Shown here one piece after another: positions 1 to 64,000 of a stretch of 64,000 nucleotides of DNA; the first letter of the stretch is position 1; each line of letters opens with the position of its first letter. Below the pieces are notes generated by a model. It was not told the DNA's origin. It searched no databases and was given only the letters and a program-made list of their open reading frames with translations. The stretch is from Knoellia sp. Soil729 (GTDB lineage Bacteria > Actinomycetota > Actinomycetes > Actinomycetales > Dermatophilaceae): assembly GCF_001427985.1 (NCBI RefSeq), contig NZ_LMSA01000001.1:563629-627628 (forward strand). Direction: 5' to 3'. The translations under genes and the position numbers were made by a program.

Positions 1-2
1 GC

Positions 3-431
3 TACTACGACCCAGAGCCGTCCCAGTCGTGGATCTCGCGGGCCGAGCTGAGGTCCCTCACGGTCCTGGGGCAGAAGATCCCCGACGGCTCGGTGGTCGC
101 GGCCAACCCGTGGTCCGGAGGGAACTGGCTCGCGCTCGTGAGCGACGAGCGCATGCTCTACCCCACCGAGAAGGTCCTGTCGGGCAGCCGCGACCTGATC
201 GTGCTCGGCAAGCACCTCGACGAGGTGGCCTCGGACCCCGAGGTGTGCCGTCTGGCGCGGGAGCGTCAGGTGGACTATGCGATCACGGGTGGGCGCGTGG
301 CGACCAAGACCAAGGCGTCCCGGTCGGCCTACTCCGGGGTGGAGGGTGTGGGCGACGCGAAGGCCTGGGAAGAGGTGGCCGAGTCGGGCCCCTACCGGCT
401 CTACCGGCTCACCGGCTGCCAGACCCGCTGA
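3..431 (+). CDS. DUF6541-like integral membrane protein, C-terminal part only
   Basis: The reading frame is open from the window edge (frame of base 3) to a TGA at 429-431, so only the last 142 residues are present and the true start lies outside. The visible part is soluble and contains the stretch GSVVAANPWSGGNWLALVSD followed by DPEVCRLARERQVDYAITGG. This resembles the extracytoplasmic tail of actinobacterial DUF6541 multi-spanning proteins, which sit in cell-surface glycan loci and look like GT-C glycosyltransferases. The membrane segments would be upstream. The next genes encode teichoic-acid-type polymerases and a glycosyltransferase, which fits an envelope role. Family assignment rests on the tail only; function is inferred. 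Confidence 0.6.
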   Translation, partial: YYDPEPSQSWISRAELRSLTVLGQKIPDGSVVAANPWSGGNWLALVSDERMLYPTEKVLSGSRDLIVLGKHLDEVASDPEVCRLARERQVDYAITGGRVATKTKASRSAYSGVEGVGDAKAWEEVAESGPYRLYRLTGCQTR

Positions 432-450
432 CGACCGGAGCCGGTGACGG

Positions 451-1608
451 TCAGCTCGACAACGCCGCGGCGATCGCGGACTCGAAGCGCTCCGTCGCCG
501 CCCCCGGACTGACATCCCCGAAGTAGTGCTCGACGAGCTCGCCCCAGCCCGACGGCATACCCGTCATGACCGAACGCACCACGGACACCGCGTCGGGCGC
601 CTGCTCGACGTGCAGTCGCGGTGCCAGCTCGAGGAACGCCGTGGGCGGAACGCTCGCGAGGTCGTTGGCCGGCTGTGTGACGAGCAGGGGCTTTCCGGTG
701 GCCAGCCAGTCGTAGGCGACGGACGACACATCGGTGATGCACACGTCCGCGAACGCCGGCTGCCAGCCGTAGTCACTGACGTCGACCAGGTGGTCGGTGT
801 CCGCCAGGAGCGCCCGGATCTCGCCATCGGCCCGCCGGTGTGCCGAGGACACGGTCCCCGAGCGCGGGTGCGGCCGGTAGATGACCCGGAAGCCCCCGTC
901 GCGCAGGAGGGACCGGACGAGGGCGACGCCATGGGTGGGCAGGGAGCCGTAGGACATGCTCGGCCGGTCGCCCTCCCACGTCGGGGCGTAGAGCACCCGC
1001 ACCCTGTCGTCGCGTGGCCACTCGGGAGCACCCGCCCGCGCGTGGTCCAGCTGCGGGCGCCCGACCATCGGTGCGCGGGTCGTCGCGTCGAACCCGCGCA
1101 GCGCTCCCGAGAGCCGGTCGCGTCCCGCCTGCCCGGCCACGAACACGCGGTCGTAGGCCTTGTTCTGGTTGGACACGCTCGAGTCCTTGTCGCTCTCGCC
1201 GTGGCCGAGGTAGATGTGCACCGGGCCCGCGAAGCGCAGCATCCTGAAGTTCCGCTCGAGGTGGTTGACGTACAGGACGCCGCGCACCCCGGCCGCCACG
1301 AGCGCCTCGAGGTCCGGGGCGCCCTTGGCCAGGCGGACCGGCAGGTCGGTGGCATCCATGACCGCACGGGCACCGTCGGCCCGGGTGCAGACGATGACGA
1401 GCGGGAGGGTGCGGTCGAGGTGCTCGAGCACCGGGAGCCAGTCGACCAGCTGGTACAGCTCCACCGGGCCGCCGGCATAGAACACTGCCACCGGGAGGTC
1501 CGGCATCGGGTTGCGCTGCTTTGCCGCCGTCGCCGTGGCAGAGGCCCGCAGGTAGTTCGCGGCCTGCGTCTGGAGGGTTCGAGCGACGTGCGTGACCCGA
1601 CTCAGCAC
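451..1608 (-). CDS. CDP-glycerol glycerophosphotransferase family protein (TagF-like), single domain
   Basis: The 385-residue protein resembles the C-terminal catalytic domain of TagF-type polymerases, which transfer glycerol- or ribitol-phosphate from CDP-alcohols to wall or capsular polymers at the inner face of the membrane. Visible family landmarks are IYLGHGESDKD (equivalent of the HGTPLK histidine motif), VLYAPTWEG, YRPHPRSG and the loop TDVSSVAYDWLATGKP. I chose the GTG at 1608 because AAGGGAG lies about seven bases upstream; the frame stays open far beyond it, but that part is antisense to the neighbouring GT2 gene. The gene is divergent from that glycosyltransferase, with 141 bases between them. 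The acceptor and polymer are unknown. Confidence 0.85.
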   Translation of the reverse strand: MLSRVTHVARTLQTQAANYLRASATATAAKQRNPMPDLPVAVFYAGGPVELYQLVDWLPVLEHLDRTLPLVIVCTRADGARAVMDATDLPVRLAKGAPDLEALVAAGVRGVLYVNHLERNFRMLRFAGPVHIYLGHGESDKDSSVSNQNKAYDRVFVAGQAGRDRLSGALRGFDATTRAPMVGRPQLDHARAGAPEWPRDDRVRVLYAPTWEGDRPSMSYGSLPTHGVALVRSLLRDGGFRVIYRPHPRSGTVSSAHRRADGEIRALLADTDHLVDVSDYGWQPAFADVCITDVSSVAYDWLATGKPLLVTQPANDLASVPPTAFLELAPRLHVEQAPDAVSVVRSVMTGMPSGWGELVEHYFGDVSPGAATERFESAIAAALSS

Positions 1609-1749
1609 CAGAGCACTCCCTTCGAGAGGCGTTGGAGCGCCCGTGGCACACCCACGCTCAGCACAGTCCGCAGGAGACGCCACGGTAGCCTGCACCGAAC
1701 CTGTCGCGCGCCACCGGCGCCCCGACATCCGACCCCCGAGGAGGCCCCG

Positions 1750-2826
1750 GTGACTCGCGCGACAGCGGAGCGGCCGTTCGCGACCCGGACCCCGAAGGTG
1801 TCCTACGTGCTGCCCGTGCTCAACGACGCGGCCGCGCTCCACAAGGCCATCACGAGCGTGCTGGCGCAGGACTACCCCGGGGAGCAGGAGGTCGTCGTCG
1901 CCGTCGCCCCCTCGCACGACGGCACCCGGGCGGTCGCCGAGGAGCACAGCCGCGACGACCCACGGGTGCGCGTGGTCGACAACCCCGACACCGACATCCC
2001 GGCCGGGCTCAACCGTGCCGTCGCCGCCGCGGACGGCGAGGTCATCGTGCGTGTCGACGCCCACTCCGAGCTCCCCCCCGGATACACCCGGCGCATGGTC
2101 GAGACCCTGCGCCGCACCGGCGCGGCGAACGTCGGTGGCGTGATGCTGGCTCGGGGCAGCTCCGGGCTCCAGGCCTCCGTGGCCAGGGCCTACAACAGCG
2201 GGTTGGGCCTGGGTGGTGGCGCCTACCACGCCGGCACCGAGGAGGGTCCCGGCGAGTCGGCCTACCTCGGCGTCTTCCGCCGCAGCGACATCGAGCCGCT
2301 GGGCTGGTACGACGAGTCCCTGCGGCGCGGCGAGGACTACGAGCTCAACCAGCGGATCCTGGCGGCCGGACACCTCATCTGGTTCGTCCCCGATGTGCAG
2401 GTCGAGTACCGTCCGCGGGCCGGCTGGGGCTCGCTCGCCCGGCAGATGTATGCCACCGGGGTCTGGCGTGCCGAGATGGTGCGGCGCGCCCGCTCCACCC
2501 CACCGCGCTACCTCGCGGCTCCACTCGTGGTCGGTGGGCTCGGCGCCAGCCTGGCCGTGGGCGCTGCCCAGCTCGCTGGCGCCCCCAGATGGCCGTGGTC
2601 GGTGGTGCACACGGGTCCGATCGCGTATGCCGCCTTCCTCGCGTATGCCGGGCAGGCGATGGGCGGGCAGAGCGCCTCCGAACGTGTGCGCGACGCCGCG
2701 GCCGTGGCCACCATCCATCTCACCTGGGGCGCCGGTTTCCTCAAGGGCCTGGCCCTGGGCGCAGGCGCGACGGTCGACCGTTCCCGCGTCAGCCGCGGCG
2801 CCGGGCGCGCCCTGGGCCAACGCTGA
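1750..2826 (+). CDS. Family 2 glycosyltransferase with C-terminal membrane segments
   Basis: The N-terminal 230 residues form a GT-A fold: VSYVLPVLNDAAALHKAITS, a DVDA-like metal/nucleotide motif seen as RVDAHSE around residue 120, and a GEDYELNQRI acid/base-type motif near residue 200. The last 110 residues contain hydrophobic stretches (LVVGGLGASLAVGAAQLAG and a following AYAAFLAY), as in succinoglycan ExoA-like transferases that hand sugars to lipid carriers. GTG at 1750 follows a strong GAGGAGG sequence by four bases. The gene is flanked by TagF-like polymerases, so a role in a surface glycan is likely. Its 3' end overlaps the convergent TagF-like gene by 38 bases. Sugar donor and acceptor cannot be read from sequence. 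Confidence 0.85.
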   Translation: MTRATAERPFATRTPKVSYVLPVLNDAAALHKAITSVLAQDYPGEQEVVVAVAPSHDGTRAVAEEHSRDDPRVRVVDNPDTDIPAGLNRAVAAADGEVIVRVDAHSELPPGYTRRMVETLRRTGAANVGGVMLARGSSGLQASVARAYNSGLGLGGGAYHAGTEEGPGESAYLGVFRRSDIEPLGWYDESLRRGEDYELNQRILAAGHLIWFVPDVQVEYRPRAGWGSLARQMYATGVWRAEMVRRARSTPPRYLAAPLVVGGLGASLAVGAAQLAGAPRWPWSVVHTGPIAYAAFLAYAGQAMGGQSASERVRDAAAVATIHLTWGAGFLKGLALGAGATVDRSRVSRGAGRALGQR

Positions 2827-5104
2827 GCAGACGGTCGACGACCCTCCGGGATGCCTCACCGTCGTCGAGCGCGTTGAACTCGGCCTGCCACGAGGCATAC
2901 CTCGTGGCCCAGCGCTCCCGCTCCGCGGTCGCCGACAGCACGGCGTCGGCGCACTCGGACGCCGTGCGCACGAGCGGGCCCGGCGCTCTCGCACCGAGGT
3001 CCCAGTTGAGGCCACGGGTGGTCGATGAGTACTCCTCCTCGTCGGCGACGAAGAAGACCATCGGGCGGCCGGATGCGCTGAAGTCGAACATCACCGAGGA
3101 GTAGTCGGTGATGAGGACGTCCGCGGTCGCGAGGAGCGGACTCACGTCGGGCTCCCTGGTGACGTCAAGGACGCGTTCGCCGAGCGACTGCGTGCGCGCG
3201 TCCATGGTGCGGGCGTGACCGCGCACCAGCACGGTCCAGTCGGGCCCGAGGCGACGGGCGAGGTCGGCGACATCGAGGAGGTCCGGCGCGTCGAGGGCGT
3301 GGTCACGCCACGTGGGCGCATAGAGGACGACCTTGGGGGTCTTGATGCCGAGGCGGGAGCGGATGTCCCCGTCGTCACCGCGGGCGATGACGTCGTTGCG
3401 CGGGTAGCCCTCCACCCACATCGGGCGGGCAACGGCGTACGACCGGCGCAACAGCCGGGCTGCCGACGGGCTCTGCGCCAGCATCGCCGACCAGCGGGAG
3501 GACTGCTTGACGACGGCGGCGAACAGTCGCGGGGTCCGGCCCCGTCGCCCCAGGGCGATGCGCTTGAGCGGGGTGCCGTGCCAGGTCTGGAGCAGGAACT
3601 GGTCCCGACGGGGGCGCCAGTCGTCCTCGACCCAGTCGTTGAGGACCAACAGGTCCGCGGCGTCACGCGCGGCGAACCACTCGGGGGTTCCGCGTCGCAC
3701 CGCCTCGGCGCCGTGGGGAACGGTCACCGACGCATCGGTGACCGACCACGTCCGGCGGGCGGACGGCATACGCGCGGAGATCTCGCGGTCGAGGGCGGCC
3801 GGGTTGCACGAGACGTTGCGGCCGTGGAAGCTCTCGAAGAAGACCGTCCGCGGCCACTCCTCGAGCCGCTGTGCACCCGTGAGGGCGAGGACGCGGTCGA
3901 CCACCCGGGCGGCGGAACGACCGTCGCGGTGCGCGTGGAAGCGCTGGGCCACCCCGGCGGAGTGCGCCAGGGCCTCGGCCCGCGCCGGACCCTCCTCGAG
4001 GACAGCGGTGAGGCGTTCGAGCGCCTCGGCCCAGGTCCGCTGGACGGAGCCGCCAGCCGTGTCGGCATACGGCTCGTAGAGCCCGTGCTCGGCCGCATAG
4101 GTCACCTCGTCGGGAGCGAGATGCACGATGGGCCCGCCGGTAACGGCGTAGTCGACGAGGACCGATGAGAAGTCGGTGACGAGGGCATCGGCGGCGCTCA
4201 GCACGGCCATCACCTCGGGCTCCGCCTCGGATGCCAGCAGCCTGACCGCATCCGAGGTGTGGGTGTAGTCGCCGATGCCCAGAGGGTGTGGTCGCACGAC
4301 GAGGACAGCGTCGTGCTCGGCGAGCCAGGACTCGATGGCCTGCCACTCGGCGTGGGTCGGCACGACGGGATCGGCCCGTCCGTCGCGCCAGGTGGGCGCG
4401 AAGAGGACGACCCGGCGCTCACCCAGTGGGCCGACCGAGGACTCCAGCCGGGTGCGCGCCGCCCGGCGACGTTGCTCGGCGCCACCGCGGAAGAGCACGT
4501 CCGTCCTCGGCTCCCCCAGCACCTCGACCCGCCCCTCGGGGAGGCCGAAGGCGCCGCGGAGCCGGGGGACGACCAGCTCCGAACCGGCCGGCATCACGCC
4601 GATCCGGGACGTGCCACGTCGATACATGGCACCCATCAGCCGTCGTGCGGGAGCGATGCCGCCGATGATCGGCAGCCGCAGGGCCGCGGGGCTGTCCAGG
4701 TGCATGCGCTTGAGCGGGCTGCCGTGCCAGAGGTTGACCACGAGCGCACCACGGCTGCCGAAGCGACTCGCGTCGCCGAAGCCGTGCGTCACCACGACGA
4801 CGTCCGCCCGCAGGGCACGCCAGAACGCGCGCCACGAACCGTGGTCGAGGACGTCGGCACCGATTGCCCGTGCCGCGCGGGCCTCTCCGGCAGAGCGCGC
4901 GAGCCACGTCACCCGCGGCGGCGCGGGGCGGGACAGCGCCTCGACGAGGAGGGCACGGGCCCCGTCGTTGACCCCGAGAGCGCTTCCGACCACCCACGAG
5001 CCGCGACGGCGCGGGACGAGCCGGCTGAGGAGGTCACCGCCCAGGTAGCGCGGCAGGGCCAGCAACTTCGAGGCGTTGTTGCGGGCGAAGGCGTTGTCGG
5101 GCAC
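2789..5104 (-). CDS. Tandem two-domain TagF-like CDP-glycerol glycerophosphotransferase
   Basis: The 771-residue protein has two copies of the TagF catalytic domain in a row. Copy 1 (about 90-400) has NLWHGSPLKRM, FAPTWRDGR, VVRPHPLG and TDFSSVLVDY. Copy 2 (about 415-765) has LLQTWHGTPLKRIALG, YAPTWRDH, VRGHART and TDYSSVMFDF. Each copy thus keeps the histidine and the D-SS loop that bind the CDP-alcohol, so both look active. Usual TagF proteins have one such domain after a membrane-binding region. The product is probably a polyol-phosphate polymer, or the protein adds two different units. It is convergent with the GT2 gene (38 bases shared) and divergent from the LCP gene, which would attach such polymers to peptidoglycan. 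Confidence 0.88.
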   Translation of the reverse strand: MPDNAFARNNASKLLALPRYLGGDLLSRLVPRRRGSWVVGSALGVNDGARALLVEALSRPAPPRVTWLARSAGEARAARAIGADVLDHGSWRAFWRALRADVVVVTHGFGDASRFGSRGALVVNLWHGSPLKRMHLDSPAALRLPIIGGIAPARRLMGAMYRRGTSRIGVMPAGSELVVPRLRGAFGLPEGRVEVLGEPRTDVLFRGGAEQRRRAARTRLESSVGPLGERRVVLFAPTWRDGRADPVVPTHAEWQAIESWLAEHDAVLVVRPHPLGIGDYTHTSDAVRLLASEAEPEVMAVLSAADALVTDFSSVLVDYAVTGGPIVHLAPDEVTYAAEHGLYEPYADTAGGSVQRTWAEALERLTAVLEEGPARAEALAHSAGVAQRFHAHRDGRSAARVVDRVLALTGAQRLEEWPRTVFFESFHGRNVSCNPAALDREISARMPSARRTWSVTDASVTVPHGAEAVRRGTPEWFAARDAADLLVLNDWVEDDWRPRRDQFLLQTWHGTPLKRIALGRRGRTPRLFAAVVKQSSRWSAMLAQSPSAARLLRRSYAVARPMWVEGYPRNDVIARGDDGDIRSRLGIKTPKVVLYAPTWRDHALDAPDLLDVADLARRLGPDWTVLVRGHARTMDARTQSLGERVLDVTREPDVSPLLATADVLITDYSSVMFDFSASGRPMVFFVADEEEYSSTTRGLNWDLGARAPGPLVRTASECADAVLSATAERERWATRYASWQAEFNALDDGEASRRVVDRLLSVGPGRARRRG

Positions 5105-5191
5105 GGCTCGATCATCCCTCAGGGCAGCTGGGCCGAAACGTCCGCAGGGGTCGGCGCGCCGTTTTGCTTCGGTGGCCGGCGTCGGCAGAGT

Positions 5192-6469
5192 ATGGGGCCC
5201 GTGCCCGAACGCCCGCCTCGACGAGACGACGCCCGGCCGATCCCGCAGCGGGGTGGGCCGGCTCGTCCGAACCCGGACGAGGACGTCGAGGACGACGTCT
5301 TCACCGTCGACACCCGCGGCCGGCGACCGGGCCGGACGTCACGCCCAGCCCGTTCGGCACGTGGTGAGCGGTCCCAGCGCCCCGAACGGCCGATCCCCCC
5401 GACGCGCCGACCGGACCCCCGACGTCAGCCCCCACCGGGCGGTCGCCGGCCCGTCGCGGAGCCCCTGGAGGACCAGCAGCCCCGCCCGCGCCGCCGTCGT
5501 CGGTGGTGGCGGCTCGTCCCCCTCGTCCTCCTGCTCTGGCTGGCCTTCCTGGTCGCCACCCCGCTCCACGCGTGGAGCACGGTGTCGCGCGTCGACGCCG
5601 CACCGGCGGGGAGTCGTCCTGCCCAGACGCCGGGCGACACCTACCTGCTCGTCGGCTCGGACGCCCGCGACGACCTGACCGCGGCGGAGCGCAAGGAGCT
5701 CGGCACCGGCTCGGCCGACGGCCGACGCACCGACTCGATCATGCTCATCCACGTGCCCTCCGGTGGCGGCAAGTCGGCCATCATCTCGATCCCGCGCGAC
5801 AGCTACATGCCGATCCCCGGGCACGGCAGCAACAAGGTCAACGCGGCCTACTCCATCGGCGGCCCACAGCTCCTCGTCGAGACCCTCGAGCAGGTCACCG
5901 ACCTGCGCATCGACGGCTACCTCGAGATCGGCTTCGGCGGGTTCGCGTCCGTCGTCAACAGCCTGGGCGGCGTCGACATCTGTGTCCCCTTCACAATGAA
6001 GGACAAGTTCGCCCACATCAACCTCAAGAAGGGCTGCCAGACGCTCGACGGCAAGAACGCCCTGGGCTTCGTGCGCGCCCGGCACTCCGACCCCCGCGGC
6101 GACATCGGCCGGGCCGAGCGACAGCGGCAGTTCCTCGGGGCCATCATGAAGGGGGCAGCGACCCCGTCGACCGTGCTCAACCCGTTCCGCTACTGGTCGT
6201 TCACGCACACCGCTGCGCAGGCTGTGGGTGTCGGGAAGGACACGTCGCTCAAGGACGCTGCCAACATCCTGCTGGCCATGCGCGGCGCCAGCAACGACTC
6301 GACGCTCAGCCTGACCGTTCCCCTGCAGGACCTCGGCTACCGCACCCGCGCCGGGCTGGCCGTGAAGTGGGACAGCGAGCGGGCCAAGGCCCTGTTCACG
6401 ATGCTGCGCGAGGACCAGCCGCTCGAGGCCCCGCCTGCCGGGACCGACGGCAAGCCGAGCGGCGGCTGA
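5192..6469 (+). CDS. LytR-CpsA-Psr (LCP) family glycopolymer ligase
   Basis: LCP enzymes move undecaprenyl-linked teichoic acids, arabinogalactan or capsule onto peptidoglycan outside the membrane. The 425-residue protein begins with a long Arg/Pro-rich cytoplasmic region (about 105 residues), then one membrane anchor (LVPLVLLLWLAFLVATPLHA, about 110-130), then the LCP domain: YLLVGSDARDD, GRRTDSIMLIHV, SIPRDSYMPI, NKVNAAYSIGGP and RARHSDPRGDIGRAERQRQF, which contain the conserved Arg and Asp residues that bind the lipid pyrophosphate. ATG 5192 is chosen; a GTG at 5201 is a close alternative, and neither has a clear ribosome binding site. It lies divergent from the tandem TagF gene, whose product it may anchor. 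M. tuberculosis has an LCP gene at the equivalent place (Rv3267). Confidence 0.9.
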   Translation: MGPVPERPPRRDDARPIPQRGGPARPNPDEDVEDDVFTVDTRGRRPGRTSRPARSARGERSQRPERPIPPTRRPDPRRQPPPGGRRPVAEPLEDQQPRPRRRRRWWRLVPLVLLLWLAFLVATPLHAWSTVSRVDAAPAGSRPAQTPGDTYLLVGSDARDDLTAAERKELGTGSADGRRTDSIMLIHVPSGGGKSAIISIPRDSYMPIPGHGSNKVNAAYSIGGPQLLVETLEQVTDLRIDGYLEIGFGGFASVVNSLGGVDICVPFTMKDKFAHINLKKGCQTLDGKNALGFVRARHSDPRGDIGRAERQRQFLGAIMKGAATPSTVLNPFRYWSFTHTAAQAVGVGKDTSLKDAANILLAMRGASNDSTLSLTVPLQDLGYRTRAGLAVKWDSERAKALFTMLREDQPLEAPPAGTDGKPSGG

Positions 6470-6562
6470 GCAGCCCGGCAGTCACGACAGCCAGGGCGTC
6501 CGTCGAAATAGGACGACATGCCCGGCCCGCGCGTTGTGGACCGGCGTGTCGCACAACCTCGA

Positions 6563-6581
6563 CCCACCTCGACGAGGTGGG
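6563..6581. terminator. Hairpin between convergent LCP and fadE25-like genes
   Basis: CCCACCTC and GAGGTGGG form a perfect 8-bp stem with a three-base loop. It lies in the 141-base gap where the LCP gene and the acyl-CoA dehydrogenase gene end facing each other, so it could stop transcription from both sides. There is no clear T-tract. The same gap also carries GGCGTGTC and CGGACGGCATACC, words shared with the intergenic repeats found at 17.3 and 19.1 kb. Confidence 0.5.
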
Positions 6582-6610
6582 CGGACGGCATACCGAAGGC
6601 TTGGTGGGCG

Positions 6611-7777
6611 TCAGCCCTTGAGCAGCTGACGGGCCATGACGATGCGCTGCACCTGGTTGGTGCCCTCGTAGATCTGGGTGATCTTGGCGTCGCGCATCAT
6701 CCGCTCGAGCGGGAAGTCGCGGGTGTAGCCCGCGCCGCCGAGGAGCTGGACCGCCTCGGTGGTCACCTTCATCGCGACGTCGGAGGCAAAGCACTTGGCC
6801 GCGGCCCCGAAGAAGGACAGGTCGGCGTCACCGCGCTCGGACTTCGCCGCGGCGACGTAGACCATCTGGCGGGCAGCCTCGAGCTCCATGGCCATGTCGG
6901 CGAGCAGGAACTGGATGCCCTGGAAGTCGGCGATGCGCTTGCCGAACTGCTTGCGCTCCTTGACATAGGCCAGCGACTGGTCGAGCGCGCCCTGGGCGAT
7001 GCCGACGGCCTGGGCGCCGATCGTGACCCGGGTGTGGTCCAGGGTGCGCAGCGCGATCTTGAGGCCCTCGCCGGGAGCGCCGATGATGCGGTCCCCGGGG
7101 ATGCGCACGTTGTCGAAGATCAGCTCCCGGGTGGGACTGCCCTTGATGCCGAGCTTGCGCTCCTTCTCACCGAAGGTGAAGCCCTCGTCGGACTTCTCGA
7201 CGACGAAGGCGCTGATGTTGTTGCCGCGTCCGCCGTCGGGGTCGGTGACCGCGAGCACCGTGTAGTAGTCGGAGACACCGGCGTTCGTGATCCACGACTT
7301 CTGCCCGTTCAGGATCCAGTCGTCGCCGTCAGGCTTGGCACGGCACTTCATCGCGGCCGTGTCGGAGCCGGCCTCACGCTCGGACAGCCCGTACGAGAAC
7401 GACGTCCTGCCCTCGGCCAACGGGGTGAGGTAGGTGCGCTTGAGCTCCTCGGAGCCAGCGAGGATGACCGGCATGGAGCCGAGCTTGTTGACCGCGGGGA
7501 TGAGCGAGGAGCTGGCACAGACGCGGGCGACCTCCTCGATGACGATGCAGGTGGCGAGCGCATCCGCACCGACGCCGCCGTACTCCTCAGCGACGTGCGG
7601 TGCAAAGAAGTCGGACGCGACGAGGGCGTCGTGCGCCTCCTGCGGGTAGCGCGACTCCTCGTCGACGGCAGCCGCGAACGGCGCGATCTTGGCCTCCGCC
7701 ACGTCCCGGACCGCGGCGCGGATCGCCTCGTGGTCCTCGTTGACCTGGAACAGGGGGAAGTCGCTCGATGCAGTCAC
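6611..7777 (-). CDS. fadE25: Acyl-CoA dehydrogenase, FadE25-like
   Basis: This FAD enzyme should oxidise acyl-CoA to the trans-2-enoyl-CoA and pass electrons to ETF. The 388 residues cover the N-terminal helical, middle beta and C-terminal helical domains. Motifs: YALSEREAGSDA-type segment seen as YGLSEREAGSDTAAM (about 130), GQKSWITNAG, KLGIKGSPTREL, and the catalytic base in QIYEGTNQVQ (Glu at about 371). From memory of the family it closely resembles M. tuberculosis FadE25 (Rv3274c), which also sits next to purE-purK. Start GTG 7777 is preceded by TAGGAT and six bases, a leaderless pattern. Substrate chain length cannot be read from the sequence. Confidence 0.92.
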   Translation of the reverse strand: MTASSDFPLFQVNEDHEAIRAAVRDVAEAKIAPFAAAVDEESRYPQEAHDALVASDFFAPHVAEEYGGVGADALATCIVIEEVARVCASSSLIPAVNKLGSMPVILAGSEELKRTYLTPLAEGRTSFSYGLSEREAGSDTAAMKCRAKPDGDDWILNGQKSWITNAGVSDYYTVLAVTDPDGGRGNNISAFVVEKSDEGFTFGEKERKLGIKGSPTRELIFDNVRIPGDRIIGAPGEGLKIALRTLDHTRVTIGAQAVGIAQGALDQSLAYVKERKQFGKRIADFQGIQFLLADMAMELEAARQMVYVAAAKSERGDADLSFFGAAAKCFASDVAMKVTTEAVQLLGGAGYTRDFPLERMMRDAKITQIYEGTNQVQRIVMARQLLKG

Positions 7778-7838
7778 CCGTCGATCCTAACGAGGGCGTA
7801 TGCCGTCCCCCCGCCGGTTGCGGTGTGGGACCGGACAC

Positions 7839-8855
7839 TCAGCGCAGCGCCGGGATGACCTCCCGCTCGAACAGCTCGACGCCCGAGAGGTCGTAGGCCG
7901 ACTCCATGAAGTTCGTGATCGCATACGTCATGCCGAGGTCCTGCATGTCGGCGAGCGCGCTGGCCACTTGGTCGGGCGTGCCGACGGCCGGGCCTTCACG
8001 GTTGGCCTTCATCGTCCGGGCGACGGCGTCCTCGGGCACGCCGGCGCTGCGGAGGTGGTTCTCGATCCAGGCCAGCCGCTCCTGCACCTCCTTCTCGTCA
8101 CGACCGATGACGACGTTGAAGTCGGTGGACCGCGTGATGGTGTCGAAGTCACGGCCCACGTCCGCGCAGTGCTGCTTGAGGATCTCGCTCTTGCGCTTGA
8201 AGGTCTCGGCGTCGGCGCCGAAGTTGGTGTAGTCGGCGTACTCGGCCGCGATCCGCAACGTCTTGCGCTCACCACCACCGGCGATCCAGATGGGGATGCC
8301 GTTGCGCTCGGAACCGTCGAAGGCGGTGCCCTGCAAGGGCCGGGGGAAGCACATGGCGCCGTCGACCTGGTAGTGCTCCCCGGCATACGTCGCGGTTCCG
8401 GTGGTCCACATCTGACGGAAGATCTCGACGCCCTCGCGCAGGCGGGCGAGCCGCTCGCCCGCACCCGGGAAGCCGTAGCCGTAGGCGCGCCACTCGTGCT
8501 CGTACCAGCCGGCGCCGATGCCCATCTCGAGGCGCCCCTCGGAGATGACGTCGATCGTGGCGGCGACCTTGGCGAGGTAGGCCGGGTTGCGGTAGCTCAT
8601 GCACGTGCACATCTGACCGATGCGGACCCGCCCGGTCACCGCGGCGAAGGCCGACATGAGCGACCAGGCTTCATGCACGGCCTCCTCCGTCGGGTGCGGG
8701 ACGGGGTGGAAGTGGTCGAAGACCCAGATCGACTCCCAGTCGCGTATGCCGTCCGCCCGCCTCGCGAGCCCCGCCATCACCCCCCAGTGCTGGGCCGGCT
8801 CGATGCCGACGAGGTCATGACGCCAACCCTGGGGAATGAAGAGACCGAATCGCAT
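7839..8855 (-). CDS. LLM class (luciferase-like) F420-dependent oxidoreductase
   Basis: The 338-residue protein is a bacterial-luciferase-like TIM barrel. Landmarks are RFGLFIPQGW at the N terminus, ESIWVFDHFHPVP (about 40-55), RVRIGQMCTCMSYRNPAYLAKVAATIDVISEGRLEMGIGAGW split over 75-120, and IPIWIAGGGERKTLRIAAEYAD (about 190-210), which line the flavin/F420 pocket. Such proteins usually reduce or oxidise small molecules with F420 in actinobacteria; the substrate is unknown. The start ATG 8855 follows GGTGGGGG. The frame is open 22 codons further upstream, but that part would overlap the promoter area of the divergent CoA-binding gene. It is probably co-oriented with, but not tightly linked to, the FadE25 gene (61-base gap). 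Confidence 0.88.
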   Translation of the reverse strand: MRFGLFIPQGWRHDLVGIEPAQHWGVMAGLARRADGIRDWESIWVFDHFHPVPHPTEEAVHEAWSLMSAFAAVTGRVRIGQMCTCMSYRNPAYLAKVAATIDVISEGRLEMGIGAGWYEHEWRAYGYGFPGAGERLARLREGVEIFRQMWTTGTATYAGEHYQVDGAMCFPRPLQGTAFDGSERNGIPIWIAGGGERKTLRIAAEYADYTNFGADAETFKRKSEILKQHCADVGRDFDTITRSTDFNVVIGRDEKEVQERLAWIENHLRSAGVPEDAVARTMKANREGPAVGTPDQVASALADMQDLGMTYAITNFMESAYDLSGVELFEREVIPALR

Positions 8856-8910
8856 ACCCCCACCCAACCCGCCCTCCCTCTCCCCCGCAAGTCCCCTCGC
8901 GGAGGGCATG

Positions 8911-9372
8911 ATGCGAAGCATGAGCTATCGCCTGCGCAACGACCCCGACCTCATCCGTGAGCTCCTCAACGACCCGGGCGTCTGGGTCGTGGTCGGGCTC
9001 AGCAACCACGAGGAGCGCCCCGCCTACGGCGTGTCCCAGTGGCTCAAGCACGAGCTGCACAAGGGGATCATCCCGGTGCACCCCAGGGCCGAGACGGTGC
9101 TCGGCGACCAGGGCTACGCGACGCTGGCCGACATCCCGGACCAGGACGTCAAGGTCATCGACTGCTTCGTGAACTCCGCCAACGTGGGCGCCGTCGTCGA
9201 CCAGGCGATCGACCACAAGGACCGCCTGCAGATCGACGCCATCTGGATGCAGCAGGGCGTCGTCGACGAGGCTGCCGCCGACCGGGCGCGCAAGGCCGGG
9301 CTCGACGTCGTCATGGACACCTGCCCCAAGATCGAGTGGCCCCGCGTGAAGCACGAGGGCTCAGCGCGCTGA
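8911..9372 (+). CDS. CoA-binding domain protein (YccU-like)
   Basis: A 153-residue stand-alone CoA-binding Rossmann domain. Visible landmarks are [20 protein letters not shown], the glycine-rich nucleotide loop of this family in modified form, IIPVHPRAE, and [20 protein letters not shown]. Members are related to the CoA-binding part of succinyl-CoA synthetase; their cellular role is not established. Three in-frame ATG codons are near (8908, 8911, 8920). I chose 8911 because GGAGG ends five bases before it. The 3' end overlaps the convergent purE gene by 12 bases. It is divergent from the LLM oxidoreductase. Confidence 0.85.
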
Positions 9373-9909
9373 GCGTCGCTCCCTGAGCGCGGCGCCCTTG
9401 GCGTGCGCCTCGTCGCGCAGGCCGACCCGGAAGTCGGCCATCGCCGCGCGGATGCGCGCCGCCTCGTCACCCTCTCCGGCGCCGAGGATGCGGGCCGCGA
9501 GGAGCCCGGCGTTGCGCGCTCCCCCGACCGACACGGTCGCGACCGGCACCCCACCGGGCATCTGGACGATCGAGAGAAGGGAGTCCATCCCGTCGAGGTA
9601 CTTCAGCGGCACCGGTACGCCGATCACCGGCAGGGACGTCACTGAGGCGAGCATGCCGGGCAGGTGGGCGGCTCCCCCCGCGCCGGCGATGATGACGCGC
9701 AGCCCCCGCTCCTCCGCCCGCTGCCCGTAGCCGATCATCTCGTCGGGCATGCGGTGCGCCGAGACGACGTCGACCTCATGGGCGATGCCGAACTCGTCCA
9801 GCACCGTGGACGCGGGCTCCATCACTGGCCAGTCGCTGTCGCTCCCCATGACGACGCCGACGACGGGAGCCGTTGTGGGAGTGGGTGATTCGCTGCTGCT
9901 GCTCGTCAT
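9361..9909 (-). CDS. purE: N5-carboxyaminoimidazole ribonucleotide mutase PurE
   Basis: PurE interconverts N5-CAIR and CAIR in de novo purine synthesis in the cytosol. The 182-residue protein shows the class I signature: [15 protein letters not shown] (phosphate loop), [11 protein letters not shown] with the catalytic His, [12 protein letters not shown], and [28 protein letters not shown]. Length is normal, with a short Ser/Thr/Pro-rich N-terminal extension. Its start overlaps the stop of purK by four bases, so the two are translationally coupled. Convergent overlap of 12 bases with the CoA-binding gene. Confidence 0.97.
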
Positions 9910-11078
9910 TCGGAGATCGCTCCCTCGATGTAGTCGGCCGCGTGCCGCGCCCGCTCGCGCAGGTCGGCGAGGTCGTCACCGCTGACGTTGACGTGCCCGA
10001 TCTTGCGACCGGGACGCACGCCCTTGCCATAGAGGTGCACCTTGACCTCCGGGTCACGCGCCATGACATGACGGTATGCCGGGTAGAGGTCCGCGTGCTC
10101 GCCGCCGAGGATGTTGCCCATCACCGTCCACCGCTGGCGCGGCCGCGGTGAGCCGAGCGGCAGGTCGAGCACCGCACGCAGGTGCTGCTCGAACTGGCCG
10201 GTGACCGCGCCGTCCATCGACCAGTGGCCGCTGTTGTGCGGGCGCATCGCGAGCTCGTTGACGACGAACTCGCCACCGGGCAGCTCGAACAGCTCGACGG
10301 CCAGCACTCCGGTCACGCCGAGCTCCCCGGCGATGCGCAGCCCGGCCTCGGTGGCGCGGGCCGCCAGCTCCGGGTCGAGGCCGGCCGCTGGCGCGATCAC
10401 CTCCGTGCAGATGCTGTCGGTCTGGACCGTCTCGACGACCGGCCAGGCCGCCGCCTGTCCGGACGGGCTGCGCGCCAGGAGCACCGCGAGCTCGCGGGTG
10501 AAGGCGACCTTCTCCTCGAGCAGCAGCGGGGAGTCCTCGGACGCGGCTCGCTCGAGCCAGTCGGTCAGCTCGTCCGCGGAGCCGATGACCCGCACGCCCT
10601 TGCCGTCGTAGCCGCCGCGCGGTGTCTTGGCCACGACGGGCCAGCCGACCTCGTCCCCGAAGGACGTGACGTCATCGGCGGTACGAGCGGCCACCCACCG
10701 AGGGCACGGGATGCCGAGCGCGCTGAGCCGGTCGCGCATGGCCAGCTTGTCCTGCGCGAAGACCAGTGCCTCCGGGGTCGGGTGCATGACGACGCCGGCC
10801 GCGGCCAGCGCCCCCAGCACGTCAGTGGGCACCTGCTCGTGGTCGAAGGTCACGACGTCGCACTCCCGCGCGAACGCGAGGACCGCCTCGGTGTCTGTGT
10901 GGGCACCCACCGGCGCCGAGGGGATGACGAGGGCGGCACTGGCGTCGGGCGCCTCGGCGAGGACGCTCAGCGTGATCCCCAGCTCGGCGGCCGGGCCGGC
11001 GCACATCCTCGCGAGCTGCCCTCCCCCGATGATGCCGACGACGGGGAATCCTCCGGGTGCACGCAGCGGGGAAGTCAC
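9906..11078 (-). CDS. purK: N5-carboxyaminoimidazole ribonucleotide synthase PurK
   Basis: PurK is the ATP-grasp enzyme that makes N5-CAIR from AIR, bicarbonate and ATP, feeding PurE. The 390 residues include the N-terminal [12 protein letters not shown] loop, FDHEQVP in the position of the usual FE-hE motif, [15 protein letters not shown] (ATP-grasp lid), [16 protein letters not shown] and [20 protein letters not shown] 11078 is preceded by TATCCT and a six-base spacer, the leaderless pattern. It forms a two-gene operon with purE and is divergent from the GtrA gene, whose own leaderless promoter starts 33 bases away. Confidence 0.97.
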
Positions 11079-11122
11079 CCCGCGAGGATATCGGCCCGGG
11101 GTTTGGCCGCTACGCTCGGTCG

Positions 11123-11641
11123 GTGACGTCCACGACGCCCGGCCGAGGGCCGCTCGACCGGCTCCGGGGAGCCGTCGGCGTCCTCTATCGCGAGGCCATC
11201 AAGTTCGGTGTCATCGGCCTGGTGGCGTTCGTCATCGACATGGGCAGCTTCAACCTCCTGCGGCACACCGTGCTCGAGGACAAGCCCACCGCCGCAGTCA
11301 TCGTCTCGGCCTCGATCGCCACCGTGTTCGCGTGGGTCGGCAACCGCGCGTGGACGTTCCGGCACCGGCGCAACCGGCCCGCGCACCACGAGGCCGCGCT
11401 CTTCGCCGGCACCAACGGCGTCGCGCTGCTCATCCAGGCGGCCTGCGTCGCGTCCTCCAACTACCTGCTGGGGTTCGAGTCGCTCACGGCCGACAACGTC
11501 GCCAAGGTCGTGGGCATCGGGCTCGGCACGCTCTTCCGGTTCTGGGCCTACCGCCGCTACGTCTTCGCGGGAGAACCACTTGACCTCGACCAGTCACCTC
11601 TGAGCGACCGCAAGCCGCTCTCCGGGGGCACGCCACCCTGA
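11123..11641 (+). CDS. GtrA family membrane protein
   Basis: GtrA-type proteins are small four-helix membrane proteins thought to flip or deliver undecaprenyl-phosphate-linked sugars in cell-surface polysaccharide synthesis. The 172-residue protein has the expected layout: IKFGVIGLVAFVIDMGSFNL (helix 1), a second helix around VIVSASIATVFAWVGNRAWTF with the family motif N-R-x-W-T-F, a third around NGVALLIQAACVASSNYLL, and a fourth ending in RFWAYRRYVF. GTG 11123 is preceded by TACGCT plus six bases. M. tuberculosis carries a GtrA-like gene (Rv3277) at the same place next to purK. Substrate unknown. Confidence 0.88.
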   Translation: MTSTTPGRGPLDRLRGAVGVLYREAIKFGVIGLVAFVIDMGSFNLLRHTVLEDKPTAAVIVSASIATVFAWVGNRAWTFRHRRNRPAHHEAALFAGTNGVALLIQAACVASSNYLLGFESLTADNVAKVVGIGLGTLFRFWAYRRYVFAGEPLDLDQSPLSDRKPLSGGTPP

Positions 11642-11642
11642 C

Positions 11643-11741
11643 CGGCGTGTCCCGTGCCTTTCTCACCAATTCCCCCGAAATGCACCCGACACGCCGATAG
11701 CCACAGCGCGTATGCCGGGTGCTCACCTTCCGCTATCGGCG
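11643..11741. repeat. Intergenic repeat element, copy 5, with inverted repeats
   Basis: The gap between the convergent GtrA and histidine kinase genes holds one degenerate copy of a dispersed element whose core reads CCAATTCCCCC, then AAATGCAC, then GACACGCCG (about 11666-11696). Two nested inverted repeats are visible: GGCGTGTC with GACACGCC, and CGCCGATAG (11692-11700) with CTATCGGCG (11733-11741). Location at the tails of two convergent genes suggests a terminator-like or boundary role, which is inference. Confidence 0.65.
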
Positions 11742-11764
11742 CACCCCGGCCTCAGTCGTCGGCC

Positions 11765-12784
11765 TCAGTCGTCGGCCTCGGAGAGGAACACGGCGAAGAC
11801 CGCCGGCTGCGCGCTGACCAGCTCGAGGCGGCCACCGCTGTCCTCGGCGAGGTCCCGGGCCAGCGTGAGCCCCAGCCCGGAGCCGGTCGACGACACCGAC
11901 CGCTCGAAGATGTGCGGCGCGATGGCCGGTGCCACCCCGACGCCCTCGTCGCCCAGCTCGATGACCACCGAGGGGCCGGCCCGACGCGCAGCGATGTCCA
12001 CCACCCCTCGCCCGTGGGCGAGGGCATTCTCGATGAGCGTCGACATGATCTGGGCGAGGGCGACCGGGGTCACCCGGACGCGCAGCCCACGCTCGCCATG
12101 GATGCGCATGCTGCGCTTGGACGCGGCGAAGGCCGGCTGCCACTCGCGCTGCAGCGAGGCGAGCACGGCGTCGAGCGAGACGCTCGGGCGCGCCGGGTCG
12201 CCGACGCGGCTGCGTCCCATGAGGTCGTCGACGACCTTGGTCAACCGGTCCACCTGGGCGATGGCGACCTGGGCCTCCTCCTGCACGACCGCGAGGTCGT
12301 CGGTGGCGGCGATCTCGTCCAGGCGCATGAGCAGAGCCGTGAGAGGGGTGCGGAGCTGGTGCGAGGCGTCGGCGGCGAAGTCACGTTCGGCGGCGAGGTT
12401 GCGCGTCACCTGGTTGGCACTGCGTGAGAGGACGTCGCTGATGCGGTCGAGCTCGCGGATCCCCGAGTTGAGCGGGCGGAAGCGCGACTCGCCGGCGCCG
12501 AGCCGCTCGGCCCGGTCCGCTAGGGCGGTCAACGGGTCACCGAGCAGTCGGGCCCGGCGCTGCGCCACGAACCAGCCCGCACCGAGGCCGAGCAGCACCA
12601 GGACGACCACGAGCGCCGTCAGGATGACCACACCGTGCATCCCGGAGGTCGACTGCACGAGGTGCGTCCGCCTCTCGACGGGTGCCGTCGCCACGACGAC
12701 CCCCAGGACGAGCAGCGGGAGGGCCAGCAGGGCCACGGCGGCTCCGACCGCCGCGAGAGTCGATCTCAGCAGGAGACGGCGCAT
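11765..12784 (-). CDS. Two-component sensor histidine kinase
   Basis: The 339-residue protein has two membrane helices (about 5-33 and 53-73) around a very short extracellular loop, a HAMP-like segment (about 78-125), a dimerisation/phosphoacceptor helix with FAADASHQLRTPLTALL (His at about 145), and a HATPase domain with STLIENALAHG (N box), DEGVGV (G1) and GSGLGLTLA (G2). The small loop suggests it senses something in or near the membrane. It follows its response regulator by seven bases and is probably cotranscribed with it. ATG 12784 is chosen because it begins MRRLLLRS right before the first helix. The signal is unknown. Confidence 0.92.
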   Translation of the reverse strand: MRRLLLRSTLAAVGAAVALLALPLLVLGVVVATAPVERRTHLVQSTSGMHGVVILTALVVVLVLLGLGAGWFVAQRRARLLGDPLTALADRAERLGAGESRFRPLNSGIRELDRISDVLSRSANQVTRNLAAERDFAADASHQLRTPLTALLMRLDEIAATDDLAVVQEEAQVAIAQVDRLTKVVDDLMGRSRVGDPARPSVSLDAVLASLQREWQPAFAASKRSMRIHGERGLRVRVTPVALAQIMSTLIENALAHGRGVVDIAARRAGPSVVIELGDEGVGVAPAIAPHIFERSVSSTGSGLGLTLARDLAEDSGGRLELVSAQPAVFAVFLSEADD

Positions 12785-12791
12785 GCCCTCG

Positions 12792-13469
12792 TCAGCCCCC
12801 CGTGGGGTCGAAACGGAAGCCGACGCCACGGATCGTCGTGATGTACCGCGGTTGCATCGCGTCGTCACCGAGCTTCTTGCGCAGCACCGAGATGTGCATG
12901 TCGAGGGTCTTGGTGGAGCCGTACCACGCCGTCTCCCAGACCTCGCGCATCAGCTGCTCGCGGGAGATGACCTTGCCCTGGCTGCGGGCGAGGACGCGCA
13001 GGAGCTCGTACTCCTTGGCGGTCAGCTGGATCTCCTCGTCGTGGAGGAAGACCCGTCGTGACTCGGTGTCGACCCTGATGTCGACCTGGCCGGCGGTGGG
13101 CGTCTCGGGGATCCCCCGGCGAAGCAGGGCCCGGGCGCGGGCCAGGAGCTCAGCCAGCCGGAACGGCTTGGTGACGTAGTCGTCGGCGCCCGCATCGAGC
13201 CCCACGACGGTGTCGACCTCGTCGGCGCGGGCGGTGAGCACGAGCACCGGCACGGTGTAGCCCTCGCCGCGCAACCTGCGGCACACCTCGAGCCCGTCCA
13301 TCGTGGGCAGGCCAAGGTCGAGGACGAGGAGGTCGGGGCTGTCGCGCGCGGCCTCGAGTGCCTCGCGCCCGTCGGCGCGCACCTCCACCTCATAGCCCTC
13401 GCGCCGCAGGGCTCGGGCCAAGGGCTCCGAGATCGCCGGGTCGTCTTCGGCGAGCAGCACGCGAGTCAT
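12792..13469 (-). CDS. OmpR/PhoB-family response regulator
   Basis: A 225-residue DNA-binding regulator. The receiver domain has the acidic pair in LLAEDDPA, the phosphoacceptor Asp51 in LLVLDLGLP, the Thr/Ser switch in VLTARAD and the conserved Lys in VTKPFRL. The winged-helix domain (about 130-222) has LTAKEYELLRVLARSQGKVI and the recognition helix region TLDMHISVLRKKLGDD followed by IRGVGFRF. ATG 13469 is preceded by TAGCAT and a seven-base spacer, a leaderless promoter lying in the 29-base gap after the cyclase gene, so the pair could be expressed on its own as well as by read-through. Targets are unknown. Confidence 0.94.
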   Translation of the reverse strand: MTRVLLAEDDPAISEPLARALRREGYEVEVRADGREALEAARDSPDLLVLDLGLPTMDGLEVCRRLRGEGYTVPVLVLTARADEVDTVVGLDAGADDYVTKPFRLAELLARARALLRRGIPETPTAGQVDIRVDTESRRVFLHDEEIQLTAKEYELLRVLARSQGKVISREQLMREVWETAWYGSTKTLDMHISVLRKKLGDDAMQPRYITTIRGVGFRFDPTGG

Positions 13470-13498
13470 GCGGGCGATGCTAGTGGGAACAGGGGGAA

Positions 13499-14557
13499 TC
13501 ACGCGTGTTGGTCCCACGGGCGGTCCTTGCGCGCGCCGCTGGACCGGGCGAGCTCGAACGGGGTGATCGTGCCGATGCCACGCAGGTGGCGGCGGCGTTG
13601 CTCGATCATCGAGAACCCCGACAAGGTGCCCAGCGCCCGCGCGACCTCGTCGTCGACGAACACCCGACCGGGAGGCGTCACGGCCGTGAGCCTGCTGGCC
13701 CGGTTGACGGTCGTGCCGAAGACGTCGCCCAGCCGGCTGATGACCTTGCCCGAGGCCATGCCGACGCGCACGTCGGGCAGCAGGTCGTCTTCCCCCATGG
13801 CGTCGACGAGGTCGAGGCCGATGGCCGCCGCGGCGTTGGCGTCGGCGTGGACGAACAGCACCTCGTCGCCCACCGTCTTGATGACGCGCCCGCCGTGCGT
13901 CGTCACGACGTCGCTCGCGAGCTCCTCGAAGCGCTGGACGAGGGTGCCGAGCTGCCGCTCGGTCATCCGCCGCACGAGCGAGGTGAAGTTCACGAGGTCG
14001 GCGAAGCCCACGACCCGCAGCGGGGCACTCGGGTCGTGGTCGGTGTCGCGTGCATCGGCGAGCATGCGGGTGATCGCGGATGTGAGGTGACGTCGCCAGA
14101 CATAGACCATGAGCGGCTCGAGCTGGTCGACGAGGTCGACGATGAGGGTCGCCGACGCCTCGGCCACGCCGCGGTCGGGCACCGAGCGCGCGTCCTTCTC
14201 ACCGATCTCGGCCTCCTGCTCGTCGGGCGTGAGGTACTCCGCCACGAGCTGGGTCTGCCACACGGCCAGCCGGTCGGAGGTGCGCGCGAACGCGCGGGCC
14301 ATCGCCAGCGCCATGTCCTCGTCGAGGTCGCTGTCACGGATGAGGTTCGAGACCCGCACCAGTGCGTCGAGGTCGGCCTCGGTGAACATGATTTCCTCGT
14401 CGTCGACGATCTGGAAGCCGAGCGCGTGCCAGAGCTTGCGGGCCGACATGACCGACACCGCGGCCTCGCGGCTGATCTCGCGTCGTCCCATCGTGGCCGG
14501 GCGCCCGAGGAGCTTCTCCTCGATCTCGGCCTCGAAGTCACGCGGACGCTCGCTCAC
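13499..14557 (-). CDS. Class III adenylate/guanylate cyclase with N-terminal regulatory domain (Rv1264-like)
   Basis: The 352 residues split into an N-terminal alpha-helical domain (about 1-180) that resembles the autoinhibitory, pH-responsive domain of M. tuberculosis Rv1264, and a C-terminal cyclase homology domain. Catalytic residues look intact: metal-binding Asp in VGFADLVNF and in KTVGDEVLF, a purine-recognising Lys in the same IKTVGDE stretch, and [13 protein letters not shown] with the transition-state Asn and Arg. It should therefore make cAMP as a soluble dimer. A good ribosome binding site (GAGGAGG) precedes ATG 14557. It lies between birA and a two-component system on the same strand, with gaps of only about 30 bases, so read-through is likely. 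Confidence 0.9.
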
Positions 14558-14587
14558 GTGCCACTCCTCCTCGGGCTTCTCAAGATC

Positions 14588-15355
14588 TCACCGGACGTGG
14601 ACGACGTCACCGGCGGCCACGGCATACGGACCGTTGTCGGTCTCCAGGCACAGTCTGCCGTCTGCGTCGATCCCGGTCGCGACCCCGCGCACCTCACCGT
14701 GCGGGAGGTGGGTGACGACGGTTCGTCCGAGCGTTCCGCAGACTGCGGCGTATGCCGTCCGCACGGCATACGGGTCGTCGTCCAGCTCGCGCAGGAGGAC
14801 TGCCAGACGTCGCAGGTATGCCGTGAGCGCACCTTCGCGACTCACTCCCGGTGCGCCCGCGAGACGGAGCGAGGTGGCCGTGTCAACGGGGAGGTCGGCG
14901 CGCTCCTGGTCGATGTTGACGCCGGTGCCGACGACGACGCCTGCCGGGGTCAGCTCGGCGAGGATGCCGGCGAGCTTGCGGTCGTCGTCGGCGGGGACGA
15001 GGAGGTCGTTGGGCCACTTGAGGGCGATCTCGACACCGCTGACCTCGGTGAGGGCGTCGCGCAGGGCGAGGCCGACGACGAGAGGGACCCACCCCAGTGG
15101 CGCCCGCGCCGGGCGGGGCACGACGACGCTGGCCGCGATGCTCGTGCCGGGTGTCGTCGTCCACGCGCGGTCGAGTCGGCCACGTCCTGCTCGCTGCTCC
15201 TCCGCGGTGACGACGCGCCAGGGCCTCGGGTCGCGCACGAGCTCGGCATTGGTGGAGTCGACGATGTCGTGGACCTCGACGGGCAACCAGGGAGAGCCGG
15301 GTGTGACGAGGGACGCATCCATGGGGCGAGAGGCAGCAGGAAGGGTCACGGTCAC
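14588..15355 (-). CDS. birA: Biotin-[acetyl-CoA-carboxylase] ligase BirA
   Basis: BirA activates biotin to biotinyl-AMP and attaches it to the carrier lysine of carboxylases such as AccA3 further along this window. The 255-residue protein is the catalytic and C-terminal domains without the N-terminal DNA-binding domain of E. coli Bir[26 protein letters not shown] (the GRGR-type nucleotide loop), [11 protein letters not shown] and VVGTGVNID. Start choice is uncertain: GTG 15355 has a weak AAGGGA about ten bases upstream, GTG 15349 and ATG 15322 are in frame too. It is divergent from the carboxylase beta subunit gene, the same pairing as Rv3279c/Rv3280 in M. tuberculosis. Confidence 0.93.
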
Positions 15356-15360
15356 AAGGC

Positions 15361-15373
15361 TAGAGTCCCTTGC
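15361..15373 (+). promoter_or_regulatory. Leaderless-type promoter of accD5
   Basis: TAGAGT at 15361-15366 matches the actinobacterial -10 element TANNNT and is followed by seven bases and then the ATG of the carboxylase gene, so the transcript probably starts at the A of the start codon. The same arrangement recurs before about twenty genes in the window. The birA start lies just upstream in the other direction, so both genes share this short control region. Confidence 0.6.
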
Positions 15374-17026
15374 ATGGCGCAGACCGACACCCAGCCCACC
15401 GGCGGAACCGACCTCCCGGCGGCTGACACCGGCATCGACATCCACACGACGGCAGGCAAGCTGGCCGACCTCAAGCGGCGGGTCGGCGAAGTCGCCCACG
15501 CGGGGTCCGAGCGGGCTGTCGAGAAGCAGCACGCGCGCGGCAAGAAGACCGCCCGCGAGCGTCTCGAGATGCTCCTCGACGAGGGCTCGTTCGTCGAGAT
15601 GGACAAGTACGCGCGACACCGCTCGGTCGCGTTCGGCCAGGACGCGAACCGCCCCTACGGCGACGGTGTCGTCACGGGATACGGCACGGTCGACGGACGC
15701 ACGGTGGCCGTCTTCGCGCAGGACTTCACCGTCTTCGGCGGGTCCCTCGGTGAGGTCTTCGGCGAGAAGATCACCAAGGTCATGGACTTCGCGATGAAGG
15801 TGGGCTGCCCGGTGGTCGGGCTCAACGACTCCGGGGGCGCGCGCATCCAGGAGGGTGTGGCGTCGCTCGGCCTCTACGGCGAGATCTTCCGCCGCAACGT
15901 GCACGCGTCCGGCGTCATCCCGCAGATCTCGCTGATCATGGGGCCGTGCGCCGGTGGCGCCGTCTACTCCCCCGCCGTCACCGACTTCACCGTCATGGTC
16001 GACCAGACCTCGCACATGTTCATCACCGGGCCCGACGTCATCAAGACGGTCACCGGTGAGGACGTGGGCTTCGAGGAGCTCGGCGGTGCCCGCACCCACA
16101 ACTCCAAGTCCGGTGTCGCGCACTACATGGGGACGGACGAGGAGGACGCCGTCGAGTACGTCAAGGCGCTGCTGTCCTACCTGCCGTCGAACAACATGGA
16201 GGAGCCGCCGTCGTTCGCGGACTTCTCGGCCGACGACCTCCCCTCGCTCGAGGTGACCGACGAGGACCGTTTCCTTGACACGATCATCCCGGACAGCCCC
16301 AACCAGCCCTATGACATGCACCAGGTCATCGAGTCCTTGGTCGACGACGGCGACTTCCTGGAGGTCGCCCCGCTCTTCGCGCCCAACATGGTCATCGGCT
16401 TCGCCCGCATCGAGGGTCGGTCAGTGGGGATCGTGGCCAACAACCCGATGCAGTTCGCGGGGACCCTCGACATCGACGCCTCCGAGAAGGCTGCGCGCTT
16501 CGTGCGGACGTGCGACGCCTTCAACGTCCCGATCCTCACGCTCGTGGACGTGCCCGGGTTCCTGCCCGGCACCGACCAGGAGTGGGACGGCATCATCCGC
16601 CGCGGCGCGAAGCTGATCTACGCCTACGCCGAGGCCACGGTCCCACTCGTCACCGTCATCACCCGCAAGGCCTATGGCGGTGCTTACGACGTCATGGGGT
16701 CCAAGCACCTCGGCGCCGACATCAACCTCGCCTGGCCCACGGCGCAGATCGCGGTCATGGGCGCCCAGGGCGCGGTCAACATCCTCTATCGCAAGCAGCT
16801 CGCGGCAGCGGCCGAGCGTGGCGAGGACGTCGATGCCGCCCGCCAGACGTTCATCACCGAGTACGAGGACACGCTGGCCAACCCCTACGTCGCCGCCGAG
16901 CGCGGCTACATCGACACCGTCATCACGCCCTCCAACACCCGGATGAACGTCACCAAGGCGCTGCGGGCCCTGCGCACCAAGCGCGAGACCCTGCCCCCCA
17001 AGAAGCACGGGAACATCCCCCTCTGA
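15374..17026 (+). CDS. accD5: Acyl-CoA (propionyl/acetyl-CoA) carboxylase beta subunit, AccD5-like
   Basis: The carboxyltransferase subunit moves CO2 from carboxybiotin to acyl-CoA, giving malonyl- or methylmalonyl-CoA for fatty acid synthesis. The 550 residues contain the two crotonase-like halves: [16 protein letters not shown] and [18 protein letters not shown] (N half oxyanion holes) and [19 protein letters not shown] with [13 protein letters not shown] (C half). The length and the long N-terminal tail (about 45 residues) match AccD5/PccB. The next gene, one base overlapping, is the epsilon subunit, and AccA3 is at 31.5 kb. The operon order accD-accE with divergent birA is conserved in actinobacteria. 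Confidence 0.95.
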
Positions 17027-17259
17027 TGGCTGACGACGAAGCCCAGCCCGAAACCGGTGCGGCACAACGCATCGAGGTCCTCGGTGACGCCACGCCCGAG
17101 CAGGTGGCGGCCCTGGTCGCCGTCCTGTCGGCAGCCTCCGGGGGCGCTGCTGAGGCCGCACCCGCCCGCCAACCATCGGCATGGTCCGCACCCGCAGGAC
17201 TGCTCCGCCGCTCCATGACCCCAGGACCCGGCGGCTGGCAGCACTCCCTCCGTCCCTAA
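17026..17259 (+). CDS. accE: Acyl-CoA carboxylase epsilon subunit AccE
   Basis: A 77-residue protein whose ATG overlaps the stop of the beta-subunit gene (TGATG), so translation is coupled. It has an acidic N terminus, a short core IEVLGDATPEQVAALVAVLSA, and a tail with SAWSAPAGLLRRSM and a Trp near the end (GGWQHSLRP), the pattern of actinobacterial AccE, which strengthens the AccA3-AccD5 complex. The family is weakly conserved in sequence; the identification rests on the core, size and position. Rv3281 holds the same place in M. tuberculosis. Confidence 0.9.
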   Translation: MADDEAQPETGAAQRIEVLGDATPEQVAALVAVLSAASGGAAEAAPARQPSAWSAPAGLLRRSMTPGPGGWQHSLRP

Positions 17260-17262
17260 CTC

Positions 17263-17374
17263 CCCAATTCCCCCCAAATGCACGAGACACGCCGGTATGC
17301 CGGCCGCCCGGTCTCCCGTGCTTTTCTCACCCAATTCCCCCCAAATGCACGAGACACGCCGGTATGCCGGCCGC
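17263..17374. repeat. Tandem pair of the intergenic repeat (copies 1 and 2)
   Basis: A 45-base sequence occurs identically at 17263-17307 and 17330-17374 (period 67 bases). Each copy runs CCCAATTCCCCCC, AAATGCACGAGACAC, GCCGGTATGCCGGCCG. The last part can fold as GCCGG-TATG-CCGGC. The spacer between the copies (CCGGTCTCCCGTGCTTTTCTCA) has TTTTCTCAC, also found before other copies. The pair fills the gap between the convergent accE and MOSC genes. Related copies are at 11.66 kb and, inverted, at 19.04-19.15 kb. Confidence 0.85.
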
Positions 17375-17377
17375 TCC

Positions 17378-18034
17378 CTACCGCTCCCAGCGGACGAGCT
17401 TCCCGGCCAGTTTCTCGTGCTCTCGCTCGGGCATGACACGAGCGGCCAGCACCTTCCGGGCTAGTTCGGGGTCGCCCATGCAGGCCCGGAACACCTCCGG
17501 CACGGTGATGCCGTGGCCCGGGCGCCAGACCACCTGAATCTCGTCGGAGGGACGGATCATGCCGCACTGGGTGACTGCCAAGTAGGCCCCTGTCCGCCCA
17601 CGTTCGGTGAAGGCCTTCACCCAGCCGCGCACACCCATGTGGGCCGAGAACGTGGCGCAGGGGACGCGCGGCCCGGTCACCGTCAGGACAACTGAGCTAC
17701 CGATGCGCCACTGTTCGCCGATCACCGATGCATCAACGTCGAAGCCCGCGGTCGTGAGGTTCTCGCCGAACGCTCCCGGTCGCAGGTCACGACCCAGGTC
17801 AACCGACCACCGGTCGAGCTCCTCGCGCGCAAAGGCGTACACGGCCTGTGTCGAACCCCCGTGGTGCTTGAGATTGACGACGGCGTCGCCGCTGACTCCG
17901 CTGGCGCCGGTTCCCTTGGGACCGGGGTCGAAGACAGTGGTCTCGTCGGTGGGGTGCTTGTCGATTCCCGTGAGCCGCTTGATGATCCCGGCAGTGGGGA
18001 GACCGATGTTGACCGAGTGCACGCGGGCTGTCAT
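17378..18034 (-). CDS. MOSC domain protein (YiiM-like)
   Basis: MOSC proteins are related to the C-terminal domain of molybdenum cofactor sulfurase; YiiM-type members reduce N-hydroxylated compounds with a molybdenum cofactor. The 218 residues include a first segment SVNIGLPTAGIIKRLTGIDKHP, the core LKHHGGSTQAVYAFAREELDRW, PGAFGENLTTAGFDVDASVIGEQW (split by the usual beta strands) and the conserved metal-ligand Cys in GPRVPCATFSAHMG (about 130). No partner gene is adjacent. ATG 18034 is preceded by TACGCT and six bases (leaderless pattern). Substrate not known. Confidence 0.88.
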   Translation of the reverse strand: MTARVHSVNIGLPTAGIIKRLTGIDKHPTDETTVFDPGPKGTGASGVSGDAVVNLKHHGGSTQAVYAFAREELDRWSVDLGRDLRPGAFGENLTTAGFDVDASVIGEQWRIGSSVVLTVTGPRVPCATFSAHMGVRGWVKAFTERGRTGAYLAVTQCGMIRPSDEIQVVWRPGHGITVPEVFRACMGDPELARKVLAARVMPEREHEKLAGKLVRWER

Positions 18035-18102
18035 GGGGGCAGCGTAGGTGGGCTTGTGGATATCTCGAGCTCCATTTTCCGCGGAGCCGCCACAGTGGGG
18101 TG

Positions 18103-19017
18103 ATGTCCGACTTCGACCCCTTCCGCCCCTTCCTCACGGACTGGGCCACCACGGCTGGTGTGTCGAGACGTGAGCTCGCGGGGCCGGCATACCGGCGTAT
18201 CTTCCACGGGGTCCACATCAGTGCGGCGGTTCCCGACACCCTGGTCGTCCGGGCACGCGCTGCCGTCCTGCGTGCCCCTGCCCACTGCAGGCTGAGCCAC
18301 GAGACGGCGGGCCAGCTGTGGGTGCCGTCGTGGCCCAGCAGCAGCGACGTGCATCTCGCCTTCAGCCGGGACGTGAAGTCGATGGGCGAGGGCATCAAGA
18401 CGCATCGGTTCACCTATGAGATGGAGAAGTGGACTCGGCACGGGCTCCCCGTCACTGGCCCGGCGATGACGTTCATCCACCTCGCTGTGCGGTTCGACCT
18501 CGTTGGCCTCGTCTGTTTCGGCGACCGGTTGGTGGCGCGCGACGCCATCACGCCCGAGGAGCTCGTGTCCGCCGTGGAGGCCTGGGAAGGGCACGGGCGC
18601 CGGGCAGCGACCGCCGCCGCGCGGCTGGTGCGCGCCCGCTCCGAGTCCGTGCCCGAGACCCAGTCCCGCCTGCTCGTCGTCCTTGCCGGGCTGCCCGAGC
18701 CGGTGTGCAACCACCCGTACCTCGTGGGTGGCATCGAGCGATACCGGCTGGACCTGGCCTGGGTCGAGTACAAGGTGGCGTTGGAGTACGACGGGCGGTG
18801 GCACGACGAGCCAGAACAGCGACAAAAGGACGAGGCACGGCGCAAGGAGATGCGCGATGCCGGATGGATCATCATCGTCATCCGCGCGGAGCACCTCTAT
18901 GACTTCCCCGACGAGGTGGTGCGTGAGGTGGCGGACGCCCTGCGACAGCGAGGCTGCCCGGTGAGGGTCCGCGCCACCTACCAGCGCTGGTTCCAACCGC
19001 GCGGGAAGATCGCGTGA
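18103..19017 (+). CDS. DUF559 (VSR-endonuclease-like) domain protein with N-terminal AbiEi-like region
   Basis: The 304-residue protein ends in a DUF559 domain of the PD-(D/E)xK nuclease superfamily: YRLDLAWVEYKVALEYDGRW, followed by an RKDEARRKEMRDAGW-like helix and a VIRAEHLYDF strand. The Asp, Glu and Lys spacing (RLDLAW, ALEYDG) is that of this fold. The first 200 residues (VSRRELAGPAYRRIFHGVH, CRLSHETAGQLW) resemble the winged-helix and fold of actinobacterial proteins often annotated as type IV toxin-antitoxin AbiEi-like. Such genes are common and usually solitary; the cellular role is unknown. ATG 18103 is chosen over GTG 18100; a -10-like CACAGT sits six bases upstream. Confidence 0.82.
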   Translation: MSDFDPFRPFLTDWATTAGVSRRELAGPAYRRIFHGVHISAAVPDTLVVRARAAVLRAPAHCRLSHETAGQLWVPSWPSSSDVHLAFSRDVKSMGEGIKTHRFTYEMEKWTRHGLPVTGPAMTFIHLAVRFDLVGLVCFGDRLVARDAITPEELVSAVEAWEGHGRRAATAAARLVRARSESVPETQSRLLVVLAGLPEPVCNHPYLVGGIERYRLDLAWVEYKVALEYDGRWHDEPEQRQKDEARRKEMRDAGWIIIVIRAEHLYDFPDEVVREVADALRQRGCPVRVRATYQRWFQPRGKIA

Positions 19018-19036
19018 GGTGGTCGGGCGAGCTGCG

Positions 19037-19157
19037 CGGACGGCATACCCGGCGTGTCCGTGCTTTTCGGGGGAATTGGGTGGGATGTGCACGCGGGCGG
19101 GCGGACGGCATACCGGCGTGTCTGGTGCATTTGGGGGGAATTGGGTGAGATGTGCAC
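19037..19157. repeat. Inverted tandem pair of the intergenic repeat (copies 3 and 4)
   Basis: Two copies of the element of 17.3 kb lie here in the opposite orientation, at about 19037-19080 and 19102-19145 (period 65). Each reads CGGACGGCATACC, then CGGCGTGTC, then a variable GTGC segment, then GGGGGAATTGGG, and is followed by TGNGATGTGCACG. The copies differ from each other at several positions, unlike the identical pair at 17.3 kb. They fill the gap between the DUF559 and DUF885 genes, just upstream of the DUF885 promoter. Confidence 0.8.
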
Positions 19158-19174
19158 GAGGTAGCGTCGGGCTG

Positions 19175-20893
19175 GTGACCCAGACCTCCCCCACGTCAGC
19201 GCCCACGTCCGTCCGCACCCCGACCGCCGTCGACGCCATCGCGGAGCGGCACTTCGACGCCGTCGTGCACCACAGCCCCATCGAGGCGACCTACCTCGGG
19301 ATCGACGTGCGCCAGGACGAGCTGGACGACTTCTCCCCAGAGGGCTACGACGCCCGGGCCGAGCTCGCGCGGACCACGCTCGCCGAGCTCGACGGCGCCG
19401 AACCGGTGGACGACATCGACCGGGTGACGATCGCGGCCATGCGCGAGCGCCTGGGCCTCGACCTCGAGATCCACGAGGCCGGACTCAGGCAGTGCGACGT
19501 CAACGTCCTCGCCTCGCCGATGCAGTCGGTGCGTGACGTCTTCGACCTCATGCCCACAGCGACGCCGGAGCACTGGGCGACGATCACCCGGCGCCTGAGG
19601 GCTCTGCCCCCGGCTCTGGAGCAGTGGCGCGCCACGCTGCTCGCCGCCGTCGAGGCCGACCCCACCCACGTCGCGGCCCGCCGCCAGGTCCGGGCCTGCA
19701 TGAGCCAGTGCGACGACCTCGTCAGGGACGACGGCTTCTTCACCACGTTCGTCAGCGGCGCCCGCATCGGCGGCCCCCAAGGCCAACGACTCGACGAGGC
19801 GGCCCAGCGTGACCTCGAGGCCGCAGCGGCGTCGGCCGTCGAGGCCTATGCCGAGCTCAAGACCTTCCTGGGCGAGCAGCTGCTCCACCGCGCCCGCACC
19901 GAGGACGCCGTCGGGCGCGAGCGCTACCAGCGGGCCAGCCGCCTGTTCCTCGGGGCCACGGTCGACCTGGAGGAGACGTACGCCTGGGGGCAGGAGGAGA
20001 CCGCCCGTCTCGACGCCGAGATGCGCCGCACCGCCGAGCGCATCGTCCCCGGCGGCAGCATCACCGACGCGATCGCAGCGCTCGGTGCCGACCCGGCATA
20101 CCAGCTGCAGGGGACCGATGCCCTGCGCGACTGGATGCAGACCAAGGCGGACGAGGTGATGGACCTGCTCGACGGCACCCACTTCGACATCCCCGAGCCC
20201 GTGCGGACGATCGAGTGCAGGATCGCGCCGACCCACACCGGCGGGATCTACTACACGGGCCCGAGCGAGGACTTCACCCGCCCGGGCCGCATGTGGTGGT
20301 CGGTGCCGCGAGGTGTCGAGACGTTCGGGACGTGGAACGAGCTGAGCACCGTCTACCACGAGGGCGTCCCCGGCCACCACCTCCAGGTCGCGCAGACCAC
20401 CTATCGCGCAGAGCTGCTCAACCGCTGGCGCCGGATGCTGTGCTGGGTGAGCGGCCACGGCGAGGGCTGGGCCCTCTATGCCGAGCGGCTGATGGCCGAC
20501 CTCGGCTTCATGGAGGACCCCGGGAACTACCTCGGCTTCCTCAACGCCCAGTCGCTGCGAGCGGCGCGGGTCGTCCTCGACATCGGCATCCACTGCGGCT
20601 TTGAGGCACCGGCCGAGGTGGGCGGCGGCGAGTGGACCTACGACAAGGCGTGGACCTACCTCACCGCACACAACATCGACGACGAGGCCTCGCTGCGCTT
20701 CGAGCTCGACCGCTACCTGGGGTGGCCGGGCCAGGCCCCGAGCTACAAGGTCGGCGAGCGCATCTGGATGCAGCTGCGCGACGACACCGCTGCGCGAGAG
20801 GGCGACTCGTTCGACCCCAAGGCCTTCCACCGTCGTGCGCTCGACGTCGGCTCGGTGGGGCTGGACGTGCTCGTGGAGGCCATGCAGGGCTGA
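19175..20893 (+). CDS. DUF885 family protein (metallopeptidase-like)
   Basis: A 572-residue soluble protein of the DUF885 family, a gluzincin-like group. The zinc motif is HEGVPGHHLQVAQ (about 400), and a second conserved block, GHGEGWALYAERLMADLGF (about 430), supplies the further ligand Glu and catalytic neighbours. RPGRMWWSVP and LRAARVVLDIGIHCG are also typical. Members are thought to be peptidases of uncertain substrate. No signal peptide is visible. GTG 19175 is chosen because TAGCGT and a seven-base spacer precede it (leaderless pattern); the frame stays open upstream through the repeats, but that part is not protein-like. Confidence 0.88.
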   Translation: MTQTSPTSAPTSVRTPTAVDAIAERHFDAVVHHSPIEATYLGIDVRQDELDDFSPEGYDARAELARTTLAELDGAEPVDDIDRVTIAAMRERLGLDLEIHEAGLRQCDVNVLASPMQSVRDVFDLMPTATPEHWATITRRLRALPPALEQWRATLLAAVEADPTHVAARRQVRACMSQCDDLVRDDGFFTTFVSGARIGGPQGQRLDEAAQRDLEAAAASAVEAYAELKTFLGEQLLHRARTEDAVGRERYQRASRLFLGATVDLEETYAWGQEETARLDAEMRRTAERIVPGGSITDAIAALGADPAYQLQGTDALRDWMQTKADEVMDLLDGTHFDIPEPVRTIECRIAPTHTGGIYYTGPSEDFTRPGRMWWSVPRGVETFGTWNELSTVYHEGVPGHHLQVAQTTYRAELLNRWRRMLCWVSGHGEGWALYAERLMADLGFMEDPGNYLGFLNAQSLRAARVVLDIGIHCGFEAPAEVGGGEWTYDKAWTYLTAHNIDDEASLRFELDRYLGWPGQAPSYKVGERIWMQLRDDTAAREGDSFDPKAFHRRALDVGSVGLDVLVEAMQG

Positions 20894-20934
20894 ACCCGGG
20901 TTTCGAGGTCGCCCGCATCCCCGACAATAAGCAC

Positions 20935-22833
20935 GTGACCCTCGCCCTGACCCTCGTCGCCATCGCCCTGACCGTCATCGTCGTGGCGCGCCTGAGCGCC
21001 CCGATCGGACTGCCCGCCCCGATCGCGCTCCTGGTCGTCGGCCTCGTGGCCTCGGTGCTGCCCTTCGTACCGGAGGTGACCCTCGACCCGGAGGTCGTCC
21101 TCCTGGGACTGCTCCCGCCCCTGCTCTACGCCGCCGCCATCGGAACCTCGCTGGTGGACATCAGGGTCAACCGGCTCCCGATCCTGGGGTTGTCGGTCGG
21201 CCTCGTCCTCTTCACCGCCTTCGGCGTCGCCCTCGTCGCCCACTGGCTGCTGCCCATCCCGTTCCCGGTCGCGGTGGCGCTCGGCGCGATCGTGGCACCG
21301 CCCGACGCCGTCGCCGCCACGGCCGTGGCGCGTGGCATCGGCCTGCCGCGCCGCATCACGACGATCCTCGAGGGCGAGTCCCTGCTCAACGACGCCACCG
21401 CGCTCGTGACGCTGCGGACCGCGATCGCCGCCGCCGGACTGGCCACCTCGCACCACGGGTTGGCCTCGCACGGGCCCGTGTCCATCGGTTCGGTGGCACG
21501 TGACTTCGGCCTCGCCGTGGTGGGTGGCGTCGGCGTCGGCTGGCTCGTGTTCATGCTCATCGGGCTCGTCCGCAAGCACCTCACCGAGGCCACCTCGGAC
21601 ACCGCACTGTCCTTCGCGGCGCCCTTCCTGTCCTACCTCCCGGCTGAACAGCTCGGCGCCAGTGGCGTCCTCGCCGTGGTCACGACCGGCCTCCTGCTGG
21701 CCCACAAGTCGCTCATCCTGCAGTCCGCCGCCTCACGACTGAGCGAGCGGGTCAACTGGGCCAGCGTCACCTTCCTCCTCGAGAACACCGTGTTCCTCCT
21801 CATCGGGCTGCAGCTCTCGAGCGAGGTGGCCGACGTGCGGGCGAGCGAGATCTCCCTGGGCCGTGCCGTCGTCGCCGGGCTCGTCGTTCTGGTGTGCGTG
21901 CTGCTGCTGCGACCGCTGTGGATCTTCCCGTTCTCCTGGCTCTCGCACGCCCTGGGACGGGGAGACGGTATGCCGGCCCAGGCCGCCGGCATCGCCGTCA
22001 CCTCCTGGGCGGGCATGCGTGGTGTGGTCACCCTGGCCGCTGCCCTCACCCTGCCCGTGACGACTCCGCAGCGACCCACGCTCGTCCTCATCGCCCTCAT
22101 CGTCACCGTCGGCACGCTCGCCCTGCAGTCCTCGACGCTGCCGGCCCTGGCGCGCGCCCTGGGGGTGCGTGGACCCGACCCGCGTGAGGACGCGCTCCAG
22201 GAGGCGACCGTCGTGCAGGCCGCGACCGGTGCGGGGCTGCGCTCGCTCGACGAGGAGCCCGACCTCGACCCGGTCGTCGCGCAGGAGCTGCGTGAGAATG
22301 CCGAGCTGCGGGTGAACCGCATCTGGGAGCGCCTCGGCACCCTGGGGCCCGGTGAGGCGGAGCCGCCGACCGAGATCCGACGACGGCTGCGCATGGTGAT
22401 GCTCGACGCCGAGCGCCGCGAGCTGGTGCGCATCCGCGACGAGGACGAGGTGGACCACGAGATCCTGTCCAGCGTCATGAGCCAGCTCGACGCCGAGGAG
22501 GCAGCGCTGACGTGGAACATGGCCCGGGCCGCGAAGGTGCGCGACGCCCCGCTGCTGGCTCCCGACCAGGTCCGGACGGCGTGCGAGCACCTCACCGCCG
22601 AGCCCGACTGCGCGGTCCCCTCCAGCGCCGAGGGCTGCGAGGACTGCCTGCGTGAGGGACTGACGTGGGTCCACCTGCGGGTCTGCGTGTCCTGCGGCAA
22701 CGTCGGCTGCTGCGACTCGTCCGAGGGCCGCCATGCCTCGAAGCACTTCGGCGCGTCACAGCACCCGGTGATGCGCTCGCTCGAGCCGGGCGAGGCGTGG
22801 CGCTGGTGCTTCGTCGACGAGGTCCTGGGCTGA
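20935..22833 (+). CDS. CPA1 Na+/H+ antiporter with C-terminal UBP-type zinc finger
   Basis: The 632-residue protein has a transporter domain (about 1-400, some twelve membrane helices) with the CPA1 signature IVAPPDAVAATAVARG and the ion-binding ILEGESLLNDATAL, then a charged cytosolic linker (about 420-540), then a UBP-type zinc finger (about 560-632): CEHLTAE, CEDCLREGL, VCVSCGNVGCC, RHASKHFGASQHP, EPGEAWRWC. The finger is complete in its Cys/His ligands. In eukaryotes this domain binds the free ubiquitin tail; in actinobacteria it also exists alone, with unknown ligand. GTG 20935 is the likely start. The gene overlaps maf by one base and follows DUF885 by 41 bases. Confidence 0.9.
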   Translation: MTLALTLVAIALTVIVVARLSAPIGLPAPIALLVVGLVASVLPFVPEVTLDPEVVLLGLLPPLLYAAAIGTSLVDIRVNRLPILGLSVGLVLFTAFGVALVAHWLLPIPFPVAVALGAIVAPPDAVAATAVARGIGLPRRITTILEGESLLNDATALVTLRTAIAAAGLATSHHGLASHGPVSIGSVARDFGLAVVGGVGVGWLVFMLIGLVRKHLTEATSDTALSFAAPFLSYLPAEQLGASGVLAVVTTGLLLAHKSLILQSAASRLSERVNWASVTFLLENTVFLLIGLQLSSEVADVRASEISLGRAVVAGLVVLVCVLLLRPLWIFPFSWLSHALGRGDGMPAQAAGIAVTSWAGMRGVVTLAAALTLPVTTPQRPTLVLIALIVTVGTLALQSSTLPALARALGVRGPDPREDALQEATVVQAATGAGLRSLDEEPDLDPVVAQELRENAELRVNRIWERLGTLGPGEAEPPTEIRRRLRMVMLDAERRELVRIRDEDEVDHEILSSVMSQLDAEEAALTWNMARAAKVRDAPLLAPDQVRTACEHLTAEPDCAVPSSAEGCEDCLREGLTWVHLRVCVSCGNVGCCDSSEGRHASKHFGASQHPVMRSLEPGEAWRWCFVDEVLG

Positions 22834-23486
22834 TGACCTCCGTGCCACTCGTCCTCGCCTCCGCCTCCCCGGCCCGTCTCGCCACGCTCAGGTCGGCGGG
22901 GGTCGAGCCACTCGTGCAGGTGAGCAGCGTCGACGAGGACGCGGCCCTGGCTGCGGCCGAGGCCATCCACGGTGTCCTGCCCCCCGCCGATGTCGCTCTC
23001 CTGCTCGCCAGGGCCAAGGCGGAGGACGTGGTGCGCGCCCGGGTCGACGCCGACGAGCCCGAGTACCTCGTCCTGGGCTGCGACTCGGTGCTGGAGCTCG
23101 ACGGCGAGGTCCACGGCAAACCCGCCGACGCCGCGCAGGCCACGGCCCGGTGGACCCGGATGAGGGGTGGCTCGGGGGTGCTCCACACCGGCCACTGGCT
23201 CATCGACGACCGCGGCCCGGAGGACGGCGGCACCCGGGGCGTGGTCGGGGCGACGGCGTCGACCACCGTGCACTTCGCGGACCTGGACGACGACGAGATC
23301 GCGGCCTACGTCGCGACGGGGGAGCCACTGCACGTGGCCGGCGCCTTCACGCTGGACGGGCTCGGCGCGCCCTACGTGCGCGCCATCGAGGGCGACCCCT
23401 CCAACGTCGTGGGCGTGTCACTTCCCCTGCTGCGCGAGCTGTTGCGCGACCTCGGCGTGGCTTGGCAGGACCTGCGCGCTCGCTGA
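22833..23486 (+). CDS. maf: Maf-family nucleotide pyrophosphatase
   Basis: Maf proteins hydrolyse dTTP, UTP or modified nucleoside triphosphates to the monophosphates and are linked to cell division control and pool cleaning. The 217 residues show LVLASASPARLATLRSAGV (the SxxR motif), LVLGCDSVLELDGEVHGKPAD (catalytic Asp) and GEPLHVAGAFTLDGLGAPYVRAIEGDPSNVVGVSL spread over the C-terminal third. The ATG overlaps the stop of the antiporter gene (TGATG). In M. tuberculosis maf follows accE; here an antiporter and other genes lie between. Confidence 0.93.
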   Translation: MTSVPLVLASASPARLATLRSAGVEPLVQVSSVDEDAALAAAEAIHGVLPPADVALLLARAKAEDVVRARVDADEPEYLVLGCDSVLELDGEVHGKPADAAQATARWTRMRGGSGVLHTGHWLIDDRGPEDGGTRGVVGATASTTVHFADLDDDEIAAYVATGEPLHVAGAFTLDGLGAPYVRAIEGDPSNVVGVSLPLLRELLRDLGVAWQDLRAR

Positions 23487-23500
23487 GCGTCGGCTGGGGC

Positions 23501-25057
23501 TCAAACCGGAGGTATGCCGCGTCGCTTGGTTGCGAACGTGCGGTCCCGGTGCGCTGCGTAGCGCAGGCGGCGCAGGAGCTCGTCGCGCAGGTCCTCGGGC
23601 TCGACCACCTGGTCGATGACGAGGTCGGCGGCCAGGCGTTCGAGGTCGACGTCCTCCTCGTACTCGGACCGCTTCTGCGCGACGAAGGCGTCGCGCGCCG
23701 CGGCCCCCTCCGCGGCCTCGACCTCGGCGATCTTGTTGGCGTAGACGGCGTTGACCGCTGCCTCGGGTCCCATCACCGCGATGCGGGCGGTGGGCAGCGC
23801 GATGGTCGCGTCCGGGCCGAACCCCGGGCCACCCATGGCATAGAGGCCGGCTCCGTAGGCCTTGCGGACGACGACGCAGAACTGCGGGACCGTGGCGCTC
23901 GACACGGCGGAGACCATCTTGGCGCCGTGGCGGATGATGCCACCGCGCTCCACCTCGAAGCCGATCATGAAGCCGGGGACGTCGGCGAGGTAGACGAGCG
24001 GGATGGAGTAGGCGTCACAGAGCCAGATGAAGCGCGCGGCCTTGTCGGCACTGTCCGTGAAGAGCACGCCGCCCTTGACCATCGAGTTGTTGGCGACGAT
24101 GCCCACGGTCTCGCCGTCCATGCGGCCGAGACCGATGACGAGCTCGGGAGCGAACAGCGCCTTGATCTCGAAGAAGCTGTCGTCGTCGACGAGGCCGTCG
24201 ATGACCTCGTGGACGTCGAAGGGCTGGCTCTCCCGCTCGGGGACGGACGTGCGGGTGAGGGGGGCGGAAGGCGACTCCACGGCATACGAGGGCCCTGGGG
24301 TCCGCCAGTTCTGCGGGACGTAGGAGAAGTAGAGCCGGGCCATCTCGATGGCCTCCGCGTCGTCCTGCACGAGGATGTCGCCGACTCCGGAGACGGTGCA
24401 GTGCATCCGGGCTCCGCCCATCTCCTCGAGTGAGACCCTCTCCCCCACGACCATCTCGGCCATGCGCGGACTGCCGAGGTACATGGACGCGTTGCCCTCG
24501 ACCATGATGAGCAGGTCGGTGAAGCTCGGGATGTACGCGCCGCCGGCGGCCGACGGGCCGAAGAGGCAGCAGATCTGCGGGACCTTGCCGGAGAGGGCGA
24601 CCTGGTTGTGGAAGATCCGGCCGGCGCCGCGGCGGCCGGGGAACATCTCGACCTGGTCGGTGATGCGGGCACCGGCGCTGTCGACGAACCAGAAGACGGG
24701 CAGCTCCTCGCGCAGCGCCATCTCGGTCGCACGCACGATCTTCTCGACAGTGCGAGCACCCCACGACCCGGCCTTCACCGTGGGGTCGTTGGCGATGACG
24801 ATGACGGGCCGGTCGTCCACGGTCCCGCGGCCGGTGACGACCCCGTCGGCCGGCAGGCCCTTGGCGAGGGCGTTGGCGTAGCGGCCGTCCTCGACGAAGC
24901 TGCCCTCGTCGACCAGCAGGGCGATGCGGTCGCGGACATAGAGCTTGCCCTGGGAGGCCAGCTTGGCTGCCGCCTTCTCGGGCGCGGACGCCGACGCCGC
25001 GTGGGCGGCGTCGAGGCGACGACGGACATCGGCGACCTTGGGATCGGACTCGCTCAC
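23501..25057 (-). CDS. Acyl-CoA carboxylase beta subunit, AccD1-like (methylcrotonyl-CoA type)
   Basis: A 518-residue carboxyltransferase. N half: ELPVFWFVDSAGARITDQVEMFPGRRGAGRIFHNQ and CLFGPSAAGGAYIPSFTD (each longer than shown landmarks); C half: LADVPGFMIGFEVERGGIIRHGAKMV and VVRKAYGAGLYAMGG. The ERGGIIRHGAKM form and the RRGAGRIF segment are typical of methylcrotonyl-CoA/AccD1-type subunits of branched-chain amino acid breakdown. It follows an acyl-CoA dehydrogenase gene under a MerR regulator, as in leucine catabolism. GTG 25057 is chosen because GGGAGG lies seven bases upstream; ATG 25063 is in frame. A matching biotin carboxylase gene is not adjacent. Confidence 0.87.
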   Translation of the reverse strand: MSESDPKVADVRRRLDAAHAASASAPEKAAAKLASQGKLYVRDRIALLVDEGSFVEDGRYANALAKGLPADGVVTGRGTVDDRPVIVIANDPTVKAGSWGARTVEKIVRATEMALREELPVFWFVDSAGARITDQVEMFPGRRGAGRIFHNQVALSGKVPQICCLFGPSAAGGAYIPSFTDLLIMVEGNASMYLGSPRMAEMVVGERVSLEEMGGARMHCTVSGVGDILVQDDAEAIEMARLYFSYVPQNWRTPGPSYAVESPSAPLTRTSVPERESQPFDVHEVIDGLVDDDSFFEIKALFAPELVIGLGRMDGETVGIVANNSMVKGGVLFTDSADKAARFIWLCDAYSIPLVYLADVPGFMIGFEVERGGIIRHGAKMVSAVSSATVPQFCVVVRKAYGAGLYAMGGPGFGPDATIALPTARIAVMGPEAAVNAVYANKIAEVEAAEGAAARDAFVAQKRSEYEEDVDLERLAADLVIDQVVEPEDLRDELLRRLRYAAHRDRTFATKRRGIPPV

Positions 25058-25094
25058 CGGCATACCTCCCACTCTGTCAGGGACACGACGGGAC

Positions 25095-26282
25095 TCAGGC
25101 GCCGAGACCGAGGTGGCGTGCGATGAGCATGCGCTGGACCTCGCTCGTGCCCTCGCCGATCTCGAGGATCTTGCCGTCGCGGTAGAAGCGCGCGACGGGG
25201 TACTCCTCCATGAAGCCGTTGCCGCCGAAGATCTGCACGGCGACGCGAGTGGCGGTGACGGCGGCCTCGCTCGAGTAGAGCTTGGCGATCGACGCGGCCT
25301 GCTTGACCTCCTTGACGGAGCGTCGGCCGGCCTCCATCTCGTCCTTGAGCCACGCCGCCTTGTAGGTGAGCAGGCGCGCGGCCTCGACCGACACGGCGAG
25401 GTCGGCGACCTGGAAGGACACGCCCTGGTTGGCGCCGATGGGGCGGCCGAACGCGGTGCGGGTCTTCGCGTAGTCGGTGGACAGCTCGAGCATCGCCTGC
25501 GCCATGCCGAGCGCCAGGGCGGAGATCGCGATGCGCCCGTCGTCGAGCGTCTTGAGGAACTGCTTGAACCCCTGGCCCTGCTCGCCGAGGAGGTTGGCCT
25601 CCGGCACGCGGCAGCCGTCGAAGCTCAGGCCGTGGGTGTCGCTGATGTGCCAGCCGAGCTTGTCGTAGGGCTCCTCGACGGTGAAGCCCGGTGTGCCGGA
25701 GGGGATCATGATCGCGCTGATCTCGGCGTTGCCCTTGTCGTCCGTCCCCGTGCGGGCGGTGACCGTGACGACGGAGGTGATGTCGGTGCCGGAGTTGGTG
25801 ATGAACGCCTTGGACCCGTCGACCACCCACTCGTCACCGTCGCGGACGGCCTTGGTGCGCGTGGCGCCGGCGTCGGAGCCGGCATCGGGCTCGGTCAGGC
25901 CGAAGCCGGCGAGGGTGCGTCCGGCGACGAGGTCGGGCAGCCAGCGCTGCTTCTGCTCGTCGGTGCCGTAGGTGAGGATCGGGTTGATGCCCAGGCCCAC
26001 GCCAGCCGACAGGGTGATGCCGATGGACTGGTCGACGCGACCGAGCTCCTCGATGGCGACGCAGAGGCTGGTGAAGGCGCCACCCTCCTCGGGGTCCAGG
26101 CTGCCGCCGAACTCCTCGGGGACGACGAGCCCGAAGAGGCCGAGGTTCCCCATCTTGGGCACGAGGTCGCTCGGGAAGTGGTGGTCCTTGTCCCACTGCG
26201 CGACGTGGGGAGCGACCTCGCGTTCGGCGAAGTCGCGCACGACCTTACGGAAGTCCTCGTGGTCCTGGCTGAGCTCGAACAT
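25095..26282 (-). CDS. Acyl-CoA dehydrogenase of the MerR-regulated catabolic pair
   Basis: A 395-residue FAD enzyme with all three acyl-CoA dehydrogenase domains: GFGLTEPDAGSDAGATRTKA (about 125), DGSKAFITNSGTDI, KLGWHISDTHGLSFD, and the catalytic base in LEIGEGTSEVQRML (Glu at about 377). The glutamate is at the usual medium/short-chain position, not at the alternative one of classical isovaleryl-CoA dehydrogenase, so the substrate is open. GAGAGGAC precedes ATG 26282. It is divergent from a MerR gene and followed 37 bases on by an AccD1-like gene, a layout seen in leucine or other branched-acid degradation. Confidence 0.9.
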   Translation of the reverse strand: MFELSQDHEDFRKVVRDFAEREVAPHVAQWDKDHHFPSDLVPKMGNLGLFGLVVPEEFGGSLDPEEGGAFTSLCVAIEELGRVDQSIGITLSAGVGLGINPILTYGTDEQKQRWLPDLVAGRTLAGFGLTEPDAGSDAGATRTKAVRDGDEWVVDGSKAFITNSGTDITSVVTVTARTGTDDKGNAEISAIMIPSGTPGFTVEEPYDKLGWHISDTHGLSFDGCRVPEANLLGEQGQGFKQFLKTLDDGRIAISALALGMAQAMLELSTDYAKTRTAFGRPIGANQGVSFQVADLAVSVEAARLLTYKAAWLKDEMEAGRRSVKEVKQAASIAKLYSSEAAVTATRVAVQIFGGNGFMEEYPVARFYRDGKILEIGEGTSEVQRMLIARHLGLGA

Positions 26283-26312
26283 CGATGTCCTCTCGGGGTG
26301 ACGCTGTGGTGC

Positions 26313-26348
26313 TTGACGTTGACGTAAACGTAAAGCAATACTACCTCC
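26313..26348. promoter_or_regulatory. MerR operator and promoter between divergent acyl-CoA dehydrogenase and merR genes
   Basis: Positions 26313-26334 form a 22-bp imperfect dyad (18 of 22 positions symmetric) centred on GACGTAAAC-like half-sites, with the core GTTGACGTAAAC at 26318-26329. For the merR gene, TTGACG at 26313-26318 can serve as -35 and AATACT at 26337-26342 as -10, spacer 18 bases, so the dyad lies in the spacer, as expected for MerR-type control. The GTG of merR follows AATACT by six bases. AT-rich compared with surroundings. Confidence 0.7.
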
Positions 26349-26744
26349 GTGGCAAGCCGCGTGAAGGACGACGAGACCTGGACGATCCGCGAGATCGCCC
26401 AAGAGTTCGACGTCACCCACCGCACCGTGCGCCACTACGAGGAGCTCGGGCTCATCTCCCCCGAGCGGCACGGCACGAGCCGGATCTACCGCCGCCGCGA
26501 CAAGACCCGCCTCAACCTCATCCTGCGCGGCAAGCGCCTCGGGTTCCCACTCGAGGAGATCCGCACGATCATCGACCTCTACGAGACGCCGCGCGGGCGC
26601 CGCAGCCAGCTCGAGTACGTCCTCGGCCAGATCGGCGAGCGTCGCACCGACCTCGAGCAGCGCCGTCGCGACCTCGACGCGGCGCTCGGCGAGCTGGACC
26701 GCTTCGAGGAGTCCTGCCGGGCGGACCTGGACCGTCTGCGCTGA
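26349..26744 (+). CDS. MerR-family transcriptional regulator (LiuR-like)
   Basis: The 131-residue protein has a winged helix at the N terminus (TWTIREIAQEFDVTHRTVRHYEELGLISPER, helices 1-2 and wing start) and a long C-terminal coiled-coil dimer helix (QLEYVLGQIGERRTDLEQRRRDLDAALGELDRFEE region). No cysteine ligands for metals are present, so it is more like the MerR regulators of branched-chain amino acid and fatty acid catabolism (LiuR type). It is divergent from the acyl-CoA dehydrogenase gene and very likely controls it through the dyad between them. Start GTG 26349 is close to its -10 element. Confidence 0.88.
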   Translation: MASRVKDDETWTIREIAQEFDVTHRTVRHYEELGLISPERHGTSRIYRRRDKTRLNLILRGKRLGFPLEEIRTIIDLYETPRGRRSQLEYVLGQIGERRTDLEQRRRDLDAALGELDRFEESCRADLDRLR

Positions 26745-26818
26745 GACCCTTGACCGCAGGGGCCTGCGTGGACCACGGTGACCACTGGACGCCGCAACCA
26801 CACCTCGAGGAGTGCCGC

Positions 26819-27058
26819 ATGGACCGCGCGGATGAACGATCAGCCTTCGCCTGGATCATGTCGGGCACCGTGGGCGCGGTGATGGTGGGCAGCCTCGGCA
26901 AGGTGCTCCTCGACCGGCGCAGGGAGCGGGCGCTGGCCGAGGCCCAGGCGGCTTCTGCCCCGCCGGCTGCTGACCAGACCGACGCCGGCCAGAGCGACCC
27001 CGGCGAGAGCGACGCCGGCGAGGCCGACGCCGTCGAAGCGGAGGGCCACCCGAGCTGA
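26819..27058 (+). CDS. Small protein with one possible membrane segment and acidic repeats
   Basis: A 79-residue reading frame with a good ribosome binding site (GAGGAG, six bases before ATG 26819). Residues 10-30 (FAWIMSGTVGAVMVGSLGKV) are hydrophobic enough for one membrane helix, then comes a basic patch DRRRERAL, then an acidic low-complexity tail of degenerate four-residue steps (DAGQ, SDPGE, SDAGE, ADAVE). No family is recognised. It lies 75 bases after merR. Function unknown; the ribosome binding site and protein-like hydrophobic segment support it as real. Confidence 0.5.
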   Translation: MDRADERSAFAWIMSGTVGAVMVGSLGKVLLDRRRERALAEAQAASAPPAADQTDAGQSDPGESDAGEADAVEAEGHPS

Positions 27059-27073
27059 GGCTGCGCCTGCCGA

Positions 27074-27997
27074 TCAGGCCTGTTCGGCGAGGAAGCTGTC
27101 GATCTCGGCTGCCGTCGGCGCGGTGGCCGGCCCGCGTCGGGTCACCTTGATCGCCCCACCGGCGTTGGCCCGGCGTGCGGACTCGACCCACGGCATACCG
27201 GCTGCTCGACAGGCCACGAGGACACCGGTGTGGGTGTCCCCGGCACCGTTGGTGTCCACCGCCTTCTGGGGGTAGCCGTGGAGCTCCGTGGTCAGACCGT
27301 CCGCGTGGACCGCACACCCATGCGGGCCGTCCCTGACGATGGCGACGGCGCCCGCCGGCAGGTGGTCGAGGCACTTCTCAGCGGCCATGACGATGTCGGA
27401 GACCCCAGTGAGGAACTCGCTCTCCTCCGCGTTGCCCGTCCACACCGTCGTCATCGCCAGCATGCGCTTCCGGATCCCGTCGTCGAGCTCGGCGAAGATG
27501 GCTCCCGGGTCGAGCACGACCTCGACGCCCTCGGGAAGGCCAGCAAGCCACTGCAGCAACGGATCTCGTGTCGTGCCGGTCAGGCTGTAGCCGCTGACGC
27601 AGACGAGGTCTCCTGCGGCGGGCTCCGACGTCTGCAGCGACTCGACGCTGATGACCCGCTCCGCGGCCTGCGTGGTGACGAACGTGCGCTCGGCCGTCGG
27701 CTCGAGCATGACGACGCAGATGCCGGTGTCGAGATCGGGAACGACCGGGCTGGACACGGAGACGCCTTCGGCGGTCAGGGCCTCCCGGACGAGGTCACCG
27801 TGCGGGCCGGTCCCGGTCGCTCCGGCATGCACGCACTGGGCACCTTGCCGCGCCGCTGCCAGGAGGATGTTGACCGCTCCCCCGGCATAGTCGTGCGGCG
27901 GCGGCGCCATGACGTTGCCACCCCGCCGTGGCAGCGAGGGCACCTCGACCACCACGTCGACGAGTGCCTGAGCGGTGTGGATCACCCGGGGAGACAT
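27074..27997 (-). CDS. PfkB-family carbohydrate kinase
   Basis: A 307-residue ribokinase-like sugar kinase. Landmarks: GGNVMAPPPHDYAGGAVNILLAAARQG (substrate-binding N lobe, split), WTGNAEESEFLTG (about 205), IVRDGPHGCAVH (about 240) and the catalytic signature VDTNGAGDTHTGVLVA with the base Asp (about 265). The His-Thr after GAGD is unusual; most members have GAGDAF. Substrate could be a nucleoside or ketose. ATG 27997 is preceded by TACGCT and seven bases (leaderless pattern). It is divergent from the MoxR gene, 45 bases apart. Confidence 0.9.
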   Translation of the reverse strand: MSPRVIHTAQALVDVVVEVPSLPRRGGNVMAPPPHDYAGGAVNILLAAARQGAQCVHAGATGTGPHGDLVREALTAEGVSVSSPVVPDLDTGICVVMLEPTAERTFVTTQAAERVISVESLQTSEPAAGDLVCVSGYSLTGTTRDPLLQWLAGLPEGVEVVLDPGAIFAELDDGIRKRMLAMTTVWTGNAEESEFLTGVSDIVMAAEKCLDHLPAGAVAIVRDGPHGCAVHADGLTTELHGYPQKAVDTNGAGDTHTGVLVACRAAGMPWVESARRANAGGAIKVTRRGPATAPTAAEIDSFLAEQA

Positions 27998-28042
27998 GAA
28001 CGGCAGCGTATGCCGTGGAGTCGGGGCTGCGAGGATGTCGCC

Positions 28043-28954
28043 GTGAGCACCTCCGCGCCTTCCGCCGCAGCCACCACCCGCTTCTCGTCCGTCGACGAGG
28101 TGCGCGAACGCCTCGCCGAATCCGGCTACCTTGCCTCCGACGCCATCGCGACAACGGCCTTCCTCGCCGACCAGCTGGGCAAGCCGTTGCTCGTCGAAGG
28201 ACCTGCAGGAGTCGGCAAGACCGAGCTGGCGAACGCCGTCGCGGCCGCCACGGGAGCCCGGCTCATCCGGCTGCAGTGCTACGAGGGTGTCGACGAGGCA
28301 CGAGCGCTCTACGAGTGGAACCACGCCAAGCAGCTCCTGCGCATCACCGCCGAGCGAGGCTCCTCCGATGGCTGGGATGCGTTGCGCGACAACATCTTCA
28401 GCGACGAGTTCCTCCTCCCCCGCCCGCTGCTGGCGGCCATCCGGAGCGAGGAGCCGGTCGTCCTGCTCATCGACGAGCTCGACAAGGCCGACGTCGAGAT
28501 CGAGGGGCTGCTGCTCGAGATCCTCGGTGACTTCCAGGTGACCGTCCCCGAGCTCGGCACCATCACCGCGACCCACCGCCCCTTCGTCGTACTGACGTCC
28601 AACGCGACGCGTGAGCTGTCCGAGGCGCTGCGACGGCGCTGCCTCTTCCTCCACATCGACTACCCCACCGCCGAGCTCGAGCAGCGCATCGTCACGCTGC
28701 GTGCCCCCGGCCTGGACGACACCCTCGTCGCATCGGTCGTCCGCCTGGTCCAGCGCCTGCGCGAGCTGCGCCTGCGCAAGGCACCCTCGGTCTCCGAGAC
28801 CGTCGACTGGGCGCGAACGCTCATCGCCCTGGGTGCCACGCAGGACCACGACCTCAGCGCCGAGCTCGTGCGCGACAACCTCGGCGTCCTGCTCAAGCAC
28901 CAGGACGACATCCAGCGTGCAGCCGTGGCCCTCGACCTCCCTGCTCCGTCCTGA
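28043..28954 (+). CDS. MoxR-type AAA+ ATPase (CoxD-like)
   Basis: A 303-residue AAA+ ATPase. Walker A is LVEGPAGVGKTELANAV (about 55), Walker B is VVLLIDELDKAD (about 140), sensor 1 is VVLTSNATRELSEALRRRC (about 180). MoxR proteins act as chaperone-like motors that mature or insert metal into partner enzymes together with a VWA protein. The next gene, 26 bases on, is such a VWA protein of CoxE type; CoxD/CoxE mature the Cu-Mo centre of CO dehydrogenase, but no such enzyme is near. GTG 28043 is chosen as the start just before STSAPSA. Client unknown. Confidence 0.92.
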   Translation: MSTSAPSAAATTRFSSVDEVRERLAESGYLASDAIATTAFLADQLGKPLLVEGPAGVGKTELANAVAAATGARLIRLQCYEGVDEARALYEWNHAKQLLRITAERGSSDGWDALRDNIFSDEFLLPRPLLAAIRSEEPVVLLIDELDKADVEIEGLLLEILGDFQVTVPELGTITATHRPFVVLTSNATRELSEALRRRCLFLHIDYPTAELEQRIVTLRAPGLDDTLVASVVRLVQRLRELRLRKAPSVSETVDWARTLIALGATQDHDLSAELVRDNLGVLLKHQDDIQRAAVALDLPAPS

Positions 28955-28980
28955 CCGGCACAGCGACCGCACCCACGACC

Positions 28981-30441
28981 ATGTCCACGGCACTCGACTC
29001 CCGCCTCGTCGGCTTCGCGCGCGCGCTGCGCGGCCACGGAGTCGTCGTCGGCACCAGCGAGGTCGTCGACGCCGGCTCCGCGGCCCACGTCCTCGGGCTC
29101 GAGGACCGCGAGCGCCTGCGCGAGGGCCTGGCGGCCGCGCTCCTGCGCCGGGCCGGTCAGCGGCAGGTCTTCGACGACCTCTTCGACGTCTGGTTCCCGG
29201 CAGCGATCGGCGAGCGTGACGGCGTCACCAGCGATGTGCCACCGGCCACCTTGGAGGACCGCCGCAGCCGCGCCGCAGAGCTGCGCGACGACCTCGCCCG
29301 CGCCCTGGCACTGGGCGACGAACGCGCCCTCGACGAGCTCGCAGCCCGCGTCGTCGCCGAGCTCGGTGCCCTCGCCAACGCCGCGACCACCGGCTCGTTC
29401 TCTGCCCAGCAGGCCCTCGACACCCTCGCGCCGCAGACCGCCATCGCTGGGGCGCTCGCCCGCATGCAGGATCCTGCCGAAGATGCCGCCGGCGGGTCCG
29501 GCGACGGCAGTGGTGGTTCCGGAGGCTCCGGTTCCGGAGTCAGCGGTCCGGCGAGCGGCACCAACTTCGCGTCCCGCTTCACCCGCGACGAGCTCCGCAG
29601 CGACGTCACTGCCTTCCGCCGGCGCGTCGAGGCCGAGACGCGCCGTCGCAACGCCGAGGCTCGCGGCGCCGAACGGATCAGCCGGTATGCCGTGCGCGCG
29701 CCTGCCGAGCAGACGCCCTTCCTCCTCGCCGGCCCGGTCGAGCTCGACGAGCTCCGCGGGGCGATCCAGCCGCTGTCCCGCAAGCTGGCCACCCGCCTCG
29801 CGGCCCGGCGCCGACGCTCCTCGCGTGGCCGGATCGACATCCGACGCACGCTGCGTCGCTCACTCAGCACGGGGGGCATACCCCTGCGTCCGGCACTGGA
29901 ACACGCGAGCCCGCACCGTCCCGACCTCGTCATCCTCTGCGACCTGTCGTCCTCGGTCGCCGGCTTCTCCCGTTTCACGATCCTGCTCGTGCAGGCCCTC
30001 GCGACGCAGTTCCGCCGCGTGCGCATCCTCGGCTTCGTCAACCGGGTCGAGGACCTCACGGACCAGGTCCTCGGTGCCCCTCCGGGTAGCGACCTCAGCG
30101 GCGCCTTCGACGACCTCTCCCGGATGACGCGCTGGCACCGCAACAGCGACTATGGAGCCGTCTTCGCCGACGTGGTCGAGCACCACCTCGACGCCATCGG
30201 GCACCGCTCGGCCGTGCTCATCCTCGGCGACGCGCGCTCCAACCACACCGACCCGCAGTTCGACCGGCTCCGCGAGATCGCCGGGGCGGCCAGGCACGTC
30301 TCGCGGCTCAACCCCGAGCCCGTCCGCATGTGGGGCAGCGGCGACTCGGTGGCCCTGGGCTACAGCGAGATCGTCGACATGCACGAGTGCCGCAACGTGG
30401 CCCAGCTCCGCGAGTTCGTCGCCCGCCTCCTCCCCATCTGA
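28981..30441 (+). CDS. VWA-domain protein, CoxE-like
   Basis: The 486-residue protein has an N-terminal helical region (about 1-160), a Gly/Ser-rich linker (about 170-195: GGSGDGSGGSGGSG), an Arg-rich region and a C-terminal von Willebrand A domain with the MIDAS-type LVILCDLSSSVAGFSRF (about 310-330) and a later SDYGAVF and ILGDARSNHTDP. Its MIDAS Asp-x-Ser-x-Ser is complete. It pairs with the MoxR ATPase just upstream, the CoxD/CoxE arrangement, in which the VWA protein links the ATPase to its client. Transcription ends at the large palindrome that follows three bases after the stop. Confidence 0.9.
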   Translation: MSTALDSRLVGFARALRGHGVVVGTSEVVDAGSAAHVLGLEDRERLREGLAAALLRRAGQRQVFDDLFDVWFPAAIGERDGVTSDVPPATLEDRRSRAAELRDDLARALALGDERALDELAARVVAELGALANAATTGSFSAQQALDTLAPQTAIAGALARMQDPAEDAAGGSGDGSGGSGGSGSGVSGPASGTNFASRFTRDELRSDVTAFRRRVEAETRRRNAEARGAERISRYAVRAPAEQTPFLLAGPVELDELRGAIQPLSRKLATRLAARRRRSSRGRIDIRRTLRRSLSTGGIPLRPALEHASPHRPDLVILCDLSSSVAGFSRFTILLVQALATQFRRVRILGFVNRVEDLTDQVLGAPPGSDLSGAFDDLSRMTRWHRNSDYGAVFADVVEHHLDAIGHRSAVLILGDARSNHTDPQFDRLREIAGAARHVSRLNPEPVRMWGSGDSVALGYSEIVDMHECRNVAQLREFVARLLPI

Positions 30442-30444
30442 CCT

Positions 30445-30535
30445 CCCCTTTTCCGGCTGATCACGGAATGGGAGTGTTCGGCCCGGAACCGTTCCCGGCC
30501 GAACGCTCCTCTTCCGTGATCAGCCGGAAAAGGTG
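30445..30535. repeat. 91-bp near-perfect palindrome between convergent genes
   Basis: Arms at 30445-30489 and 30491-30535 are reverse complements at about 40 of 45 positions, with a one-base centre. Each arm holds TTTTCCGGCTGATCACGGAA, which is itself an imperfect dyad, then GGAG, then GTTCGGCC. It fills the gap between the CoxE-like gene and the aldo-keto reductase gene, both ending here. The A/T runs lie at the outer ends (TTTT on the left, AAAA on the right), so on each strand the U-tract precedes the stem rather than following it, unlike a standard intrinsic terminator. Confidence 0.85.
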
Positions 30536-30543
30536 GGGCGGGG

Positions 30544-31380
30544 TCAGCCGTTGAACTCGTCGGGGTTCGGGCCCGTGCGCATGCCACGGTCGAGCGCGGC
30601 GATCTCGGCCATGTCGGCCTCGCTCAGCGTCACTGACGTCGAGGCGAAGTTCTCGGCGATGCGCGACGGCGTGACCGACTTCGGCAGGACGACGAAGCCG
30701 CGAGCCAGGTGCCACGCGAGAATCACCTGCGCGGGTGTCGCCTCGAGCCGCTGGGCGATGGCACCGATGACCGGGTCGTCGAGGACCTCCTTGCCGGAGG
30801 CGAGCGGGCTCCACGCCTCGGTGACGATGCCGTGCTCGGCGTTGAACTCGACGACCTCACGCTGCTGGAGGTAGGGGTGGAGCTCGATCTGGTTGATGGC
30901 GGGCCACTCGCCGGTCTGGTCGAACAGCGTCTGGAGGTGCTCGACGTGGAAGTTGCAGACACCGATGGCGCGCACCCGCCCGGAGTCGCGCAGCGCCTGG
31001 AGCGCCTTCCACGCGTCGACGAAGCGGCCCTTCGCGGGGAACGGCCAGTGCAGCAGGAACAGGTCGAGGGTCTCGAGTCCGAGGCGGTCCATCGAAGCGG
31101 TGAACGACTCGACGGTCTCCTGCGCACCGAACTCCGTGGGCCACACCTTGGTCGTGACGAAGATGTCCTCGCGGGGGACGTCGGTCGCGGCGAGGGCGCG
31201 GCCGACACCGGACTCGTTGTTGTAGAGCTTCGCGGTGTCGATGTGGCGGTAGCCGGTCTCGAGGGCGGCCAGCACGGCGGCGTCGACCTCGTCGTCGGGG
31301 ACCTGCCACACACCGAAGCCGAGCTGCGGGATGGCGATCCGGTTCGTGCCGGAGGTCAGGGGGATGTCGTGGATGGGCAT
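30544..31380 (-). CDS. Aldo/keto reductase
   Basis: A 278-residue NADPH-dependent TIM-barrel reductase of the 2,5-diketo-gluconate reductase type. The catalytic tetrad is visible: Asp and Tyr in GYRHIDTAKLYNNE (about 43-56), Lys in VTTKVWP (about 76) and His in LFLLHWPFP (about 110). The coenzyme site is in WHLARGFVVLPKSVTPSRIAENF at about 228-250. Substrate is not readable. ATG 31380 is preceded by TACGGT and six bases (leaderless pattern). It is convergent with the VWA gene across the palindrome. Confidence 0.93.
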   Translation of the reverse strand: MPIHDIPLTSGTNRIAIPQLGFGVWQVPDDEVDAAVLAALETGYRHIDTAKLYNNESGVGRALAATDVPREDIFVTTKVWPTEFGAQETVESFTASMDRLGLETLDLFLLHWPFPAKGRFVDAWKALQALRDSGRVRAIGVCNFHVEHLQTLFDQTGEWPAINQIELHPYLQQREVVEFNAEHGIVTEAWSPLASGKEVLDDPVIGAIAQRLEATPAQVILAWHLARGFVVLPKSVTPSRIAENFASTSVTLSEADMAEIAALDRGMRTGPNPDEFNG

Positions 31381-31515
31381 GCGCCCACCGTATGCCGCGT
31401 GCTCACCGAACGTTCGCGAGTGCCCCGGGCATCTCGGCCGGGTGCGCAGGCAGTGTGACCGACCCCGCGTGACCGTTCCCCACACGGACTGCGGCGACCT
31501 ACTACAGTCCGGTCC

Positions 31516-33288
31516 ATGGCCATCAGCAAAGTCCTCATCGCCAACCGCGGCGAGATCGCCGTCCGGATCGCCCGCGCCTGCAAGGACCACGGCATCGGCT
31601 CCGTCGCCGTCTATGCCGAGCCCGACCGCGACGCCCTGCACGTCAAGGTCGCCGACGAGGCCTATGCCCTCGGCGGCACGACGCCCGCCGACTCCTACCT
31701 GCTCCAGGACAAGCTGATCGAGGTGGCCCAGGAGGCCGGCGCCGACGCGGTCCACCCCGGCTACGGCTTCCTCGCCGAGAACGCCGACTTCGCCCAGAAG
31801 GTTCTCGACGCCGGTCTGACCTGGATCGGCCCGGGCCCCCAGGCGATCGACTCCCTCGGCGACAAGGCCAAGGCCAAGCACATCGCGGTCAAGGCGGACG
31901 CACCGCTCGCTCCCGGCACCAAGGACCCGGTCAAGGACGCCGACGAGGTCGTCGAGCTCGCCAAGGAGTTCGGCCTGCCCATCGCCATCAAGGCGGTCTA
32001 CGGCGGTGGCGGTCGCGGCCTCAAGGTGGCCCACACCCTCGAGGAGATCCCCGAGCTGTTCGACTCCGCCGTGCGTGAGGCCGTGACCGCCTTCGGTCGC
32101 GGCGAGTGCCTCGTCGAGAAGTTCCTCGACAAGCCGCGGCACGTCGAGACACAGTGCCTCGCCGACCAGCACGGCAACGTCGTCGTCGTCTCGACCCGCG
32201 ACTGCTCCCTCCAGCGCCGCAACCAGAAGCTCGTCGAGGAGGCTCCCGCGCCCTTCCTCACCGACGAGCAGAACGCCGAGCTCGTCCGCGCGTCCAAGGC
32301 GATCCTGCGCGAGGCAGGCTACGTCGGCGCCGGCACCTGCGAGTACCTCGTGGCCAGCGACGGCACGATCAGCTTCCTCGAGGTCAACACCCGCCTCCAG
32401 GTCGAGCACCCCGTGACCGAGGAGGTCACCGGCATCGACCTCGTGCGAGAGCAGTTCCGCATCGCCGACGGCGAGGAGCTCGGCTACGACGACCCGTCGC
32501 CGATGGCGCACTCCATCGAGTTCCGCATCAACGGCGAGGACGCCGGCCGCAACTTCATGCCCGCCCCGGGCACGGTCTCGCGCATGGTCGTACCCCAGGG
32601 GCCTGGCGTGCGCTGGGACGCCGGCATCGTCGAGGGTGACACCGTGGCCGGTGCGTTCGACTCGATGATCGCCAAGCTCATCGTCACGGGCCGCACCCGC
32701 AAGCAGGCCCTCGAGCGCTCACGCCGCGCCCTGGCCGAGCTCGAGGTCGACGGCATGCCGACCGTCGTCCCGTTCGACCGCGCGATCGTCGACGACCCCG
32801 CGTTCGCCCCCGAGGGTGACGCTCCCTTCACGATCCACACCCGCTGGATCGAGACCGAGTTCGACAACCAGATCGCGCCGTTCGCCGGCGAGGCCGCCGC
32901 AGACGGCGCCGAGGAGGCCGGCGAGCGCCAGCGCGTCACGGTCGAGGTCGGTGGTCGCCGACTCGAGGTCGTCCTGCCCGCCGGGCTCGCGCTCGGTGGT
33001 GGCGGTAGCGCAGCCAAGAAGAAGGCGCCCAAGCGCTCCGGTGGCAGCAAGGCCGGTGCGGCCGCGTCCGGCGACTCGCTCACCGCGCCCATGCAGGGCA
33101 CCATCGTCAAGGTCGGCGTCGAGGACGGCCAGGAGGTCGCCGAGGGTGACCTCGTCGTCGTCCTCGAGGCGATGAAGATGGAGCAGCCGATCACCGCCCA
33201 CAAGTCCGGCACGATCAGCGGTCTCACCGCCGAGGTCGGCGCCACCGTCACCAACGGCGCCGTGCTCTGCGAGATCAAGGACGCCTGA
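31516..33288 (+). CDS. accA3: Acetyl/propionyl-CoA carboxylase alpha subunit AccA3 (biotin carboxylase + BCCP)
   Basis: The 590-residue subunit carboxylates its own biotin and hands CO2 to AccD-type subunits. Biotin carboxylase part (1-450): [41 protein letters not shown] (ATP-grasp lid), [28 protein letters not shown] with the catalytic Glu and Arg. A variable linker (about 450-515) contains a Lys/Gly/Ala-rich stretch. The BCCP domain (about 520-590) has [12 protein letters not shown] with the biotinyl Lys at about 554. TACAGT plus a seven-base spacer precedes ATG 31516. Partners are AccD5/AccE and perhaps the AccD1-like subunit of this window; BirA would biotinylate it. Same position as Rv3285. 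Confidence 0.96.
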
Positions 33289-33301
33289 CGCTCCACCCAC
33301 G

Positions 33302-33343
33302 ACGAACGCCCGTATGCCGGTCAGCCGGCACACGGGCGTTCGT
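33302..33343 (+). terminator. Intrinsic terminator-like hairpin after accA3
   Basis: ACGAACGCCCG... at 33302-33320 pairs with 33324-33343 over about 19 bp with one mismatch and a loop of about three bases; the + strand continues CATGTTTGCG, a weak T run. It starts 14 bases after the accA3 stop and also lies downstream of the convergent MT0933-like gene, so it could act both ways. Confidence 0.75.
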
Positions 33344-33364
33344 CATGTTTGCGTCGTGGTCGCC

Positions 33365-33952
33365 TCACCGGGCAGAGGTGTCGTCCTGACCGAGGTCGAT
33401 CGACTCGCCGCCATCGACCGGCTGGGTGCCGCCGGGGGCGCTCGACGTGCCGGGGTCACCCTGCTGGGTGGGTCCACCCTCGGGGAGCCCGCCAGCCTCA
33501 CCCGGTGTCGCGCCACCCGGGCTCTGGGGCTCGGCGTCCTGTGGCGGGAAGGAGGAGTCGGCCGTCGTGTCGGGGGCGGTGCTCGGAGCGGTCGGGTCCT
33601 GCTGCGGCTGCGGGTCCCCCGTGCCGGGAGCGGGGTTGGGGACAGGCACCTCTGAGGGCTGCTCGGGCGTCGTCGGGGTGCTGCCCGGGTCGGCCGGCGG
33701 TGTGCTCGGGGGCGTCTCGGGTGCCGACGGGGGCGTGGTCGGTGTCGTGCTCTCGGTGGGGATGCCGAGCTGTCCCTCGATGAAGTCACCCCCCTTGTCG
33801 ATGGCGTCCGAGAACCTGCCACCGGTCTGCCGGTCGAGCATGTCCTCGACCTTGTCGATGGCGCTGCGTGCCGTGCCCGGGTTGTCCCGGGCGTAGTCCT
33901 TGGCCTTGGTGAAGGCCTCGTCGCCGCTGATCGGCTGCTTCTGGTCGCTCAT
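33365..33952 (-). CDS. MT0933-like antitoxin family protein with long Pro-rich tail
   Basis: The first 65 residues (AFTKAKDYARDNPGTARSAI, then DMLDRQTGGRFSDAIDKG and GDFIEGQLG) match the small MT0933-like antitoxin family of actinobacteria (Rv0909 type), which normally form proteins of about 60-90 residues. Here the domain is followed by about 130 residues of Pro/Thr/Ser/Gly-rich low complexity, likely disordered. No toxin gene lies next to it: accA3 is on one side and lpdA on the other. The family name is therefore not proof of toxin neutralisation. GAGAGCAAC-type sequence precedes ATG 33952. Confidence 0.75.
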   Translation of the reverse strand: MSDQKQPISGDEAFTKAKDYARDNPGTARSAIDKVEDMLDRQTGGRFSDAIDKGGDFIEGQLGIPTESTTPTTPPSAPETPPSTPPADPGSTPTTPEQPSEVPVPNPAPGTGDPQPQQDPTAPSTAPDTTADSSFPPQDAEPQSPGGATPGEAGGLPEGGPTQQGDPGTSSAPGGTQPVDGGESIDLGQDDTSAR

Positions 33953-34022
33953 CGTTGCTCTCTCCCAGGGTCTCGGGTTCGGATGGTCCCCAAGGTAGCC
34001 ACGGGCGAGAGCGAAGTGTGGC

Positions 34023-35441
34023 TCAGCTGTCGGTGGTGTGCAGGCGGCGGGCCGCTTCTGCGATGGAGCCGGAGAGCGAGGGGTAGACCGTGAAGGTGCT
34101 CGCCACCTGGTCGACGTTGAGCCGGTGGTGGACGGCGAGCGTGACGGGGAAGATCAGCTCCGAGGCGCGCGGCGCGACGACCACGCCGCCGATCACGGCG
34201 CCGGAGCCCTTCTGCGCGAACAGCTTGACGAAGCCGTCGGTGATCCCCGACATCTTCGCGCGGGGGTTGCGGGAGAGGGGAAGCATGACGACGTCGGCGT
34301 CGACCAGGCCCTCGTCGAGCGCCTTCTGGGAGATGCCGACGGTGGCGATCTCGGGGTCGGTGAAGATGTTGGCCGAGACGACTCCGAGGTTGAGCGGCGC
34401 CACGGCGTCACCCAACGCGTGCGACATGGCGATGCGTCCCTGCATCGCCGCCACGGACGCCAGGGGAAGCACACCCGTGCAGTCGCCCGCGGCATACACA
34501 CCTCGCACGGACGTGCGCGCGACCCGGTCCACGGCGATGTGTCCGGACTCCTTGAGCTCGACCCCGACCTCCTCGAGCCCCATGCCGGAGGTCTGCGGGA
34601 TGGACCCGACGGCGAGCAGCGCGTGCGACCCCTCGACCTCACGCCCGTCGACGAGCCTGACCACCACGCCATCCCCTCGACGCTCGACGGCGGCCATGCG
34701 GGACTGTCCGAGCACCTCCATGCCACGTCGCTTGAAGACGTCCTCGATGACCGTCGCGGCGTCGGGGTCCTCACCCGGCAGCACGCGTTCGCGCGAGGAG
34801 ACGAGGACGACCTCGGTGCCGAGACCGAGATAGGCCTGGGCGAGCTCGGCACCCGTCACGCCGGATCCGACGACGATGAGGCGCTCGGGCAGGGAGTCGA
34901 GCTCATAGATCTGTTGCCAGGTGAGGATCCGCTCGCCGTCCGGTTCGGCCGTCGTCATCGTGCGCGGCGTGGCACCGGTGGCGATGAGGATGACGTCCGC
35001 GTCGAGCTGCTCGGTGCCGCCGCCCTCGAGCGTGGCTTCGACCCGCGTGGCGGACAGGAGCCGGCCGGTGCCGCGCAGGATGCGTACGCCGACCTCGGTC
35101 ACGCGCTCGGTGATGTCGCGGCTCTGGGCGGCCGCGAGGTCCTTGACGCGGGCGTTGACCTCCGCGAGCTCGGCCTTGGCGTCGCTCACCTCGTCACCCT
35201 CGCCGTCCTCGAGGTGGACACCGAGCTGGGCAGCCGTCTCGAACTCGGACATGTAGTCGGCGGTGGAGATGAGCGTCTTGGAGGGCACGCAGTCGGTGAG
35301 GACAGCGGCTCCGCCGAGCCCGTCACGGTCCACGATCGTCACGTCGCCCCCGAGCTGCGCGGCCACGAGAGCCGCCTCGTAGCCACCGGGGCCCCCACCG
35401 ACAATGACCACTCGACCGGTTCGCGCATTCACGGGCTCCAT
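34023..35441 (-). CDS. lpdA: NAD(P)H-quinone dehydrogenase, LpdA-like flavoprotein
   Basis: A 472-residue two-dinucleotide-binding flavoprotein: FAD loop VVIVGGGPGGYEAALVAAQLGG, NAD(P)H loop RLIVVGSGVTGAELAQAYLGLG (about 180), and VYAAGDCTGVLPLASVAAMQGR (about 310). The redox segment reads GGAAVLTDCVPSKTLI: only one cysteine where lipoamide dehydrogenase has two, the known hallmark of M. tuberculosis LpdA (Rv3303c), a quinone reductase without disulfide chemistry. The usual His-Glu pair at the C terminus is also altered. It is divergent from the PNP gene, 28 bases apart, as in Rv3303c-Rv3307 order. Confidence 0.92.
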   Translation of the reverse strand: MEPVNARTGRVVIVGGGPGGYEAALVAAQLGGDVTIVDRDGLGGAAVLTDCVPSKTLISTADYMSEFETAAQLGVHLEDGEGDEVSDAKAELAEVNARVKDLAAAQSRDITERVTEVGVRILRGTGRLLSATRVEATLEGGGTEQLDADVILIATGATPRTMTTAEPDGERILTWQQIYELDSLPERLIVVGSGVTGAELAQAYLGLGTEVVLVSSRERVLPGEDPDAATVIEDVFKRRGMEVLGQSRMAAVERRGDGVVVRLVDGREVEGSHALLAVGSIPQTSGMGLEEVGVELKESGHIAVDRVARTSVRGVYAAGDCTGVLPLASVAAMQGRIAMSHALGDAVAPLNLGVVSANIFTDPEIATVGISQKALDEGLVDADVVMLPLSRNPRAKMSGITDGFVKLFAQKGSGAVIGGVVVAPRASELIFPVTLAVHHRLNVDQVASTFTVYPSLSGSIAEAARRLHTTDS

Positions 35442-35469
35442 CCAACCACGCGGCGGCTACCCTGCTCGC

Positions 35470-36318
35470 GTGACCGACATCGCCGCAGCCTCGCCGTCCC
35501 TCGACCTCGCCGATCCGGCGACCGACCCGTTCGCCGTTGCCGACGCAGCGGCCGCCGTGATCCGCGAGCGCACCGGCCTCGAGACCCACGACGTGGCACT
35601 CGTCCTCGGCTCCGGCTGGGGCCAGACCGGTGACCTCATCGGCGAGACCCTGACCGAGATCGACAACACCGACGTGCCCGGCTTCGGCAGGGCCGCCGTG
35701 GCGGGACACTCGGGCACGATGCGCTCGGTCGCGATCGGTGACACGGGTCGGCGAGCCCTCGTCTTCGGCACCCGCACCCACTTCTACGAGGGCAAGGGCG
35801 TGCGCGCGGTGGTCCACAACGTGCGCACCGCTGCGGCACTCGGCTGCCGCACCATCGTCCTCACCAACGGCTGCGGCGGGCTGCGCGAGGAGTGGCCTCC
35901 CGGAACCCCGGTGCTCATCCGCGACCACATCAACCTCACCGCGCACTCCCCCATCGAGGGAGCGAACTTCGTCGACCTCACCGACGTCTACACCCCACGG
36001 CTGCGCGACCTGGCCCGCGAGGTCGACGCCGGCCTCGACGAGGGCGTCTACGTGCAGTTCCGCGGCCCGCACTACGAGACACCGGCCGAGGTGCAGATGG
36101 CCAAGGTGATCGGTGGCGACCTCGTCGGAATGTCCACCTCACTCGAGGCCATCGCCGCCCGTCAGAGCGGCATGGACGTCCTTGGCATCTCGCTCGTCAC
36201 CAACCCGGCGGCCGGCATCTCCAAGACGCCGCTCAACCACGAAGAGGTCCTCGAGGCCGGCCGCAACGCGGCGCAGCGGTGCGGGAAGCTGCTCGCGGCC
36301 GTCGTCGCCAAGATCTGA
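35470..36318 (+). CDS. Purine nucleoside phosphorylase
   Basis: A 282-residue trimeric-type phosphorylase that cleaves inosine and guanosine (and deoxy forms) with phosphate to base plus (deoxy)ribose-1-phosphate. Landmarks: VLGSGWGQTGD (phosphate Ser), GRRALVFGTRTHFYEGKG (His at about 100), LTNGCGGLREEWPPG (about 135), YVQFRGPHYETPAEV (Glu/Tyr at the base site, about 200) and GMSTSLEAIAARQSG followed by TNPAAGI (Asn). TACCCT and a six-base spacer precede GTG 35470. It is followed nine bases on by a phosphopentomutase-like gene, forming a salvage operon; same order as Rv3307-Rv3308. Confidence 0.94.
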   Translation: MTDIAAASPSLDLADPATDPFAVADAAAAVIRERTGLETHDVALVLGSGWGQTGDLIGETLTEIDNTDVPGFGRAAVAGHSGTMRSVAIGDTGRRALVFGTRTHFYEGKGVRAVVHNVRTAAALGCRTIVLTNGCGGLREEWPPGTPVLIRDHINLTAHSPIEGANFVDLTDVYTPRLRDLAREVDAGLDEGVYVQFRGPHYETPAEVQMAKVIGGDLVGMSTSLEAIAARQSGMDVLGISLVTNPAAGISKTPLNHEEVLEAGRNAAQRCGKLLAAVVAKI

Positions 36319-36326
36319 GGGCTACC

Positions 36327-37997
36327 ATGACCACGACCGACACCCAAGTGACCGACGCCATCGCGGCCGCTCGCGCCTGGGCCGCCGACGACCCCGACCC
36401 GCAGACCAGGTCAGAGCTCGAGGCCGTCGTCGCGGCCTGTGAGGCCGGTGACGATGCCGCGACCGAGGACCTCCTGGACCGCATGTCCGGGATGCTCCAG
36501 TTCGGCACGGCCGGCCTCCGGGGCGCGCTTGGCGGTGGACCGAACCGGATGAACCGCGCGGTGGTCATCCGAGCGGCAGCCGGCCTCACGGCATACCTTC
36601 AGAAAACCGACCCGGAACCCTTCGTCGTCATCGGGTTCGATGCACGCTTCAACTCCGACGTCTTCGCTCGCGACACGGCTGCGGTCGTGCTCGGTGCCGG
36701 TGGGCGCGCCTCGGTGCTGCCACGGCCCCTGCCGACGCCGGTGCTCGCCTACGCCATCCGGCACCTGGGCGCCGACGCCGGTGTCATGGTCACCGCCAGC
36801 CACAACCCGCCCGAGGACAACGGCTACAAGGTCTACCTCGGCGACGGTTCGCAGATCGTGTCCCCCTCCGATACCTACATCGCAGCCGAGATCGCGCGCA
36901 TTGAGCGCGTGGCCGACGTGCCACTAGCCGACGACGGTTGGGACACGCTCGGCGACGAGGTGCTCGAGAGCTACCTGACGCACGTCGTCGACGTCGTCTC
37001 GCCCGACTCCCCGCGTGACCTCGTCGTCGTCCACACGGCCCTGCACGGCGTGGGTTCCGAGACGGTCGCCCGCGCGTTCGAGGCAGCCGGGTATGCCGCC
37101 CCGCTCCAGGTCCCGAGCCAGGCGGAGCCCGACCCGCTGTTCCCGACCGTTCCGTTCCCCAACCCCGAGGAGCCGGGTGCGATGGACGCGGCCCTCGACC
37201 TCGCGGAGCAGACCGGTCCGGACGTCGTCATCGCCAACGACCCCGACGCCGACCGCTGCGCCGTCGCCGTGCCGGGCCCCGGTGGCTGGCGCATGCTGCG
37301 AGGCGACGAGGTGGGGGTCCTGCTCGGAGCCCACCTGCTCGACCGCGGCGTGAGCTCGGACGCGGTGTTCGCGAACTCCATCGTGTCGTCGCGGATGCTC
37401 GCGACCGTGTGCCGTGCGGCCGGCATCGCGCACGAGGAGACGCTGACGGGGTTCAAGTGGATCTCGCGCGTACCCGGTCTGCGTTACGGCTACGAGGAGG
37501 CGCTCGGCTACTGCGTCGACCCTGACGAGGTGCGTGACAAGGACGGGGTGTCGGCGGCCCTCGTCGTGGCCGAGATCGCGGCCTCGCTCAAGGCGTCGGG
37601 CGGCTCCATCACGGAGCGTCTTGACGAGCTCGCCGTGACGCACGGCGTCCACGCGACCGACGCCTTCGCCGTCCGGGTCGAGGACCTGTCACTCATCGAC
37701 CAGATCATGGCCCGGCTGCGAGCCAGCCCGCTGAGCAGCGTTGCGGGAGTGGAGGTCTCGACCGTGGACGACCTCGCCAAGGGCGACGGGGGGTTGCCGC
37801 CGACGGAGGGTCTGCGCTGGTTCCTCGCGGACGACTCGAGGATCATCGTGCGTCCGTCCGGGACCGAGCCCAAGCTCAAGGTCTACCTCGAGGTGATCGA
37901 GGCTGTGGTCGAGGGGGACCTGGCCGGCGCGCGGTCGCGTGCTGCCGAACGCCTGGCCGCGATCCGGTCCGAGCTCGAGGCCGCCACCGCCCTCTGA
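36327..37997 (+). CDS. pmmB: Phosphomutase PmmB (phosphomannomutase/phosphopentomutase type)
   Basis: A 556-residue alpha-D-phosphohexomutase superfamily enzyme. Motifs: QFGTAGLRGALGGGPNRMN (N terminus), catalytic phosphoserine loop VTASHNPPEDNGYKVY (about 155), metal loop IANDPDADRCAVAVP (about 305), sugar-binding GFKWISRV (about 380), phosphate loop VRPSGTEPKLKVY (about 510). In this place after a nucleoside phosphorylase it most likely turns ribose-1-phosphate or deoxyribose-1-phosphate into the 5-phosphate, feeding DeoC at 40.2 kb; phosphomannomutase activity is the alternative. Rv3308 (pmmB) has the same neighbour. Confidence 0.92.
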   Translation: MTTTDTQVTDAIAAARAWAADDPDPQTRSELEAVVAACEAGDDAATEDLLDRMSGMLQFGTAGLRGALGGGPNRMNRAVVIRAAAGLTAYLQKTDPEPFVVIGFDARFNSDVFARDTAAVVLGAGGRASVLPRPLPTPVLAYAIRHLGADAGVMVTASHNPPEDNGYKVYLGDGSQIVSPSDTYIAAEIARIERVADVPLADDGWDTLGDEVLESYLTHVVDVVSPDSPRDLVVVHTALHGVGSETVARAFEAAGYAAPLQVPSQAEPDPLFPTVPFPNPEEPGAMDAALDLAEQTGPDVVIANDPDADRCAVAVPGPGGWRMLRGDEVGVLLGAHLLDRGVSSDAVFANSIVSSRMLATVCRAAGIAHEETLTGFKWISRVPGLRYGYEEALGYCVDPDEVRDKDGVSAALVVAEIAASLKASGGSITERLDELAVTHGVHATDAFAVRVEDLSLIDQIMARLRASPLSSVAGVEVSTVDDLAKGDGGLPPTEGLRWFLADDSRIIVRPSGTEPKLKVYLEVIEAVVEGDLAGARSRAAERLAAIRSELEAATAL

Positions 37998-38057
37998 GCT
38001 TGGGCAAGGGGCGCGGGAAGCTGCACGCGGGCAGGACCCGTGGGTCATGCTTGTCTC

Positions 38058-38540
38058 ATGTCCTTCCATGAGTCGTGGGTGGAGAAGCAGATCCGTGAGG
38101 CGCAGGAGCGCGGGGAGTTCGACAACCTGCCGGGCGCCGGGAAGCCGCTGAGCGGGCTCGATGATCCGGACCCGGACTGGTGGGTCAAGAAGATGATGGC
38201 CCGTGAGGGCCTGAAGATGTCTGATGCCATGCCGCCGGTGATGCTGCTGCGCCGGGAGTACGCGTCGTTCTCCGAATCACTGCTCGACGTCCGCTCCGAG
38301 GCGGGGGTTCGAGAGGTGCTGCAGGACTACAACGCTCGGGTGCTCGATGACCGCCGTCGTCCGGCGCTGGGCAAGCAGCCGCCAATCTGGGCCCGGTTGG
38401 TGGACGTCGACGAGATGGTCGCCCAGTGGCAGGAGCTGCGGGCCGAGCTGGCGGCTGCGGCGGCATCCTCGTCGACCGAGGCGACTCCCGAACCCGACCC
38501 GCCGCGCAGACGCCGTTGGTGGCGGTGGCGCCGACGCTGA
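38058..38540 (+). CDS. DUF1992 (DnaJ-homologue subfamily C member 28-like) protein
   Basis: A 160-residue protein whose core HESWVEKQIREAQERGEFDN, followed by LPGAGKPLSGLDDPDPDWWVKKM and LRREYASF, is the DUF1992 domain found in many bacteria and in eukaryotic DNAJC28. No J domain is present. A C-terminal tail is Arg/Trp-rich (RRRRWWRWRRR), which could bind nucleic acid or membrane; this is speculation. Function of the family is unknown. ATG 38058 is six bases after CATGCT, close to the leaderless pattern. Confidence 0.85.
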   Translation: MSFHESWVEKQIREAQERGEFDNLPGAGKPLSGLDDPDPDWWVKKMMAREGLKMSDAMPPVMLLRREYASFSESLLDVRSEAGVREVLQDYNARVLDDRRRPALGKQPPIWARLVDVDEMVAQWQELRAELAAAAASSSTEATPEPDPPRRRRWWRWRRR

Positions 38541-38617
38541 GACGGTCTCTGGCGTTGAAGTCGTTGAGTCGCAGCGGGTTTGGTGCGCGGGCGCGGTCCG
38601 TTGTCAGTGGTCGCCGA

Positions 38618-40089
38618 TAGGTTGATGGTATGGACGAGATCGCGATCCGGGACGGGGTACCTGCAGCGCAGGTGGCCTCCTTGGTGTCGTGGTTGTCGTC
38701 GGTGGACCCCGAGGGCGTGGACGAGCGGCAGCGCTTGGACGCGGTCTCGGCGTTGGAGGCGCTCAAGGGTGCGGCTGCTGCGGCGCAGGCCCGCTTGACC
38801 GCGGCTGCGGTGACCGACCGTGAAGCGTTGGGGGAGGACTCGCGCAGTGTGCGCGCGGAGGTGGCTCTCGCGCGGCGGTGCTCTCCGACGCTGGCGGACC
38901 AGCACGTCGGGGTGGCGAAGGCGCTGGTGTCGGAGATGCCGGAGACGATGGGCGCGCTCACGCGTGGGGAGATCAGTGAGCGTCGGGCGATGATCCTGGT
39001 GCGCGAAGTGTGGAGCACCGGCGCGAGGTGGACCGACGGTTGGCGTCGAAGCTGGCGATGATGGGTGACAAGGCGTTGGCGGGGGCGGCACGGCGTGCGG
39101 GTGCTGCACTGGATGCGGAGAGCCTGGCGGAGCGCAACCGCCGGGCAGTGGCGTCCCGGCGGATTTCGGTGCGTCCGGCGGCCGATGGGATGGCGTGGCT
39201 GTCGATCCTGGGCCCTGTCAAGGACATCATCGGAGCCCACGTCGCGTTGACCGCTGAGGAGAAGCGCCGCCACGTCCTCGACCCGGACCTGCCCGCGGAC
39301 CAGTGGGAGGCCGCCGCGGCAGCCGCCCGGGCCGACACCCGGAGCAAGGGTGCGTGGCTGGCCGACCGGGCGTTGGAGCTGCTCAGTGGGCGGGCGAAGG
39401 ACCAGCCGCAACCGGTTGATGTGAACCTGGTGATGACCGACCGGGTGCTGCTGCCGGCCGCGTTCGGCGGAAAGGCCCCGACCGACGACGTTGCGGTCAT
39501 CCCCGGCTGGGGTGTCATCCCGGGGGCAGACGCCCGAGCGCACATCGCCGCACTGCTCGACCAAGCCTCTGACATGGCGGACACGCCGGCGTTCGTGTGG
39601 TTGCGGCGCCTGTTCACCGACCCGACCGGGCGCAACCTCGTGGCCCTGGACTCGGTGCGCCGCCGGTTCGAGGGCGGGCTGCGGCGCTTCCTGGAACTGC
39701 GGGACCCAACCTGCCGAGTCCCCTGGTGCGACGCACCAGCGGTCCAGGCCGACCACACCCAGGCCCACGCCGAAGGCGGCACCACCGACGCCGCCAACGG
39801 CGCCGGGCTGTGCCAACGCCACAACCTCGTCAAGGAGATCACCGGCTGGCACGTGCGCGTGCAGTCCACCGGCCTCGACGGGACGGGTTCACATTCGGTG
39901 CGGATCATGACTCCCACCGGGCGCGTCCATGACTCCACCGCACCACCCATCCTCGGTGAGGGCTGGCTCGAACCGGCTCCCGACGTCCACCTCCAGGACC
40001 TGCCGCTACCGCAGGACCCATGGCACGGCTGGATGCCCGACCCGCCAGAGGACTGGCTCATGGACCATGAGGAGCTGCAGGTCGCCTGA
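38618..40089 (+). pseudogene. DUF222-HNH endonuclease (13E12 family), frameshifted
   Basis: The N-terminal part (ATG 38630, preceded by TAGGTT plus six bases) is a DUF222 domain reading to ISERRAMILVRE; near 39010 the frame breaks and DUF222 goes on in the next frame with EHRREVDRRLASKLAMMGDK, then an HNH domain (RDPTCRVPWCDAPA, QADHTQAHAEGG, LCQRHN) to a stop at 40089. In intact relatives about five residues (a Thr-x-x-Leu-Ser type stretch) join ILVRE to VEHR; here they are missing, so a deletion of about 13 bases explains both the gap and the shift. These genes occur in several copies in actinobacteria and often decay. Active-site HNH residues are otherwise intact. Confidence 0.85.
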
Positions 40090-40171
40090 CGCCTCCAAAG
40101 CCACTCCTGGGCCGCCTGACCCCAGTACGTGACGATGTGGGGGCGATCCCGCACGCGGATAGACTCCCGGG

Positions 40172-41179
40172 GTGAGCATCACCCAGACCGCCGACCCCGC
40201 ACTCGATGCGACGTCTCGCGCCCGCGACCTGCTCGGGGTCTCCCGCCTGACCAACCAGGCCCTGACCCGCTGGCTCCACGGACTGCCGGGGGTCGACCAG
40301 GTGGGGTGCGAGGCCCGGGCGGCCGGACTCGGCACCCGCTCGATCAAGACGACGAGCAAGGCCTGGGCGATCGACCTCGCCATCTCGATGATCGACCTCA
40401 CCACCCTCGAGGGCGCCGACACCAGGGGTCGCGTGCGTGGCCTGGCCGCCAAGGCGCTCCTGCCCGACCCCAGCGACCCGAGCACCCCCCGCCCGGCCGC
40501 CCTCTGCGTCTACGGCGACATGGTGGGCATCGCCCGGGAGGCGCTCGGCGCCGACTCCGGCGTCAAGGTCGCGGCCGTCGCCACCGCCTTCCCCAGTGGG
40601 CGCGCGAGCATGGCGGTCAAGCTCGCCGACACCAAGGACGCGGTCAGGGCCGGCGCCGACGAGATCGACATGGTCATCGACCGTGGCGCGTTCCTCTCGG
40701 GCGACTACCTCACGGTGTTCAACCAGATCGCGCAGGTCAAGGAGGTCTGCGGCGACGCGCGGCTCAAGGTCATCATGGAGACCGGCGAGCTCGTCACCTA
40801 CGACAACGTCCGCCGCGCCAGCTGGCTGTCGATGCTCGCCGGCGGCGACTTCATCAAGACGAGCACCGGCAAGATCCAGCCCGCCGCAACGCTCCCCGTC
40901 ACCCTGATCATGCTCGAGGCCGTGCGCGACTGGCGCGACCTCACCGGCGAGCAGGTCGGCGTCAAGCCCGCCGGCGGGATCAGGACGAGCAAGGACGCGA
41001 TCAAGTTCCTCGTCACGGTCAACGAGATCGCCGGTGAGGACTGGCTCGACAACCACTGGTTCCGCTTCGGGGCCAGCAGCCTGCTCAACGACCTCCTCCT
41101 GCAGCGCCAGCGGATGACCACCGGCGCCTACTCGGGCGCCAGCTACATCGCCGACGACTCCCCCTCCACGGCCTACTGA
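40172..41179 (+). CDS. deoC: Deoxyribose-phosphate aldolase DeoC
   Basis: DeoC splits 2-deoxyribose-5-phosphate into glyceraldehyde-3-phosphate and acetaldehyde. The 335-residue protein is of the longer actinobacterial type with an extra N-terminal region (about 70 residues). Landmarks: MIDLTTLEGAD, AAVATAFPSGRASMAVKLADTK, GADEIDMVIDRGAFLSGDY, LKVIMETGEL and the Schiff-base segment GGDFIKTSTGKIQ (Lys), then VGVKPAGGIRTSKDA (second Lys). TAGACT and six bases precede GTG 40172. It heads an operon with two aldehyde dehydrogenase-like genes and a uridine-kinase-like gene. Confidence 0.95.
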   Translation: MSITQTADPALDATSRARDLLGVSRLTNQALTRWLHGLPGVDQVGCEARAAGLGTRSIKTTSKAWAIDLAISMIDLTTLEGADTRGRVRGLAAKALLPDPSDPSTPRPAALCVYGDMVGIAREALGADSGVKVAAVATAFPSGRASMAVKLADTKDAVRAGADEIDMVIDRGAFLSGDYLTVFNQIAQVKEVCGDARLKVIMETGELVTYDNVRRASWLSMLAGGDFIKTSTGKIQPAATLPVTLIMLEAVRDWRDLTGEQVGVKPAGGIRTSKDAIKFLVTVNEIAGEDWLDNHWFRFGASSLLNDLLLQRQRMTTGAYSGASYIADDSPSTAY

Positions 41180-41213
41180 TGCACGCGCGACGAACGACAA
41201 GGACAGCCCACTG

Positions 41214-42659
41214 ATGCCAAAGTTCGAGTACGCACCGGCCCCCGAGTCACGGGCCGTCGTCGACCTCCAGAGCTCCTACGGACTCTTCATCAACGGCGAG
41301 TTCGTCGACGGCTCCGGAGCCAGCTTCAAGTCGATCAGCCCCGCCACCGAGGAGGTCCTCGCCGAGGTCTCGGTTGCGAGCGACGCGGATGTCGACGCGG
41401 CGGTCAAGGCCGCGCGGACGGCATACACGCGGGTCTGGTCGCGGATGAGCGGCGCCGACCGCGGCAAGTACCTCTACCGCATCGCCCGCATCCTGCAGGA
41501 GCGCGCGCGCGAGTTCGCCGTCCTCGAGAGCCTCGACAACGGCAAGCCGATCAAGGAGAGCCGCGACGTCGACATCCCGCTCGCCGCCGCGCACTTCTTC
41601 TACAACGCCGGCTGGGCCGACAAGCTCGGGTATGCCGCGTTGCCCGGTGGTGCGAACCCGCAGCCCCACGGCGTGGTCGGGCAGATCATCCCGTGGAACT
41701 TCCCGATGCTCATGCTCTCGTGGAAGATCGCCCCGGCTCTGGCGACCGGCAACACCGTCGTGCTCAAGCCCGCCGAGACGACGCCGCTCACCGCGCTGCT
41801 CTTCGCCGAGGTGTGCCAGCAGGCCGACCTGCCCCCGGGCGTGGTCAACATCGTCACCGGAGCCGGCCCGACCGGACAGGCGATCGTGGACCACCCCGGC
41901 ATCGACAAGCTCGCCTTCACCGGCAGCACGGGTGTCGGCAAGATGATCGCCCGCGCCATCTCCGGCACCCGCAAGAAGGCCACCCTCGAGCTCGGCGGCA
42001 AGGCCGCCAACATCGTTTTCGACGACGCACCCATCGACCAGGCCGTCGAGGGCATCGTCCGGGGCATCTTCTTCAACCAGGGCCACGTCTGCTGCGCAGG
42101 GTCGCGGCTCCTCGTGCAGGAGACGATCGCCGAGGAGGTCGAGAGCCGCCTCAAGCGCCGCCTCGAGACCCTGCGCGTCGGGGACCCGCTCGACAAGAAC
42201 ACCGACGTCGGCGCCATCAACAGCAAGGCCCAGCTCGACCGCATCATCGCGCTCACTGACGTCGGCGAGGCCGAGGGCGCCGAGCGCTGGGACAACGGCT
42301 GCGAGCTGCCGAGCAAGGGATTCTGGTTTCGGCCAACGGTTTTCACCGGTGTCTCACAGACGCACCGCATCGCGCAGGAGGAGGTCTTCGGACCCGTCCT
42401 GTCGGTGCTCACCTTCCGCACCCCGCAGGAGGCCGTGGCCAAGGCCAACAACACGCCCTACGGCCTGTCCGCGGGCATCTGGACCGAGAAGGGCTCGCGC
42501 ATCCTCTGGATGGCCGACCAGCTCAAGGCCGGTGTCGTGTGGGCCAACACGTTCAACCAGTTCGACCCGACCAGCCCGTTCGGTGGCTACAAGGAGTCCG
42601 GCTACGGCCGTGAGGGCGGCCGGCACGGTCTCGAGCCCTACGTGAAGGGAACGCACTGA
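41214..42659 (+). CDS. Aldehyde dehydrogenase, catalytic
   Basis: A 481-residue NAD(P)+-dependent aldehyde dehydrogenase. Catalytic features are complete: IIPWNFPMLMLSWKIAPALA with the oxyanion Asn (about 160), KPAETTPL (cofactor), FTGSTGVGKMI (Rossmann loop), LELGGKAANIVF with the general base Glu (about 260), NQGHVCCAGSRL with the nucleophile Cys (about 295) and EEVFGPVLSVLTF (about 390). It lies directly after deoC, so oxidation of the acetaldehyde from deoxyribose is the natural role. Its stop overlaps the next ALDH-like gene by one base, which argues that the two products act together. Confidence 0.93.
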   Translation: MPKFEYAPAPESRAVVDLQSSYGLFINGEFVDGSGASFKSISPATEEVLAEVSVASDADVDAAVKAARTAYTRVWSRMSGADRGKYLYRIARILQERAREFAVLESLDNGKPIKESRDVDIPLAAAHFFYNAGWADKLGYAALPGGANPQPHGVVGQIIPWNFPMLMLSWKIAPALATGNTVVLKPAETTPLTALLFAEVCQQADLPPGVVNIVTGAGPTGQAIVDHPGIDKLAFTGSTGVGKMIARAISGTRKKATLELGGKAANIVFDDAPIDQAVEGIVRGIFFNQGHVCCAGSRLLVQETIAEEVESRLKRRLETLRVGDPLDKNTDVGAINSKAQLDRIIALTDVGEAEGAERWDNGCELPSKGFWFRPTVFTGVSQTHRIAQEEVFGPVLSVLTFRTPQEAVAKANNTPYGLSAGIWTEKGSRILWMADQLKAGVVWANTFNQFDPTSPFGGYKESGYGREGGRHGLEPYVKGTH

Positions 42660-43549
42660 TGGCCCGCGTCGACGTCAAGAAGACCTACAAGCTCTACATC
42701 GGTGGCAAGTTCCCGCGCAGCGAGAGTGGTCGCTCCTACGAGGTGTATGCCGCCCGCAAGGGCGAGTTCCTCGCCAACGCCGCCCAGGGGTCGCGCAAGG
42801 ACGCGCGTGACGCGGTCACCGCAGCGCGAGCCGCGCAGCCCGCGTGGGCCGGTGCCACGGCATACAACCGCGGTCAGGTCCTCTACCGCGTCGCCGAGGT
42901 CATGGAGGCGCGCCGCCCGCAGCTCGTGCAGGAGGTGCGCGACGCCGAGGGACTCACCGCCGCAGCAGCCGAAGCCGTTGTCTCGCAGGCGATCGACCGC
43001 TGGGTCTGGTATGCCGGGTGGTCCGACAAGTACGTCCAGATCCTCGGCGGGCTCAACCCCGTCGCGGGTCCGTACTTCAACATCTCCGCGTCCGAGCCGA
43101 CCGGCGTCGTCGCCGTCCTCGCACCGCAGGAGTCGAGCCTGCTCGGTCTCGTGTCGGTCATCGCACCCGTCATCGTGTCCGGCAACGCCGTCGTGGTCGT
43201 GACGAGTGCCGACCGGCCGCTGCCGGCCATCACGCTGGCCGAGTGCCTCGCCACCTCCGACGTCCCCGGCGGTGTCGTCAACATCATCACGGGCAAGGCG
43301 TCCGAGATCGCCCCCTGGCTGGCGAGCCACCGCGACGTCAACGCCATCGACCTCGCGGGCGCGGCCGGTGCCGACGGCGTCGACTGGGGTGCCCTCGAGG
43401 AGGCGAGCGCCGAGAACCTCAAGCGCGTCCTGCGTCCGGCCGGCACCGGTGCCGACGCGGTCGAGCCCGACTGGACCGCCACCCCAGACCTGTCCCGACT
43501 CACCGCCTTCCTCGAGACCAAGACGGTCTGGCACCCCAAGGGCCGGTGA
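42659..43549 (+). CDS. Truncated aldehyde dehydrogenase-like protein without catalytic residues
   Basis: The 296-residue protein aligns by eye with the N-terminal part of an aldehyde dehydrogenase (KLYIGGKFPRSESGRSYEVY, AARAAQPAWAGATAYNRGQVLYR, VVAVLAPQESSLLGLVSVIAPVIVSGNAVVVV) but the residues that matter are changed: the PWN motif is APQES, the FTGS loop is DLAGA, no LELGGK, and the domain with the nucleophile Cys is absent; it ends at RVLRPAGTG plus a short tail. In ALDH16 proteins a catalytic domain is followed by just such a non-catalytic domain in one chain. The one-base overlap with the catalytic gene suggests a two-subunit version. Likely structural or regulatory partner. Confidence 0.82.
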   Translation: MARVDVKKTYKLYIGGKFPRSESGRSYEVYAARKGEFLANAAQGSRKDARDAVTAARAAQPAWAGATAYNRGQVLYRVAEVMEARRPQLVQEVRDAEGLTAAAAEAVVSQAIDRWVWYAGWSDKYVQILGGLNPVAGPYFNISASEPTGVVAVLAPQESSLLGLVSVIAPVIVSGNAVVVVTSADRPLPAITLAECLATSDVPGGVVNIITGKASEIAPWLASHRDVNAIDLAGAAGADGVDWGALEEASAENLKRVLRPAGTGADAVEPDWTATPDLSRLTAFLETKTVWHPKGR

Positions 43550-44160
43550 CAACGGATCGCACCGGTCGGGCGCGCGTCGTCGTCCTCGCCGGCCCCAGTG
43601 GTTCCGGCAAGTCGCGGCTGGCGGAGCGGCTCCACGACCGGTTCGGCTGGCCGATCGTGCGCCTCGACGACTTCTACCGGAACCTCGACGACCTCGAGGA
43701 ACCACCGATGCCGCGGCAGGTCGGCCTCGGGATCGTCGACTGGGACCACCCCGACTCGTGGCACGCCTCCGCGGCCGTCGCCGCCCTGGTGGAGCTCGTC
43801 GACACCGGCTCGACCTCGACACCGGTCTATGACATCTCCCAGAGCCGGGCGGTCTCGACGACCACCGTCTCCGCGGGTCCGGACGACCTCATCCTGGCCG
43901 AGGGCATCTTTGCCGCCGAGATCGTCGCCTCCCTGCGCGAGGCCGGGATCCTGCACAGCGCGTGGTGCATCTCCCACCGGCCGTTCGTGACGTTCGTGCG
44001 ACGCCTCGCGCGCGACCTCAAGGAGCGGCGCAAGAGCCCCACGGTGCTCATGCGCCGCGGCTTGGGGCTGATGCGCGCGGAGCCCGAGGTCATCCGCCGG
44101 CAGGTCGCGCTGGGCGCCGTGGCCGCCCGCGCCAAGGACGTCGAGGCCCAGTTGGCCTGA
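43546..44160 (+). CDS. Uridine kinase-like P-loop kinase
   Basis: A 204-residue P-loop kinase: Walker A VVVLAGPSGSGKSRLAERL at the N terminus, then VRLDDFYRNLDD (substrate Asp), DWDHPDSWHASA, PVYDISQSRAV and a later LILAEGIFAAEIV (Walker-B-like), the layout of uridine kinase. The YDFx-type base pocket is seen as PVYDIS. It should phosphorylate uridine/cytidine or a related compound. The GTG start overlaps the stop of the truncated ALDH gene (GTGA), so it belongs to the deoC operon. Somewhat short of the typical 210-215 residues, without loss of visible motifs. Confidence 0.87.
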   Translation: MTTDRTGRARVVVLAGPSGSGKSRLAERLHDRFGWPIVRLDDFYRNLDDLEEPPMPRQVGLGIVDWDHPDSWHASAAVAALVELVDTGSTSTPVYDISQSRAVSTTTVSAGPDDLILAEGIFAAEIVASLREAGILHSAWCISHRPFVTFVRRLARDLKERRKSPTVLMRRGLGLMRAEPEVIRRQVALGAVAARAKDVEAQLA

Positions 44161-44223
44161 GACGGCCCGAGCACCCGGAAGACTCCCAGCCCCGCTGTCA
44201 GCGCGCGGGGTTAGCGTGGAGGG

Positions 44224-45609
44224 GTGACTGCACCCGATCCCCGTACCGTCGGCCAGCTGCGCGCGGCCGGACATGAGTCCAAGCACCTGCGCCAGGAGAT
44301 CCGCGACAACCTCCTCGCGAAGCTGGCCGCCGGCGAGGACCCGTGGCCGGGCCTGCACGGCTTCGCCGACTCGGTGATTCCCCAGGTCGAGCGGGCACTG
44401 CTCGCCGGCCACGACATCGTGCTGCTCGGGGAGCGCGGCCAGGGCAAGACCCGGCTGCTGCGCGCGCTCGTCGGCCTGCTCGACGAGTGGTCCCCCGTCA
44501 TCGAGGGCTCCGAGCTCGGCGAGGACCCCTTCCTCCCGATCACGCCGGGCTCGATCCGGCGCGCGGCCGAGCTGGGCGACGACCTGCCCGTCGTGTGGCG
44601 GCACCGCGATGAGCGCTACGCCGAGAAGCTCGCCACGCCCGACACCAGCGTCGCCGACCTCATCGGTGACGTCGACCCGATGAAGGTGGCCGAGGGCCGC
44701 AGCCTCGGCGACCCCGAGACCATCCACTTCGGGCTCATCCCCCGCAGCCACCGCGGCATAGTGGCGATCAACGAGCTCCCCGACCTCGCCGAGCGCATCC
44801 AGGTCGCGATGCTCAACGTCATGGAGGAGCGCGACATCCAGATCCGCGGCTACGTCCTGCGGCTCCCCCTCGACGTGCTCGTCGTCGCCAGCGCCAACCC
44901 CGAGGACTACACCAACCGCGGCCGGATCATCACCCCGCTCAAGGACCGCTTCGGCGCCGAGATCCGCACCCACTACCCCCGCGAGGTCGGCGAGGAGATC
45001 GCGGTCATCGCCCAGGAGGCCGAGCTCGTCGCCGACGTGCCGGACTACCTCCTCGAGGTGCTGGCCCGCTTCACCCGCGGGCTGCGCTCGTCCTCCAGCG
45101 TCGACCAGCGCTCGGGGGTCAGCGCACGCTTCGCCATCGCGGGCGCCGAGACCATCGCGGCTGCGGCACTCCACCGGGCGACGACCCAGGGCGAGGACGT
45201 CGCGGTGGCGCGCGTCGTCGACCTCGAGACCGCCGTGGACGTGCTCGGCGGCAAGATCGAGTTCGAGAGCGGCGAGGAGGGTCGCGAGGCCGAGATCCTG
45301 CGCCACCTGCTGCGCAGCGCCGTCGCCGAGACCGTGCGGGCGCACCTGGCCGGGGTCGACCTGCGGCTGCTCGTCGAGGCCATCGAGGAGGGAGCCATGG
45401 TCACCACGGGCGCCCGCGTCAGCGCGCGCGACTTCCTCGCCGGCCTGCCGGTGCTCGGAGAGTCCGACCTCTACGACCAGGTCACCGAGCGGCTGGGAGC
45501 GACCGACGACGGCTCCCGCGCCGGGGCGATCGAGCTGGCCCTCGAGGGCCTCTTCCTCGCCCGCAAGATCGGCAAGGAGAGCGGCGCCGGTGAGACGATC
45601 TATGGCTGA
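44224..45609 (+). CDS. MoxR/magnesium-chelatase-type AAA+ ATPase (Rv0958-like)
   Basis: A 461-residue AAA+ ATPase of the BchI/ChlI-like branch. Walker A is LLGERGQGKTRLLRAL (about 65), Walker B region GIVAINELPDLAERIQVAMLNVMEERD (about 185) and sensor LVVASANPEDYTNRGRIITPLKDRFG (about 225). The insert SLGDPETIHFGLIPRSHRG and the long C-terminal helical part are characteristic of the actinobacterial Rv0958 group, often named magnesium chelatase without evidence of chelatase function. Nine bases on is its VWA partner. TAGCGT plus six bases precedes GTG 44224, and those six bases (GGAGGG) would also serve as a ribosome binding site. Client unknown. Confidence 0.88.
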   Translation: MTAPDPRTVGQLRAAGHESKHLRQEIRDNLLAKLAAGEDPWPGLHGFADSVIPQVERALLAGHDIVLLGERGQGKTRLLRALVGLLDEWSPVIEGSELGEDPFLPITPGSIRRAAELGDDLPVVWRHRDERYAEKLATPDTSVADLIGDVDPMKVAEGRSLGDPETIHFGLIPRSHRGIVAINELPDLAERIQVAMLNVMEERDIQIRGYVLRLPLDVLVVASANPEDYTNRGRIITPLKDRFGAEIRTHYPREVGEEIAVIAQEAELVADVPDYLLEVLARFTRGLRSSSSVDQRSGVSARFAIAGAETIAAAALHRATTQGEDVAVARVVDLETAVDVLGGKIEFESGEEGREAEILRHLLRSAVAETVRAHLAGVDLRLLVEAIEEGAMVTTGARVSARDFLAGLPVLGESDLYDQVTERLGATDDGSRAGAIELALEGLFLARKIGKESGAGETIYG

Positions 45610-45618
45610 GCCGCGGCC

Positions 45619-47631
45619 ATGAGCCGCTACCGCAAGTACGACGGCGGCGACCCCCTCGCCCCGCCGGTGGACCTCGCCGAGGCGCTCGACGCCATCGGGC
45701 AGGACGTCATGGCCGGCTACTCCCCCGAGGGCGCCATGCGGGAGTTCCTGCGGCGGGGCGGCCGCGACCAACAGGGTCTCGACGACCTCGCCCGCCGGCT
45801 GGCCGAGCGCCGACAGGACCTCCTCGAACGCCACAACCTCGACGGCACCATGCGTGAGGTGCGCGAGCTCCTCGACAAGGCCGTGACCGCCGAGCGCGGC
45901 CAGCTCGCGCGCGACATCACCATGGACGACGACGACCGAGCATTCCGCGAGCTCACCCTCGACAGCCTGCCCACCTCGACCGCCTCGGCCGTGAGCGAGC
46001 TGTCGTCCTACGACTGGCAGAGCAGCGATGCCCGGCAGGCCTACGAGCAGATCAAGGACCTCCTCGGCCGCGAGCTCCTCGACCAGCGCTTCGCGGGGAT
46101 GAAGCAGGCGCTCGAGGGTGCCACCGACGAGGACCGCGCGGCCGTCCAGCAGATGCTCTCCGACCTCAACGACCTGCTCGAGAAGCACCAGCAGTCGGAC
46201 GGCTCGCCCGAGAGCAAGGCTGAGGTCGACAAGGCCTTCGCCGAGTTCATGGACAAGCATGGCGACTACTTCCCGGATGACCCGCAGGACGTCGACGAGC
46301 TCCTCGACTCGCTGGCGCAGCGCGCCGCCGCCGCCCAGCGCATGCTCAACTCGATGAGTCCCGAGCAGAGGGCCGAGCTCATGGAGCTGTCGCAGCAGGC
46401 GTTCGGCTCCCCGGGACTCATGGAGCAGCTCGCCCGCATGGACTCCAACCTGCAGTCACTGCGCCCCGGCGAGGACTGGTCGGGCTCGGAGAGCTTCGAG
46501 GGCGGTGAGGGCCTGGGCCTCGGCGACGGCACCGGCGCGCTCCAGGACCTCGCACAGCTCGACGCCCTCGCCGACCAGCTCTCGCAGTCCTACGGCGGCG
46601 CCCGGCTCGACGACCTCGACCTCGACGCCCTCGCCCGCCAGCTCGGCGACGACGCCGCTGTCGACGCCCGCGCCCTGCAGGAGCTCGAGCGCGCCCTGCG
46701 CGACAGCGGCTACCTCAAGCGCGGCTCCGACGGCGAGCTGCGCCTCTCGCCCCGGGCGATGCGCGAGCTCGGCAAGGCGCTGCTGCGTGACGTCGCAGAC
46801 CGGATGAGCGGACGGACCGGCGCCCGGGAGTCCCGCACCTCAGGCCTCGCCGGCGAACCCTCCGGCGCGACGAAGCCGTGGGAGTTCGGCGACACCCAGC
46901 AGTGGGACGTCCCGCGGACCATCACCAACGCCGTCCTGCGCGACGGCGGCTCGCCGGTGCGGCTCCACATCGACGACGTCGAGGTCGTCGAGACCGAGGC
47001 ACGCACCCAGGCGGCTGTCGCGCTGCTCGTGGACACCTCCTTCTCGATGGCGATGGACGGACGCTGGGTGCCGATGAAGCGCACCGCCCTCGCCCTGCAC
47101 CAGCTCGTGCAGTCCCGCTTCCGCGGGGACGACCTCCAGCTCATCGGCTTCGGGCGCCACGCCGAGGTCATGGAGATCGAGCAGCTCACCGCACTCGACG
47201 CACGCTGGGAGAAGGGCACCAACCTCCACCACGCGCTGCTGCTCGCCAACCGCTTCTTCCGCCGCCACCCCAACGCCCAGCCGGTGCTCCTCATCGTCAC
47301 CGACGGCGAACCGACCGCGCACCTCGAGGCCGACGGGGCGGTCTGGTTCGACTACCCGCCCGACCCGGTGACCATCGCCCGCTCGGTGCGCGAGCTGGAC
47401 GGCTCGGCCCGGCTCGGTGCGCAGGTGACGTTCTTCCGGCTCGGTGAGGACCCGGGCCTGGCCCGCTTCATCGACTCGATGGCGCGGCGGGTGGGCGGCC
47501 GGATGGTCAGCCCCGAGCTCGACGACCTCGGTGCCGCCGTGGTCGGGTCCTACCTCGGGTCGCGCGCCCCGGGGACGTCCTACCGCGACCAGTTCGGCGA
47601 CTGGAACGGTGGTCGTGGCTTCTGGGTCTGA
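45619..47631 (+). CDS. VWA-domain protein paired with the MoxR-like ATPase (Rv0959-like)
   Basis: The 670-residue protein starts with RYRKYDGGDPLAPPVDLAEALDAIGQDVMAGYSPEGAM (N-terminal domain), has a long acidic helical middle (about 70-410, rich in Glu/Asp/Gln and Leu) and ends in a von Willebrand A domain with a complete MIDAS DxSxS motif, ALLVDTSFSMAM (about 475), plus IVTDGEPTAHL. Metal-dependent binding of the adjacent ATPase or a client is expected, as in ChlD/BchD and in CoxE proteins. Gene spacing of nine bases and shared strand show one operon. The same pair is Rv0958-Rv0959 in M. tuberculosis. Cytosolic; biological client unknown. Confidence 0.87.
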   Translation: MSRYRKYDGGDPLAPPVDLAEALDAIGQDVMAGYSPEGAMREFLRRGGRDQQGLDDLARRLAERRQDLLERHNLDGTMREVRELLDKAVTAERGQLARDITMDDDDRAFRELTLDSLPTSTASAVSELSSYDWQSSDARQAYEQIKDLLGRELLDQRFAGMKQALEGATDEDRAAVQQMLSDLNDLLEKHQQSDGSPESKAEVDKAFAEFMDKHGDYFPDDPQDVDELLDSLAQRAAAAQRMLNSMSPEQRAELMELSQQAFGSPGLMEQLARMDSNLQSLRPGEDWSGSESFEGGEGLGLGDGTGALQDLAQLDALADQLSQSYGGARLDDLDLDALARQLGDDAAVDARALQELERALRDSGYLKRGSDGELRLSPRAMRELGKALLRDVADRMSGRTGARESRTSGLAGEPSGATKPWEFGDTQQWDVPRTITNAVLRDGGSPVRLHIDDVEVVETEARTQAAVALLVDTSFSMAMDGRWVPMKRTALALHQLVQSRFRGDDLQLIGFGRHAEVMEIEQLTALDARWEKGTNLHHALLLANRFFRRHPNAQPVLLIVTDGEPTAHLEADGAVWFDYPPDPVTIARSVRELDGSARLGAQVTFFRLGEDPGLARFIDSMARRVGGRMVSPELDDLGAAVVGSYLGSRAPGTSYRDQFGDWNGGRGFWV

Positions 47632-47703
47632 CGAGGTGCCATCGCCGGCACGGCGCCTCGGTTAGGGTTCTGACCAGTCAGCGCCGCGGGGAGGCACGCA
47701 CAC

Positions 47704-48861
47704 ATGAGCGACCACGGTTGGTCCGCACCGGGAAGTGCTTCCGGACGCCCTGAGCAGGACCCGTATGCCGGCCGCCCCGGTCCCCCGCCGGGCGCGGCTC
47801 CCGCGCCGGTCCCGTCCCAGGTTCCGTACCCGGGCTACCCGCCGGCTCGGCCGAGCTACGTCCCACCTGAGCAGCTGCGCCACCTGGACTTCCGACCCGG
47901 CATCATCCCCCTGCGCCCGCTCACGATGAACGACGTCTTCGGTGGTGTGTTCCGCGCGGTGCGCGGCAATGTCGCCGCCACCGTCGGTCTGGCCGCGCTG
48001 ACCTCGCTGGTCTTCCTCGTGCCCTTCACGGCCCTCGGCGCCTGGGTCTCGAGCAACGAGGAGTCTGTCTCGCTGGAGGAGTCGGTCAACAGCGACACGG
48101 CCGGCCTCGTCGGGACGGTGGGCTCGTTCATCCCCTCGATAGGCTCCTGGTTCTCCACGATCCTGCTCGCCGGGTTCCTCGCCTACGTCATCGGCCAGGC
48201 CGTCCTCGGACGCAAGGTCAGCGCCGGCGAGACGTGGCGCGGGACCGCGCGGCGCATCTGGGCGCTCCTGGGTGCGACCGTGCTGACCTCGCTGGCCTTC
48301 CTGGCCACCGCCGCCGTCCTGGTCGGCCTCCCCATCGGGGTCTTGGTCGCGGCCGACAGCGCGGGCAGTGACGGGCTCAGGGCCGCCGGCATCCTCGCCA
48401 TCATCTTCGGCGCGATCCTGCTGCTCATGGCCATGTGCTTCCTCTGGACCCGGTTGGCGTTCGTCACGCCCTCGCTCATCCTCGAGAACCTCAGCGTGGG
48501 CAAGGCCTTCGGCCGCTCGTGGCGGCTCACCGGTGGCAACCTGTTCTGGCGGCTCTTCGGGATCCGCCTGCTCGCCGCGATCGCGATCGGCGTCATCGGC
48601 TCCCTCATCACCGCCCCGCTCGCGATCCTCGGTGGCGCCCTCGCCTTCACCGGCATCCCCCTCGACCAGATGTACGTCTGGCAGGCGGTCATGACGGGTG
48701 TCAGCGGTGTCGTGGCCGGCGCCATCACGACCCCGATCACGGCCGGGCTCGACGCCCTGCTCTATGTCGACCACCGCATCCGGCGTGAGGGCCTCGACGT
48801 CCAGCTCATCCAGACCGCGCAGGGCGCAGCGGCTCCCCCCTGGGGCTCAGCGCGGGCATGA
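47704..48861 (+). CDS. Multi-spanning membrane protein (GDPD-type membrane domain)
   Basis: A 385-residue protein with a Pro/Gly-rich cytoplasmic N terminus (about 1-75), then LDFRPGIIPLRPLTMNDVFGGVFRAVRGN, which is the start of the membrane domain found in glycerophosphodiester phosphodiesterase-like and related actinobacterial proteins, followed by about six hydrophobic helices. No phosphodiesterase catalytic domain is present. GGGGAGG lies before ATG 47704, and TAGGGT is some 35 bases upstream, so this transcript probably has a leader, unlike its neighbours. It overlaps the DUF4129 gene by four bases and heads the MoxR-DUF58 operon. Function unknown. Confidence 0.8.
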   Translation: MSDHGWSAPGSASGRPEQDPYAGRPGPPPGAAPAPVPSQVPYPGYPPARPSYVPPEQLRHLDFRPGIIPLRPLTMNDVFGGVFRAVRGNVAATVGLAALTSLVFLVPFTALGAWVSSNEESVSLEESVNSDTAGLVGTVGSFIPSIGSWFSTILLAGFLAYVIGQAVLGRKVSAGETWRGTARRIWALLGATVLTSLAFLATAAVLVGLPIGVLVAADSAGSDGLRAAGILAIIFGAILLLMAMCFLWTRLAFVTPSLILENLSVGKAFGRSWRLTGGNLFWRLFGIRLLAAIAIGVIGSLITAPLAILGGALAFTGIPLDQMYVWQAVMTGVSGVVAGAITTPITAGLDALLYVDHRIRREGLDVQLIQTAQGAAAPPWGSARA

Positions 48862-49499
48862 TCCTGCCCTTCCTCCTGCGCCTGGACGCGCCACCTCTCG
48901 ACCCGTCCCGAAGCGAGGGACGCCGCCTGCTCGAGGACGAGCTGTCCAAACCCCGGTATGCCGTCGAGCCCAGTCTCTGGGACCGCTTCCGGGAGTGGCT
49001 GCTCGGGCTCTTCGAGACCAGCGGGCCGGGGCTGCCCCCCTGGGTCCTCGTCGTCGTGCTGCTCGTGGTGGCCGCGCTCATCGCCCTCGTCGCCGCGGTC
49101 CTGCTGCGACCGGAGGCCCGGGCGCGCCGGAGCCGGAGCGGGCGCGAAGTCCTCGACGAACGCGGAGTGGACGCGACGGCATACAGGGATCGGGCGCACG
49201 GCGCTGCGCGAGAAGGCGACTGGAACACGGTCGTCCTCGACGGCTACCGCGCGATCGTCGCCTCCGCGGTGGAGCGCACGATCCTCGACGCGCAGCCGGG
49301 CCGTACCGCCCACGAGGCCTCCCTGGACCTGTCGCGCGCCTTTCCGAGCGAGGAGCGCGGTCTGCGGGTGGGGGCTGACCGGTTCGACGCGGTGCGCTAC
49401 GGGCACGACAAGGCCGGTGAGGACGAGGCGCGCGCGCTGCTCGCCCTCGACGAGCGCCTGGGCCGAGCACGTCCCCGCCTTGAGGGGGTCCTGGCATGA
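48858..49499 (+). CDS. DUF4129 domain membrane protein
   Basis: A 213-residue protein with a short N-terminal part, one membrane helix (LPPWVLVVVLLVVAALIALV, about 60-80), and a C-terminal DUF4129 domain of about 110 residues: YRDRAHGAAREGDWNTVVLDGYRAIVASAVERTIL, PGRTAHEASLDLSRAF and FDAVRYGHDKAGEDEARALLALDERL (each in part). DUF4129 is a soluble domain seen with MoxR and transglutaminase-like genes. It overlaps both neighbours by four bases (ATGA), so it is translated together with the DUF4350 gene. Role unknown but part of the MoxR membrane system. Confidence 0.88.
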   Translation: MILPFLLRLDAPPLDPSRSEGRRLLEDELSKPRYAVEPSLWDRFREWLLGLFETSGPGLPPWVLVVVLLVVAALIALVAAVLLRPEARARRSRSGREVLDERGVDATAYRDRAHGAAREGDWNTVVLDGYRAIVASAVERTILDAQPGRTAHEASLDLSRAFPSEERGLRVGADRFDAVRYGHDKAGEDEARALLALDERLGRARPRLEGVLA

Positions 49500-50686
49500 G
49501 CGCCGTGCTGCGGTGGCGGCGCGCCGGCCTCTGGCTGCTCCTCGTCGCACTCGGGGTGGGAGCCCTGGCGGCCATCGCCATCGCCACCACCCCACCGGGC
49601 GGCGCCATGGACCCCGAGGGCGTGCAGGCTCCCGGGGCAGCCGCGCTCGTGGCGGTGCTCGAGCAGAACGGCGTGGACGTGCAGGTCTCGACGTCCATCG
49701 AGGACGTGTCTGGCGCACTGCGCTCGAGCGACGCCGGCACCAGCCTCGTCGTCGCCAACACCACCAACCTCGGCACGGCCGCGGCGGCAACGCTGCGGCA
49801 GGAGTCCGTCGCCGTCGACCGCTTGGTGGTGCTGTCCCCGTCGACCGACCAGCTGCGCGCCCTGGGCGTCACGGCCACCGCACTGCCGATCGGCGCGAAC
49901 GTGCAGGTCGAGAGCCGCTGCCAGACCGACACGGTCGACGAGGGCGACTCGCTTCTCGGCATCGACACCCGCTACGAGTCCAGCAGCGAGGCGGCCGGCG
50001 CACAGGTGTGCTTCCCGTTGACCCTCGCGTCGCAGGACGGAGACGAGGGCGAGGGGGCGCACGGCGCCGGCCTGCTCGAGCTGCCGTCGACGTCGGCCCA
50101 CGCACCGGTGACCGTCGTCGGGAGCACCGCAGGCTTCTCCAACGGCACGATTCGCGACGAGGACAACGCGGCCATCGCGCTCCGGTTGCTCGGTGGGTCG
50201 CCGCGGCTCCTGTGGTACCAGCCCGACGTCGGCGACCTCGCGGGCTCTGCCTCGGATGACGGCGAGAGCGGTGGGCTGCTCCCCGCGTGGCTCGCACCCG
50301 CCCTCGCGCTGCTGGCGACCTCCCTCATCGTCCTTGCCCTCGTGCGGGGGCGGCGGCTGGGCCGACTCGTGCGCGAACCCCTGCCCGTCGTGGTCCGCGC
50401 CGTGGAGACGACCGAGAGCCGCGGTCGGCTCTATCGCCGCGCGCAGGACCGGCCGCGCGCCGCCGCCGTGCTCCGGATCGCCACGCTCGACCGGCTGCGC
50501 TCCCGGCTGGGTCTGCGTCGCGCAGACTCGCTCGAGACGGTCGCCCGCGCTGTCGCGGCCGCCTCCGGCCGTCCCGTCAGCGAGGTCCTCGCCCTCGTCG
50601 CCGGACCCGAACCCACTGATGACGCCGCCCTCGTGCGGCTTGCCCAGGACCTGTCCGACCTCGAGGAGAAGGCACACCGCACATGA
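49496..50686 (+). CDS. DUF4350 domain membrane protein
   Basis: A 396-residue protein anchored by an N-terminal helix (LWLLLVALGVGALAAIAIA, about 12-30), with an extracellular DUF4350 domain (GVQAPGAAALVAVLEQNGVDVQ at about 43-65, a Rossmann-like fold typical of GATase-related domains), a second helix near the C terminus (LAPALALLATSLIVLALV) and a cytosolic tail. It overlaps the MoxR gene by four bases. DUF4350 proteins are standard members of MoxR-DUF58-DUF4129 operons; their task is not known. Confidence 0.88.
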   Translation: MSAVLRWRRAGLWLLLVALGVGALAAIAIATTPPGGAMDPEGVQAPGAAALVAVLEQNGVDVQVSTSIEDVSGALRSSDAGTSLVVANTTNLGTAAAATLRQESVAVDRLVVLSPSTDQLRALGVTATALPIGANVQVESRCQTDTVDEGDSLLGIDTRYESSSEAAGAQVCFPLTLASQDGDEGEGAHGAGLLELPSTSAHAPVTVVGSTAGFSNGTIRDEDNAAIALRLLGGSPRLLWYQPDVGDLAGSASDDGESGGLLPAWLAPALALLATSLIVLALVRGRRLGRLVREPLPVVVRAVETTESRGRLYRRAQDRPRAAAVLRIATLDRLRSRLGLRRADSLETVARAVAAASGRPVSEVLALVAGPEPTDDAALVRLAQDLSDLEEKAHRT

Positions 50687-51675
50687 CCGAGACCCCTGCC
50701 CACGCAGCCGCACCCCAACCCGTCGCACCCGAGGCTCGCGAGGCACTGCTGCGCGTGCGCGCCGAGGTCGCCAAGGCGGTGGTCGGCCAGGACGCCGCAG
50801 TCACGGGACTGCTCGTCGCGCTGCTGTGCCGCGGCCACATCCTCCTCGAGGGGGTTCCCGGCGTGGCCAAGACGCTGCTCGTGCGCTCGCTCTCGCAGGC
50901 GCTGGACGTGCAAACCAAGCGCGTGCAGTTCACCCCGGACCTCATGCCCGGCGACCTCACCGGCTCACTCGTCTTCGACGCCCGCACGAGCGACTTCACC
51001 TTCCGCGAGGGTCCGGTGTTCACCAACATCCTGCTGGCCGACGAGATCAACCGCACGCCCCCCAAGACCCAGTCGGCGCTGCTCGAGGCGATGGAGGAGC
51101 GGCAGGTGAGCGTCGACGGCGCGCCGCACTCGCTGCCCTCGCCGTTCATGGTGGCCGCGACCCAGAACCCCGTCGAGTACGAAGGCACCTATCCCCTGCC
51201 CGAGGCCCAGCTCGACCGCTTCCTGCTCAAGGTGACCCTGCCCCTGCCCTCGCGAGGCGACGAGGTGGCGGTGCTCCGACGTCACGCCGACGGGTTCGAC
51301 CCGCGTGACCTGGGTGCCGCCGGCCTGGGCCCCGTCGCCTCCGGAGCCGACCTGGAGGCCGGGGCGCACGCGGTGCGGCAGGTCGAGGTCAGTGACGACG
51401 TCGCGGCCTACGTCGTCGACATCGCCCGCGCCACCCGGACGTCTCCCTCGCTCTCCCTCGGGGTCAGCCCGCGAGGCGCCACCGCCCTCATGTCCACGGC
51501 GCGGGCGTGGGCCTGGCTCAACGGGCGCGGCTACGTCACCCCGGACGACGTCAAGGCCCTCGCGCACGCCACGCTGACCCACCGGCTCTCCCTGCGTCCC
51601 GAGGCCGAGCTCGAGGGCGTGGACGTCAGCGCCGTCCTCGACAGCGCCCTGGGGTCCGTGCCGGTCCCCCGCTGA
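50683..51675 (+). CDS. MoxR-type AAA+ ATPase (classical MRP branch)
   Basis: A 330-residue AAA+ ATPase: Walker A ILLEGVPGVAKTLLVRSL (about 48), RVQFTPDLMPGDLTGS, Walker B NILLADEINRTPPKTQSALLEAMEE (about 115-140), sensor MVAATQNPVEYEGTYPLPEAQLDRF (about 155-180) and a C-terminal lid with SPRGATALMSTARAWAWLNGRGYVTPDDVKA. This is the most conserved MoxR type. It is followed seven bases on by a DUF58 protein, the usual partner, and preceded by DUF4350/DUF4129 in one operon, with RDD and SpoIIM genes beyond. Possible role in envelope stress or protein maturation at the membrane (inferred from family). Confidence 0.94.
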   Translation: MTETPAHAAAPQPVAPEAREALLRVRAEVAKAVVGQDAAVTGLLVALLCRGHILLEGVPGVAKTLLVRSLSQALDVQTKRVQFTPDLMPGDLTGSLVFDARTSDFTFREGPVFTNILLADEINRTPPKTQSALLEAMEERQVSVDGAPHSLPSPFMVAATQNPVEYEGTYPLPEAQLDRFLLKVTLPLPSRGDEVAVLRRHADGFDPRDLGAAGLGPVASGADLEAGAHAVRQVEVSDDVAAYVVDIARATRTSPSLSLGVSPRGATALMSTARAWAWLNGRGYVTPDDVKALAHATLTHRLSLRPEAELEGVDVSAVLDSALGSVPVPR

Positions 51676-51682
51676 CGCGCTG

Positions 51683-52975
51683 ATGGCCCTGACCCCGCGA
51701 GCCATCTGGCTCGTCCTCCTCGGCATCGTCCCGGTGGTGCTGCGGCCCGCCGCGTCGACGGTGTGGCTGTGGCTGCTGCTGTGCGCGGTCGTCGTCACCG
51801 TGGACGTGTGGCTCGCTCCTCGACCCCGCGACCTGCGGTTCGAGCGCGGGCTGCCCGCGTCGGTGCGTCTGGGTGACTCGGCGAGCACCTCCCTGCTCGT
51901 CACCAACCCCGGCACCCGCACCGCCCGAGGCCTGCTGCGTGACGCCTGGCCGCCGTCCACGGGAGCCGAGCCCACCCGGCATACGCTCCGCCTTGCCGGT
52001 GGTGAACGCACGCGGCTCACCACGACCCTCACGCCCACGCGCCGCGGCGACCGGGTGGCCGACCGCACCACGGTCCGCCTGCGGGGACCGCTGGGGGTGG
52101 GCGCCCGCCAGGCATCGCTGGAGGTGCCCGGGCGATTGCGCGTGCTCCATCCGTTCCCGTCGCGCAAGCACATCCCCAGCCGCCTCGCCGTGCTGCGCCA
52201 GCTCGACGGGCGCGCGGCCATGCGCACCCGTGGACAGGGCACGGAGTTCGACTCGCTGCGCGACTACGTCGAGGGCGATGACGTGCGCTCCATCGACTGG
52301 CGGGCGACAGCGCGACGACGAGACCTCGTCGTGCGCACGTGGCAGCCCGAGCAGCACCGGCGCATCGTCATCGTCCTCGACACCTCTCGCACGAGCGCGG
52401 GCCGCATCGGTGACGCCCCCCGTCTCGACTCGGGCATGGACGCCGCACTCTTCCTCACGGCCATCGCCGGCCACGCACGGGACCGGGTCCACGTCATCGC
52501 CGGCGACCGGGTCGTGCGTGCCCACGTGTCGGGCCACGACCGGGTCGGCGTGCTGCACGACGCCATCTCCGAGCTGGCACCGGTGCAGGCCCAGCTCATC
52601 GAGGCCGACTGGCGGCTGCTCGCGGCCGAGGTCACCCGCGCCAGCACGCAGCGGGCCCTGGTCGTCCTCATCACCCCGTTGGAGTCGTCGGCTCTCGAGG
52701 AGGGGCTGCTCCCGGTCCTGCCCGCGCTGGCGGCACGCCACCGCGTCGTCGTCGCCTCGGTCGCCGACCCGGCCGTCGAGGCGTTGCGTCGTGGTCGGGG
52801 AACCGCGACGGACGTGTATGCCGCCGCGGCAGCCGAGCGCACCGTCGGGCTGCGTGCCCGGACAGCGGGTGCCTTCCGCGCGCTCGGCGTCGACGTGCTC
52901 GACGAGACCCCCGAACAGCTGCCCCTGGCCCTGGTCGACCACTACCTGTCCCTCAAGCGCCAAGGCCTCCTCTGA
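51683..52975 (+). CDS. DUF58 (VWA-like) protein
   Basis: A 430-residue protein with two N-terminal membrane helices (LVLLGIVPVVLRPAASTVWL, then LLLCAVVVTVDVWLAP), a beta-rich middle and the DUF58 core GTEFDSLRDYVEGDDVRSIDWRATARR (about 190-215) followed by a VWA-like fold with VIVLDTSRTSAGRIGD (about 232, DxSxx-like MIDAS variant) and ALVVLITPLESSALEE. It lies seven bases after MoxR, its partner. Ends before an oppositely oriented RDD gene, with only three bases between the stops. Confidence 0.92.
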   Translation: MALTPRAIWLVLLGIVPVVLRPAASTVWLWLLLCAVVVTVDVWLAPRPRDLRFERGLPASVRLGDSASTSLLVTNPGTRTARGLLRDAWPPSTGAEPTRHTLRLAGGERTRLTTTLTPTRRGDRVADRTTVRLRGPLGVGARQASLEVPGRLRVLHPFPSRKHIPSRLAVLRQLDGRAAMRTRGQGTEFDSLRDYVEGDDVRSIDWRATARRRDLVVRTWQPEQHRRIVIVLDTSRTSAGRIGDAPRLDSGMDAALFLTAIAGHARDRVHVIAGDRVVRAHVSGHDRVGVLHDAISELAPVQAQLIEADWRLLAAEVTRASTQRALVVLITPLESSALEEGLLPVLPALAARHRVVVASVADPAVEALRRGRGTATDVYAAAAAERTVGLRARTAGAFRALGVDVLDETPEQLPLALVDHYLSLKRQGLL

Positions 52976-52978
52976 CGC

Positions 52979-53800
52979 TCAGGCCAGTGGGTCGGGCGGC
53001 AGGAGCCGGTGGGCGCGCGCGTCCTCGGACGACAACCGCTCGAGGTCGCGTCGGCGGCGCTCGGCCAGGACCGCTCGCAGGATCCACTCGGGATGCACCC
53101 CCGGTGGAGGCGGCGGCGACACGTGGCGCAGTACCTGCGCGCAGAGGTCCTCGCCGAGGTGGTGTCGCGACTGGGCCGAGAGCGACCCGGTGCGCGTGAG
53201 GAACTGCCTCATCCCGATCGCCAGCGACGCCGGCATCGGGCCGATGTCGGTCCCGCGGACCCAGTGCTCGAGGGCGGGAGGTGCCTCCGGCGGGGCCGTC
53301 ATCTGCAGCTTGTGGCGCAGCGACATGACATAGGTGCCTGCTGCCATGTCACCCAGGCGCTTGGCCCGAGGGTGGATCACGGCTGCGATGACCGCTGGAG
53401 CGCCCTGCAGGAGATAGAACTCGACGAATCCCACGAGGTGCCGGATGACGCTGTGCCGCAGGGTGATCGGGCCACCGTCGTCGCGGACGGTGCAGAGCCC
53501 GAGCGCGTACTTGCCAGGACTGTGCCCCTTGGTGAGCACCTCGAAGGCCACCGGCAGGATCACCGTGAGGCCGACGACGAGGACGAGCGCGGCGGCCTGG
53601 GCGACGGCGTCGGAGGCGAACCCCACGAGCGATCCCACGACGAAGAAGGAACCGACGGCCAGGACGACCGTGATGAGGAGGTCGATGAGGCGGGACGCGA
53701 CCCGGCTCGGGACGCTCGCCACGGGGACCTCGACGGAGACACCCTCGCCGGTGACGAGGTCCTCGCCGGCGTAGGTCTGGTAGCCCGCCTCGACGCTCAT
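52979..53800 (-). CDS. RDD-family membrane protein
   Basis: A 273-residue protein with the RDD domain: ASRLIDLLITVVLAVGSFFVV (first helix with the Arg-x-x-Asp), VILPVAFEVLTKGHSPGKYALGL (second) and a third hydrophobic segment FVEFYLLQGAPAVIAAVIHPRAKRLGDMAAGTYV. A cytosolic C-terminal tail of about 110 residues follows, rich in Arg and Pro. RDD proteins are frequent neighbours of MoxR/SpoIIM genes. It is divergent from the SpoIIM gene, and both have leaderless-type promoters (TACGCT plus six bases here). Confidence 0.9.
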   Translation of the reverse strand: MSVEAGYQTYAGEDLVTGEGVSVEVPVASVPSRVASRLIDLLITVVLAVGSFFVVGSLVGFASDAVAQAAALVLVVGLTVILPVAFEVLTKGHSPGKYALGLCTVRDDGGPITLRHSVIRHLVGFVEFYLLQGAPAVIAAVIHPRAKRLGDMAAGTYVMSLRHKLQMTAPPEAPPALEHWVRGTDIGPMPASLAIGMRQFLTRTGSLSAQSRHHLGEDLCAQVLRHVSPPPPPGVHPEWILRAVLAERRRRDLERLSSEDARAHRLLPPDPLA

Positions 53801-53855
53801 GCGGCGAGCGTACTTGGGCCCGCATGGTCCTGGTCGAGCAACATAGAGTGGCGCC

Positions 53856-54851
53856 GTGGACCTCGACGCCTACATCGCCACTCATGTGGGTCAGTGGCGC
53901 CGACTCGAGGAGCTCGTGGGTCGGCGCAGGCTCTCGGGGGCAGAGTCCGACGAGCTGCTCGACCTCTACCAGCGGGTCTCCACCCACCTCTCGGTCGTGC
54001 GGTCGGCCAGCCCGGACCCGTCGCTGGTGAGCTATCTGTCCGCGCTCCTGGCACGGGCACGGCATACGGCCACGGGGTCTCGCACCACGACGTTCGGTGA
54101 CGCGGCCCGCTTCTTCACCCAGACCTTTCCGGCCGCCCTCTACCGCACGCGACGCTGGTGGCTCGCGACGATGATCGGCAGTGTCGTGCTGGCGGTGGTC
54201 GTGGGCGCCTGGGCGGTTCAGCACCCGGAGGTCTTCACCCAGCAGATGACCCGCGCCGAGATCGACGCCTACGTCAACACGGACTTCGAGAACTACTACT
54301 CCGAGTACCCGCACCACGAGTTCGCCACCCTGGTGTGGACCAACAACGCGTGGGTGGCCGCCCAGTGCATCGCCCTGGGTGTGCTCGGTCTCCCGGTGCT
54401 GTTCGTGCTCGCGCAGAACGTCATCAGCGTCGGGATCGCGGGCGCGCTCATGGTGAGCCACGACCGCGGCTCCCTGTTCTTCGGGCTGATCCTGCCCCAC
54501 GGCCTGCTCGAGCTCACGGCGATCTTCGTGGCGGCCGCGGTCGGGCTGCGGCTCTTCTGGTCATGGATCGAGCCGGGGCCGAGGACCCGGCTGGACTCCC
54601 TGGCTGCTGAGGGCCGCACTGCGGCTGGCATCGCCCTGGGACTCGTCGTCGTGCTCTTCGTCAGTGGAGGGATCGAGGGCTTCGTGACGCCGTCGGGCCT
54701 GCCGACGTGGGCCCGCATCGTCATCGGCGTGGTGGCCGAGTCACTCTTCTTTGCCTATGTGTTCGTCGTCGGTGGCCGGGCCTCACGTGCCGGCGTGACG
54801 GGCGACGTCGCCGAGCGCGACCAGGCCGCCACGGCCCCCGCCGCGGCCTAG
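53856..54851 (+). CDS. SpoIIM (stage II sporulation protein M)-like membrane protein
   Basis: A 331-residue protein of the SpoIIM/DUF95 family: N-terminal soluble part (about 1-90), then four or five helices with the motif region VVLAVVVGAWAVQHPE, NNAWVAAQCIALGVLGLPVLFVLAQN, GSLFFGLILPHGLLELTAIFVAAAVGLRL and a last helix. In Bacillus SpoIIM helps form the DMP peptidoglycan hydrolase complex; in non-spore-formers the relative travels with MoxR-DUF58 genes. TAGAGT plus a six-base spacer precedes GTG 53856. This organism type is not expected to sporulate, so an envelope role is inferred. Confidence 0.9.
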   Translation: MDLDAYIATHVGQWRRLEELVGRRRLSGAESDELLDLYQRVSTHLSVVRSASPDPSLVSYLSALLARARHTATGSRTTTFGDAARFFTQTFPAALYRTRRWWLATMIGSVVLAVVVGAWAVQHPEVFTQQMTRAEIDAYVNTDFENYYSEYPHHEFATLVWTNNAWVAAQCIALGVLGLPVLFVLAQNVISVGIAGALMVSHDRGSLFFGLILPHGLLELTAIFVAAAVGLRLFWSWIEPGPRTRLDSLAAEGRTAAGIALGLVVVLFVSGGIEGFVTPSGLPTWARIVIGVVAESLFFAYVFVVGGRASRAGVTGDVAERDQAATAPAAA

Positions 54852-54887
54852 CTGTGTGGCCGGCCGCCCGCAGGGGCGAGCCGGGGC

Positions 54888-55978
54888 TCAGGTGGCGGCG
54901 GTCAGCGCGGCATAGCCCGGCTTGACGACGTGCTCGATGATCTGGAGCCGCTCGTCGAACGGGATGAAGGCCGACTTCATCGCGTTGATCGTCGCCCACC
55001 GCAGGTCCTCGAGCGTCCACCCGGCCTCGTCGACGAGGAGCTGCATCTCGCGAGTCATGGACGTGCCCGACATGAGCCGGTTGTCCGTGTTGACGGTGAC
55101 CCGGAAGCGCAGGTCCTTGAGGAGCGTGATCGGGTGTGCCGCAATGGATTCGGCGGCGCCGGTCTGGAGGTTGGACGTCGGTGCCATCTCGAGCGGGATC
55201 CGGGTGTCACGCACGTATGCCGCGAGGAGACCCAGCGTGTGCGTGTCACCATCGCTCGTGATGTCGTCGACGATGCGGACTCCGTGCCCGAGCCGGTCGG
55301 CGCCACACCACTGGATGGCCTCCCAGATGCTCGGCAGGCCGAACGCCTCGCCCGCGTGGATCGTGAAGTGGGCGTTCTCGCGGCGGAGGTACTCGAACGC
55401 GGACAGGTGCCGGCTGGGCGGGAACCCTGCCTCGGCGCCGGCGATGTCAAACCCGCCCACGCCCCGGTCGCGATAGCGCACGACGAGCTCGGCGATCTCG
55501 TCGCTCTTGGCCGCGTGCCGCATGGCCGTGAGGAGGGCGACCATGCGAATCGGGGTGCCGGCCGCGGCCGCCTCCTCCTCGCCCTCGCGCAGGCCCTCGA
55601 GGACCGCCTCGATGACCTCGGGCAGGCTCAGCCGACCCTCGACGTGCTGCTCCGGGGCGAAGCGCGACTCGGCATAGACCACCCCGTCCGCAGCGAGGTC
55701 GAGCGCGCACTCGCGCGCCACCCGGCGCAGCTGCTCCGCGGTCTGCATGACCGCGACCGTGTGGCTGAAGGTCTCGAGGTAGCGCTCGAGCGAGCCGGAG
55801 TCGGCGCTGTCGCGGAACCAGCGGCCGAGCTCGTCGGCATCGGTCGAGGGCAACCCGTCGTAGCCCGACTCCAGGGCGAGGTCGATGATCGTCTGCGGTC
55901 GCAGGCCACCGTCGAGGTGGTCGTGGAGCAGCGCCTTGGGGGCGCGCTGGACGATGGCGGAGGGCACGGCGCCGGGCA

Positions 55979-55979
<1 letters not shown>
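54888..55979 (-). CDS. add: Adenosine deaminase
   Basis: Deaminates adenosine and deoxyadenosine to inosine forms, which PNP at 35.5 kb can split. The 363-residue protein has the zinc/active-site residues in [15 protein letters not shown] (His-x-His), [28 protein letters not shown] (His, Glu), [11 protein letters not shown] (His) and [12 protein letters not shown] (Asp pair). The start ATG overlaps the deoA stop by one base, so it ends an operon of four salvage genes. Rv3313c (add) and Rv3314c (deoA) have the same order in M. tuberculosis. Confidence 0.95.
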
Positions 55980-57280
<1,301 letters not shown>

Positions 57281-57343
57281 GTCATCAGCCCTCGCGGGCC
57301 CACCGCGGCTCTGGCGCGCCGCTGCCCACCGGTCGAGCTCGGC

Positions 57344-57742
57344 TCAGGCTCGCTGCTGGAGGTTCTCCGGCCCGAACGCCTGGGGCAGCACCTGCGCCAT
57401 GGTCTGGATGCCCTCGGGGGTCATCAGCTGGCAGGCCGCACCACCGTTCTCCCAGAGCAGCTGTCGGCACCGGCCGCACGGCATGAGCGCCTCGCCCCGG
57501 CCGTCGACGCAGTAGACGGCGACGAGCCTTCCGCCACCGGTGGCGTGCAGCTCGGAGACCATGCCGCACTCAGCACACAGCGTCACGCCGTAGCCGGCGT
57601 TCTCGACGTTGCAGCCGGCGACCATCCGTCCGTCGGCGGTGAGCCCAGCCACCCCGACCGGGTAGTTCGAGTAAGGCGCATAGGCCCGGGCCGTCATCTC
57701 GACGGCCCTGTCCCGCAACGCATCCCAGTCGATGTCACTCAT
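57344..57742 (-). CDS. cdd: Cytidine deaminase
   Basis: Converts cytidine/deoxycytidine to uridine/deoxyuridine, which DeoA can split. The 132-residue protein is the small tetrameric type: YAPYSNYPVGVAGLTADG, GCNVENAGYGVTLCAEC (catalytic Glu and zinc Cys) and ALMPCGRCRQLLWENGG (zinc Cys pair). ATG 57742 lies behind AAGGGGG, and a GTG six bases upstream is an alternative. It overlaps the M20 amidohydrolase gene by eight bases and is part of the same operon; Rv3315c (cdd) is the equivalent neighbour of deoA. Confidence 0.95.
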   Translation of the reverse strand: MSDIDWDALRDRAVEMTARAYAPYSNYPVGVAGLTADGRMVAGCNVENAGYGVTLCAECGMVSELHATGGGRLVAVYCVDGRGEALMPCGRCRQLLWENGGAACQLMTPEGIQTMAQVLPQAFGPENLQQRA

Positions 57743-58958
57743 GTTCACCGGCCCCCTTCGCGAGCACGTCTCCGCCTGCCTTGACCGTGTGGGCCACGAC
57801 GACCGACGCGAGGAGCCGGGCTCCGCACGAGATCGCCTCCTCGTCGATGACGACGTCACCTTGGTGCAGGTCATAGGTTCGTCCCCCCGGCGTACGCGTG
57901 CCGAGGCGCGCCATGGCGCCCGGCGCGTGCGAGAGGTACCAGGAGTAGTCCTCGCCGCCGAGCGACTGGACCGTCGACGCCATCTGCAGACCCGAGCCCA
58001 GACACGCGAAACGCAGCGCGTCGATCGCGTCGGCCTGGTTGACGACGGGCGGCACCCCCTTGATGCGCTCCAGCCGGGCCGTCACACCGTAGGGGGCGAC
58101 GACCCCCTGGACGATCTCCTCGAGCAGCGGTCCGACGGTGAGCCAGGCGTTGGCGTCGAGCATGCGCAGGGTCCCACTGCACTCCCCCGTGCTCGGGATG
58201 ACGTTGCTCGCCGTCCCGGCCCGCACGACTCCCCACACGAGCGCGGCACCGGCTCGCGGGTCCAGCCGCCGCGACAGCACTGCGGGGACGTCGGTGACGA
58301 CCTTGGCCAGGGCATAGGTCAGGTCCTGGGTCAGCTGCGGCCGCGACGTGTGCCCGCCACTGCCGGTGAGCTCGACCCTGAGGTGGTCGCACGCAGCGGT
58401 GATCGGTCCCTCGCGCAGGCCGACCTGTCCGACGTCGAGCGACGGGTCGCAGTGCACCGCGAAGATCGCGTCGACGCCGTCCATCACACCCTCGGCGATT
58501 GCCTCGTGCGCACCACCGGGGATGACCTCCTCGGCCGCCTGGAAGATCGCGCGCACCGCGGTGCCGCGCTCGAGCAGCGTCTGCTCGTGCTCCTTGAGCG
58601 CGAGCACCGCACCGAGGAGCGCCGTGACGTGGACGTCGTGCCCGCACGCGTGCGTCACGCCGTCGCGGGTCGACGCGAACGGCAGTCCCGTCCGCTCCTG
58701 CACGGGGAGTGCGTCCATGTCCGCACGCAGGGCAACCCGGTATGCCGCCTGCTCGGCTCCGACGTCAGCGACCAGTCCGGTTCCCGAGAGTCGGCGGACG
58801 CGCACGCCGGCCGCCTCGAGGCGGGTGGCGATGAGGTCGGTGGTGCGGGTCTCGAGCCGGGCGAGCTCGGGGTGCGCATGCAGGTCGCGGCGGATCTCGA
58901 CGAGCTCGGGCAGGAAGGTCGCGACGGTGGCGCCGAGGGCAGAGAGGGTGTCAGTCAT
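57735..58958 (-). CDS. M20-family amidohydrolase/peptidase (M20D type)
   Basis: A 407-residue zinc-dependent amidohydrolase. Landmarks: EIRRDLHAHPELARLE, VALRADMDALPVQE, THACGHDVHVTALLGA (zinc His/Asp), FQAAEEVIPGGAHEAI (catalytic Glu pair), VHCDPSLDVGQVG and a lid domain with LTGSGGHTSRP. The M20D group includes N-acyl amino acid hydrolases and aminobenzoyl-type enzymes; the substrate is not readable. It opens the operon with cdd-deoA-add; M. tuberculosis has amidohydrolase genes (Rv3305c-Rv3306c) in this region too. TAGCAT lies nine bases before ATG 58958, slightly longer than the leaderless spacing. Confidence 0.9.
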   Translation of the reverse strand: MTDTLSALGATVATFLPELVEIRRDLHAHPELARLETRTTDLIATRLEAAGVRVRRLSGTGLVADVGAEQAAYRVALRADMDALPVQERTGLPFASTRDGVTHACGHDVHVTALLGAVLALKEHEQTLLERGTAVRAIFQAAEEVIPGGAHEAIAEGVMDGVDAIFAVHCDPSLDVGQVGLREGPITAACDHLRVELTGSGGHTSRPQLTQDLTYALAKVVTDVPAVLSRRLDPRAGAALVWGVVRAGTASNVIPSTGECSGTLRMLDANAWLTVGPLLEEIVQGVVAPYGVTARLERIKGVPPVVNQADAIDALRFACLGSGLQMASTVQSLGGEDYSWYLSHAPGAMARLGTRTPGGRTYDLHQGDVVIDEEAISCGARLLASVVVAHTVKAGGDVLAKGAGEHE

Positions 58959-58995
58959 GAGGAGCCCATGCTACTGGGCCCCCGCCGCTTCCCCT

Positions 58996-59039
58996 GCGTC
59001 TGCGCCTGTGGTCGCCACAGGCACCGAGTCCGCAGACGC
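58996..59039 (-). terminator. Nested hairpin downstream of the GbsR/MarR gene
   Basis: Outer arms GCGTCTGCG (58996-59004) and CGCAGACGC (59031-59039), inner arms CCTGTGG (59005-59011) and CCACAGG (59015-59021) with loop TCG. It follows the regulator stop by 30 bases and precedes the amidohydrolase start by 37, so it may end the regulator transcript. No T-tract is visible. Confidence 0.5.
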
Positions 59040-59068
59040 AACCTCGGGAGGCACCGCGCCGGCGCTCC

Positions 59069-59614
59069 TCACCGAGTGCGCTTGTAGGCGTCCCAGCGCT
59101 CGCTGATCCCCTGCATCTCCACCGAGACGAACTCGAGGAACTCCTTGGACAGCTGCAGGCGGTCCCCCGGCTGGGTGCCGACACCGAAGTGGTCCACGCC
59201 CTCGGTGAGCGCCGCGAGGATCGGCGCATGGACCTGGTCGGTGCTCGTCATCGCACCGTGCCAGGCGTCGTCGAGCACGACGAAGACGTCCTTGCGTCCG
59301 CCCCGCTCGCGCTCTCGCCGGATGAGCCCGACGTGGGCGAGGTAGCGCACCGCCCCCGACACGGCCGCGGCACTGACGGACAGCTGCTCGATCAGCTCGG
59401 CAGCGGTCATCCGGCCGTCGTGGTCGGCGAGCAGGGCGGCGAAGATGCGCGAGGGCATCGGCGGGAAGCCTGCGCCGGCCAGCGCCGACCCGAGCCGCTC
59501 GACGACCGCGTGCGACTCGCCCCGAGGATCCGACTGACGTCCGTCACCAGCCCTGCGAGTGGCGGTGCGATCAGCGGGAGGCGAGACGGACGTGGTCGTC
59601 GAGCGGGCCGGCAT
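59069..59614 (-). CDS. GbsR/MarR-family transcriptional regulator
   Basis: A 181-residue regulator with a disordered N-terminal 35 residues, a winged helix (FPPMPSRIFAALLADHDGRMTAAELIEQLSVSAAAVSGAVRYLAHVGLI region, about 50-98, and the wing RRERERGGRKDVFVV) and a C-terminal helical part LQLSKEFLEFVSVEMQGISERWDAYK. This is the GbsR branch that often controls adjacent ABC exporters in actinobacteria. TAAACT and six bases precede ATG 59614. It is divergent from an ABC transporter gene pair, with the TTCAC dyad between. Confidence 0.88.
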   Translation of the reverse strand: MPARSTTTSVSPPADRTATRRAGDGRQSDPRGESHAVVERLGSALAGAGFPPMPSRIFAALLADHDGRMTAAELIEQLSVSAAAVSGAVRYLAHVGLIRRERERGGRKDVFVVLDDAWHGAMTSTDQVHAPILAALTEGVDHFGVGTQPGDRLQLSKEFLEFVSVEMQGISERWDAYKRTR

Positions 59615-59620
59615 ACGGGA

Positions 59621-59667
59621 AGTTTAGATTATTCACTCATTTGTGAAAAGAGCGTAGATTCGGGGTC
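59621..59667. promoter_or_regulatory. Operator and divergent leaderless promoters of the GbsR/ABC exporter system
   Basis: TTCAC-N6-GTGAA at 59632-59647 is a perfect dyad in an AT-rich island. On the minus strand TAAACT (59626-59621) is six bases before the regulator ATG; on the plus strand TAGATT (59655-59660) is seven bases before the exporter GTG. The dyad lies in the -35/spacer region of both, so one bound dimer could repress both genes. Confidence 0.75.
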
Positions 59668-60582
59668 GTGAACACCGTCATCGAGACACGCGACCTCCGC
59701 AAGACGTTCGGCGCCACCGTGGCGCTCGACGGTCTCGACCTCACCGTTCCCGAGGGTGAGGTCCACGGCTTCCTCGGTCCCAACGGCTCCGGCAAGTCGA
59801 CGACCATCCGCATCCTCCTCGGGCTCACCCGGCCCGACTCCGGGCACACCAGCCTCTTCGGGGGCGACCCGTGGGCCGACGCGACCGAGCTGCACCGGCG
59901 CGTCGCCTACGTCCCCGGCGACGTGGCGCTGTGGCCCAACCTCACCGGCGGGGAGGTCATCGACGTCCTCTCCCGGCTCCGAGGGGGCATCGACGAGGGA
60001 CGTCGCGCCGACCTCATCGAGCGCTTCGAGCTCGACCCGAGGAAGAAGTCGCGCTCCTACTCCAAGGGCAACCGGCAGAAGGTCGCGCTCATCGCCGCCC
60101 TCGCCTCCGACGCTCCCCTGCTCATCCTCGACGAGCCGACGTCCGGCCTCGACCCGCTCATGGAGCGCGTCTTCCAGGACGAGCTGCGCGCCGCCCGCAG
60201 CCGCGGCCACTCCGTGCTGCTGTCGAGCCACATCCTCAGCGAGGTCGAGCACGCCTGCGAGCGCGTGAGCATCGTGCGCGCCGGGCGGATCGTCGAGTCG
60301 GGCACCCTCGCGGACCTGCGCCACCTTTCGCGTTCGACCGTGCACGCCGTCGTGAGGAGCCCTGTCGCACAGGACATCTCGCAGTGGGCCGGAGTGAGCG
60401 ACGTCCTGGTCGACGGAGGCCGCACCGAGGTCCGCTTCTCCGTCGACGCCCCCCATGTCGGTGATGCCGTGAGCCGGCTCGACCGGCTGGGCCTGACGAG
60501 CCTGACCTGTGAGCCGGCCAGCCTCGAGGACCTCTTTCTCGCGCACTACAGCGCGCCGCCCGAGGGGGTGCCGGTCGCATGA
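59668..60582 (+). CDS. ABC transporter ATP-binding protein
   Basis: A 304-residue ABC ATPase: Walker [18 protein letters not shown] (about 37), signature-region [16 protein letters not shown] (about 133; the family form YSKGNRQK in place of LSGGQ), Walker [15 protein letters not shown] (about 153), switch His in [16 protein letters not shown]-terminal extension (about 215-304) is a DUF4162-like/exporter tail. It energises the 530-residue permease that follows with a four-base overlap. GTG 59668 has TAGATT seven bases upstream. The pair resembles polyketide antibiotic (tetronasin-type) exporters, which is a family name, not evidence of substrate. Confidence 0.92.
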
Positions 60583-62171
60583 GCACCCTGACCGGGACCG
60601 GCACGTTGCTCCACCTCGCGTGGCGTCGAGACCGCGTCCTCATCCCCGTCAGCCTGCTCGCCCTCACCGCCCTCTCGGTCGGGTCGGCGCAGGCCACCAT
60701 CGACCTCTATCCGACCGACGAGGCCGCCCGCAACGGTCTGGGCTCGGTCCTGACCAACCCGTCCGTCGTCGCGATGTACGGCCCGGTCGCCGCCACCAAC
60801 CGGGACGCGTTGTCGGTGTTCAAGACCGTGCTCATGGGTGCGGTCTTCGTCGGGTTGTTGGCGTATGCCGTGGTGCGCCGCCACACGCGCCTCGAGGAGG
60901 AGGTGGGTCGCCTCGAGCTCGTGGGGGCGGGCGTCGTCGGGCGACGCGCACCCCTCACCGCCGCGATGACGCTCGCCGCTCTCGCCGTCGTCGGGGCTAG
61001 CCTGCTGACCACGATCGGGCTCATCGCCGTGGGTCTGGACGCCACCGGGTCGGTCGCCATGGGCGTGGCGTGGATGATCGCCGGCCTGGCGATGGTCGGG
61101 GTGACCGCCGTCGCCGCCCAGCTGACGACGAGCGCCCGGGCCTGCGCCGGGATCGCGCTCAGCGCCCTCGCGGCCATGTTCGTCCTGCGCGCCATCGGCG
61201 ACACGGCCCGTGGCTCGGTGGCTGTCATCTCGTGGGTCAGCCCGCTGGGTTGGGCGTCGAAGGTCAGCGCCTACGGAGGCAACCGGTTCTGGGTTCTCGG
61301 GCTGGCGGTGGCGCTTGCGGTCGCGCTGGTGGCGCTCGCGTTCTCCCTCCTCGACCGACGTGACCTCGGGGCCGGGCTCGTCGCTGCGCGTCCCGGTCCG
61401 GCCCGCGCCAAGGACGGGCTGGGCACCCCCCTGGTTCTCGTCTGGCACCTCGCCCGGCCTGCTGCCCTCGGGTGGCTGGCCGCCTTCGTCATCCTCGGAG
61501 CGGTGCTCGGCGGGCTGGTCGGATCCGTGGCGGATATGGCCTCCGACCAGTCGGTCGTTGACATGCTCAAGGCGCTCGGCGGGAGCGCCGGCAGCATCAC
61601 CGACATCTTCCTCGCGACCGAGCTCGCGTTCGTCGCCGTCGCTGCTGCCGCCGCGGGCATCTCGCTGGCGCTGCGGCTCGCGTCCGAGGAGCGGGCAGGT
61701 CGCGGCGAGCCGGTCCTCGCCACCGCGACCTCACGCAACGCCTGGCTCGGCGCCCATGCCCTGCCCGCGTTCGCCCTCCCTGCTGCGCTGCTGCTCGCTC
61801 TCGGCCTGGTCGTCGCGCTGGTCTCCGGCGGTCAGGACGAGGCTCCCGGCACGGTCTCGATGCTGGCTGCGTCGGCCTCCCGCCTCCCTGCGGTCGCCGT
61901 CCTCGTGGCGGTGGCTCTCCTCGCGTCCGCGGCCCTGCCCATCCGGGCGCCGGCCATCGGCTGGGGTGCCCTGGCGGTCGCGTTCGCACTCGGTGAGTTC
62001 GGCGCCACGGTCGGCCTCCCCGACTGGCTGGTGAAGGTGTCACCGTTCGCGCACGCGCCCCAGCTGCCGGGAGGCAACTTCTCGCCGACGTCGGCGATCG
62101 TGCTCTGCGCGGTCGCTGCGCTGCTCACGGGACTGGCCTTCTCGGCATACCGGCGTCGCGACGCTGCCTGA
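60579..62171 (+). CDS. ABC exporter permease (tetronasin/polyketide exporter type)
   Basis: The 530-residue membrane protein has about twelve hydrophobic helices in two similar halves, each beginning with a cytoplasmic [10 protein letters not shown]- or [10 protein letters not shown]-like motif. Such double-length permeases work with one ATPase gene as a single-chain transporter for hydrophobic compounds. The start overlaps the ATPase stop by four bases. GbsR/MarR control through the upstream dyad suggests it is induced by a ligand, perhaps an antibiotic or lipid. Substrate unknown. Confidence 0.9.
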
Positions 62172-62185
62172 GCCCCGCCGCACAC

Positions 62186-62470
62186 TCACGCGACTGGTTG
62201 CAGGGGTTTGACCTTGGGGATCCCGCCTGCTCGCTCCGTGGCGAGGTCGTAGGCCGCCTGCATGGCGAGCCAAGCCCGTGCGGTGCCCACTCCAGCCGCT
62301 TCGAGGCGAACAGCGAGATTGGAACTGATACGGGCATGACCGTGCAGCACCCGGCTCAACGTCACGCGGGAGATGCCCAGCCGTGCGGCGGCCTCGCTGA
62401 CGCTCAGCCCGATCTCTGCGAGCACGTCGTCGCGCAGAATCTCGCCCGGATGGACGGGGTTCTTCATCAT
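62186..62470 (-). CDS. higA: HigA-family antitoxin
   Basis: A 94-residue antitoxin with the XRE-type HTH domain seen as HPGEILRDDVLAEIGLSVSEAAARLGISRVTLSRVLHG and the VAR(E/L)LE-type RLEAAGVGTARAWL stretch of HigA proteins. It binds DNA and neutralises HigB. AAGGAGAA precedes the ATG ATG pair at 62470. It follows the toxin gene by 17 bases (toxin-first order, typical of HigBA). It converges with the ABC permease gene. Confidence 0.93.
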   Translation of the reverse strand: MMKNPVHPGEILRDDVLAEIGLSVSEAAARLGISRVTLSRVLHGHARISSNLAVRLEAAGVGTARAWLAMQAAYDLATERAGGIPKVKPLQPVA

Positions 62471-62487
62471 GTGGTTCTCCTTCCTGC

Positions 62488-62766
62488 TCAGTGGTAGTCC
62501 TGATAGTCGACGAGCTCAACATCCGATTCGATGAAGCGGAAGGTGATCCGCCAGTTGCCGTTCACCCAGATCGAGTAGTACCCGGCCAAGTCACCTTTGA
62601 GTCGGTGCGTCCGAAATGATGGGATTGCCAGGTCGTCGGGGGCCTGTGCCACATCCAGCGCCGACAGTATTCGGAGCAGTTTGGGGACGTGGTCCGCTTG
62701 CACACCCTTCTTCGTGCCATGGCGATACAGCTTCTCCAGACCCTTGTGGCGGAAGCTCACGATCAC
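62488..62766 (-). CDS. higB: HigB-family toxin (RelE/ParE superfamily mRNA interferase)
   Basis: A 92-residue toxin that should cleave mRNA on the ribosome. The N terminus IVSFRHKGLEKLYRHGTKKG, the middle VPKLLRILSALDVA, PSFRTHRLKGDLAGYYSIWVNGNWRITFRF and the end ELVDYQDYH match HigB; the usual catalytic His and basic residues are present. GTG 62766 is chosen because it gives the canonical start (M)IVSFRHKGLE and lies six bases after TACAGT. A 16-bp palindrome lies immediately upstream and is the probable HigA operator. Confidence 0.92.
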   Translation of the reverse strand: MIVSFRHKGLEKLYRHGTKKGVQADHVPKLLRILSALDVAQAPDDLAIPSFRTHRLKGDLAGYYSIWVNGNWRITFRFIESDVELVDYQDYH

Positions 62767-62772
62767 CACACA

Positions 62773-62795
62773 ACTGTATCGCGTATCGATACGCG
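62773..62795 (-). promoter_or_regulatory. higBA promoter with palindromic HigA operator
   Basis: CGCGTATCGATACGCG at 62780-62795 is a perfect 16-bp palindrome, directly upstream of the -10 element TACAGT (minus strand, 62778-62773), which is followed by six bases and the higB GTG. A HigA dimer bound there would cover the spacer of the promoter, in keeping with autoregulation of higBA operons. Confidence 0.8.
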
Positions 62796-62827
62796 CTACA
62801 ACAGCTCCCCAGCTCGTAGTGAGGCAC

Positions 62828-63907
62828 TCAAGTGAGGTCGGTCCGGCCCAGCTCCTTGAGCAGCGCGACGACCTGCTTGACGTCCTGGGCACGCTCCCGG
62901 GTCGTGACGAGCACGGCGTCCCCCGAGTCGATGACGACGACGTCCTCCACCCCCACGACGGCGATGGGTCGACCGCCGCGCGGCGAGACGAGGCCGGTGG
63001 AGTCGACCGAGTGCACGAGCGCCGGGTCCCCGAGGATGCGCGGCCCTTCCTCGGGTTCGGGCAGCAGCGAGGCGAGGCTCGAGAAGTCCCCGATGTCGTC
63101 CCAGGCGAAGTTCCCGGGCACCACGGCTACCACGCCGATGTCGGCGGCGGGCTCGGCGACCGCATGGTCGATGGCGATCTTCTCGAGGGTGGACCAGATC
63201 GCGTCGAGCCGCGACGGGTCCGCGGCGATGGCGCGCACGCCGTCGGCCAGCTCGGGGTGCCAGCGGTGCAGGAGGTCGAGCAGGGTTGCCGCTCGCACGA
63301 CGAACATGCCTGCATTCCAACGGAACTCACCAGTTGCAAGATAGGCAGCGGCACGTCGGCCGTCCGGCTTCTCGACGAACTGACGCACCCGCCGGGCCGT
63401 TGCCACGCCGGGGATCGCCGCTCCCATCTGGATGTAGCCGAAGCCCGTCGACGGATGGGTCGGCTCGATGCCGATGGTCACGACGCGTCCGCCGCGGGCC
63501 ACCTCGACCGCCTCGGTCACGCAGGCGTGGAAGGCCGACGCGTCGGGGATGACGTGGTCGGCCGCGAAGGAACCGAGAATCGCCTCGGGGTCCTGCGCCT
63601 CGACGACGGCTGCTGCCAGCCCGATCGCCGCCATCGACTCGCGGGGGGCCGGCTCGGCGATGACCTGCGCATCGGCGAGCGAGGGCAGCTGCTCCCGCAC
63701 CGCGGCCTCGTGGGCCGCGCCCGTCACGATGACGACCCGGTCGCCGGCCAGCGGCGTCACCCGGTCCACGGTCTCCTGGAGCAGGCTGCGCCCGGAGCCG
63801 GTGAGGTCGTGCAGGAACTTGGGGTGGCCGGCGCGAGACAGCGGCCACAGGCGGGTCCCGGCTCCCCCCGCAGGGATGACGGCCCAGAACCCGGGAATGT
63901 CTGACAT
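62828..63907 (-). CDS. manC: Mannose-1-phosphate guanylyltransferase
   Basis: Makes GDP-mannose from mannose-1-phosphate and GTP for glycans and glycolipids. The 359-residue protein has the nucleotidyltransferase N-terminal signature VIPAGGAGTRLWPLSRAGHPKFL (G-G-x-G-T-R-L-W and the Lys), the base-binding LGSFAADHVIPD, FVEKPD with the sugar contacts, WNAGMFVV and a later WDDIGDFSSL. It lacks the C-terminal isomerase domain of bifunctional ManC/PMI proteins. Similar in place and length to Rv3264c. The start ATG 63907 and the divergent gene at 63946 share a control region of 38 bases. Confidence 0.94.
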   Translation of the reverse strand: MSDIPGFWAVIPAGGAGTRLWPLSRAGHPKFLHDLTGSGRSLLQETVDRVTPLAGDRVVIVTGAAHEAAVREQLPSLADAQVIAEPAPRESMAAIGLAAAVVEAQDPEAILGSFAADHVIPDASAFHACVTEAVEVARGGRVVTIGIEPTHPSTGFGYIQMGAAIPGVATARRVRQFVEKPDGRRAAAYLATGEFRWNAGMFVVRAATLLDLLHRWHPELADGVRAIAADPSRLDAIWSTLEKIAIDHAVAEPAADIGVVAVVPGNFAWDDIGDFSSLASLLPEPEEGPRILGDPALVHSVDSTGLVSPRGGRPIAVVGVEDVVVIDSGDAVLVTTRERAQDVKQVVALLKELGRTDLT

Positions 63908-63945
63908 GGCGTCAGGCTAGCCACCCCGACACCTACGATGGCCCG

Positions 63946-64000
63946 ATGGATCTGCTGGAGCCGGTGCTGTTCACCGACGCCTGGGGCTCCCACGTGTCCA
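63946..64000 (+). CDS. 5' end of an unidentified gene, cut by the window edge
   Basis: ATG 63946 is preceded by TACGAT and six bases, the leaderless pattern seen before many genes here, and opens a frame to the window edge (MDLLEPVLFTDAWGSHVS). Eighteen residues are too few to name a family. It is divergent from the guanylyltransferase gene. Its codon use is the same GC-rich type as the neighbours. Confidence 0.5.
   Translation, partial: MDLLEPVLFTDAWGSHVS

What the first reader, a model, noticed from the sequence alone, without database searches (positions are those of the whole stretch)
11643..19157. A dispersed intergenic repeat of about 45-60 bp in three gaps, twice as tandem pairs
Five copies of one element were found by eye: one at about 11666-11696, an identical tandem pair at 17263-17307 and 17330-17374 (45 bases without a difference, period 67), and a diverged inverted pair at 19037-19080 and 19102-19145 (period 65). 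Core parts are AATTCCCCCC, AAATGCAC and GACACGCCGGTATGCCG. All lie outside genes, two of the three sites between convergent genes. Identity of the 17.3 kb pair suggests recent duplication or gene conversion; the ability to fold (GCCGG-TATG-CCGGC) and the GTGC/TTTTCTCAC flank suggest a defined unit, like REP/BIME or a non-autonomous element. A partial match (GGCGTGTC, CGGACGGCATACC) lies at 6541-6595. I know of no named family with this sequence.
Basis: partly seen in the sequence, partly recalled or inferred. Interest (0 to 1): 0.75.

Follow-up and report, generated by a model that had tools for sequence, protein, structure and literature searches.

The report
Species-dialect hairpin repeats at gene ends
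The repeat is real and belongs to a genus-wide family of long DNA hairpins at the ends of genes, whose copies change together in each species, by a mechanism that is not known.

Summary
They are half-units ("arms", about 33 bp) of a larger element. Outside the window the usual form is two inverted arms around a short loop, a 66-100 bp hairpin. The host genome has about 17 sites, and 9 of 9 genomes of the genus carry the family. The sequence differs by species but the pairing is kept: 92.7% of cells paired, 309 cells with changes on both sides against 99 in shuffles. Of 71 hairpins from 8 genomes, 55 share a site with another species, yet they resemble copies in their own genome (identity 0.84), not the copy at the same site elsewhere (0.73): concerted evolution. 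Of 57 classified, 0 lie between divergent and 33 between convergent genes. The RAYT transposase family was not found in the 9 genomes. Best reading: a REP/REPIN-like mini-element without RAYT, homogenised by an unknown enzyme, tolerated as a 3'-end hairpin. The adjoining GTATGCCG is a separate feature: the most over-represented octamer of a 464 kb sample, 2,138 copies against 89 reversed, with uptake-sequence statistics.

The parts
11654..11685 (+). site A: single arm GTGCCTTTCTCACCAATTCCCCCGAAATGCAC between GtrA-like gene (11057-11641 +) and sensor kinase gene (11765-12868 -)
11644..11651 (+). site A: GGCGTGTC, inverted partner of the spacer GACACGCC on the other side of the arm
11688..11695 (+). 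site A: spacer GACACGCC
11710..11717 (+). site A: octamer GTATGCCG
17252..17283 (+). site B: arm 1 GTCCCTAACTCCCCAATTCCCCCCAAATGCAC; its TAA (17257-17259) is the stop codon of the acyl-CoA carboxylase epsilon gene
17284..17302 (+). site B: spacer GAGACACGCCG plus octamer GTATGCCG (17295-17302)
17318..17350 (+). site B: arm 2 (tandem copy, period 67)
17351..17369 (+). site B: spacer plus octamer GTATGCCG (17362-17369); MOSC gene (17378-18034 -) follows
19041..19048 (-). site C: octamer of copy 1
19060..19092 (-). site C: arm, copy 1
19106..19113 (-). site C: octamer of copy 2
19125..19157 (-). site C: arm, copy 2 (period 65), before the DUF885 gene

Best explanation
The window copies are half-units of a palindromic mini-element family (REP/REPIN-like) of an unnamed genus that I take to be actinobacterial. 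SHOWN: the arm (about 33 nt) has mostly complementary ends and can fold alone; two inverted arms form a hairpin of 66-100 nt; single arms occur in tandem arrays with a spacer and often GTATGCCG; copies in a genome share a species-specific sequence, although most sit at sites shared between species; those that I could classify lie at 3' ends of genes, some supply the stop codon, and some lie in frame inside a gene; no Y1/RAYT transposase gene was found in the genus. INFERRED: the elements are non-autonomous. Copies are made and old copies are overwritten at their existing sites by a copy-and-replace process that acts on the folded single strand (an unknown enzyme that recognises the arm core CTC(A/G)CC.AATT), which gives the concerted change. 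They are kept at gene ends because the hairpin is harmless or useful there as a terminator or 3'-end stabiliser for both converging transcripts.
For: Copies across the genome and genus: 25 core matches in the host genome with 0 reversed; covariance models find the family in 8 of 9 and 9 of 9 genomes. Pairing kept while sequence changes: 92.7% of 1,678 cells paired, 309 cells with changes on both sides against 99 in shuffles (0 of 500 reach it), slid controls 55.3% paired or less. Concerted change: arm identity 0.838 within genomes (344 pairs), 0.730 at shared sites between species (57), 0.719 at other sites between species (2,084); the nearest neighbour is in the same genome for 65 of 71, at the shared site for 0 of 71 and elsewhere for 6; 50 of 55 elements are closer to own-genome copies, 5 are not. 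Shared site means a homologous flank: 55 of 71, of which 45 have both flanks homologous. Gain, loss and replacement: site A is occupied in G000, G001, G005 and (fragment of other dialect) G006 but not in the other 5, against the tree (read by eye); the same in-frame site of an ABC exporter holds this element in 4 genomes, a different hairpin in G003 and no doublet in G006. 3'-end placement: 33 convergent, 24 co-directional, 0 divergent, against 40, 107, 42 background gaps of the host (Fisher p 3e-7 for convergent, 9e-6 for divergent). Stop codon inside the first arm at 20 of 99 gene-facing ends, 17 at one fixed offset.
Against: No enzyme was found. No strain-level insertion, excision or target duplication was seen; only one genome per species was available. 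Shared sites argue against free transposition. One covariation measure is weak: the number of pairs with double changes (17 of 24) is reached by 29 of 500 shuffles. No U-tract terminator was detected at the window copies, so termination is inferred from position and fold only. 13 of 71 elements overlap an ORF of my crude caller; after reading them I trust two sites (5 elements) as in-frame insertions, an ABC exporter (4) and a proton-antiporter/NuoL-like gene in G001 (1); the others are undecided. One host doublet against plasmids and one G005 doublet against phages found nothing.
Confidence: 0.5

Rival explanations
1. Uptake-driven convergence: the arms (or the octamer carried with them) are recognised by a DNA-uptake receptor of a naturally transformable bacterium. 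Biased uptake and recombination through the homologous flanks push all loci to the receptor's preferred sequence, so dialects change in concert without transposition.
For: Sites are conserved while sequences converge, which uptake drive explains without inter-locus copying. The same genomes carry GTATGCCG 1,971-3,277 times with equal strands, and 23 of 71 doublets have it within 60 bp outside (8.9 expected). comEC (PF03772) is present in 9 of 9 genomes. Uptake-sequence hairpins at tail-to-tail genes are known in Neisseria and Pasteurellaceae (passages of PMC1852404).
Against: Tens of copies of a 33-nt site is far from the copy numbers of known uptake sequences. The octamer is inside only 1 of 71 doublets (5.7 expected). 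It does not explain in-frame insertion or replacement by another hairpin family. comEC does not separate motif-rich from motif-poor genomes (180 of 186 have it).
Confidence: 0.17
2. Bidirectional terminators under structural selection only, not mobile.
For: Position relative to genes, very stable folds (-62.4 and -71.7 kcal/mol for the two examples folded), stop codons in the arm, compensatory changes.
Against: [quoted passage not shown]
Confidence: 0.13
3. Binding sites of a fast-evolving DNA-binding protein (insulator, roadblock or nucleoid protein); each arm is a dyad with 8-9 nt half-sites and a conserved AATT centre.
For: Arm ends are complementary (mean 5.1 of 8 positions) and the core CTC(A/G)CC..AATT varies least in the alignment.
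Against: Would need many sites in each of 9 species to be rewritten by point mutation alone; gives no reason for doublets with a loop, nor for in-frame copies.
Confidence: 0.12
4. A classical REP/REPIN system moved by a RAYT.
For: Same architecture: inverted doublets, singlets, tandem clusters, two alternative folds (passages of PMC3116915).
Against: PF01797 found in 0 of 9 genomes of the genus and 4 of 186 in the family, those four 68-87% complete, while 5 of 14 control genomes ring. No GTAG at any of 142 element ends.
Confidence: 0.04

Closest known systems
REPINs / REP (GTAG family) with RAYT transposases (PMC3116915, PMC3733652; passages seen)
   Same: Palindromic unit, inverted doublets that fold either as one long hairpin or as two small ones, singlets and tandem clusters, mostly extragenic.
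   Different: No RAYT found, no GTAG tag, and sites shared between species while the sequence changes in concert.
CGTC-tagged REPs, including dRS3 of Neisseria and RPE-4/RPE-6 of Rickettsia (PMC3733652, passages)
   Same: Doublets dominate, no dedicated transposase, some intragenic; the paper reports different REPs at about the same site of recB in two Xanthomonas species, like the ABC exporter here.
   Different: CGTC at only 41 of 142 element ends; loop of a single arm 15 nt in one example instead of 4-5.
Rickettsia palindromic elements (RPE; passage of PMC10969869)
   Same: Palindromic inserts kept in frame inside coding genes.
   Different: About 77 bp instead of about 150 bp; mostly intergenic; concerted dialects.
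USS/DUS hairpins as terminators in Neisseria and Pasteurellaceae (PMC1852404, passages)
   Same: Hairpins enriched between convergent genes; an abundant short motif that also occurs as inverted pairs.
   Different: Those hairpins are made of the uptake sequence; here the octamer lies beside the arms. Uptake function untested; bacterial group different.

Membership tests
REP/REPIN (GTAG) | inverted pair of palindromic units forming a hairpin | tested here: met
   71 doublets
REP/REPIN (GTAG) | RAYT (Y1 transposase) gene in the genome | tested here: not met
   PF01797: 0 of 9 genomes of the genus
REP/REPIN (GTAG) | GTAG tag at one end | tested here: not met
   0 of 142 ends, also within -6 to +10 nt
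CGTC REP | CGTC tag at one end | tested here: not met
   41 of 142 outer ends
CGTC REP | stem 8-9 bp, loop 4-5 nt | tested here: inconclusive
   two single arms folded: L008 has a 9-bp stem with a 15-nt loop; L192 an outer 7-bp and inner 5-bp stem with a 5-nt loop
MITE | terminal inverted repeats shared with an autonomous transposon; target duplication | not tested
   no search was made for a larger element ending in these arms; intergenic flanks of relatives looked too diverged for a target duplication; no strain pairs
Rho-independent terminator | hairpin followed by a T-run | tested here: not met
   window 11500-19400 only: 2 terminator-like sites (1.6 expected), neither at the repeats; sites elsewhere not scanned
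DNA uptake sequence (octamer GTATGCCG) | about 1,000 or more copies in the genome | tested here: met
   2,138 against 89 reversed in the host; 1,971-3,277 in 9 genomes; top octamer, 310 against 13.3 expected in 464 kb
DNA uptake sequence (octamer GTATGCCG) | both strands, genic and intergenic, some inverted pairs | tested here: met
   1,055/1,083; 227 genic, 79 intergenic, 4 at gene edges; 9 inverted against 3 direct close pairs, but only 1 of the 9 between convergent genes
DNA uptake sequence (octamer GTATGCCG) | promotes DNA uptake through a receptor | not testable with these tools
   comEC present but not discriminating; pili and receptor not searched

The most novel reading that the evidence does not exclude
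A naturally transformable actinobacterial lineage uses GTATGCCG as a DNA uptake sequence (a kind described, in the passages and listings I saw, only for Gram-negative families), and beside it keeps several families of hairpin mini-elements whose copies are rewritten to the current species dialect at their existing sites, even inside coding genes, by an unknown non-RAYT process that acts on folded single strands.
Probability: 0.25. Interest if true: 0.9.

Novelty: new variant of a known kind. Interest (0 to 1): 0.72.

Why it matters
Dispersed short repeats that stay at the same sites but change sequence together in every species are a clean case of concerted evolution in bacteria, without the transposase that explains REPINs. 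The family gives about 70 natural variants with compensatory changes, shared sites across the genus and in-frame copies inside an ABC exporter, so the open question of how REP-like elements are homogenised becomes testable. The octamer, if it is an uptake sequence, would extend self-recognition in transformation to actinobacteria and offers family-wide natural contrasts: 106 of 186 genomes rich (400 copies or more), 65 of 186 poor (under 130).

Tried and rejected
Known RNA family: Rfam gathering scan of the window, 0 matches. RAYT/IS200-like transposase: PF01797, 0 of 1 own, 4 of 186 family. Simple terminator with T-run. Remnant of a coding gene: rejected, because most doublets lie between genes and vary as hairpins. 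Wide distribution of the host dialect: an exact 17-mer in the species-genome collection gave 42 stretches, none titled as an actinobacterium, read as chance (records near the host may be left out there); strict pattern in 186 family genomes, 2 with a match. Carriage on phages or plasmids: none (one query against each). REPtron-like locus: a gene flanked by arrays of the second hairpin family in L241 reads to me as a DoxX-type membrane protein (recalled, no family search), not a transposase. comEC as a discriminator of octamer-rich genomes: does not discriminate; the 6 of 186 without a hit carry 341-1,485 octamers, four of them 58-81% complete and two 93-95%. Paper search for the octamer letters: 643 papers; I saw only the 20 listed, none of which concerns such a repeat. 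Searches for earlier reports: (listings only, the larger ones cut); nothing on this repeat or on an actinobacterial uptake sequence was seen there, and most subscription papers are not held.

Limits of the counts. The 71 doublets are 12 of the host and 59 of seven relatives (none of G006); 12 further places of relatives that I could read in the listing were not fetched, and that listing was itself cut. One irregular element (L183) was left out of the alignment and model (70 rows). One search scored at most 24 candidates a genome, so its copy counts are floors. Relatives were found with a model built from 11 host elements and one of G007. Gene calls come from my own GC-position ORF caller, and the background gaps are of the host only. 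Arms were taken as 33 nt. The table was retyped into.
Full report
WHAT IS IN THE WINDOW. The five copies are real and at the stated places: core 19-mers at 11667, 17265, 17332 (+) and 19060, 19125 (-), none in 100 shuffles. Each is one arm of 32-33 nt beginning GTGC or GTCC and ending GCAC, with mostly complementary ends, followed by a spacer GACACGCC and, except at site A where it lies further off, within 2 nt by GTATGCCG. Sites A and B lie between convergent genes (GtrA-like/sensor kinase; acyl-CoA carboxylase epsilon/MOSC) and site C between co-directional genes (DUF559-like, then DUF885). The stop codon of the epsilon gene lies inside the first arm of site B.

THE WHOLE ELEMENT. The same core, with up to 3 mismatches, matches 25 places in the 3.6 Mb host genome, 0 for the reversed pattern; these group by distance into 16 sites, and a covariance model adds one (C2:343642). 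Twelve of the 17 are doublets: arm, loop, inverted arm, for example GTGCGTTTCTCACCCAATTCCCCCGAAATGCAC-GGACACGCCGT-GTGCATATCGGGGGAATTGGGTGAGAAACGCAC. The other five, among them the three window sites, are single arms or tandem arms. The loop of 9 of the 12 host doublets holds GACACGCC in one orientation or the other, the spacer of the window copies, so the window copies look like elements whose second arm is missing, with GTATGCCG in its place. The arm can also fold alone (9-bp stem and 15-nt loop for L008), the alternative that was discussed for REPINs (passage of PMC3116915).

DIALECTS. A model from 12 elements finds relatives in 8 of 9 genomes of the genus at E up to 1, and a model from 70 elements in 9 of 9, and in 17 of 186 of the family at E up to 0.01; outside the genus G099 (8 matches on two strands), G136 (4) and G100 (1) are strong and five genomes have one weak match each. 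I printed 60 elements. Each species has its own arm: GTGCGTTTCTCACCCAATTCCCCCGATATGCAC in the host; GTCCCCAACTCGCCAATTCCCCTCGTCCGGGAC in G007; GTCCCGAACTCACCCAATTCCCGGGTTGGGGAC in G008; two kinds in G005; and so on. The core CTC(A/G)CC..AATT varies least, while the outer and inner ends change together so that pairing holds: 92.7% of 1,678 cells paired, 309 cells with changes on both sides against 99 in shuffles and a covariation score of 0.474 against 0.144, each 0 of 500; slid versions pair 55.3% or less. The bare number of pairs with double changes, 17 of 24, is less telling: 29 of 500 shuffles reach it. The alignment is a plain MAFFT one, but the structure is the RNAalifold consensus of the same rows.

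CONCERTED CHANGE AT SHARED SITES. The set is 71 doublets of 8 genomes (12 host; none of G006). Comparing 700-bp flanks, 55 of 71 sit at a site also occupied in another species (45 of them with both flanks homologous in at least one pair) and 16 do not. Arm identity is 0.838 within genomes, 0.730 at shared sites between species and 0.719 at unrelated sites between species; 65 of 71 nearest neighbours are in the same genome (about 10 expected from the set sizes, my arithmetic), 6 elsewhere and none at the shared site; 50 of 55 elements are closer to own-genome copies, 5 are not. The bias of the search model towards the host dialect works against this result. By eye: window site B carries two or more units in 9 of 9 genomes, each in its own dialect (G006 in a very different one); site C one to four units in six genomes, with remnants in G006 and G008 (G004 was not read there); site A is occupied in G000, G001 and G005, by a fragment of other dialect in G006, and not in the other five, which does not follow the tree ((G000,(G006,G007)),(G005,G008)),(G002,G003),(G004,G001).

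POSITION AND GENES. With a simple ORF caller, 33 of 71 doublets lie between convergent and 24 between co-directional genes, 0 between divergent ones, 13 overlap a called ORF and 1 gave no call; the background of gaps of 60 bp or more in 464 kb of the host is 40, 107 and 42 (Fisher p). Of 142 element ends, 99 are faced by a gene: its stop codon lies before the element in 75 (median 18 nt), inside the first arm in 20 (17 of them at the same offset, 15 as TAA) and beyond it in 4; at 43 ends no gene was seen running in. In one ABC exporter the element lies between the Pfam matches of the membrane and ATPase domains with the frame open through it in four species, each in its own dialect. The G003 orthologue has at that place a different long hairpin and G006 a 15-aa linker with an arm-like fragment; G004, G005 and G008 were not examined. 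A second in-frame case is in a proton-antiporter/NuoL-like gene of G001, whose orthologues I did not look at.

NOT A KNOWN SYSTEM. PF01797 was found in 0 of 9 genomes of the genus and in 4 of 186 of the family, those 68-87% complete, while 5 of 14 controls ring. GTAG is at 0 of 142 ends and CGTC at 41 of 142. Of the REP surveys I saw passages only: PMC3733652 does not contain a word beginning with Actinobacteria, and PMC12306157 names three Actinomycetota species with REP counts, whose sequences I did not see. It works like a REP/REPIN and, inside genes, like an RPE, but fails the RAYT and tag tests for membership.

THE OCTAMER. GTATGCCG occurs 49 times in the window (26 + and 23 -; reversed octamer 2) and 2,138 times in the host against 89 reversed; in the 9 genomes 1,971-3,277 against 54-276, strands equal. 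In 464 kb of the host it is the most over-represented octamer, 310 against 13.3 expected under a third-order Markov model. It is genic (227), intergenic (79) and at gene edges (4), most often in the frames that spell Tyr-Ala and Ala-Tyr, with spacing of coefficient of variation 0.80. Two of five positions seen in 5 kb of aligned, mostly coding DNA are kept in all nine genomes. In the family, 106 of 186 genomes (30 of 53 genera) have 400 or more copies and 65 have fewer than 130; three genera hold both kinds. Samples of 60-100 kb of one genome from each of three poor genera show no comparable octamer. These are the statistics of a DNA uptake sequence; uptake itself is untested, comEC does not discriminate, and only 1 of 9 inverted close pairs is between convergent genes. 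It is linked to the hairpins by position: within 60 bp outside 23 of 71 doublets (8.9 expected), inside 1 of 71 (5.7 expected), and beside 22 of 42 arms of the window sites found by a simple core pattern, which misses the G006 arms and some others.

A SECOND HAIRPIN FAMILY. Searching held DNA for long hairpins (stem 20 or more) gave 9 in 464 kb of the host, 9 and 7 in 200 kb of G003 and G006, 0-1 in 60-100 kb of three other genera (G060, G152, G009), 0 in 40 kb of G107 and 29 kb of G099, and 0 in a triplet-shuffled control. Five of the nine host ones belong to another family, CGACTGATTGCCCGTTCGGCC and its inverse, again as doublets and tandem arrays and with another dialect in G003 (23 arms in 464 kb of the host; 6 in G003 and 0 in G006 with a looser pattern); the hairpin in the G003 ABC exporter is of this family. 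Two apparently unrelated families at one in-frame site are the best sign that such sites are refilled.

VERDICT. The mechanism of homogenisation is the open point: I favour a copy-and-replace process on folded strands by an unidentified enzyme, with retention at gene ends as terminator-like hairpins, at even odds; uptake-driven convergence is the strongest rival.

Noticed in passing
window, 49 places (e.g. 2625, 4063-, 7798, 14750/14764-, 62143-): GTATGCCG, an over-represented octamer of the whole genus and of more than half of the genomes of its family (106 of 186), with the copy number and strand balance of a DNA uptake sequence.
   Followed up: partly
L227:6211, L229:13207, L233:3669 and 19576, L241:6962 and 13934-14990; L293:13263 (G003): A second, apparently unrelated hairpin family (CGACTGATTGCCCGTTCGGCC) with the same doublet and array architecture and another dialect in G003.
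   Followed up: partly
window 30442-30538: A 97-nt palindrome, 88% complementary, between ORFs 28981-30441 (+) and 30544-32511 (-); it shares GTTCGGCCCGGAAC with a hairpin at L235:13468.
   Followed up: no
L013:1488-1561 and orthologues L167, L201, L212: The element is in frame inside an ABC exporter gene in four species.
   Followed up: yes
L241:13934-13966: The TGA inside an arm of the second hairpin family ends the upstream ORF (12458-13939), another donated stop codon.
   Followed up: no
L260-L261 (G107): ATCGCGAT, a palindromic octamer, counted 16 times over both strands (8 places) against 0.7 expected in 40 kb, above GTATGCCG in this sample.
   Followed up: no
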